Shown: positions 1-35,831 of the stretch, piece after piece
How the letters are laid out: each line of letters starts with the position of its first letter
Numbering within the stretch: position 1 is the stretch's first letter
Source of the DNA: Fidelibacterota bacterium
Lineage (GTDB): Bacteria > Fidelibacterota > Fidelibacteria > Fidelibacterales > Fidelibacteraceae
Direction of reading: 5' to 3'
NCBI GenBank assembly: GCA_030156395.1
Contig: JASGMP010000008.1
Coordinates: forward strand, 1-35,831
Length of the DNA stretch: 35,831 nucleotides
Translations under genes and position numbers: made by a program
The notes under the pieces: generated by a model
What the model saw: the letters and a program-made list of their open reading frames with translations, nothing else
Told to the model about the DNA's origin: nothing
Database searches by the model: none

Positions 1-2969
1 GAAGGTGTACCGGTTGAATATGTCTGCAAAGATTCCAAATTGATACGGCCCCGGGGGATTGTCACCGTTCCGCTAAAATTCGCATTCTCTGGCGTTCCTG
101 CAACAACTGCGTTTAAATCCGTCAGAATGTACAAATCCCGGCTGCCTGTGGCTTTGAAATTTTCTCCTTCTGCCTTCAATGTAAAATTTTGCAGCCCATT
201 GTATAAGGGCTTGCCCAAAACCGTTTTCCCTGTAAACATAAGCTGACCATCACCCCCTTGGATATAAAATTCATCGAGTGTTACTACGGAATCCTGAAGG
301 GACATGTTCAATCGGATCTGGGGATACGACAATCCAACAGCTGGTATGGTCAGGCGACCTTTATTCAGAGAAATGTTTCCCGATATGTCCGGATTCTCTA
401 AGGTATTTTGAATCCTGATGTCGGCGTTCAATCGTCCTTCTGCCACACCAATCTGTTTGTTGAATGTTTTCAGGAATGACAAATCAACATTCTCAACGCT
501 CATATCAATGTCCACCGGTTGATGACCGGGGATTCTGGCTTTCCCTGAATCCGGTAAGATATTGAAAGGAATCTTAACCGATCCTGCCAGAGTTTCTTCC
601 TCTTGCTTTTGAATAAAAAATGAAGATGACAGATACGTGCCCATGAGTTTGAGATGCATATCCCCCTTTTCAAAAAAAAGGTTATCCACACGGAGGGGTG
701 AAGCCATGGCATCCAAACGAATTTCAGGGTTGTATAGGGTCCCAACCATCCCAAAAGATGCAGTAAGAAAGCCCTGAATTGAATACGGCAGGTTGATGAG
801 TGTATCCAGCAAAGAGAGATCAAAGTTGTTTAAATCAAGGGAAAATGTACTGTTTTTTTTGAAATGATCCCGGATTTTTCCCTCTGTTATCAAACCACCC
901 TGTCCACTTTGAAGGAAAATTTTGTCAATTTGAATAACCTGGTCCGACAGAATGATTTTTCCTTCTTTGTGGATGGTCTCGGCTTCCAATGGTCCAAGGC
1001 GGAAATAAAGATCGTTTAGACTAATGCTGAGAACTGAATCCTGAAGCACCCCGGCTTCCAGAAGCAGTTCAATATTTTTAGATTGGGCGGTCAGACGATT
1101 TGTAAACTCCCGTGTATGACCCTGGCTTTCCCATTGAACCTTATCCAGCGTGATGGTGTTCAGGTTTAATGTATCACCGGTGAGTTTTAGATTCCCGGAT
1201 AGATTGCCCTGATCATATCCGATGGATACCGGACCGGTTAAGTGATCCAACGAAAGAGCTTGATATTGGATTTTTTTCAGGTTGCAAGTTGATTCAAGGA
1301 ACAGTTTGGGATATTTACCTGAGATATCTCCATGAATCGAACCCTTAGCATTTACAGGGTCGATACCTATCAATTTCCCGAGTGGTTTTAGATCTTTAGG
1401 TTCAAACAAAAAATGAAGGGCTGTTTCTTCTTTTAGTCCGGTTTTCCCGGTAATATCTGCCGATGCCAAAGAATTTCGGATAGTTGCCCGGTGGAAGGTG
1501 ATTGTGCTATCCTTATATGTGATGTCAATATCTACTGTATCCAGATCAATGTCTGCTATGCGTGATTTATATCCCTGTAATGTGAGATCGACAGTCGAAT
1601 TTCTCCAATTGAGACCCGTCCCCTGAAGATTCAAGCTCAGGTTAAGATCTGAATCCGGGATAATATCCGGATAAATGGAAGATGGGTTGACATGGTTCAT
1701 ATCCAGGGTTAGGTGGTAACGGGGGGCGGAAAAAATGTGGGAAAAATCACCCGAAAAAGAAAAATCCCCAAATATCCCTGTATAATTTCCTTTCATTTGT
1801 GCCTGGTCTGAATTTTTTCGGATTTCCAAGAAGCTCTTTTCAATGGGATATCCATCAATTGTTGATCCATCCATATTGGCTGTCAGTGTCGCGGAAAGAG
1901 TTTTGGGATCGAGTCCTGAGCCTTTAAGACTAATTCGCATATGTAGATCTGTCTGGATGGAGTATGCAGTCAGCCAGTCTGCCAGATTGATATTCTGAAT
2001 GGCTATATCGGCTTCATAGTTTGCTTCCGGCTGGAATGATTCGGCAGTGAGATGAGCTGTAATCTGCTGATCACCATGAATCATTTTCACATCAAGAGCC
2101 CCAAGGTTTTGTTGGGATTTGAGTGTCAAAATCAAATCCGGCAGAATTTGCACGGGAAGGTCAGGTATAAAATCCCTGAATTCCTCCAGCCGGATAGGAT
2201 CTGCTTTAATTAAAACTTCGGAAGGGATAACTGATAGGGTATCATACTGTAATAACCCTGTCAGAAAACTGTGTGTGGATGTGAATTGAAATGATCCTAC
2301 TATAGATTCATCTGATGAACGGGTCCATTGAAAGGATGAGTTTTTTAATGTAAAATCCGGGGAGGATGTTTGAAAACGCAGATCTTTCAACGTTGCCTGT
2401 AATGAATCGTTGCTGAAATATAATCCTGTCTGCATCTGCAAATGATGGATCTTTTCAGGAAGAAATGTCAGGTGTTGTTTGTCTGCAAGGGTGATGTAGC
2501 CGTTTTCCAGGGAGAGCATATCTATTCGGAGACTTTTCAGAAAAGGTTTTGGATTTTCTTCAGAAAGTGTGTCAGCAGGTGCAGGCAAAATGCTAAGAAT
2601 ATTCCAACCACCGTCTTCATCCTGTGATAGATGTATCCAGGGATTTTTCAATTGAATTTCAGGGATCAGCAGATTCTTTTTCAACAAACCGGATAGACGG
2701 TAAGTAACTCTTGCCTTTTCAAGAGACAGTAATGTATCCATTGTGTGATGGATAAGGGTAAGGTTGTGCACAGTGATTTCACGAAACAGATTCCCTCCCA
2801 GGTGATCAATCGACACCTTCACATCTATCAGGGATTTTTCCGCCTGCTGGATGGCGTAATTTTTTAAAATATTCCGGAATAGTCCTGTTTGAGTAAAAAT
2901 TAGAAGGATCAGGATGAATGTCATCAATCCTAAAAAGAGTCGACATGTGGTTTTAATCCATCGTTTCAT
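1..2969 (-). CDS. tamB: TamB-like translocation/assembly module protein (3'-truncated by window edge)
   Basis: The reading frame is open for 989 codons from the ATG at 2969 to the left edge, with no stop, so the C-terminus lies outside the window. I translated it through and saw no frameshift. It begins with a short basic N-terminus and one hydrophobic segment (about residues 8-28), as expected for the inner-membrane anchor of TamB. A long beta-rich, low-cysteine body follows. Near the left edge are DUF490/TamB-type segments with alternating strands and phrases such as GRLNADIRI, DISGNISLNKGRLTIP and TIPRGRINLES. TamB family proteins span the periplasm and work with an Omp85 partner in outer-membrane protein assembly or phospholipid transport. 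The partner gene lies directly upstream, ending one base before this start (stop 2973-2971), so translation is probably coupled. Other AsmA-like bridge proteins are the main alternative. Confidence 0.88.
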   Translation of the reverse strand, partial: MKRWIKTTCRLFLGLMTFILILLIFTQTGLFRNILKNYAIQQAEKSLIDVKVSIDHLGGNLFREITVHNLTLIHHTMDTLLSLEKARVTYRLSGLLKKNLLIPEIQLKNPWIHLSQDEDGGWNILSILPAPADTLSEENPKPFLKSLRIDMLSLENGYITLADKQHLTFLPEKIHHLQMQTGLYFSNDSLQATLKDLRFQTSSPDFTLKNSSFQWTRSSDESIVGSFQFTSTHSFLTGLLQYDTLSVIPSEVLIKADPIRLEEFRDFIPDLPVQILPDLILTLKSQQNLGALDVKMIHGDQQITAHLTAESFQPEANYEADIAIQNINLADWLTAYSIQTDLHMRISLKGSGLDPKTLSATLTANMDGSTIDGYPIEKSFLEIRKNSDQAQMKGNYTGIFGDFSFSGDFSHIFSAPRYHLTLDMNHVNPSSIYPDIIPDSDLNLSLNLQGTGLNWRNSTVDLTLQGYKSRIADIDLDTVDIDITYKDSTITFHRATIRNSLASADITGKTGLKEETALHFLFEPKDLKPLGKLIGIDPVNAKGSIHGDISGKYPKLFLESTCNLKKIQYQALSLDHLTGPVSIGYDQGNLSGNLKLTGDTLNLNTITLDKVQWESQGHTREFTNRLTAQSKNIELLLEAGVLQDSVLSISLNDLYFRLGPLEAETIHKEGKIILSDQVIQIDKIFLQSGQGGLITEGKIRDHFKKNSTFSLDLNNFDLSLLDTLINLPYSIQGFLTASFGMVGTLYNPEIRLDAMASPLRVDNLFFEKGDMHLKLMGTYLSSSFFIQKQEEETLAGSVKIPFNILPDSGKARIPGHQPVDIDMSVENVDLSFLKTFNKQIGVAEGRLNADIRIQNTLENPDISGNISLNKGRLTIPAVGLSYPQIRLNMSLQDSVVTLDEFYIQGGDGQLMFTGKTVLGKPLYNGLQNFTLKAEGENFKATGSRDLYILTDLNAVVAGTPENANFSGTVTIPRGRINLESLQTYSTGTP

Positions 2970-2970
2970 T

Positions 2971-4788
2971 TTAAAATGCCTGCCCAAAACTCAGGTGGAA
3001 CCGCAGTTGTCCATCCGGTTGATCTAAAGGATAGGCGATATCAAAGCGTACCGGACCGATGGGAGTGTTATAACGGATTCCCACTCCCGGCGACCAGGCA
3101 AGGGTAGACACATCCATGCCATGGTATGAACTCCATACATTTCCGGTATCCATAAATAGCGTGCCATAGAATTCATGAATGATTCGATGTCTTAATTCAA
3201 GGGACGCCTCCAGGTAACTGTTGCCTCCGACGGGAATACCCTTTTCATTTTCCGGGCCCAGTTCATTCCGAAGAAATCCCCGGACACTGTTGCTGCCTCC
3301 TGCATAGAACCGCTCTTCAATCGGTGTAGTTTTATCATTCATGATTTCTTTCATGATGCCTGCTTTTATTTTGCCGGCCAGGACCAAGCGGTCGGTAAAT
3401 CGCTGATATTTTCTGAATTCCGACAGACCTGAAAGATAGTGATACCGGCTTCCGGGAAGTCCTGAAAAAGTGGTGATACATGATAGATACCATCCCTGAT
3501 CCGGAAAAAACAGAGGGGAAGTATAATCCGTGGAAAACCCCAGTGAAATTTTGGATTTGTTGTAATAACTCTTATCCGGGATATAATTTTCCGTGACATT
3601 TTTATCCAGTTTCAACTGATTTCTCTCAAAGGTGTAATTGACAAAAATCCGGGATTCAGGGGAAAGTTCCTGCTGAAAAGTTATACCGGTTCCCCACCGT
3701 TGCAGTTCATAAGCTTTTTCGATTTCTTTTCGTGCAAAGGGATTCAGAAAGAGGGTGCTGTTCGGTGTAAACAGGGCCGGTTGAGTAATATTCAGATCAA
3801 CATGATATGGCTCCAGTCTGGAATATTTCAGATATAGGGTCGCATACCGGGCATGTCCAAGGAACGGTTGTCTTCGAAAAGTAGCGGATAATCGGAGCCG
3901 TTCATCCAAACCGTAACCGATACCGGTTTTGACTGACCATCGGGGAAGTTCACGAACCTGTATATCAAGGATCAGTTTGCCAACATTTGAACCAGGTCGT
4001 TGGCGGATGGAAACATATTCAAAAACACCCAGCTGCTGGACTCGTTTCTGATTTTTCTCCAATGCTTCCTGACGGAAAGGATCTCCAATGTCAATGCTCA
4101 GTTGCTTTTTGATGATTCCAGAGCTGATATGTTGATTCCCTTGGATTTGAATGTCTTGAAATACTCCTTTTGGGCCGCTGTATATGATATATTCAACATC
4201 TGCCTGGCTATTGACCAATGTAATCCGGTATTGGATTTCAGGAGATGGATATCCGTGGTTCATGAGAAGGCGGATGATTTCCCGGCGCTGTTCAATGATT
4301 TCCTGATCCCGGAAACGGGTTCCTGTACGGAGGGGTAATTCTGGGATTTTACGTTGTAAAAGGGAATCTATTGCTTTCTTGTTATCGTTCGTCTCAGACA
4401 TGAGGGTATACCGGATATCCCGGATGTTCACCGGTTGATTTTCTGCTATTTGAAAAATAACATTTATATCTTTTTTATTTTTGAGGATTTTCTTTTCAAA
4501 ATGGACATGTGCCTCCAAAAATCCTTCTGTCTGGTAAAACCTTTCCAGTCGCTCAGCTTCCTGATAGAGATGCCCCTCTGTATACTTCTCAGGTTCTTTC
4601 CAGAATAAAAGACGATTGGGAAAGGAGTAAGGCTCAAGGTTTAGCTGTTTTTTTAACATGGATTCAGATAGGATTTTATTCCCTTCAAAAGATATTTTTC
4701 GGATCGCGAATTCATCCTGTCCGTTTAAAACGGAAACAAAGATCAGAAGCAGAAAAGATGTGAAAAATTGTCGGATGAAGATTCTCAT
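2971..4788 (-). CDS. tamA: Omp85-family outer membrane assembly protein, TamA/BamA-like
   Basis: The product has 605 residues and starts with a signal peptide (about residues 1-23, hydrophobic FLLLIFVSVL core). POTRA-like repeats cover roughly residues 28-275; typical starts are IRKISFEGNKILSESML near the N-terminus and FQDIQIQGNQHISSGIIK before the last repeat. The C-terminal half is a D15/Omp85 beta-barrel with the diagnostic VRGF motif (AGGSNSVRGFLRNE), and the chain ends in phenylalanine (SFGQAF), as expected for a BAM substrate. The short POTRA region and the tamB gene one base downstream favour TamA over BamA, which usually has five POTRA domains. No clear Shine-Dalgarno sequence precedes the ATG. 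The gene is divergent from aspS across a 126-bp gap. Confidence 0.9.
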   Translation of the reverse strand: MRIFIRQFFTSFLLLIFVSVLNGQDEFAIRKISFEGNKILSESMLKKQLNLEPYSFPNRLLFWKEPEKYTEGHLYQEAERLERFYQTEGFLEAHVHFEKKILKNKKDINVIFQIAENQPVNIRDIRYTLMSETNDNKKAIDSLLQRKIPELPLRTGTRFRDQEIIEQRREIIRLLMNHGYPSPEIQYRITLVNSQADVEYIIYSGPKGVFQDIQIQGNQHISSGIIKKQLSIDIGDPFRQEALEKNQKRVQQLGVFEYVSIRQRPGSNVGKLILDIQVRELPRWSVKTGIGYGLDERLRLSATFRRQPFLGHARYATLYLKYSRLEPYHVDLNITQPALFTPNSTLFLNPFARKEIEKAYELQRWGTGITFQQELSPESRIFVNYTFERNQLKLDKNVTENYIPDKSYYNKSKISLGFSTDYTSPLFFPDQGWYLSCITTFSGLPGSRYHYLSGLSEFRKYQRFTDRLVLAGKIKAGIMKEIMNDKTTPIEERFYAGGSNSVRGFLRNELGPENEKGIPVGGNSYLEASLELRHRIIHEFYGTLFMDTGNVWSSYHGMDVSTLAWSPGVGIRYNTPIGPVRFDIAYPLDQPDGQLRFHLSFGQAF

Positions 4789-4829
4789 ATCATGTTTTTA
4801 ATTGTAAAGCTAAATAAACTTCCGGAGCC

Positions 4830-4858
4830 TTACAACGGCTGAATACAGTTCTTATCTT
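4830..4858 (+). promoter_or_regulatory. Possible sigma-70-like promoter for aspS (weak)
   Basis: In the 126-bp gap between the divergent tamA and aspS genes, TTACAA (4830-4835) and TATCTT (4853-4858) are separated by 17 bp. They match 3/6 and 4/6 of the -35 and -10 consensus. A start near 4866 would give a leader of about 49 nt. The match is weak and rests on spacing and location. Confidence 0.25.
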
Positions 4859-4914
4859 TCCGTTTTAGAAATGCCATGCTTTCTGTAACTTTACCTGATA
4901 AACAGGGAGACACC

Positions 4915-6684
4915 ATGAACTTAAAGCGTACGCACCGATGCCACGAATTGAATGCGTCCCTGGTGGGACAAACCGTTATTGTCAATGGATGGATCAATAC
5001 CCGGAGGGATTTAGGGGGTATCTATTTTTTGGATGTCCGGGATCGTTATGGATTGATTCAGGTACGGGTGGGGATTGAATTACCGGAAACCCTTCGTGAC
5101 CGTGTTAGAAAAATGACACCAGAAGATGTAATTGCCGTGAAAGGGAAACTTGCATTGCGGCCGGAGGATGCAATTAACCCCAAAATGGCTTCCGGTACCC
5201 TGGAATTGCTGGCGGAAGAGGTTGAACTTTTAAACAAAGCTAAGACACCCCCTTTTGAAATCACCCGCCGGGAAACAGGAAGTGAAGATTTACGGCTCAA
5301 ATACCGGTATTTGGATTTAAGAACCCAGACATTGCAAAAAAATATCCAGTTAAGACATAAAACAGCCCAGGCTGTCAGGCAATTTTTAAACGAGGAAGAT
5401 TTCCTCGAAATTGAAACACCTGTTCTTATGAAATCCACTCCGGAAGGTGCCCGGGATTTTCTGGTCCCCAGCCGGCTCCACACGGGACACTTTTATGCGT
5501 TGCCACAGTCTCCCCAGACTTATAAACAGCTGCTCATGGTTTCTGGTTTTGATAAGTATTATCAGATAGTTAAATGTTTTCGCGATGAAGACCTCCGGGC
5601 AGACCGCCAGCCGGAATTTACACAGATTGATCTTGAAATGAGTTTTGTGGATGAACCGGATGTCAGGGATGTGGGGGAACGCTTACTGGCCGCTGTGATG
5701 AAAGCCGTAAAGAATATCGAACTGCCTCTGCCCCTGCCTGTCTATTCCTACAAAGATGCCATGGAAACCTACGGGAGTGACAAGCCCGATACCCGCTTCG
5801 ATCTGCCCCTTTTTACCTTAGATGAATTAGCAGAAAAATCTGATTTCCAGATTTTCAAGTCCGTGCTAGCCTCCGGTGGAGTGGTTCGGGGCCTGCGGGT
5901 TCCCGGAGGGTGTCGTTTGTCCCGGAAACAAATAGACGGATATACCAATCTTGCCCAAAAGTACGGACTCAAAGGACTGGCATTTGTCAAGGTAGAGGAA
6001 GGGGGATTGTCAGGCGGAATTTCAAAGTTTTTCAAGGATTCGTTGAGCCACGAACTGATAGCAGTTTCCGATGCAAAGCCCGGGGATCTTTTATTCTTCA
6101 GTGCCGATACATGGACTACCGCTTTGACAGCTTTGGGAGCAGTTCGTCTTCAACTGGGAAAGGATTTGAATCTGATTGATAAGGATGTATATAATGCGCT
6201 GTGGGTCAACGACTTCCCCCTTTTTGAACGAAGTGAGGAAGAGAACCGTTTTGTAGCCATGCACCATCCGTTTACATCTCCCAGACCTGAGGATGAAAAG
6301 CAGATGGAAACAGATCCTGAATCGGTCCGGGCACAGGCGTATGACCTGGTGCTGAACGCCCACGAAATAGCCGGAGGCAGTATTCGTATTTACCGGGAAG
6401 ATCTTCAGGAAAAAATGTTCAGAATTCTGGGAATCTCTCATGATGAGGCCCGCCAAAAGTTCGGTTTTTTGCTGGATGCTTTTCAATACGGTGCGCCACC
6501 CCATGGCGGGGTTGCCTTTGGTTTTGACCGGCTGGTGATGATTCTCGCCGGAGCAGACTCCATTCGTGAGGTTATTGCCTTTCCAAAAACGACAACAGCC
6601 CAATCACCCATGGATAATGCCCCCGATATTGTGGATGAAAAACAACTGAAAGAACTCCATTTGAGAGTGGAGAATGAAGAGTAG
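4915..6684 (+). CDS. aspS: Aspartyl-tRNA synthetase (bacterial type)
   Basis: The enzyme charges tRNA-Asp, or both tRNA-Asp and tRNA-Asn if it is non-discriminating. The product is 589 residues, close to the 590 of E. coli AspRS. I chose the ATG at 4915 because AGGGAG sits 5 nt upstream and the protein then begins MNLKRTHRCHELNASLVGQ, as in the family; an in-frame ATG at 4876 lacks a good ribosome site. An N-terminal OB-fold anticodon domain spans about residues 1-105. Class II motif 2 (FRDEDLRADRQPEFTQID) lies near residue 221. The GAD insertion domain typical of bacterial AspRS follows, and motif 3 (GVAFGFDRLVM) lies near residue 534, followed by REVIAFPK. Whether the tRNA specificity is discriminating cannot be read here. 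Confidence 0.97.
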   Translation: MNLKRTHRCHELNASLVGQTVIVNGWINTRRDLGGIYFLDVRDRYGLIQVRVGIELPETLRDRVRKMTPEDVIAVKGKLALRPEDAINPKMASGTLELLAEEVELLNKAKTPPFEITRRETGSEDLRLKYRYLDLRTQTLQKNIQLRHKTAQAVRQFLNEEDFLEIETPVLMKSTPEGARDFLVPSRLHTGHFYALPQSPQTYKQLLMVSGFDKYYQIVKCFRDEDLRADRQPEFTQIDLEMSFVDEPDVRDVGERLLAAVMKAVKNIELPLPLPVYSYKDAMETYGSDKPDTRFDLPLFTLDELAEKSDFQIFKSVLASGGVVRGLRVPGGCRLSRKQIDGYTNLAQKYGLKGLAFVKVEEGGLSGGISKFFKDSLSHELIAVSDAKPGDLLFFSADTWTTALTALGAVRLQLGKDLNLIDKDVYNALWVNDFPLFERSEEENRFVAMHHPFTSPRPEDEKQMETDPESVRAQAYDLVLNAHEIAGGSIRIYREDLQEKMFRILGISHDEARQKFGFLLDAFQYGAPPHGGVAFGFDRLVMILAGADSIREVIAFPKTTTAQSPMDNAPDIVDEKQLKELHLRVENEE

Positions 6685-6740
6685 TGAGTCGTAAAGGCAA
6701 TGCACGTTCAGCCTCTGAGATGAAATTGGGAGTTGTGAAT

Positions 6741-6917
6741 TTGAATGAATGGGACAAGCACCTCACTTCGTTCGGTGTTCAAATGCTGCTGCGCAGCGTT
6801 CAAATGTCGATGCCTGTAATCCTTGAACGCCGAAGGCGCTTGAATGCTGAACGAAGTGAAGCCATTGAACGGCACATAGTGCCGCTTGAATCCGATAACA
6901 CTGAGCGTAGCGAAGTA
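6741..6917. repeat. Array of TTGAA/TTCAA-spaced mini-palindromes
   Basis: Between aspS and the phosphatase gene, short palindromes with tiny loops occur every 20-30 bp, separated by TTGAA or its complement TTCAA. They include GCTGCGCAGC (6788-6797), CGCC-GAA-GGCG (6828-6838), CGGCAC-ATA-GTGCCG (6870-6884), and the related words CACTTCGTTCGGTG (6764-6777), GAACGAAGTGAAG (6849-6861) and ACTGAGCGTAGCGAAGT (6900-6916). A plus-strand frame across the array is open, but it reads only arginine- and glutamate-rich repeat translation and is not a plausible protein. The words resemble dispersed intergenic palindromes found in several environmental phyla. Their function is not known to me. Confidence 0.7.
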
Positions 6918-6924
6918 CCCAATC

Positions 6925-6966
6925 CCCCGTGAAATATCCCAATAAATTGGGTCCCTTTTCACGGGG
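6925..6966. terminator. Large two-tier hairpin downstream of aspS
   Basis: CCCCGTGAAA (6925-6934) pairs perfectly with TTTCACGGGG (6957-6966). Inside it, CCCAA (6938-6942) pairs with TTGGG (6947-6951) around a four-base loop. It lies 240 bp after the aspS stop, next to the mini-palindrome array, and is not followed by a run of T. It may be a terminator for one strand or a member of the same dispersed repeat group. The structure is directly visible; the role is inferred. Confidence 0.5.
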
Positions 6967-6983
6967 CAGGCAATCATCTTTAT

Positions 6984-7124
6984 GAAGTTAGAAGCTGGAA
7001 GTTGGAAGTTGGTGTCGCTCCTGGCGTTTCAATCAAACCAATCAAACCAATCCAATCAATCGAGTAATCGACTTTTCGACTTTCGACTGATGACTGCCGA
7101 CTTTCGACTGTCGACTGCCGACTA
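6984..7124. repeat. Low-complexity direct repeats before the phosphatase gene
   Basis: Three simple-sequence blocks follow each other. GAAG-TTAGAAGCTGGAAG-TTGGAAG-TTGG lies at about 6984-7012. AATCAAACC/AATCC units lie at 7031-7060. A family of (T)CGACTTTCGACTG and GACTGCCGACT units runs from about 7068 to 7123. The last block stops six bases before the ATG at 7130, so it forms the whole proximal leader of the phosphatase gene and leaves no room for a normal Shine-Dalgarno site. Confidence 0.65.
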
Positions 7125-7129
7125 ACATC

Positions 7130-7762
7130 ATGCGTCATCTCATTCTTGGTGACATCCACGGACAGTACGATGCCCTGATCCGTGTCCTGAAGAAAGCGGA
7201 TTATGATCCGAACGGGGATAGTCTGTACTGTGTCGGTGATTTGACCGATCGCGGACCCGATTCTGCCAGAGTTTTAGATTTTTGTATCAAACACGGGGTT
7301 TTATCCGTTCGTGGGAATCATGATATGTGGTTTTTGGATTATTTAATCCGGGGCCATGCCCCCATGATCTGGCTCAGTCAGGGCGGTTATGAAACCCTCT
7401 CTTCCTGGCATCAGGAATCTCTCTCACGGGAAAAAGTGCTGGATTATTATCAAAACATGCCCTATTACCGTGAACTTCATCTCGAGGGATTGTCTATCGC
7501 TGTATTTCATGGAGGAATCACACCGGGAGTCCCGTTGAAAGATCAGGATACTGAAGTTCTTACATGGGATCGCTATTTCTGGGTGTTTGAACAGGATCCA
7601 AAATTACCGTATGACCGGTATTTTCTGGGACACACAGCCCTGAGGGGGTCAGCAGAAAAAAATAAATACAATGTAATCAACCTGGATACCGGTGCCGGAT
7701 ATAACCGGATTCTAACAGCGATGGATATGGTGACGCTGGAAAAGTATGAAGTGAATGTATAA
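7130..7762 (+). CDS. PPP-family metallophosphatase (lambda-phosphatase/PrpA/ApaH-like)
   Basis: The product has 210 residues, about the size of the short bacterial and phage PPP-type phosphatases. All signature metal and phosphate motifs are present in order: GDIHG (residues 7-11, D8 and H10), GDLTDRG (36-42, D37 and R41) and GNHD (62-65, N63 and H64). C-terminal histidine motifs appear as FHGG and GHTALRG. Substrates in the family are phosphoproteins or diadenosine polyphosphates, and sequence alone does not separate these. It has no signal peptide, so it is cytosolic. It appears monocistronic. The start codon follows a simple repeat and has no recognisable ribosome site, which makes the translation start or its regulation uncertain. 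Confidence 0.88.
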   Translation: MRHLILGDIHGQYDALIRVLKKADYDPNGDSLYCVGDLTDRGPDSARVLDFCIKHGVLSVRGNHDMWFLDYLIRGHAPMIWLSQGGYETLSSWHQESLSREKVLDYYQNMPYYRELHLEGLSIAVFHGGITPGVPLKDQDTEVLTWDRYFWVFEQDPKLPYDRYFLGHTALRGSAEKNKYNVINLDTGAGYNRILTAMDMVTLEKYEVNV

Positions 7763-7795
7763 TTTTAAGGGGTATCACTGTTCAACATAGTTTCT

Positions 7796-7918
7796 TTAAG
7801 TAAAAGTCATAAGAAATGCGATGATACAGGAGTACACTTCGCCCTTTTCCTTAATTTTTTCTATCAAATCCGCATAGGGTATGGTAGAACGTAAATCAAA
7901 CAATTCTTGTAAATAGAT
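7796..7918 (-). other. In-frame open tail after the NhaC stop codon (possible relic coding sequence)
   Basis: Directly after the TAA of the NhaC-like gene (7921-7919), the same frame stays open for 40 codons before the TAA at 7798-7796. The translation starts IYLQELFDLRSTIPYADLIE and continues with EKIKEKGEVYSCI. It has the charge pattern of a real amphipathic protein and does not look like translated AT-rich spacer. It has no start codon of its own in a good context. It could be a former C-terminal extension cut off by a nonsense change, a relic of another gene, or chance. I do not recognise a family. Confidence 0.25.
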
Positions 7919-9325
7919 TTATATATAAGAAAAGCCCAGGATCAGATATCCCAGCAGAGCGAGTGATGCGTAGCTCACCACATAAGGAAGCTGTGTGCGG
8001 ATGTGATCCATCACATCGCACCCGGTGGTGGTACAACTCATGATAGTAGTATCTGAAATCGGGGAGGCATGATCCCCAAAAATGCTACCGCCGAAAACCG
8101 AAGCCGAGATTAGTGCCACGGACATATCCATAGTCAGTGCCATGGGCATAGCCACAGGCATCATGACAGCCATGGTACCCATGGACGATCCGGTGGAAAA
8201 ACTGATAATACAGCTGAAAAGAAAAATCAGAGCCGGTAATAGAGCCGGTGTTAAAAATCCTGCAAAGATCTCTGCCAGATACATTCCGGTCCCCAGCATT
8301 TTTACGACACCCCCCATGGAAAAAGCAAAAATTAAAATAGAACCCACGTTCAGCATACTTCCGGCACCCTTAAAAAAATGTTTCATAAAGGTTTTGTAAT
8401 GAAAAATCCCCTGGCTTCTGTATAAAATATAGGCAGTCAGCAGGCTGATAATACATCCCCAGAGAATGCTTCGCATGCCGTCGCCTTCTATCATGCTTCC
8501 TTTTCCTGTAATGAATAAACCTGCCAGAATAACACACACCATGGTTAAGATGGGTATAATCAGATTTTTTACGGACGATGGTGCAACATCTCGTTTCTTC
8601 GACTCCATCAAGTTTTCCCGGTCCGTATCGGCATCCAGCATCCCGGTAGTATCGGCCCGGCTTTCGGCTTTCTTCATACCCTTGAAATCAAAGCCTGTGT
8701 AAATCAGGATCGGTAAAATAAATACAGCCAGAATGGCGTAAAGATTCAGCGGTATGGTTCGGATCATTACCTGGGTGGCATCGGGAATTCCCTGAGCCTG
8801 TATGAGTCCGATCATAAAAGCTCCCCAGCCGCTGAGAGGAATCAATACGCATACGGGGGTAGACGTGGAATGAACGATAAAAGAGCTTTTTTCATGGGGA
8901 ACTTTCAAAGCATCGTTTACAGGTCGGGTAATGGCTCCCGTAAGGAGTGTGCTGAGTGTCCCCGATGTAAATACCAGCAGACCGATAAACCAGGTAAACA
9001 TATTTGCGGTTCGCTTTGTGGTGATCACACCCCGGTGCCGAACCATGGATTCCACAAAACCGTTCATGCCGCCACTCTCTTCAACCAGATGGATGAGAGC
9101 TCCAATCAACAAAACACAGAAGATAACAATGGCGTTATCCGAATCGGCAAAGACCTGAATAAAGGACATGAAAGTCGCGTCCAATCCACTGATGATTTTA
9201 AAATCATTGAGGATAAAATACCCGCTGAAGCAACCGGTAAAGAGGGCAATGAACACATCTTTGGTATAGAGTGCCAGGAGGATGGCGATGAGTGGGGGAA
9301 GAACGGACAGAAACCCATATTCCAT
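7919..9325 (-). CDS. nhaC: NhaC-family Na+/H+ antiporter or amino-acid transporter
   Basis: This is an integral inner-membrane protein of 468 residues with about 11-12 hydrophobic segments. The start is placed at the ATG at 9325 because AGGGAG (9337-9332) lies 6 nt upstream; an in-frame TTG at 9346 would add seven residues. The NhaC hallmark region is intact near the C-terminus (GSIFGDHASPISDTTIMS followed by DHIRTQLPYVV), and a matching earlier half has STSTPVCVLIPLSGWGAF. Some family members exchange Na+ for H+, others malate for lactate, and others carry amino acids such as tyrosine or methionine. Its position 26 bp after a PLP enzyme and a dipeptide epimerase suggests an amino acid or peptide-derived substrate, but this is inference. 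Confidence 0.88.
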   Translation of the reverse strand: MEYGFLSVLPPLIAILLALYTKDVFIALFTGCFSGYFILNDFKIISGLDATFMSFIQVFADSDNAIVIFCVLLIGALIHLVEESGGMNGFVESMVRHRGVITTKRTANMFTWFIGLLVFTSGTLSTLLTGAITRPVNDALKVPHEKSSFIVHSTSTPVCVLIPLSGWGAFMIGLIQAQGIPDATQVMIRTIPLNLYAILAVFILPILIYTGFDFKGMKKAESRADTTGMLDADTDRENLMESKKRDVAPSSVKNLIIPILTMVCVILAGLFITGKGSMIEGDGMRSILWGCIISLLTAYILYRSQGIFHYKTFMKHFFKGAGSMLNVGSILIFAFSMGGVVKMLGTGMYLAEIFAGFLTPALLPALIFLFSCIISFSTGSSMGTMAVMMPVAMPMALTMDMSVALISASVFGGSIFGDHASPISDTTIMSCTTTGCDVMDHIRTQLPYVVSYASLALLGYLILGFSYI

Positions 9326-9351
9326 GAAAAACTCCCTGTCAATCAACTGTA

Positions 9352-10455
9352 TTACAAACTTCGATCAATGCATTCAAGAAAGGTGTTGATATCTTCCTGT
9401 GAATGGGCGCTGGAAAGAGCAAAACGAAAATAGCCTTCTTTGGGGCCACCCGGGTAAAAAATATATGTAGGATAGATTCTTGCTTCCTGTAGATTATTCT
9501 TCAATTTTTCTGTCTGCTCAGGAGTGTCAAAAAGCACAGGTATAGTGGGTGTGGGTGTAAGGGGGAGAGAAAAGCCTTTTTCTAACAGATATTGTTTCAC
9601 TTTCAGACTGTTGTCTTGTAAAGTGTGGATCTTTTCAGGTGAACGATCGATGATATCTATGGCTTTCATCCCGGCGGCACAGAGTGGTAGGGGGAAGGCA
9701 GAGCTCCCCTGGTAGGCATGAGCTTCATAACGGATTGCTTCAATCCACCGCTTTCCACCGGCGATGTACCCACCGTATGTTCCAAAGGCCTTGCTTAAAG
9801 TACCCGTAATAAGATAGTTATCTGAACACAATTTAAAATGTTCACGGATTCCCCGTCCTGTGTGGCCTAAAACCCCGGCTGTATGGGCTTCGTCCACTAA
9901 TAACATCCCTTTGTATTTTTTTGCGATCTGCATGTAGCGGTCTGCCGGGACAATCGGACTGTACACGGACCCCGTTCCTTCGGTAACAATCAGAAAACGG
10001 TTGTTGCCAGCAGGAAGTTTTTTGACTTCCTTATCGATATAATCTGCATCCATGTGGGGATAAATCATGGTATTCATACGGGCAACGGCTGTTCCATCCC
10101 GAATACAGGGATGACATTTCTCATCGATAAATACGATGTCAAAATCGTGCCTTAAACCCTGAAATAATGCAATATTTGCCAGATACCCGGTAGGGAGTAG
10201 CAAGGCATCTTCCAAATTGAAAAAGTGTGCCAGATCCCGCTCAAGCTTCAGGTGTAAGGGATGATTGCCTGTTGTGCACCGGGAACCCCCGCTGTTTATC
10301 CCGTATTTTCGGGACGCTTCGTCCATGGCATTCATGATCTCAGGATGCCAGGATAGCCGGTGGTAGTCATATCCTCCAAAAAACAGGTAAACGTTTCCGT
10401 CTTGATCCACATGGGTAGGGTCAACAGCCTGTAAAATAGGGAACCTTTTATTCAT
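9352..10455 (-). CDS. PLP-dependent alpha-oxoamine synthase/KBL-type aminotransferase family protein
   Basis: The product has 367 residues of the fold-type I subgroup that holds 8-amino-7-oxononanoate synthase, glycine C-acetyltransferase (KBL) and 5-aminolevulinate synthase. The PLP aspartate motif VDEAHTAGVLG has D188 and H191. The Schiff-base lysine is K222 in TGTLSKAFGTYGGY. An early GGSRCTTGNHPLHLKLE segment is typical of the group. Its start lies 3 nt after the upstream epimerase stop, and the likely ribosome site AGGGAG sits inside the epimerase's last codons, so the two are translationally linked. No biotin, threonine or haem genes are nearby, so the classical roles are unsupported. 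It may act on an amino acid released from dipeptides. The exact reaction is unknown. Confidence 0.85.
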   Translation of the reverse strand: MNKRFPILQAVDPTHVDQDGNVYLFFGGYDYHRLSWHPEIMNAMDEASRKYGINSGGSRCTTGNHPLHLKLERDLAHFFNLEDALLLPTGYLANIALFQGLRHDFDIVFIDEKCHPCIRDGTAVARMNTMIYPHMDADYIDKEVKKLPAGNNRFLIVTEGTGSVYSPIVPADRYMQIAKKYKGMLLVDEAHTAGVLGHTGRGIREHFKLCSDNYLITGTLSKAFGTYGGYIAGGKRWIEAIRYEAHAYQGSSAFPLPLCAAGMKAIDIIDRSPEKIHTLQDNSLKVKQYLLEKGFSLPLTPTPTIPVLFDTPEQTEKLKNNLQEARIYPTYIFYPGGPKEGYFRFALSSAHSQEDINTFLECIDRSL

Positions 10456-10458
10456 GGG

Positions 10459-11580
10459 TTATATTTTCTCCCTACTGAGTTTTTTGATGAAATCCGGTTC
10501 AGGCGTGGCTCCGATGCCCGGATCATCCGGGACGATTACATGACCTTTGTCAAAAACAGCCCCTCCCTTGATGGGTTCGTTGACGTGTCCTTCATTGGCA
10601 TCCAGATCAAAATATTTTACAACTGAATTTGCCATGGCAAAATGCGTAAAAGCCGTGTTTGCCAATCCCGATTCAGACATACAACCTGTCATACAGGTGA
10701 TATATCCCGCCTGGGCAATATGGGCGATTTTGAGTCCGGCAGAGATACCGCCTGATTTGCTCAGCTTGATGTTGATTAGCGGTGCTGCCTGAGTCCGGAC
10801 AATTTCCAGGGCATCCGATGGCGAAAACACCGATTCATCGGCCATGATGGGTATGCTTGAATGGTCAGAAACATATTTCATTCCTTCAAAATCCCGGGCC
10901 CGGACCGGTTGTTCGCAAAATTCAATATCCAATTCTTTATAACTTTCCAGGCAATGGACGGCTGTCACCCGGTCCCAACCCTGATTTGCATCAATACGGA
11001 TTTTTACATCCGGTCCGGCTGTTTCCCGGATAGCTCTTAATCGCTTTAAATCATCCTCAATGGAGATGCCCACCTTGGTTTTGATGATCCGAAACCCTTT
11101 ATTCAAAATTTTTTTTGTCTTTTCCACCGCTTCTTCCGCGGTCCCAATACCGATGGTCAAATCTGTTTCCACCGGGCGACGAGTTCCTCCCAGAAAGGCG
11201 TATAGAGGCAATCCTGCTGCCTGGGATGCAATATCATATATGGCCATGTCAAATGCCGAACGAATCGTTGTATTAAATGGTAACCAGGCTTCCATTTCTT
11301 CGGTTCGGGTTATCACTTCCAAAGGATTTTTTCCCAAAAGTGCTCCCCGAAGTTCAACTGCTGCAGCAAGATTAATGCCCTGCGTTTCTCCGGTGATTGA
11401 CCGGAAAGGACTCGCTTCTCCCCAACCTGTGAGTCCCTGATTGGTTCTGATTTCCACAAGCACATTTTTCGCTCCGCTCAGACTCATGGTGGCAATCTTA
11501 AAGACTTCCTCCGTGTCTATATTGAAGGGGTAAATGTTAATTTTATCAATCTTCATGGCAGGATACATACATTCACTCAT
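10459..11580 (-). CDS. Dipeptide epimerase (L-Ala-D/L-Glu epimerase-like, enolase superfamily)
   Basis: The product has 373 residues: an N-terminal capping domain followed by the enolase-superfamily barrel. The full muconate-lactonising subgroup active site can be placed: KTK (K167 and K169), metal ligands D197 (DANQGW), E223 (CEQP) and D248 (ADES), and the opposite lysine K272 (KLSKSGG). These spacings closely parallel B. subtilis L-Ala-D/L-Glu epimerase (K160/K162, D191, E219, D244, K268). The TGCMSESG loop and DLDAN near the C-terminus also fit dipeptide epimerases. AGAGAGG lies 7 nt upstream of the ATG at 11580. The likely role is conversion of L-Ala-D-Glu from murein to L-Ala-L-Glu, or epimerisation of other dipeptides; specificity in this family varies. 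Confidence 0.88.
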   Translation of the reverse strand: MSECMYPAMKIDKINIYPFNIDTEEVFKIATMSLSGAKNVLVEIRTNQGLTGWGEASPFRSITGETQGINLAAAVELRGALLGKNPLEVITRTEEMEAWLPFNTTIRSAFDMAIYDIASQAAGLPLYAFLGGTRRPVETDLTIGIGTAEEAVEKTKKILNKGFRIIKTKVGISIEDDLKRLRAIRETAGPDVKIRIDANQGWDRVTAVHCLESYKELDIEFCEQPVRARDFEGMKYVSDHSSIPIMADESVFSPSDALEIVRTQAAPLINIKLSKSGGISAGLKIAHIAQAGYITCMTGCMSESGLANTAFTHFAMANSVVKYFDLDANEGHVNEPIKGGAVFDKGHVIVPDDPGIGATPEPDFIKKLSREKI

Positions 11581-11659
11581 GGCAAAACCTCTCTGTTTAT
11601 TGTCGGGTTGGTCGTATTAAAAGTTAGAAAAGTGTCTACTCAGGTACAAGGGACATTCT

Positions 11660-12193
11660 TTAATATCTTGGTTTCTCTGGCTGGAGCAGGTTTTGTATTT
11701 TTCCAAAATAAATTCGATGATAATCGTTCCCTGGGTATTTTGTATGGATAAAATCCTCCAGAAAAAGTTTCGGATCCATGTCCTGTTCATACATTTTTCG
11801 GCATTCCATGATGAGTTCAGCCTCTTCAAAAGAGGGGGATTTTACCGTGTCTGAAGCACAGGGTGTAAGGGTGGTTTTGGCAATTTTGTCTTCATCACGA
11901 CCAGAATGGTATCCGAGATATGAAAGATCCTCCCGATATTTCTCTGGAAAGGCACACAAGGTAAAATCATCGTATGTGTTCATGAAATGATAGGTATGGC
12001 GCGTCGGCCGGACCACAACCTGGGCAAAGGGGACAGACCACATAATGCCAAGACTTCCCCAAGCGACAGTCATGCTGTTGAAATCTCCTTTGTTAAAATC
12101 ACCGACACTCAATAAAAACCACTGATCATCCCACAAGGAAAAAATTTTTGAATTAAATGCTTTGATATTCATTTTCTTTAAGTCTTTTTTCAT
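11660..12193 (-). CDS. Flavin reductase-like domain protein
   Basis: The product has 177 residues and resembles the FMN-binding split-barrel flavin reductase family (DIM6/NTAB type). The typical core is present: FNSMTVAWGSLGIMWSVPF, then VVVRPTRHTYHFMN and FTLCAFP, with HRIYFGKIQNL near the end. AAAGGATG lies about 5 nt upstream of the ATG at 12193. It is the first gene of a minus-strand group, 79 bp ahead of the dipeptide epimerase, so co-transcription is plausible but not certain. Family members reduce free flavin or act as small FMN-dependent oxidoreductases; the substrate here cannot be named. Confidence 0.82.
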   Translation of the reverse strand: MKKDLKKMNIKAFNSKIFSLWDDQWFLLSVGDFNKGDFNSMTVAWGSLGIMWSVPFAQVVVRPTRHTYHFMNTYDDFTLCAFPEKYREDLSYLGYHSGRDEDKIAKTTLTPCASDTVKSPSFEEAELIMECRKMYEQDMDPKLFLEDFIHTKYPGNDYHRIYFGKIQNLLQPEKPRY

Positions 12194-12262
12194 AAGGCAT
12201 CCTTTAGTGTATTTTGTGAAATTTAAAAAAGTTAAAAACGATAAAAAAAGGACTGAATCCTC

Positions 12263-12291
12263 TTGAAACAGGTGAAAGCTGTTTTTATATC
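12263..12291 (+). promoter_or_regulatory. Predicted sigma-70-like promoter in the divergent gap
   Basis: TTGAAA (12263-12268, 5/6 match to -35) and TATATC (12286-12291, 4/6 match to -10) are separated by exactly 17 bp in the 192-bp gap between divergent genes. It points towards the coiled-coil membrane protein and aminopeptidase P. The expected start near 12298 would leave a leader of about 88 nt that includes the palindrome at 12325-12341. Confidence 0.45.
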
Positions 12292-12324
12292 TTTTTTGAA
12301 ACCCTTATATTGTTACACATCTTC

Positions 12325-12341
12325 TATGAAGCGTCTTCATA
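12325..12341. promoter_or_regulatory. Perfect 7-bp inverted repeat, possible operator or leader hairpin
   Basis: TATGAAG (12325-12331) and CTTCATA (12335-12341) form a perfect inverted repeat around CGT. It lies downstream of the predicted promoter and 45 bp before the start of the membrane protein gene. As DNA it could be a dimeric-regulator site; as RNA it would be a small hairpin. No regulator gene is adjacent. Confidence 0.3.
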
Positions 12342-12385
12342 AATAAATAAGCCATAATAACATTTGAAAAGCGAGGGTGATGAAT

Positions 12386-12823
12386 ATGCGGGATAAAATC
12401 GGAGACAATATCCGGGATAAAGATACAGAAGCGTTACGTCGTGAACTGGAGGAATTTAAAGCTGAAAAGGAAAAAATCCGTCAATTGGTGGGACAAATAG
12501 GTGGGACAGAATCAGTGGAAAAGGACCGGAGGATAAATTTAATCTTTTTAATTATTGTGGGATTGCTCTTTACCTTTGACATTCTTCGTTATATATTTAA
12601 AATTGCAAATTTTTTGCCTCCCATTCTATCCCTTGAAATCGGGTTGCTGCTGGTCTCTATTAAAATTGTCTGGATGATCCATAAACAGACAAATATGGAG
12701 CATTTCCAGTTTCACGTCATGAATTCCATTGAATTCAGGTTGAATGATTTGTCAAAGCAGCTACGGGAAATGCAAAAAGAGTATCTTGATTACTTGCAAA
12801 ACAAAGGGTCTGAAAGCAAATAA
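12386..12823 (+). CDS. Small membrane protein with flanking coiled coils, unknown function
   Basis: I do not recognise the family. I chose the ATG at 12386 because GAGGG (12373-12377) then lies 8 nt upstream; a GTG at 12377 and an ATG at 12380 in the same frame are too close to it. The 145-residue product has a charged, heptad-like N-terminal helix (about residues 10-37, rich in E and K), a first hydrophobic segment (about 50-71), a second (about 78-99), and a C-terminal coiled coil (about 112-138, LNDLSKQLREMQKEYLDYLQ). Both charged ends would face the cytoplasm if the two segments form a hairpin. It sits 37 bp before the aminopeptidase P gene, probably in one transcript. Confidence 0.75.
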   Translation: MRDKIGDNIRDKDTEALRRELEEFKAEKEKIRQLVGQIGGTESVEKDRRINLIFLIIVGLLFTFDILRYIFKIANFLPPILSLEIGLLLVSIKIVWMIHKQTNMEHFQFHVMNSIEFRLNDLSKQLREMQKEYLDYLQNKGSESK

Positions 12824-12860
12824 ATTTTGATATCCTTTAACCGGGGAGTGAAACAAAAAA

Positions 12861-14648
12861 ATGAAAGCTGATACGAAACATTCGACTCATATTGATGCAT
12901 TACGGCATGTTATGGCAGATGAAGGTATTGATCTTTGGTATGAGGGCGGATCTGATCCCCATTTAGGCGAGTATATTCCGGATCACTGGCAAACGCGGAC
13001 ATGGCTTTCAGGTTTTACCGGTTCGGCAGGGACCTTGGTAGTCACTCAGGCATTTGCCGGATTATGGACTGATTCGCGCTATTTCATACAGGCAGAAAAG
13101 GAACTTGTTGGATCTCCGATAACACTTTTCCGCTTCGGAAATCCAGGCATTCCTTCTGTCGAAGAGTTTATCATGAAAAATCTGCCCCCCAAATCTGTTA
13201 TCGGATTCAACGGCACCTGCCTGCCTGCTGCAAAGGTTCAATCTTGGTACAACCTCTTTTCAGAAAAAGATTATGTTTATAAAGGGGATATGGATCTTGT
13301 GGGACGAATCTGGGAGGAACGGCCATCTTTACCGACACATTCCGCCTTTCGCTACATGATGGATTATGCCGGTGAAGGGAGTCCCCAAAAGATTAACCGC
13401 ATTCGAAAGTATTTACTGGAATATCATGCAGAAGCTATTTTGTTAACTCTTTTGGATGAAATTGCCTGGGTGTTGAATGTCCGTGGAAGAGATGTGGCAT
13501 ACAATCCTCTCGTTGTTTCTTATCTCTGGTTGGACCGGCAACGGATTATCTGGTTTATTGATCCCCAGAAGATGGCCGGGAAGTTGGAGACAGAGCTCCG
13601 GGAAGAAGGGGTCACATTCAAACACTATAACGATGTCCATAAAACGTTGCCGGAGTTATGTTCAGGTCAACATGTACTCATTGATACCGGAAGAACATCT
13701 TCATATCATGAACACCTGATCAGGGAATCAGCTCATAAGGTGATAGAAGGGGTAAGTCCGGCAACCCTTTTTAAAAGTGTCAAAAACCCTGTCGAACAGG
13801 ATGGCATCCGGTCGGCTCATATTCGGGACGGGGCTGCAATGGTCCGGTGGATGGTCTGGCTTCATCAGGCGGTAAAACGCGAAAGGCATACGGAGATAAC
13901 GGTGGCGGATCAACTGCAGAAATTTCGGGCTGAGCAGCCTCTTTTCAGAGGTCTTTCCTTTCAAACTATTGCCGGATACGGCGAACATGGGGCGATTGTA
14001 CATTATTCCGCTAAAGAGGAAACGGCATCGGTCATAAAAGCGAAAGGGATTTTATTGGTGGACAGCGGTGGCCAGTATTTAGACGGAACAACAGATATCA
14101 CCCGTACGATAGCCCTCTCTGACCCGACATCTGAACAAAAAAAACACTTTACCTGGGTCCTGAAAGGAATGATCAATTTAAGCCGGGCAGTCTTTCCGGA
14201 GGGGACAACCGGTGCCAATCTGGATGTTCTGGCCCGGAAATTTTTATGGCAAGAAGGACTCAATTATGGCCATGGCACAGGTCATGGTGTGGGATGTTTT
14301 CTCAATGTTCATGAAGGACCTCAGCGGATATCCCTGAAATCAGATGTCCCCCTGAAAGCCGGAATGCTTATGTCCAACGAACCCGGAATCTACTTTGAAG
14401 GCAAGTACGGCATACGAATCGAAAACCTGATCTTATGTCGCGAATCTTCTAAAAAAGGATTTCTCGAATTTGAAACAGTGACTCTCTGTCCAATCGATAT
14501 TTCAATGATTGAGAGTAAATACCTGACACCTGAAGAAAGACAGTGGCTGAATACATACCATGCCCGGGTCCGAGAAAAACTATCTCCACTTTTGACAAAA
14601 ACAGAGCAACATTGGTTGAAGGAACACACACGTGAAATTTCCGGATGA
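12861..14648 (+). CDS. Xaa-Pro aminopeptidase (aminopeptidase P, M24B, three-domain type)
   Basis: The 595-residue product removes an N-terminal residue preceding proline. Two creatinase-like N-terminal domains precede a pita-bread M24 catalytic domain starting near residue 310. The five metal ligands can be placed as D401 (VDSGGQY), D412 (GTTDITRT), H475 (GTGHGVG), E507 (SNEPGIY) and E521 (GIRIENL). Their spacing and the LNVHEGP segment match the long XPNPEP1-type enzymes and not the shorter E. coli PepP. The C-terminal extension (WLNTYHARVREKLSPLL) is also typical of the long type. No signal peptide is visible, so it is probably cytosolic. The gene faces the dipeptide epimerase cluster on the other strand, which fits a peptide-use theme. 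Confidence 0.94.
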   Translation: MKADTKHSTHIDALRHVMADEGIDLWYEGGSDPHLGEYIPDHWQTRTWLSGFTGSAGTLVVTQAFAGLWTDSRYFIQAEKELVGSPITLFRFGNPGIPSVEEFIMKNLPPKSVIGFNGTCLPAAKVQSWYNLFSEKDYVYKGDMDLVGRIWEERPSLPTHSAFRYMMDYAGEGSPQKINRIRKYLLEYHAEAILLTLLDEIAWVLNVRGRDVAYNPLVVSYLWLDRQRIIWFIDPQKMAGKLETELREEGVTFKHYNDVHKTLPELCSGQHVLIDTGRTSSYHEHLIRESAHKVIEGVSPATLFKSVKNPVEQDGIRSAHIRDGAAMVRWMVWLHQAVKRERHTEITVADQLQKFRAEQPLFRGLSFQTIAGYGEHGAIVHYSAKEETASVIKAKGILLVDSGGQYLDGTTDITRTIALSDPTSEQKKHFTWVLKGMINLSRAVFPEGTTGANLDVLARKFLWQEGLNYGHGTGHGVGCFLNVHEGPQRISLKSDVPLKAGMLMSNEPGIYFEGKYGIRIENLILCRESSKKGFLEFETVTLCPIDISMIESKYLTPEERQWLNTYHARVREKLSPLLTKTEQHWLKEHTREISG

Positions 14649-14693
14649 TTTTAAAAAAAGATGATATTTGTTAAGATTTGAGTGACTTTTTAT

Positions 14694-14722
14694 TTGTTTT
14701 ATGTTTTCTGTCATTTTATATT
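14694..14722 (+). promoter_or_regulatory. Predicted promoter for the TonB receptor gene cluster
   Basis: TTGTTT (14694-14699, 3/6) and TATATT (14717-14722, 5/6) are 17 bp apart in a very AT-rich 113-bp gap. Transcription would begin near 14729, about 33 nt before the receptor ATG at 14762. No terminator hairpin is visible between aminopeptidase P and this site, so read-through is possible. Confidence 0.4.
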
Positions 14723-14761
14723 TTTTAAAAGTTGTTTGAATAATTAACTGAGTGGAAAACA

Positions 14762-17704
14762 ATGAAGCTTAAAATTCTTGTTTTATCATGGATACTGGCT
14801 ATTGCATCCGGATGGTTATACGCGAGTACTACGGGAAAAATTATCGGACAGGTAACTGATGCCCGGACCGGTGAACCATTGGTCGGATGTAATATTATCA
14901 TTGAAGGTACATATCTGGGAGCGGCATCAGATATGGACGGGAATTTTGTCATTTTGAATGTGCCTCCCGGTGAATATATCATCCAGGCTTCCATGATCGG
15001 ATATGCACCACAGTCTTTACAAAATGTTTCAGTCTCGGTGGACCGTACCACGAACCTTGACATTGAAATGCGCGTGGAAGCCGTGGAAGGTGAAGTGGTA
15101 ACGGTAGTGGCTGATCGTCCCATGATTGTCCGGGACCGCACATCCTCGGCTTCTCACGTGAGTGCCGATGATATGGCTAATATGCCCATTGAAACGGTAA
15201 GCGAGGTGATCGGAACCAAGGCGGGTATTGTAGATGGTCATTTCCGTGGTGGGCGTAAAGGCGAAACCATGTACATGGTGGATGGTGTTCCTGTCACCGA
15301 TCCTTTTACCGGAAACCAGGGCGTAGTGGTGGATGCCGGTGCCGTTGCGGAACTTCAAGTGATTACCGGATCTTTCAACGCGGAATATGGCAATGCCATG
15401 TCCGGTGTGGTCAATATCGTCACAAAAGATGGATCCAATACCTTCAGCGGTAATATCCACACCTATTTTGGCGATTATATTTCCGATGAAACAGACTATT
15501 TCCCCCATATTGATGATATCAATCCACTCAGTATCAAAAACTTGCAGTTATCCTTCGAAGGCCCCCTGGTAAAAGATAAAGTCTTTTTCTATACAAATAT
15601 GAGATATTACACACACGAGGGACACTTATGGGGACAACGGCGCTTTGATACGGATAACTTTTTCTACCATCTAGATTCGCCCGATTCAGTGGTTGTGACC
15701 GATGATTACCAAACGTATATGTCCCACATGTTGTCCATTAATCCCAACTATGGTGGAGATCCAGCAAATGATACCCTGACGATTTTATACCAAACAGGAG
15801 ACAATGCATGGATCCCCATGAATACGTCGGAAGAACTGAATTTTCAGACTAAACTTACCTGGCGGATCAATCCTACCCTTCGAATTTCTTACAATTTTAT
15901 CAGCAATAATCTTCCCAATCTCTTTGGCGATTATATTTCATGGACGGATTACAGTCATGACTGGCGATATACCCCTGACGGGCTCAATAATAAATACAGC
16001 CGGGCTCTTACGCACAATATCAATATTCACCGGGGCATTTCGTCCAGGTCTTACCTAACCTTTGGTTTGTCCCGGTATTCCACCAATTATCACCACTATC
16101 CCTTCGGTCCTGATGAGATCGTCAATATGGAAATTATTAATACAGCAACCAGCAATTCCGGAAAACCTCTCAATACCTTTAATGTCGGCGGCATGGAAAA
16201 TGAGTATTATGAACGCCATTTAAATATGACAAGCCTGAAAGCAGATTATGTGAATCAAATTACCTTGCATCATGAAATCAAAACCGGCGTGGAATTTAAA
16301 CAAACCCGTTTATCTGAATTCAGATTTAGTCTGGACGGACAGTCCGGAAATGCCAATTTTGACATGTTGGTAAACGGAGAATTTTCCACACTCCAGGACT
16401 ATCTCTTTGCTTCATACGAAACCATTGAACAGACAAACAATGCCTTGAAGGATTTTTCGAACTATGTCCACGACAATCCTGTCAAACCCTGGCAATTATC
16501 CGCCTACATTCAGGATAAAATTGAATACAATACGATTGTTGTCAATGCAGGCATCCGGCTCGATTACTTTGATCCGAATTTCCATGTCCTCTCAGATCCC
16601 AGAGATCCCAATATATTTACCCCCATCGCCCCGAAAAACCGTTATAAAGATACAAATGGTGATGGTGTGATACAGGCTGATGAAATGACAACTGACAATG
16701 AATATACAACCGAAGAAAGGGCTGATTTCTGGTACAGGGATGTGGAAGGGAAATATCAGATTTCTCCACGGATCGGTTTCGGATATCCCATATCGGACCG
16801 GGGATCCATCCATGTATCCTTTGGACAATTCCTACAAATGCCTTTGATGGATAAACTGTATAAAAATCCTCTCTATCAGATGGGAACGGGTACAGGGCTC
16901 CAGGGAGAGATGGGGAATGCCGATCTGAAACCAGAGCGGACCAATCAGTATGAAATCGGGCTCCAACAGCAGATTTCCAATGATATCAAATTACAACTGG
17001 ATATTTTTTACCGGGACATCCGGAACCTCCAGAGTGGTGATAAAATCATTGAAACCTATCAGCAGGGAACCATGTATTCCATTTACAGCAACAACGATTA
17101 TGCGGAAATCAAAGGAATAACGATCTCCCTGGAAAAAAGGTATTCAAATTATTTTAGTGCTTTTCTGGATTATACTTATCAGGTGGCTGAAGGGGTTTCA
17201 GTGGATCGGAACGCAGCGTACAATGCTATCAATAATAATATGACACCGGAAAAACAACTGATTCCCCTGGGACATGATCAGCGGCATACGCTCAATGTTA
17301 CCACCAATATTGGGGTCCCGGGAAACTGGAATGTGGGAATCATTGCCAAATGGTCCACCGGTATGCCATATACCATCGGAAATCTTGAACTGGTACAGCT
17401 GACACAAATTGCCAATACGGGTGTAAAGCCTGCCAAAACCAATGTGGACATGCGTTTTGACAAAACTCTGAATTTTGCAGGCATCCATTTTAATCTCTAT
17501 CTCAAAGTCAGCAATTTGTTTGATACGATGAACGAATATAACGTTTTTGATGATACGGGACGTGCCACGTATACGACTCTGGAAAATAAATACAGTGAAA
17601 CACAAGCCAGTCAAATGATTAACAGTCTCCGGGAGTATCTGATACAGCCCACGAATTTCAGTCATCCGAGACGTGTCGTTGCTGGTGTTCAATTTGATTT
17701 GTGA
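14762..17704 (+). CDS. TonB-dependent receptor with carboxypeptidase-regulatory-like N-terminal domain
   Basis: This is a 980-residue outer-membrane receptor. A signal peptide (about 1-21) is followed by a carboxypeptidase-D regulatory-like Ig domain (about 25-105: GKIIGQVTDARTGEPLVGCN, then LNVPPGEYIIQASMIGYAP). The plug domain (about 110-225) includes YMVDGVPVTDP and FNAEYGNAMSGVVNIVTKDG. The remaining part is a 22-strand-type beta-barrel that ends in an aromatic/hydrophobic strand (VVAGVQFDL). Such an architecture is shared by SusC-like glycan importers, but no SusD homologue is recognisable next door. It is followed after 7 nt by a giant secreted protein, suggesting an operon. The ligand is unknown; the downstream amylases make an alpha-glucan plausible. 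It could also serve a structural or surface role common in FCB-related phyla. Confidence 0.9.
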   Translation: MKLKILVLSWILAIASGWLYASTTGKIIGQVTDARTGEPLVGCNIIIEGTYLGAASDMDGNFVILNVPPGEYIIQASMIGYAPQSLQNVSVSVDRTTNLDIEMRVEAVEGEVVTVVADRPMIVRDRTSSASHVSADDMANMPIETVSEVIGTKAGIVDGHFRGGRKGETMYMVDGVPVTDPFTGNQGVVVDAGAVAELQVITGSFNAEYGNAMSGVVNIVTKDGSNTFSGNIHTYFGDYISDETDYFPHIDDINPLSIKNLQLSFEGPLVKDKVFFYTNMRYYTHEGHLWGQRRFDTDNFFYHLDSPDSVVVTDDYQTYMSHMLSINPNYGGDPANDTLTILYQTGDNAWIPMNTSEELNFQTKLTWRINPTLRISYNFISNNLPNLFGDYISWTDYSHDWRYTPDGLNNKYSRALTHNINIHRGISSRSYLTFGLSRYSTNYHHYPFGPDEIVNMEIINTATSNSGKPLNTFNVGGMENEYYERHLNMTSLKADYVNQITLHHEIKTGVEFKQTRLSEFRFSLDGQSGNANFDMLVNGEFSTLQDYLFASYETIEQTNNALKDFSNYVHDNPVKPWQLSAYIQDKIEYNTIVVNAGIRLDYFDPNFHVLSDPRDPNIFTPIAPKNRYKDTNGDGVIQADEMTTDNEYTTEERADFWYRDVEGKYQISPRIGFGYPISDRGSIHVSFGQFLQMPLMDKLYKNPLYQMGTGTGLQGEMGNADLKPERTNQYEIGLQQQISNDIKLQLDIFYRDIRNLQSGDKIIETYQQGTMYSIYSNNDYAEIKGITISLEKRYSNYFSAFLDYTYQVAEGVSVDRNAAYNAINNNMTPEKQLIPLGHDQRHTLNVTTNIGVPGNWNVGIIAKWSTGMPYTIGNLELVQLTQIANTGVKPAKTNVDMRFDKTLNFAGIHFNLYLKVSNLFDTMNEYNVFDDTGRATYTTLENKYSETQASQMINSLREYLIQPTNFSHPRRVVAGVQFDL

Positions 17705-17711
17705 GAATACT

Positions 17712-20700
17712 ATGAAATATTCATGTAAAAAGCATTTTTTCCTTCTTTTGGCCCTTTTGGGATTGACAACGGTCCTTATGGCGGAAGAGAATTCCCTGGA
17801 TCATCTGATGGGAGATAGAACCGCCCGGAAATCGGGGATTATCGCTGGGAACAAGGTCCGGACTCTCTTCTACAATTATGGTGTTGTGGGAGGCGATATT
17901 ACCGGAAGTTCACCGGAAGGAGAGTGGCCTATCGGCAGCGGGAACAGTTACATCGGTGATGTATCTATCCTTGTGGGTGTGGAACTGCCCCGGAAATGGG
18001 AAAAAAAGGCTGAAATTGATGAAAATTCCATTGTGGTTCTGGATGGAGTGGAATATGAAGTTATCGATTCCCAGACCTATCTGAATGCGAACAAAGATAC
18101 TGTTCAGGTGATTTCACCCAATACTCTCCGAATAAAAGGCATTGATTATCATGTGAGCCGGTATTTTTACAGCTGCAAATCTCTGAATATTTATCCAGAC
18201 TCACTAATGCATTTGATGTATCAGGATACCGTGTATTATGTGGGAACCAATGACGGCCCTCGGGGAGCCACAGATGGACCCGGAGGCGCTTCAAATATGT
18301 CCTGGACTTTCGAACCCCTACCTGGTTTTGCCGATCCCAACCAGGATTATATTCCCTTGGCAACAGATCTTGATTTGGATGGTGACGGGAAACCGGATAC
18401 ATGGCCCTGGTTCTGGCCGGATCATCCGGACTGGGTAGATGTGAACGGAATCCCCGAATGGAATGGATATTTCGGACGGGGTATATCCAGTGCCGATGAA
18501 GAGACCTTTTTCTATATGGATGACGCCAACGATTATGAATTTAATTACGAAAAAAACGGTTCAGGGCAGCTGGTTTTTCTCCCGGACAGTACGAACATAT
18601 CCCGGTTGGGACTGGGATTACGGGTAAAAGTCCGTGCCATGCAATGGGCCCATTTTATGGCACAGGACATGATTTTCTGGTTATATGAAATTGAAAATTT
18701 TTCGGATTGGGATTACAATAAAGCCAGCTTTGGTATGATCGTAGGAACCCTGAGCGGTGGACGTTGTAACGACCATATCGATGCCCAGGATGACCTTTCC
18801 TATTTCGATATGGAAGAGAATATGTGTTACAGCTGGGATGCCCCACCGGCCTATTCCCCCTGTTTCGACGGTCCGGTAGGGTATGTAGGTTATGCCTACC
18901 TGGAATCACCCGGAAATCCTTACGACGGGATCGATAACGACGGAGATTATTACAAACATACGGCTCCGGCTCCCCAGTTCACGGAAGAGGATTTTAACCC
19001 GGTTACTTTTGATATCGGAGATCAGATTGTCCTGATTGACGGCAAAACGTATGAACGGGAAGTGAAAACAATAGAAGAACTTCCCATGACTGATACAACC
19101 CAGGGGCGCGTTGTGACCATTCAACCCGGTGTGAATTATGAGGAAATTATCGGGAATCTGGTGGATGATGATTTTGACGGTCTCATTGATGAAAATTACA
19201 ATGCTCACTATTTATATCGTATCAAACCTCTGAGGGCGGAAGTAACTCCCAAACCTCCCTTAAGGTATAAGAATTATTTCACCGGAGCGGGAGTGGATAA
19301 CCTGATGATTGATGAAACCCGGGATGATCGCATTGATAATGACGGAGATTGGGATGCGGCGACAGATGATGTGGGGGCAGACGGCAAACCCGGAACCCGG
19401 GATGAGGGAGAAGGTGATGGATTACCCACACCTGGTGAACCTAATCTGGATGCCACCGATATCGATGAATCCGATCAGATTGGTCTGACCTCTTTTAACT
19501 ATTTTACTCCGCCTGGCAAGGTCCGGATGAATGATGACTATAACTGGGATATCAGCAGTCCGGGCGGTTTGTGGAACCGCATGCAACCGGGGAACTACGA
19601 TGAAATCAGTCTGGAACCAGTGGATGGAGATTTTATTTACGGAGCCGGATATTTTCCCATCCGGAAAGGACAAACAGAACGATTCTCACTGGGACTTGTG
19701 TATGGTAATGATGAAGCAGAATTGTACAAAAACAAACAGGTTGCCCAGCAAATATATGACGAGAATTACAACTTCACCCGCCCCCCTGAAACACCTACGG
19801 TAAAAGTGGTGCCCGGTGATGAACAAGTGACCCTTTACTGGGATGATCTGGCTGAGTATTCCCTGGATCCCTGGCTGGGATATGACTTTGAAGGATACCG
19901 GATTTACAGGGCAACAGTGGAAGGTTTCAACGATATCAATACCATTACCAATGCCTACGGAAATAAACAGTTTTATAAACCCATGGTTCAGTTCGATCTG
20001 GTAAATAATATCAAAGGAAATTACGTGGGGGACCTCAACATTTCCGGCGGTATCTCCTTTTATCTCGGGAACGATGAGAACGGTCTGGAGGGAGACGAAG
20101 GCATTACCCACAGCTGGACTGACACAACCGTTGAAAACGGGAAAATGTACCTGTATGCAGTTGTCTCCTATGACCGTGGCGGAAGCCACCTGGGAATTCC
20201 TCCGGCGGAATGTTCCAAACGGGCCGTTTACTCCGGAAGTTCCTGGAATCTGGGGACCAATGTGGTTGTCATCCGTCCCGGAGGCTATGTATCGGGATAT
20301 GAACCGGGTCATGTCAGCGGGACAGTGACACATCAGGGGACTGCCACCGGCAATGTCCACGTAGATGTGATTCATTCAGCCATGCTTCCGGAATCCTGGG
20401 GCGGAGAAACACGGGAATTGGAAATCCGTTTTGTGGATACGTCGAATGACCTGTATGACAATAATGGGAACTGGTTTGAAACACCGGCAGACTCTGCCGA
20501 TGATCTCAACGGAAATCAATATCCTGATGACGGTGAACCAGATTATAATGCCCTGGATCCTGCAGAAGCGCTTACCCGAATAACCACCGGATGGTGTTTG
20601 ATTGATGTCACAACATCCGTTCCTGATACACTGGTCCCCTTGCAGGAACAGGTGATGCTGCCTCAATCCCTGTTACCGGAAATTGGAATGGCCATGAATA

Positions 20701-21569
20701 CCACCAGCTTGTCAACTCTGTGGCAACCGGCTACGGCATATCGACTTCCATCCAATGAGTTGGGACTTGAAATTCTCTTTGATAATGACTGGGTAATTGA
20801 ATCGGATGCTGAAAAAAGCGGATGGAATGGTGCCACTACCGTTCCTGTTGAAATCCGTCAGGCTTCAAATGGCTACCGGAATGGGGATGCCTTTGTCCTT
20901 ATGACCGACATCAGCGGCCAGTCTGTGGCTTATGATGTTTATCCTGCATCTGTAACTGATTTCAATGTCATGCTGTTGAATACAAGATCACCCTATCCCC
21001 TGAAATATGCTTATGATGATCAGGCACCTTCAGGACTCTCTGAAGATGATAAAATCATTATACTTCGACAGCTTGATAATGGTATTGAGTATCCTACATG
21101 GGAAATCAGTTTTTCCGGTGATATTTCTACTGTAGGTGATGAGTATACCTTCTATTTCAAACGTCCCTTTACAAATGAGGATATCTTCCATTTTTCAGTT
21201 CAGGGTCCCCTTGTGCACGAAGAACAGGCCGAAGAATCCATTGATCATGTGAAGGTGGTTCCCAATCCCTATTACGCCGCAGCCAGCTGGGAATTCCGTG
21301 GCTCTGCTGCGGCTGCCAGTTCACTGGTTGGAAGGGGAGACCGGAGAATTGCTTTCATCAATGTACCGCAAAATGCCACCATCCGGATATATACCGTCCG
21401 GGGCGATCTGGTCCAGGTACTGAAACAGGATGGCGGCATTTCTGACCGCATATTCTGGGATTTACGGTCCAAAGATGAAATTGAAATCGCCTACGGTGTC
21501 TATATTTTTCAGGTTTCGGTCCCTTTCTCCGACAAAACTTATACCGGCAAATTTGCTGTGATAAAATAA
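17712..21569 (+). CDS. Large secreted protein with Fn3 module, Asp-rich loops and T9SS/FlgD-like C-terminal domain
   Basis: The product has 1285 residues; an upstream in-frame ATG at 17673 overlaps the receptor gene, so the ATG at 17712 that opens a clean signal peptide (MKYSCKKHFFLLLALLG) is preferred. The N-terminal 680 residues match no family I recognise, but contain repeated acidic loops like calcium-binding or thrombospondin-type repeats: LDLDGDGKPD (about 220), GIDNDGDYY (about 403), VDDDFDGLIDE (about 482) and DDRIDNDGDWD (about 537). A fibronectin-type III-like module starts near 694 (VTLYWDD, FEGYRIYRA). The C-terminus (from about 1178: HVKVVPNPYY, IYTVRGDLV, IAYGVYIFQV, KFAVIK) resembles the T9SS sorting or FlgD-Ig fold. 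It is probably surface-exposed or secreted. It is a paralogue of the next gene over the Fn3 and C-terminal parts. Confidence 0.8.
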   Translation: MKYSCKKHFFLLLALLGLTTVLMAEENSLDHLMGDRTARKSGIIAGNKVRTLFYNYGVVGGDITGSSPEGEWPIGSGNSYIGDVSILVGVELPRKWEKKAEIDENSIVVLDGVEYEVIDSQTYLNANKDTVQVISPNTLRIKGIDYHVSRYFYSCKSLNIYPDSLMHLMYQDTVYYVGTNDGPRGATDGPGGASNMSWTFEPLPGFADPNQDYIPLATDLDLDGDGKPDTWPWFWPDHPDWVDVNGIPEWNGYFGRGISSADEETFFYMDDANDYEFNYEKNGSGQLVFLPDSTNISRLGLGLRVKVRAMQWAHFMAQDMIFWLYEIENFSDWDYNKASFGMIVGTLSGGRCNDHIDAQDDLSYFDMEENMCYSWDAPPAYSPCFDGPVGYVGYAYLESPGNPYDGIDNDGDYYKHTAPAPQFTEEDFNPVTFDIGDQIVLIDGKTYEREVKTIEELPMTDTTQGRVVTIQPGVNYEEIIGNLVDDDFDGLIDENYNAHYLYRIKPLRAEVTPKPPLRYKNYFTGAGVDNLMIDETRDDRIDNDGDWDAATDDVGADGKPGTRDEGEGDGLPTPGEPNLDATDIDESDQIGLTSFNYFTPPGKVRMNDDYNWDISSPGGLWNRMQPGNYDEISLEPVDGDFIYGAGYFPIRKGQTERFSLGLVYGNDEAELYKNKQVAQQIYDENYNFTRPPETPTVKVVPGDEQVTLYWDDLAEYSLDPWLGYDFEGYRIYRATVEGFNDINTITNAYGNKQFYKPMVQFDLVNNIKGNYVGDLNISGGISFYLGNDENGLEGDEGITHSWTDTTVENGKMYLYAVVSYDRGGSHLGIPPAECSKRAVYSGSSWNLGTNVVVIRPGGYVSGYEPGHVSGTVTHQGTATGNVHVDVIHSAMLPESWGGETRELEIRFVDTSNDLYDNNGNWFETPADSADDLNGNQYPDDGEPDYNALDPAEALTRITTGWCLIDVTTSVPDTLVPLQEQVMLPQSLLPEIGMAMNTTSLSTLWQPATAYRLPSNELGLEILFDNDWVIESDAEKSGWNGATTVPVEIRQASNGYRNGDAFVLMTDISGQSVAYDVYPASVTDFNVMLLNTRSPYPLKYAYDDQAPSGLSEDDKIIILRQLDNGIEYPTWEISFSGDISTVGDEYTFYFKRPFTNEDIFHFSVQGPLVHEEQAEESIDHVKVVPNPYYAAASWEFRGSAAAASSLVGRGDRRIAFINVPQNATIRIYTVRGDLVQVLKQDGGISDRIFWDLRSKDEIEIAYGVYIFQVSVPFSDKTYTGKFAVIK

Positions 21570-21578
21570 GGAATGAAG

Positions 21579-24500
21579 ATGAAGCGTTTTACAATAGCCC
21601 CCATCATTTTTATCATAACTCTGTATGCCGCCCTGTGGGCTCAGACAATTCACCCTGTACCACCGGATTCTCCTGTCCTGAATGCTGTTCCGGGAGACGG
21701 AAAGGTAACCCTTTATTGGGGAACAGAGGCGGAAAATCATATCGATACCATCCGCCAGATGCTTTATCCTGCCTCTCCTGAAAAATGGAACGACTTTGAA
21801 GGATACCGGATTTATAAAAGTGAACATCATGATTTTAAGGATGCCTATACGATCACAGATGTCCATGGGAATCCTGTCTTTTACAGTCCGGTGGCTGTTT
21901 TTGATAAAATAAACTCCCATGAGGACCTTTTTACGGGAAATTTCGGGATTAAAATGCCACTGGTTCTGACAGATGAGAGTGATAATCCCATGACCGAATC
22001 ATTGCCGCCCTTCTTTCCCGATGTCCGCCCCTATCAGCCATTCTCAACCCTTAACGGAGAGTCTTTAAACGGTAACTGGATTCTGACAATCCGGGATAAT
22101 TATGCCGATACGAAAATGGGTGTCCTGAAAGAATGGGATTTAATCCTGAACGGTGTTAAACGAACCGGTTCTATTGACCATCTGACCCTCCAGGCTAATG
22201 GGTCCTTTGAAACCTGGGATGTTTTTAATCCAACTCACTGGCAGGCTGTCGATACGAATGCTTTTTATATCAAAACCGATTCTTCACTCTATGTCACTGA
22301 TGGTGATTATGCGGCTCAGATACTCCTCCGAAATAAATGGGTAACTACAAAACTTGATACCATTGAAATATATCAGCGCATTCCCTATATGGTTAAAAAT
22401 TCCCAGTATACCTTATCTGCGGATATCTATCTGGACAGCAATGCCACGGCTGAAGTGGGTTTCAGGCAATATTACGCCGTTGCATCCGGCCTGTCCCAGT
22501 CCACATCCGAAGAAATGAATCCGAAAAAATTTTCTACTTTACATCCCGATGGGAATCGTTTTAAGTACCCTCAAACCCTTACACTTCACCCAGATTACCT
22601 TTTCGGAGAATTTTTTATCCGCGTGATTTCCAATGATACCGTATCAGTCTATGTGGATAATGTAACAATCCGGGGAAACCGCTACTTTGGGGACGAGTTT
22701 GTCTCAACCGTGCAGGATACCCTGACTATCGGTTCAACCGGAACTGTTTCTTCACTGGATCTCACCCTGGACATGACCCATGAATGGGTTTATATGCTGG
22801 ATATATTTCTAGAATCCCCGGCCGGAACGGTCATTGACCTGATTAAAGGGGAGTATGTTCCCAGTATTTACGGGGATTACGGAATTTCCTATTATCTGGG
22901 CGAAAACAGCGGTTTAAAATATTCCTGGGTGGACCAGGATGTAGTGAATGGAAAACGCTATTTTTACGCAATTACTTCATTCGATTCCGGCGATACCCTA
23001 TACAATATTTTCCCTGCTGAATCACATTTTACAACTGATTATGATCCCATCAGCGGGACTCTGGAAATGTCTGAGAATGTGGTCACTGTTGTACCGAATT
23101 GCAAAGCTGCAGCCTATAAGCCGGCTAGAATGCAAGGGGGAGGTAATACACTTCCTCATGTTGAAGGGCCCGGAACAAGTGTCATTTCTCTTGAAATTAT
23201 GGACCCGGTGAAAATCACCGATAAGAATCTGTACCGCCTGGTGTTCAGGGATACCCGGGATACCAGCATCATGGATCCGTCCATTACCACTTCTCCTTAT
23301 AAACGGGTTATTCCTTACACGTGGGATTTTTCACTCCTCAATACGACAACAGGCGATACCCTCATTGAAAATTCCAACCAGTTCAACCGGATTACACCCG
23401 TTGTAGAAGGTTTCCGCCTCAATGTAAAGAATGAGACGTCAATATCCATCTGGGAAGACAGTACAGAATGGAGATCCGGGGATGCTTTCAAACGACCCAA
23501 TCTGGTTTTTTCAACGACACCCAATTTTTCCGGCCGCCCTTTTCCTACGGATTATAAAATCACTTTTTATGCAGACACAGTGGATAGCAGTATCGAATTC
23601 ACATCCACCTTCGATAAATTGGATGTTCATCCTGTAACCTATCTGGTAGAAGATCTGGTGAGTGGGAAAAAAGTCGAGACCGGTTTTTCCCAAATTGCCA
23701 ATACATACAACAATTTTATCATTTACTTGTTTTATGAAGATACTGTGAACTACAGCGGGACTGATATTTACAGGCCAACATGGTCTGTAAAAATGGAATC
23801 TGAGGGAGAAAATGTCATTTCCCTTCAGAATGAACAGATTGGTGGGAGGGGGTATTGGACCGGTGATACAACGGCAGTCCAAACACAAGCCCGAATTTCA
23901 GGTCGGCCGCCAACCATTATGGGCAATCGCGCCATTAATATGACTCATATTGTCAAGTATAACAGCGATCCTCTTTACTACTGGCGACGGTATCATCTCG
24001 ATCCGGGGTATTACAGAGCCTATTTCCTCATACAGGCCGATGAGAGGGATGTGAATATGGCCTTTGAATCAAAGTCAGGGAATTTGATGAAGCCCTTTAC
24101 CATTACGCAGGATGCCGGCTGGCAGGAAGTGCATATCGATTCATTGATTCTGACGGAAGAAGATTCCCTGGCGTTGGTCTGGTACCCTGAAACCACTGAT
24201 AGTGTTACGCTGAAAATATCCTATATTTCCATCCTGGAATACTATCCAATTGCTCCTGAGGATGAACTGGTGATTCGGACCAAAAAGCCCTTCCGCAAAG
24301 AAGATATCTTTGAATTCAGTCTGGAGCAGGCTTTTGTCAATGAAGATTCCGTTGAAAACAATCTGGACCATGTGAAAGTGGTTCCCAATCCCTATGGAAT
24401 CGCATCCCTTTATACATTCCAGGATGAATACGGCGGACACGAAGATGGTATTCGGTTTATTCATGTTCCCCTGGGGAGCAAAATCAGGATCTATTCTATC

Positions 24501-24671
24501 AATGGTGCTTTTGTAAAAGAATTGATCCATGAAGGATCTCTTGAAGACGGTACCGTTTTCTGGGATTTGAAGAATAAAGACGGCCGGAAAATTGCTTACG
24601 GTGTGTATCTCTATTACCTGGATGCCGGTGAGCATGGGACCAAAACCGGCAAATTTGCAATTATACGATAA
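21579..24671 (+). CDS. Large secreted protein: Fn3 with inserted, order-reversed P domain and CBM4/9-like module, T9SS-like tail
   Basis: The product has 1030 residues. The ATG at 21579 is preferred over 21573 because AAGGA (21568-21572) is then 6 nt upstream. After a signal peptide (1-21) an Fn3-like module begins (VTLYWGT, FEGYRIYKS, to about residue 110). It is interrupted by the C-terminal half of a proprotein-convertase P domain (about 115-193: FSTLNGESLNGNWILTIRD), a CBM4/9-like module (about 205-365: NGSFETWDVFNPTHWQ), and then the N-terminal half of a P domain (about 370-424: VSSLDLTLDMTHEWVYMLD, LESPAGTVIDLI). The Fn3 module resumes at GISYYLGENSGL. The C-terminus (about 930 on: HVKVVPNPYG, KIAYGVYLYYL, GKFAIIR) matches the upstream paralogue. 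It lies 9 nt after that gene. P domains and CBM4/9 modules bind or stabilise ligands, so a surface adhesin or glycan-binding role is plausible but unproven. Confidence 0.8.
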   Translation: MKRFTIAPIIFIITLYAALWAQTIHPVPPDSPVLNAVPGDGKVTLYWGTEAENHIDTIRQMLYPASPEKWNDFEGYRIYKSEHHDFKDAYTITDVHGNPVFYSPVAVFDKINSHEDLFTGNFGIKMPLVLTDESDNPMTESLPPFFPDVRPYQPFSTLNGESLNGNWILTIRDNYADTKMGVLKEWDLILNGVKRTGSIDHLTLQANGSFETWDVFNPTHWQAVDTNAFYIKTDSSLYVTDGDYAAQILLRNKWVTTKLDTIEIYQRIPYMVKNSQYTLSADIYLDSNATAEVGFRQYYAVASGLSQSTSEEMNPKKFSTLHPDGNRFKYPQTLTLHPDYLFGEFFIRVISNDTVSVYVDNVTIRGNRYFGDEFVSTVQDTLTIGSTGTVSSLDLTLDMTHEWVYMLDIFLESPAGTVIDLIKGEYVPSIYGDYGISYYLGENSGLKYSWVDQDVVNGKRYFYAITSFDSGDTLYNIFPAESHFTTDYDPISGTLEMSENVVTVVPNCKAAAYKPARMQGGGNTLPHVEGPGTSVISLEIMDPVKITDKNLYRLVFRDTRDTSIMDPSITTSPYKRVIPYTWDFSLLNTTTGDTLIENSNQFNRITPVVEGFRLNVKNETSISIWEDSTEWRSGDAFKRPNLVFSTTPNFSGRPFPTDYKITFYADTVDSSIEFTSTFDKLDVHPVTYLVEDLVSGKKVETGFSQIANTYNNFIIYLFYEDTVNYSGTDIYRPTWSVKMESEGENVISLQNEQIGGRGYWTGDTTAVQTQARISGRPPTIMGNRAINMTHIVKYNSDPLYYWRRYHLDPGYYRAYFLIQADERDVNMAFESKSGNLMKPFTITQDAGWQEVHIDSLILTEEDSLALVWYPETTDSVTLKISYISILEYYPIAPEDELVIRTKKPFRKEDIFEFSLEQAFVNEDSVENNLDHVKVVPNPYGIASLYTFQDEYGGHEDGIRFIHVPLGSKIRIYSINGAFVKELIHEGSLEDGTVFWDLKNKDGRKIAYGVYLYYLDAGEHGTKTGKFAIIR

Positions 24672-24691
24672 CGTGAACAGAGGATATGATC

Positions 24692-25705
24692 ATGAAAAAA
24701 TCATTAACGGTCTTTCTTACAGCCATTCTTTTGGCAGGCAGTTCCCTGATGGCGGCTCAATCGAAAGTGGCAACGACGGCTGCCCAGTTTCTGGGAATCG
24801 GTCAGGGAGCGAGAGCCTTGGCGACCGGCGGTGCTTTTAGTGCCGTAGCCGATGATCCGTCAGCCCTGTACTGGAATGTGGCCGGTGCGGCAAATCTGGA
24901 AAAAAATGGACTCCTGTTCAGCCATACGAACTGGTTTGCCGATATATCGTATCAGTACTTTGCCTTTACCTATAAACTTGGCTATTCCGGTACATTCGGC
25001 CTGAGTTCCACATACCTGAACTACGGATCCATGGAACGGACCACCATTGAAAACCAGGAAGGCGACGGAACCCAGTTCGAATCTTATGATTTTGTGATAA
25101 ATCTCCATTATGCCATGCAGATGAGTGACAAATTCTCCATCGGCGGTACCGTTAAATATATTACGCAAAAAATTGATATCCAGCAGGCTTCAGGTGTAGC
25201 TTTTGATTTGGGAACCCTGTATAAGCTGGATTTCAGAGAAACACAAATCGGCATGAGTTTTTCCAATTTTGGCACCAAGATGCAAATGGATGGGAAAGGC
25301 CTTTATGTCAATCATGACATTGACGATAGCTATGATTCCAACCCTGAAGTCAACGCGGTTCTTTTAACGGATAAATTCAATTTGCCTGTCTTTTTTAGGG
25401 CTGGCGTATCCATGACAGCACTGGATAAAGACCCTCTTAAAGTCCGGATTGCCGCAGATGCTCTATATCCCAATGACAATACTCCCAGCCTGAACCTGGG
25501 AGCTGAATTCTCTTTCCTTGAAAGATTCTATATCCGGGGTGGTTATAAAGATCTGGCACAACAGGATAATGAAAGCGGACTGACATTTGGGGGAGGAGTC
25601 CGGATTTTCTATGGGACACGGGGTGAAATCCTCATTGACTATGCCTATCAAAGCATGAAATATCTTTCACCACCTCAGTATTTTTCCGTGATTTTGTATT
25701 TCTAA
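24692..25705 (+). CDS. PorV/PorQ-family outer membrane beta-barrel protein
   Basis: The product has 337 residues. The ATG at 24692 is chosen because AGAGGA lies 7 nt upstream; an earlier in-frame ATG at 24686 overlaps it. A signal peptide ends at about residue 22 (LMAAQ). The start of the mature part, FLGIGQGARALATGGAFSAVADDPSALYWNVAGAA, is the hallmark of the PorV/PorQ/UPF0164 barrel group. A regular series of amphipathic strands follows, ending with an aromatic (FSVILYF). In T9SS organisms PorV shuttles cargo to the attachment complex, but many paralogues with other roles exist. Its place right after two putative T9SS cargo genes supports a dedicated export or surface-attachment role, which is inference. 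Confidence 0.82.
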   Translation: MKKSLTVFLTAILLAGSSLMAAQSKVATTAAQFLGIGQGARALATGGAFSAVADDPSALYWNVAGAANLEKNGLLFSHTNWFADISYQYFAFTYKLGYSGTFGLSSTYLNYGSMERTTIENQEGDGTQFESYDFVINLHYAMQMSDKFSIGGTVKYITQKIDIQQASGVAFDLGTLYKLDFRETQIGMSFSNFGTKMQMDGKGLYVNHDIDDSYDSNPEVNAVLLTDKFNLPVFFRAGVSMTALDKDPLKVRIAADALYPNDNTPSLNLGAEFSFLERFYIRGGYKDLAQQDNESGLTFGGGVRIFYGTRGEILIDYAYQSMKYLSPPQYFSVILYF

Positions 25706-25724
25706 CCTTGGAAACAACCAATGT

Positions 25725-25754
25725 AAACAGGGTGAACGAATGCTCACCCTGTTT
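25725..25754 (+). terminator. Perfect 11-bp hairpin between porV-like and parvulin genes
   Basis: AAACAGGGTGA (25725-25735) pairs perfectly with TCACCCTGTTT (25744-25754) around an 8-nt loop. It lies 20 bp after the PorV-like stop codon and is followed by only a short T run within the stem. It may act as a terminator or attenuator. The left arm contains AGGGTG, and the loop contains an in-frame ATG (25740), so it could instead be a translational switch that hides a ribosome site. Confidence 0.55.
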
Positions 25755-25766
25755 CATGTTACCGTT

Positions 25767-27128
25767 ATGATCAAAAACATTCTCATCGTGTCTTTCAGCG
25801 TTATCCTTCTCCTCGGGTGTCAGTCTCAACAGGACCCGAAACAGGAGATCTTTGCCCGCATTGATGATGAAGTCCTTACGGTTGAAGAATTTATTTATAC
25901 CTATACACCCCAAATCCGGTTCATAAAAAATCCTTTTGACACAGAAATGCTCAATTATCATGGAGGCCGGATGATCCGGAACGTTCTGTTTGCACAATAT
26001 CAGGAAGAATTTGGGACCTATGATCCTCTTATTCTGGCAGATGAAATTGCAGAGGCTGAACGGAAAGCTGTGATTGATGAAATGATCCGGCTCATGATTG
26101 ATGATTCTCTTGAAACTTTATCCGAAGAAGAAGTCAGAGATGCCTATCGCAAAAGCCTTGAATACCGGGAAGTCCGTCATCTTTTTTCCCCGGATTCGGT
26201 AACAATCCATACCTGGTACCGGCAAATTCAATCCGGTCAGGAATCTTTTCATTCCCTTTCAAAAGAAGCCTTTCAGGATACATTTCTGGCAAATCATGGG
26301 GGATACCTGGGATTCGTTACTTTTGGGGATATGGTTCCTGAATTCGAAGAGAAGGTTTTCCTGACAGAACCCGGAAAAGTGTCCAGACCTTTTAAAACAC
26401 CTTTTGGCTGGCATATATTGTCTGTTGAATCTATTCAAACGGATATGCTACCTTCAGAAGATGATTTTCAGATGAACCGGGACAGAATCAAAAATAAAAT
26501 CCGACGGGTAAAAAAAGAAAAATTTCTTTCAGGTTTTTATACTTCTCTTGTTGAGAAGAGGAAGGTAAAACCTGATAGGGGAGGTGTCCAGGCACTGAGC
26601 TATCTCATCATGTCCAGCCGAATTACGGGGAAAAGCCTTGCCAATAATATTCAGGCTTATCCATCCGACGCTCTATTCGAAGAAGTTTTGAATAAATCAC
26701 AGGATATCTGGGACAAACCGGTTGTCTATGTGGATGATGATTTTCTTTCATTGATTGACATTCTCCCTCTTTTAAAGAGGGTCCCTTTGGCGCTCCTGTA
26801 CAGAAATCCTTCCCAAGCTGTTTTATTTGCTGTACGGGATGAGCTTGTCTATCAAATGGGTCTTGAACGCGGATTGGATAAACATGAAACCGTGTTGATG
26901 AAAAAAAATGTGCGTCGTAAAGACTGGCTGAGCAGGCAGTTTGTTTCGGCTCTTACCGATACGATGTCCATTCATTACCCTCCAAATCTGAATGAAGATG
27001 AAAAGAACCGCTATGCCCGGGAAGTCCAGAATGCCCTCATCCATCAGACATATTTGGATTTAAGGCAAAATGCCCGCGTCTGGACGGATATGGATAAAGT
27101 CTATGCACATTACGACAACATAAAATAA
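25767..27128 (+). CDS. Parvulin-type peptidyl-prolyl isomerase lipoprotein
   Basis: From the ATG at 25767 the product has 453 residues and begins with a canonical lipoprotein signal (MIKNILIVSFSVILLLGC, lipid-modified C18). An in-frame ATG at 25740 has a good ribosome site but would prepend nine residues that spoil the signal and lies inside a hairpin loop, so the start is uncertain. A SurA/PpiD-like chaperone helix region is followed by one parvulin rotamase domain at about residues 135-225 (YREVRHLF, GGYLGFVTFGDMVPEFEEKVF, FKTPFGWHILSVE). The C-terminal 220 residues are helical, with no match known to me. It would act in the periplasm, attached to a membrane, to fold exported proteins such as the receptor, barrel and giant proteins encoded just upstream. 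Confidence 0.82.
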   Translation: MIKNILIVSFSVILLLGCQSQQDPKQEIFARIDDEVLTVEEFIYTYTPQIRFIKNPFDTEMLNYHGGRMIRNVLFAQYQEEFGTYDPLILADEIAEAERKAVIDEMIRLMIDDSLETLSEEEVRDAYRKSLEYREVRHLFSPDSVTIHTWYRQIQSGQESFHSLSKEAFQDTFLANHGGYLGFVTFGDMVPEFEEKVFLTEPGKVSRPFKTPFGWHILSVESIQTDMLPSEDDFQMNRDRIKNKIRRVKKEKFLSGFYTSLVEKRKVKPDRGGVQALSYLIMSSRITGKSLANNIQAYPSDALFEEVLNKSQDIWDKPVVYVDDDFLSLIDILPLLKRVPLALLYRNPSQAVLFAVRDELVYQMGLERGLDKHETVLMKKNVRRKDWLSRQFVSALTDTMSIHYPPNLNEDEKNRYAREVQNALIHQTYLDLRQNARVWTDMDKVYAHYDNIK

Positions 27129-27144
27129 ATAAGGGATGACAACC

Positions 27145-28971
27145 ATGCTGGCACTTGATTATGTAATTGTTTTTGTTTACCTCGGCGCCATGATTTACGT
27201 TGGACTGATGATGCAGCGGAAAGCAGAGCAGGGGATTGATTCTTACTTCCTGGGAAATCGTAATCTTCCCTGGTGGGCACTGGGTGCATCGGGAATGTCT
27301 TCAAACTTGGATATCAGCGGTACGATGATTATCGTTGCCCTGGTGTATGCCATCGGAGCCCGGGGTTTCTATATTGAAATTCGGGGTGGGGTAACCCTGA
27401 TCATGGCTTTTCTCATGATTTATATGGGAAAATGGAATCGACGGGCCGGTGTGATGACCATGGCAGAATGGATGAGTGTCCGTTTCGGGGATGACAAAGA
27501 GGGAAGACTGGCACGAACCATTACAGCCATTGTCAGTATCATCGGAACTATTGCTATGGTGACCTATTTTGCCATTGGTGGCGGTAAATTTCTGGATGAA
27601 TTTTTGGGGATTCCTTCCTTTGCCGGGCTCCCCGGTGCTTTTTGGGCTGCGACGATTCTTATCGTTCTGGCGATGATCTATACGGTTGCCTCAGGGCTTT
27701 ATGGGGTTGTCTGGACCGATGTTTTCCAGGGTATTTTAATTTTTGGGGCGATTATGTACATTGTTGTGAAAGCCATGTCCCTGAACCTCCCGGAAACCTT
27801 TTCCGTCACCATGCCCATGAAAGATGGAACATTTGCCAGTTTTCCCACCACCTTTTCCGAATGGGCCAACCTCTTGCCTCGGTGGAAATTGAACATTCAT
27901 CCGGACAGTGATTATTCTATGTATAATCTCTTCGGAGTCCTTACCATGTTTTATATCTTTAAAACAGTGATCGAAGGTAGCGGTGGGACCGGTAACTACA
28001 TGATCCAACGCTACTATTCTGCTAAAAACGATAAAGAAGCAGGCTATTTGTCCCTCTTCTGGACCTTTCTCCTCAGTTTCCGCTGGCCCTTTATCGGAGC
28101 TTTGGCGGTTTGGGGTATCTCTTTGGGAAGTCAAATTACCGATCCGGAAATGGTTTTGCCGATTGTAGTCAATACACTGCCTGTGGGTATTAAAGGATTT
28201 ATGATTGCCGGCTTAATGGCTGCCGCTATGTCCACCTTCGATTCCACGGTCAACGCCGGTGCGGCGTATTGGGTAAAAGATATTTACCAGGTTTATATCA
28301 ATCCGGAAGCAGACCATGATAAATTGATGAAACAAAGCCGCTGGTCATCCATTCTGATTGTTGTTATTGGATTGGGACTCATGCTGATTATTAAAAATGT
28401 CAATGAGATCTGGGCCTGGATTACCATGAGTATGGGCGCCGGGCTTATCATTCCCCAGTTGATCCGCTGGTATTGGTGGCGTCTGAACGGCTATGGATAT
28501 GCCATCGGTATGGCCGCCGGTATGCTGGCGGCAATTCTCTGGAAAGCCCTGGCTCCTCAAGCAACACCAGAGTATTATTCCTTCCTTTTTGCATCAGGTA
28601 TATCTTTATTGGGAACTATCATCGGTACCCTGATGACTAAGCCAACTGACGACGCTGTCCTGCAGGATTTTTATAACCGGACACGACCCTTTGGCTTTTG
28701 GAAACGCTTTAAGAATACACTTCCAGAAAAAGAAATAGAAAAAATTGACAAGGAAAATAAACGGGATATCGTTTCCACCTTCATCGCTGTTCCATGGCAG
28801 ATTGTTCTCTTCATGTTTATGATGAATCTGATTTTTAAAGTCTGGAACCAGTTTGTCATCCTTCTGCTGCTCCTTGTGGTGTTAAGTGCAGGACTCTATT
28901 TCAACTGGTTCAGATACCTGTCGGAAAAACCACGTATACCACGGCGTAACAGAATGAAAAAGGGTCATTAA
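27145..28971 (+). CDS. Sodium:solute symporter (SSS family)
   Basis: The product has 608 residues. The ATG at 27145 is preferred because AAGGG (27131-27135) lies 9 nt upstream; an ATG at 27136 touches that site. Thirteen or so hydrophobic segments span the inner membrane, and the family core is visible: LGNRNLPWWALGASGMSSN in the first part, GGTGNYMIQRYYSAKNDKEA in the middle, and AGLMAAAMSTFDSTVNAGA in the sodium-site helix region. The C-terminal 110 residues hold a charged cytoplasmic linker (EKEIEKIDKENKRD) and two more membrane segments. Family members import sugars, amino acids, nucleosides or organic acids with Na+. The TrmB-type regulator and amylases just downstream suggest glucose, maltose or a maltodextrin as the substrate. 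Confidence 0.92.
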   Translation: MLALDYVIVFVYLGAMIYVGLMMQRKAEQGIDSYFLGNRNLPWWALGASGMSSNLDISGTMIIVALVYAIGARGFYIEIRGGVTLIMAFLMIYMGKWNRRAGVMTMAEWMSVRFGDDKEGRLARTITAIVSIIGTIAMVTYFAIGGGKFLDEFLGIPSFAGLPGAFWAATILIVLAMIYTVASGLYGVVWTDVFQGILIFGAIMYIVVKAMSLNLPETFSVTMPMKDGTFASFPTTFSEWANLLPRWKLNIHPDSDYSMYNLFGVLTMFYIFKTVIEGSGGTGNYMIQRYYSAKNDKEAGYLSLFWTFLLSFRWPFIGALAVWGISLGSQITDPEMVLPIVVNTLPVGIKGFMIAGLMAAAMSTFDSTVNAGAAYWVKDIYQVYINPEADHDKLMKQSRWSSILIVVIGLGLMLIIKNVNEIWAWITMSMGAGLIIPQLIRWYWWRLNGYGYAIGMAAGMLAAILWKALAPQATPEYYSFLFASGISLLGTIIGTLMTKPTDDAVLQDFYNRTRPFGFWKRFKNTLPEKEIEKIDKENKRDIVSTFIAVPWQIVLFMFMMNLIFKVWNQFVILLLLLVVLSAGLYFNWFRYLSEKPRIPRRNRMKKGH

Positions 28972-28981
28972 TGCTTTAACC

Positions 28982-29016
28982 GGGAGGAATGGATGTAACC
29001 CTTATCCATTCCTCCC
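28982..29016. promoter_or_regulatory. Perfect 13-bp inverted repeat immediately upstream of the TrmB-type regulator
   Basis: GGGAGGAATGGAT (28982-28994) and ATCCATTCCTCCC (29004-29016) form a perfect inverted repeat around a 9-nt loop. It lies 10 bp after the symporter stop and ends 3 bp before the regulator ATG. It could be a transcription terminator, although no T tract follows; an operator for the regulator itself; or an RNA structure that limits its translation. The left arm holds a strong ribosome site (GGGAGG) followed after 5 nt by ATG-TAA, a start-stop pair (28993-28998). Confidence 0.6.
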
Positions 29017-29019
29017 CCT

Positions 29020-29838
29020 ATGAAAAAGACTCCCATGCATGAAGAACTGATAAAAAAACTGAATACTCTGGGATTCACAGTCTATGAATCCAAGGCATAT
29101 CTGGCCCTCCTGAAAATCAGTCCAGCCAGCGGCTATGAAATCGCCCAGGAATCGGGCGTCCCAAGAAGTGTAATTTATGATATCCTCCGTAAACTGGAAA
29201 AGGCAGGTGTGGCAGGGATCGTACATGATAAACCTAAAAAATATGTTCCCCTGCCGCCGGATCAGCTGATTTCTATGATGGATAACCAGTTCCGTCACAA
29301 TATCGAATCCCTGAAATATGAACTGGAAGAATTTTCCGAAGGGGGACATACCGGACACCTGTGGAATATCAGTGGATATTCCACTATTATGCAAAAAGCT
29401 CGGGAACTGATTCACAAAGCAAAAAAATCTGTCTATATCTCCGCCTGGGGTTCAGAAATTGAAGTTCTGAAAAATGATATCAAAGATGCTCTGAAAAGGG
29501 ATGTGAAAGTCATCATTTTCTCTTTTAATCCACTTCCCATGAAACATACCTGTTTTTACTCCTACAATATTGAAGAAAAAATACTGGAGCAAAACTGGAA
29601 TCATAAAATCGTGCTTGTGGCTGATAAACATGAAGTGCTCATGGGGGAATCGGATAAACGGTATCCTCAAAGAGCCGCCTGGACCAATAATGAAGCAATC
29701 ATATCTATTGCCATTAACTATATTATTCTGGATATCACTCTTTTCGGCCAACGCAGAGAGATCAATGTCTCCGAATCGGTTACCGATATGATGAATGGCC
29801 ACCTGAACGGTCTTGAAGAACTGATTTACAAAAAATAG
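29020..29838 (+). CDS. TrmB-family sugar-responsive transcriptional regulator
   Basis: The product has 272 residues. The N-terminal winged helix (about residues 8-85) shows the TrmB pattern: LNTLGFTVYESKAYLALLK, then SGYEIAQESGVPRSVIYDILRKLEKAG. A linker and coiled segment (about 85-107) lead to a phospholipase-D-like effector domain (from about 115: YSTIMQKARELIHKAKKSVYISAW) that binds sugars in archaeal TrmB. TrmB proteins control maltose, trehalose and other sugar genes and are much commoner in archaea than in bacteria. It sits between the symporter and two amylases, so it likely regulates them. The ATG at 29020 follows a pyrimidine-rich hairpin arm and has no Shine-Dalgarno sequence; the next in-frame ATG (29035) is no better. 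Confidence 0.88.
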   Translation: MKKTPMHEELIKKLNTLGFTVYESKAYLALLKISPASGYEIAQESGVPRSVIYDILRKLEKAGVAGIVHDKPKKYVPLPPDQLISMMDNQFRHNIESLKYELEEFSEGGHTGHLWNISGYSTIMQKARELIHKAKKSVYISAWGSEIEVLKNDIKDALKRDVKVIIFSFNPLPMKHTCFYSYNIEEKILEQNWNHKIVLVADKHEVLMGESDKRYPQRAAWTNNEAIISIAINYIILDITLFGQRREINVSESVTDMMNGHLNGLEELIYKK

Positions 29839-29859
29839 TGCCCATACGAGTTGACCCAT

Positions 29860-32784
29860 ATGAAAAAGTATCCGGACCTTTGTTTCATCCAATTTAATAG
29901 TCTTGTAAGATATATTTTCTTTGGACTCTTTATTCCCTTTGTTTTACAGGGAAGCCCCGTGACTTCAGAGCCTGTTTTTCCAACTCAGTTTGATTCTATC
30001 ATCGTCTTTTATCATGCGGAATTGGGTAACAGAGCCCTGGAGGGCAGTGATGATACACTCTACGCCCATACGGGAGTGATAACGGATAAAAGCAGTAGCC
30101 CTTCGGACTGGAAATATGTGGTTACTCCCTGGCCAGGCGAAGGAACGGATGCCAATCAGTCTAAAAACCTTCTTGAACGTCTGGATACAAATCTCTATAA
30201 ACTGGTTATTGGATACCCGGCTGTCTATTACCAGGTCCCTGATGATGAGCAAATTCTTAAATTGGCCTTCGTTTTCAGGAACCAGGACGGAACCCTTGTG
30301 GGAAGAGATTCGGAAGATTCAGATATTTTTCTGCCACTCTATGAAGCCGGACTTACATCCGTTCTTATTGAACCTGAGGACCGGGACAAATTTGGCCATC
30401 CGGATCGGAATCCCCTTTTTTTAAACAGTTCAGACACTCTTTTGGTAAGTTTTACAGCAGCTGCACTGGGCGTTGATGCCGATTCGCTGGTTGTTCTCCG
30501 TAATGGGGAAAGACTCTTCTTTACAGTGCAGGATTCTTTGAATCTGCAATATCCGCTATCTGCCGCTTGGAAAGGCCGCAACCTGATACAATGTGTCTCT
30601 CTGTCTGCCAAAGGAATTACGGATACTCTTTCATTCACCCTTATTGTTGATCCTGCTCCTCAAATGATTACCAAACCGTCTGAGGTCCGAAACGGTGTCT
30701 ATTCTCTCGACGCCAAAAACACGCTCTTTTCATTGATGGCGCCCAACAAGCGCTTCGTCTATCTTCTCGGGGATTTTAACGATTGGAAGGTGGATGATGC
30801 CTACCTGATGAATAAATCAATTGAGGGAGATAAGACCTGGTTCTGGTTGCCTGTGAATTCACTGACTCCCGGCCAAGAATATGCTTACCAGTATTTGGTG
30901 GATGGGAAAATTCGTGTCGCGGATCCCTATGCTGCGAAAATATTGAATGAAGGAGAAGACCCCTATATCCCCGAAACAAACTATCCCAATCTGAAACCCT
31001 ATCCTATAGGAAAAACTGAACATATTGTCTCAGTTTTTGAACCGTTTTCGGAAGATTATCAATGGCAGCATGAAACTTACTCGCTTTCACCTCAAACAGA
31101 ATGGGTGATCTATGAATTGCTGGTTCGGGATTTTTTGGAAGATCGTTCATACATATCTCTGATTGACAGCCTGTCATATCTGAAAAAACTGGGTGTCAAT
31201 GCTATACAACTTATGCCCGTCATCGAATTTGGCGGAAATGACAGCTGGGGATATAATCCCACCTTTTTCTTCGCTCCGGACAAAGCTTACGGGACAGGCA
31301 AAGATCTGAAGGCATTCATCGATTCCTGCCATGGATCAGAAATCGCCGTCATTCTGGATATTGTTCTCAATCATGCCTTTGGTGACTGCCCCTTTGTCCG
31401 CCTGTATAATGAGGGGGATTTCGGAACTCCCTCGCCGGAAAATCCCTGGTTCAATGTATCTGCTCCCCATCCCATGAGTGTCGGGTACGATTTTAATCAT
31501 GAAAGCCCATTCACCAAAGAGTTAATGAAAGAGATTACTACTTACTGGATTGAAGAATATCATGTGGATGGATACCGCTTTGACCTGTCCAAGGGATTAA
31601 CACAGACCTATTCGGGAGATGATGTAGGCGCATGGAGTCGCTACGATCAAAGTCGTATTGATATCCTGAATGAATACGCATCCCATATCCGAAGGGTAAA
31701 GCCTGATGCGGCTCTGATTTTGGAACACTTTGCGGATAATGATGAAGAAAAAACCTTAGCCCATAACGGATTTATGCTTTGGGGAAACATGAACGGGCCA
31801 TACAGCCAGGCGGCAATGGGCTGGTTATCCAATTCAGATTTCAGTTACGGGTATTTTAGAAACCGGGGCTGGTGGGCTATGAATCTGGTGACTTTCATGG
31901 AAAGTCATGATGAACCATGGATCATGTACAAGAACCTTCAGTATGGTAATTGTACCGATGACTACTGCATTAGAGATACGGTAACAGCTTTGAAACGCAT
32001 GGAGCTATCCGCCACTTTTTTTCTGACACTACCCGGACCGAAAATGATTTGGCAGTTCGGTGAACTGGGATATGACAGAGAGCTGCCGGAAGAAGAGGGC
32101 CGTACCGAAGCGAAACCTGTGCTTTGGCACTATTTGAAAAACACAAACCGGGTAAAACTCTTTAATATTTATAAAAACCTTTTAAAACTTCGGAAGGATT
32201 ATCCCTTATTCCGGAATTCTGAAACCACGGTGTCTATCTATACACCGGATCAGGTTCCAGACCGCCGCTTGAAATTGTCGTCACCCGAAATGAATGCAGT
32301 GATCCTTGGTAATTTTGGGATGAGTGAACATCTAAGCTGGCCGGAATTTCAGCATACCGGGGCCTGGTACGAGTTTTTTTCCGGGGATACCCTGTCAGTG
32401 GATGATACCGGTATAACCCTGATGCTGCAACCTGGTGAATACCGGCTCTATACTGATCAGAAACTTTTCACTCCCGATACAACCCTGCCTGTATCCATTC
32501 ATTCTCAACCGAATCAAGAAAACACACTCCGTCTGGTGAATCTCTATCCCAACCCTTTCAATGATGAAATCACTGTGCATCTGACACTTCCAGATTCCGC
32601 CCCCCTGTCGATTCAGTTTATTTCAATAATTGGAAAACCCGTGGGTGAATTTTATCTGCCGGCAGTCCGAAAGGGAACATATTCCCGGACATTCAATCTT
32701 GGTCACTTGCCATCCGGAGTTTATCTTGTAAAAATTACACAGAATCAACACACCACAACCCGTAAACTGGTGCTTTTGAAATGA
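29860..32784 (+). CDS. Secreted GH13 alpha-amylase-family enzyme with T9SS type A-like tail (copy 1)
   Basis: The product has 974 residues from the ATG at 29860, with a TTG at 29851 as an alternative. After a signal peptide (about 1-33), a DUF4961-like module (about 35-145: LYAHTGVITDKSSSPSDWKY) is followed by a linker Ig-like region and a CBM48-like glycogen-binding module (about 286-375: FVYLLGDFNDWKV). The catalytic (beta/alpha)8 barrel has region I DIVLNH (D500), region II GYRFD (nucleophile D575), region III LILEH (acid/base E622) and region IV SHD (D684), all intact. The C-terminal 80 residues (NLYPNPFND, GVYLVKI, KLVLLK) resemble a type A T9SS sorting domain. It probably degrades starch or related alpha-glucans outside the cell. 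It begins 21 bp after the regulator and overlaps the next gene by 4 bp. Confidence 0.92.
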   Translation: MKKYPDLCFIQFNSLVRYIFFGLFIPFVLQGSPVTSEPVFPTQFDSIIVFYHAELGNRALEGSDDTLYAHTGVITDKSSSPSDWKYVVTPWPGEGTDANQSKNLLERLDTNLYKLVIGYPAVYYQVPDDEQILKLAFVFRNQDGTLVGRDSEDSDIFLPLYEAGLTSVLIEPEDRDKFGHPDRNPLFLNSSDTLLVSFTAAALGVDADSLVVLRNGERLFFTVQDSLNLQYPLSAAWKGRNLIQCVSLSAKGITDTLSFTLIVDPAPQMITKPSEVRNGVYSLDAKNTLFSLMAPNKRFVYLLGDFNDWKVDDAYLMNKSIEGDKTWFWLPVNSLTPGQEYAYQYLVDGKIRVADPYAAKILNEGEDPYIPETNYPNLKPYPIGKTEHIVSVFEPFSEDYQWQHETYSLSPQTEWVIYELLVRDFLEDRSYISLIDSLSYLKKLGVNAIQLMPVIEFGGNDSWGYNPTFFFAPDKAYGTGKDLKAFIDSCHGSEIAVILDIVLNHAFGDCPFVRLYNEGDFGTPSPENPWFNVSAPHPMSVGYDFNHESPFTKELMKEITTYWIEEYHVDGYRFDLSKGLTQTYSGDDVGAWSRYDQSRIDILNEYASHIRRVKPDAALILEHFADNDEEKTLAHNGFMLWGNMNGPYSQAAMGWLSNSDFSYGYFRNRGWWAMNLVTFMESHDEPWIMYKNLQYGNCTDDYCIRDTVTALKRMELSATFFLTLPGPKMIWQFGELGYDRELPEEEGRTEAKPVLWHYLKNTNRVKLFNIYKNLLKLRKDYPLFRNSETTVSIYTPDQVPDRRLKLSSPEMNAVILGNFGMSEHLSWPEFQHTGAWYEFFSGDTLSVDDTGITLMLQPGEYRLYTDQKLFTPDTTLPVSIHSQPNQENTLRLVNLYPNPFNDEITVHLTLPDSAPLSIQFISIIGKPVGEFYLPAVRKGTYSRTFNLGHLPSGVYLVKITQNQHTTTRKLVLLK

Positions 32785-35669
32785 AAAAAATAATGATTAT
32801 AGGTTTATTTATGGGGATGATCACAACAGCAAAGGCTTCTCCGGTGACATCCGATCCTGCCTATCCGACGATCAATGATTCCATCATCATCTATTTCGAT
32901 GCTACAAAAGGGAATCAGGGACTGAAGGATTTTGCCGGACCGGTGTATGCTCATACCGGTGTATTGACCGATGAAAGTGCTTCATCTTCCGAATGGAAAT
33001 ATGTGGTCACGGACTGGGGGGAAGATACGCCCAAAACACAATTGTCTCAGGTGGAAACCAATCTGTGGAAATTGGTGATTGGTTATCCCCGGGAATACTA
33101 CGCAATTCCCAAACAGGTTAATGTAACACATCTCGCCTTTGTCTTCCGTAGTTCACAACAACCGGACGGAAGCTATCTAGAAGGAAAAGATGTGGACAAT
33201 CAGGATATTTTTGTCGAACTCTACAAGCCAGGGATTACTGCCCGATTTATAATACCAACTATTACGGAATCTTTTCAGGATCCCTACCGTGAACCCCTTT
33301 TTATGACCGATCGCGATACGTTGGATATTCTTGGAACCAGTGTTCAGCTATTTACGGAAACGTTTCGCACCGAATTGTGGATTAACGGGACACTTGTCAA
33401 ATCGGTGGAGGATGATACCCTCTCATATATACTCATTGGAAGCGATTATACAAACGATCTCCTTCAAATCGATCTGATTGCTGAAGACTTGTATGAATTG
33501 CGTGATACAGCTTCATGTATTGTGATTAAAAACCCCGGATTTAAAGAAGCACCGCAGCCCGAGGGGTTGGAACCCGGTATCACGGTGGGTCCTTTCGGCC
33601 AATCTGTGACTTTCTCCCTTTTTGCACCCTATAAGAACTTTGTTTATTTGATCGGTGATTTCAACGACTGGAAGGTATTGCCTGAATTCGAAATGTCCAG
33701 AGACTCCATTTCTGAACATGAAGTGTGGTATTGGATATCGGTACCGATGGATGAACAAAAGGAATTTGCTTTTCAGTATCTTATAGATGGTGAGCTACGG
33801 ATCGCTGACCCTTATACACAAAAAATACTGGATCCATGGAATGATCCCTATATCCCCGAGAGTGTCTATCCCGGTCTCAAACCCTATCCCAAAGGAAAAA
33901 CCCAGGAAATCGTTTCAACCTTCACGACGGAAATATCACCACCCTTTAACTGGACAGATACGGCATTTGTCCGTCCTCCACGGGAAAAACTGGTGATTTA
34001 TGAATTGTTGGTTCGGGATTTTCTGGCCGATCACAATTATGAAACACTCATGGATACTCTTTCATACCTAAAAAAACTGGGAATCAATGCTATCGAACTG
34101 ATGCCGTTCAGTGAATTCGAAGGTAATTCAAGTTGGGGTTATAATCCGTGCTTCTATTTTGCACCGGATAAGTATTACGGGACGGATCTTGCCCTAAAAC
34201 GTTTCATCAATGCCAGTCATCAACAGGGAATAGCTGTAATCATGGATATGGTTTTAAATCATTCCTTTGGCCAGTCCCCCCAGGTTCGCATGTACTGGAA
34301 CAGCACAGAATCCCGTCCATCTGCAGACAACCCGTGGTTTAATGAAGTCTCGCCCAATCCTGATTATTCCTGGGGATTTGATTTCAATCATGAAAGTCCG
34401 TGGACACAGGCCTTTGTGGATTCTGTCCTGGCTTTTTGGATTCGCGAATACCACATGGATGGATACCGGCTTGATTTTACAAAAGGGTTTACCAATACAA
34501 GCGGTGATCCCGGATATGACGTGAGCCGGATAAACCTGATCAAGCGTTTGGGAAATGTCCTGTGGCAAAAAGATTCCACGGCATACCTGATTCTCGAACA
34601 CTGGGCTGATAATTCCGAAGAACAAATCCTGGCGAATGAAGGTTTTATGCTTTGGGGGAATGTGACCCATGATTACCAGGAAGCATCTATGGGCTACACT
34701 TCAGATTTTTCCTGGGGTTTTTATAAATCCCGGGGATGGGCCGATCCCCATTTGATAACCTACATGGAAAGCCATGATGAAGAACGGATTATGTTTAAAA
34801 ACTTGAACTGGGGGAATGTATCCGGTGACTATTCCATTCAGGAAATTAACACGGCATTGAACCGAGTAAAGCTGGTTTCTGCATTTTTCTATACTTTGCC
34901 GGGACCTAAAATGATATGGCAATTTGGTGAGTTGGGATACGATGTATCTATTGAAACACCCTGTAGAGTGTGTGAAAAACCCATCCGGTGGGAATACTAT
35001 CACGACGCCCGGCGAAAGAATCTGTTTAAAACAACGGCGGCTTTGATTCGTTTACGACTTTCCAACCCCTTGTTTTACTCCGGAAATACCCAGGTTGACA
35101 TGGATACGGGAGGGATGGTGAAAACCCTGACTCTCATCGGCTCGTCTATGCGCAGCGTGATTGTGGGTAATTTTGATGTCGTGGAGAAATCGGCAGAAGT
35201 GATCTTTCCGCGGATTGGTGTATGGTATGATTACTTCAGCGGAGATAGTCTTATCATGGAAAATCTGGCTGAATTAAATCAGTCTTTAACCCTTGCGCCC
35301 GGAGAATTCCATATTTATACCGATAAACAACAACCCCTACCTGAACCGGGTATTCTGACACAATTGAATGAGGATGCTTTCCTCAGCCAAACCTTTGAAC
35401 TATTTGACAATTATCCGAACCCTTTTAATGGAATAACCCGGATCGTATTTGCCGTACCGGTTAAAGACTATTTTACCCTTCAGGTCTTCGATGTGAAAGG
35501 CAGGCACATAAAAACCCTATATCAGGGGGACTTGGATGCCGGGATTCATACCATTCATTGGGATGGGACGACTGAATCGGGGCAAACCGCTGCATCCGGT
35601 GTCTATTTTTATCGGATTGATCATCATGAAATGAGATCCCTACAGGGTAAAATGGTATATTTAAAATAA
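32781..35669 (+). CDS. Secreted GH13 alpha-amylase-family enzyme with T9SS type A-like tail (copy 2)
   Basis: This 962-residue paralogue of the preceding gene overlaps it by ATGA, so the two are translationally coupled. The order is a signal peptide (1-19), DUF4961-like module (about 20-130: VYAHTGVLTDESASSSEWKY), CBM48-like module (about 273-360: FVYLIGDFNDWKV), GH13 barrel and sorting domain (from about 874: FDNYPNPFNGITRIVF, then SGVYFYRI and GKMVYLK). All catalytic residues are present: D489 (DMVLNH), nucleophile D565 (GYRLD), E606 (LILEH) and D666 (SHDEE). The last site differs from copy 1 (SHDEP), and the C-terminal module is nearer to a FlgD-Ig type, so the copies may differ in product or in attachment. 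Likely location is outside the cell or on its surface. Confidence 0.92.
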   Translation: MKKIMIIGLFMGMITTAKASPVTSDPAYPTINDSIIIYFDATKGNQGLKDFAGPVYAHTGVLTDESASSSEWKYVVTDWGEDTPKTQLSQVETNLWKLVIGYPREYYAIPKQVNVTHLAFVFRSSQQPDGSYLEGKDVDNQDIFVELYKPGITARFIIPTITESFQDPYREPLFMTDRDTLDILGTSVQLFTETFRTELWINGTLVKSVEDDTLSYILIGSDYTNDLLQIDLIAEDLYELRDTASCIVIKNPGFKEAPQPEGLEPGITVGPFGQSVTFSLFAPYKNFVYLIGDFNDWKVLPEFEMSRDSISEHEVWYWISVPMDEQKEFAFQYLIDGELRIADPYTQKILDPWNDPYIPESVYPGLKPYPKGKTQEIVSTFTTEISPPFNWTDTAFVRPPREKLVIYELLVRDFLADHNYETLMDTLSYLKKLGINAIELMPFSEFEGNSSWGYNPCFYFAPDKYYGTDLALKRFINASHQQGIAVIMDMVLNHSFGQSPQVRMYWNSTESRPSADNPWFNEVSPNPDYSWGFDFNHESPWTQAFVDSVLAFWIREYHMDGYRLDFTKGFTNTSGDPGYDVSRINLIKRLGNVLWQKDSTAYLILEHWADNSEEQILANEGFMLWGNVTHDYQEASMGYTSDFSWGFYKSRGWADPHLITYMESHDEERIMFKNLNWGNVSGDYSIQEINTALNRVKLVSAFFYTLPGPKMIWQFGELGYDVSIETPCRVCEKPIRWEYYHDARRKNLFKTTAALIRLRLSNPLFYSGNTQVDMDTGGMVKTLTLIGSSMRSVIVGNFDVVEKSAEVIFPRIGVWYDYFSGDSLIMENLAELNQSLTLAPGEFHIYTDKQQPLPEPGILTQLNEDAFLSQTFELFDNYPNPFNGITRIVFAVPVKDYFTLQVFDVKGRHIKTLYQGDLDAGIHTIHWDGTTESGQTAASGVYFYRIDHHEMRSLQGKMVYLK

Positions 35670-35687
35670 AAATAACAGGAACCCTAC

Positions 35688-35831
35688 ATGAAGTTTAAAA
35701 ACAAGACCTTGTGCCTGGACGGAAATCCCCTCACGCTGGATGATTTCAAATACTACCTGCAGGTCCGGCCTGAAATTTCATTGGATGAATCGGTCATCAC
35801 CCGTTTGCAGGAGGGACGGGATTATATTGAA
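35688..35831 (+). CDS. Aromatic amino acid lyase (histidine/phenylalanine ammonia-lyase family), N-terminus only
   Basis: Only 48 codons are inside the window. ACAGGA lies about 7 nt upstream of the ATG at 35688, and the frame is open to the edge. The reading MKFKNKTLCLDGNPLTLDDF, followed by a VRPEISLDESVITRLQEGRDYIE segment, fits the opening of histidine or phenylalanine ammonia-lyases (the LTLEDV, then a helical ER segment). The MIO-forming ASG motif, needed to confirm the family, is beyond the edge. It follows the amylases by 18 bp, but its substrate is unrelated to glucans, so the operon link may be incidental. Confidence 0.7.
   Translation, partial: MKFKNKTLCLDGNPLTLDDFKYYLQVRPEISLDESVITRLQEGRDYIE

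Follow-up and report, generated by a model that had tools for sequence, protein, structure and literature searches.

How does a domain whose two halves stand in reversed order come to be kept within another protein, and do the halves still form one domain? The question is raised by a gene in the 35,831-nucleotide stretch of DNA analysed here (the window), which in Neomarinimicrobiota bacteria encodes a protein predicted to lie on the cell surface. According to the coordinates and translation of the open reading frame, positions 21925-22860 of the window correspond to residues 118-429 of a 1032-aa product, for which an earlier note had given 1030 residues. That note proposed that the C-terminal half of a proprotein-convertase-type P domain precedes the N-terminal half in this stretch, that a CBM4/9-like module lies between them, and that the whole block sits in a loop of an Fn3 domain. 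The adjacent paralogue, the gene and the parts of its product are as follows.

17673..21569, + strand: adjacent paralogue, 1298 aa, with an uninterrupted host domain at about 19779-20360; this neighbour is kept in other permuted loci
21573..24671, + strand: whole gene with the permuted P domain, predicted secreted protein; 1032-aa open frame, full-length in congener orthologues
21573..21641, + strand: putative signal peptide, residues 1-23, MKMKRFTIAPIIFIITLYAALWA, read from the sequence
21657..21932, + strand: host beta (Fn3-like) domain, left part, residues 29-120; paralogue profile 8-94
21933..22154, + strand: P domain, C-terminal half, residues 121-194, first in order; PF01483 profile 54-85 and alignment with normal-order P domains
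22185..22682, + strand: CBM4/9-like jelly-roll module, residues 205-370; PF02018 below cut-off and Foldseek matches
22689..22850, + strand: P domain, N-terminal half, residues 373-426, last in order; PF01483 profile 3-32
22869..22997, + strand: host beta (Fn3-like) domain, right part, residues 433-475; paralogue profile to its end, 137
24438..24668, + strand: C-terminal region resembling type IX secretion sorting domains, residues 956-1032; similarity to the NCBIfam T9SS_PorZ C-terminus

P-domain halves and their host domain

The P-domain profile PF01483 matched the whole protein in two stretches (E 1.9e-7, 31.5 bits, cut-off 21 bits), the best at residues 160-191 (profile 55-85 of 86) and the second near residues 394-424 (profile 3-32). 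Profile 55-85 thus precedes profile 3-32, as the earlier note had read from the sequence, and the strand order, with residues 121-194 before residues 373-426, is not the normal N-to-C one; the same holds in other permuted loci. Scored alone, residues 121-194 reached 23.4 bits (profile 54-85) and residues 373-426 only 17.9 bits (profile 3-32), under the 21-bit cut-off, so that the anticipated match of the profile to both halves was obtained for the C-terminal half and at sub-threshold strength for the N-terminal one. Because neither half alone gives a strong score, and one stays below cut-off, order-dependent profiles under-call a permuted P domain.

Rejoining residues 373-426 to residues 121-194, at a boundary of our choosing (uncertain by about 5 residues, as is that of the 121-194 half), gave a single PF01483 match over profile 3-85 of 86 with 39.7 bits and an E-value of 5e-10, confirming that the halves joined the other way restore a normal P domain. 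The same operation on the orthologues L014 and L015, which are about 30% identical, yielded 42.3 and 46.3 bits. The rejoined sequences align with normal-order P domains of the phylum nearly without gaps at the cut, and the P-domain motifs SP.G, DES/DEA, G.W.L and W.L are conserved in the permuted form. The two halves are complementary, with neither a large overlap nor a loss at the cut. Once rejoined, they match the same full-length profile as the normal-order P domains found in large secreted proteins of the phylum (L054-L057); the permuted form differs from these in its reversed halves, in the module of about 165 aa that joins the original ends and in its position within a host loop. In the founding members of the family the P domain follows a subtilisin-type protease domain; a Pfam search of the whole 1032-aa protein found no protease domain.

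The CBM4/9-like module was upheld by matches below threshold together with fold similarity. CBM_4_9 (PF02018; cut-off 25.9 bits) matched residues 209-306 of the whole protein with an E-value of 0.005 and 17.6 bits, the module scored alone reached 21.4 bits, all four aligned module members scanned matched below cut-off (best E 5e-5), and Foldseek found a resemblance to CBM16, CBM4 and CBM22 structures. Although alike to CBM4/9, CBM16 and CBM22 by profile and by jelly-roll fold, the module falls below cut-off by sequence and, instead of being attached to an enzyme, sits nested in a P domain. An extra module of about 147 aa is nested within the CBM4/9-like module in three permuted loci (L015 in G037, L042 in G231 and L053 in G221). 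The one in L015 (residues 276-422 of a 1192-aa frame) begins NGDF...GW and is CBM-like; scanned alone, it gave no Pfam match.

The surrounding domain was delimited with a host profile of 137 positions built from 31 uninterrupted paralogous domains. On the 1032-aa protein this profile splits into two pieces (8-94 and 86-137 of 137) with the P-CBM block between them, and since the two complementary pieces flank the block, it is an insertion in a loop of the host domain. As the earlier note had observed for the adjacent paralogue, uninterrupted homologues run straight through the site, in that paralogue and in about 30 others. The note's description of the host as an Fn3 domain held less well: the loop insertion stands by the split profile, but none of 12 host-domain members matched Fn3 in Pfam, and the best Fn3-type signal was a single PDB Fn3-like chain at an E-value of 0.19. 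The host is a beta-rich domain that is weakly Fn3-like. The two host-profile pieces overlap by about 9 residues, and similar overlaps occur in some other permuted loci; a target duplication at the flanks was considered on this basis and set aside as too weak.

Distribution and origin of the permuted gene

Among 245 genomes of the phylum, the permuted arrangement was found in ten: six of the window's genus, G021 (family f4), G037 and G231 (both f9) and G221 (f14). Full-length copies are present in all five of the other sampled congeners (open frames of 1033-1034 aa, 70-93% identical), and the order is retained at about 30% identity, beside the same paralogue, in the four genomes outside the genus, which belong to three families. 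Its recurrence in several families shows the permuted order to be a genuine, ancient and stably kept gene arrangement and not an assembly mistake. The search for homologues that lack the insertion or carry the P domain in normal order returned both kinds, namely the 31 uninterrupted paralogues and normal-order P domains over cut-off in eight of the 245 genomes (G101, G045, G176, G177, G207, G212, G219 and G220). Within the window's genus no normal-order P domain was found at an E-value of 1e-5, so no donor is visible there. A normal-order CBM-P unit in G176 and G177, which had matched query A1 as 189-339 followed by 23-101 in the homology search, was tried as a donor and rejected because the stretch preceding its P domain is not CBM-like on reading. 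In the congener G005 (L038), the paralogue upstream of the intact permuted gene is split into frames of 1029 and 256 aa, reflecting a sequencing error or a frameshift.

Nine permuted genes fall into one clade by their host domains (98/95 support; 200 of 200 bootstrap trees), the neighbouring paralogues of eight permuted loci likewise make up a single clade (SH-aLRT 99), and the simplest reading of these two clades is that the permuted gene arose once. A recent copy of the neighbouring paralogue was rejected as its source, the permuted genes being a separate long branch. In the paralogue tree the window's genus, a member of family f1, groups with f4 and f9 and next with f5 and f11, apart from other f1 members; given this departure from the family labels, the locus was probably either transferred or shaped by old paralogy followed by losses. 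Comparison with three congeners gave dN/dS values of 0.05-0.07 for the C-terminal half, 0.07-0.17 for the N-terminal half and 0.05-0.12 for the module, indicating purifying selection on both P halves.

Two routes to the reversed order had been proposed, integration of a circular DNA through short homology (Campbell-type) and tandem duplication with loss of both outer parts. If a circle opened in the P loop recombines once, exactly this order results, with the halves complete and non-overlapping. Nevertheless, the sequences that had been taken as traces of such an event read otherwise. The left junction, formerly placed inside FDKINS, lies at about residue 121-124, after the host-like KINSHEDLFTGN. 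Both junctions had been derived from the paralogue's FDLVNNIKG, but IDLIKG at the right junction was not copied from the host and is ordinary P-domain sequence: a P domain of the phylum in normal order (L056) reads LESPAGTVIDLIKGVSGSG, and the permuted loci of other families have LFDG or LMDG at the same spot. With IDLIKG read as normal P sequence, the junction evidence for a Campbell-type event falls away. In addition, with orthologues about 30% identical from one family to another, the event is old; DNA homology dating from it is not expected to persist, and micro-homology is uninformative on this point. A plasmid search gave one weak match, to the right host part only, and a Foldseek search against viral proteins gave generic jelly-roll or tail-fibre matches only. 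Duplication, in contrast, was the earliest route proposed for domain permutation and is one of the two main accepted ones (PMC3320104). Tandem P arrays are also present in the phylum: L096 (G220) contains three tandem P domains with a period of 149 aa at residues ~750-1200 of a 2792-aa frame. From the accepted route and this array, we favour, on grounds of plausibility, a duplication, or a capture from a tandem array with its outer parts lost, and regard Campbell-type integration as an unlikely origin.

A candidate nested scaffold

We consider it highly probable that the protein carries a permuted P unit in a host loop and displays a CBM-like module, and somewhat more likely than not that it is exported by type IX secretion and takes part in alpha-glucan-type uptake. 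Residues ~121-426 would form a single, circularly permuted P domain that entered the loop of the host beta domain as a unit. The P domain would have been opened in the loop that follows the strand GTVIDLI(KG), each new end would join one rim of the host loop, and the CBM4/9-like jelly roll would bridge the original C and N termini. The folded product would be a nested scaffold in which the host holds the P domain and the P domain holds, and displays, the carbohydrate-binding-like module. In jelly-roll domains the two termini usually lie side by side. Since the entry and exit of the host loop, the ends of the P cut and the ends of the jelly roll would all be adjacent, the nesting could close without strain. 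It seems fairly likely that the inherited permuted P domain serves as a nested display scaffold, that three loci have added a further nested module to it, and that the insertions use adjacent beta-sandwich ends.

From the complementarity of the halves we infer that they pack as one fold. In the AlphaFold check proposed in the earlier note, an AF2 model with seven sequences placed strands in both P halves at a local pLDDT of ~72-88, with a mean of 53.8. In this model the P strands and the module were mostly at 70-88 and the host below 50; confidence was only local, and no model showed contact between the P halves. Run without an alignment, AF2 reached a mean pLDDT of just 31.6, too low for a usable model.

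It is improbable that the halves are instead remnants of two P domains (a P1-CBM-P2 stretch captured with its ends cut short) that fail to fold together and either stand alone or have decayed. An inserted fragment with several P domains would leave the C-terminal half of one and the N-terminal half of another, and the array in L096 attests to tandem P domains in the phylum. However, the halves are complementary and cut in a single loop, both persist in four families whose copies are about 30% identical, and both are under purifying selection; moreover, a jelly roll split into separate halves would leave the core of each exposed. Capture of a P1-CBM-P2 stretch as the route of origin is compatible with one permuted P domain in a host loop, and the rival consists solely in separate, non-packing halves. 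The last alternative, that pieces of two genes were joined in the wrong order by assembly or binning, has a negligible probability: the window does come from a fragmented draft genome of 123 contigs, but the same order, in frame throughout, is present in the congener G004, a single 2.8-Mb contig, and in eight other genomes, and the full-length copies in five congeners with the same order in three other families exclude the assembly error against which the earlier note had cautioned.

The nearest precedent for the permuted P domain in a host loop is swaposin, the plant-specific insert of aspartic proteinases, which is likewise a permuted domain inside another protein and stably inherited (PMC3320104). 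Swaposin differs in its helical saposin fold and has no third domain between its original ends. No mention of a permuted P domain was found in the literature searched, which covers few subscription papers and therefore says little about novelty. The presence of a normal-order and of a permuted, inserted P domain in one phylum provides a useful case for the study of domain permutation and nesting.

Genomic context and possible role

The permuted gene directly follows the paralogue in permuted loci and precedes a PorV gene where the contig reaches that far, whereas in about 20 genomes without the permuted gene the series of TonB receptor, paralogue and PorV-family gene is uninterrupted at the matching locus. 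The other genes of the window that bear on its role are listed below; a PPIase gene lies between the PorV/PorQ-family gene and the symporter.

14762..17704, + strand: TonB-dependent receptor, SusC/RagA-like N-terminal part (Pfam, NCBIfam)
24686..25705, + strand: PorV/PorQ family outer-membrane protein (NF033709 above cut-off)
27136..28971, + strand: sodium/solute symporter (PF00474)
29020..29838, + strand: TrmB-type sugar-responsive regulator (PF01978, PF11495)
29851..35669, + strand: two alpha-amylase-family (GH13-type) proteins of 977 and 962 aa (PF00128, PF02922, PF18962)

Export of the 1032-aa protein probably proceeds through the type IX secretion system. Residues 1-23 are a probable signal peptide, and the C-terminus resembles that of T9SS_PorZ (NCBIfam, E 9e-10, far under the whole-family cut-off). 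Profile searches of the orthologues L042 and L043 gave a CHU_C type IX signal below cut-off. Both amylase-family proteins have type IX sorting-like C-termini, the PF18962 match in the second being below cut-off. The protein would act in alpha-glucan-type uptake together with the TonB receptor, the paralogue and the PorV-family protein, and the symporter, the TrmB regulator and the secreted amylase-family enzymes would serve the same uptake. From this context and the fold of the module, we lean towards a role as a surface glycan-binding accessory of that system, with the CBM4/9-like module as the presumptive glycan-binding part and an alpha-glucan as its candidate substrate. Bacteroidota surface glycan-binding proteins of the SusD/E/F type likewise neighbour a TonB receptor, with GH13-type enzymes and a sugar regulator nearby; unlike these, the 1032-aa protein has no SusD match, has a probable type IX sorting C-terminus and lies beside a PorV-family gene. 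In Neomarinimicrobiota, the locus points to a system for surface uptake that has received little study.

The paralogue more likely starts at an ATG at 17712, which precedes a signal-peptide-like stretch, than at the listed GTG (17673), which overlaps the TonB receptor gene. The triad of TonB receptor, long paralogue and PorV-family gene (14762-25705 in the window) is conserved in many Neomarinimicrobiota genomes, and G037 carries two such triads near each other (L071).
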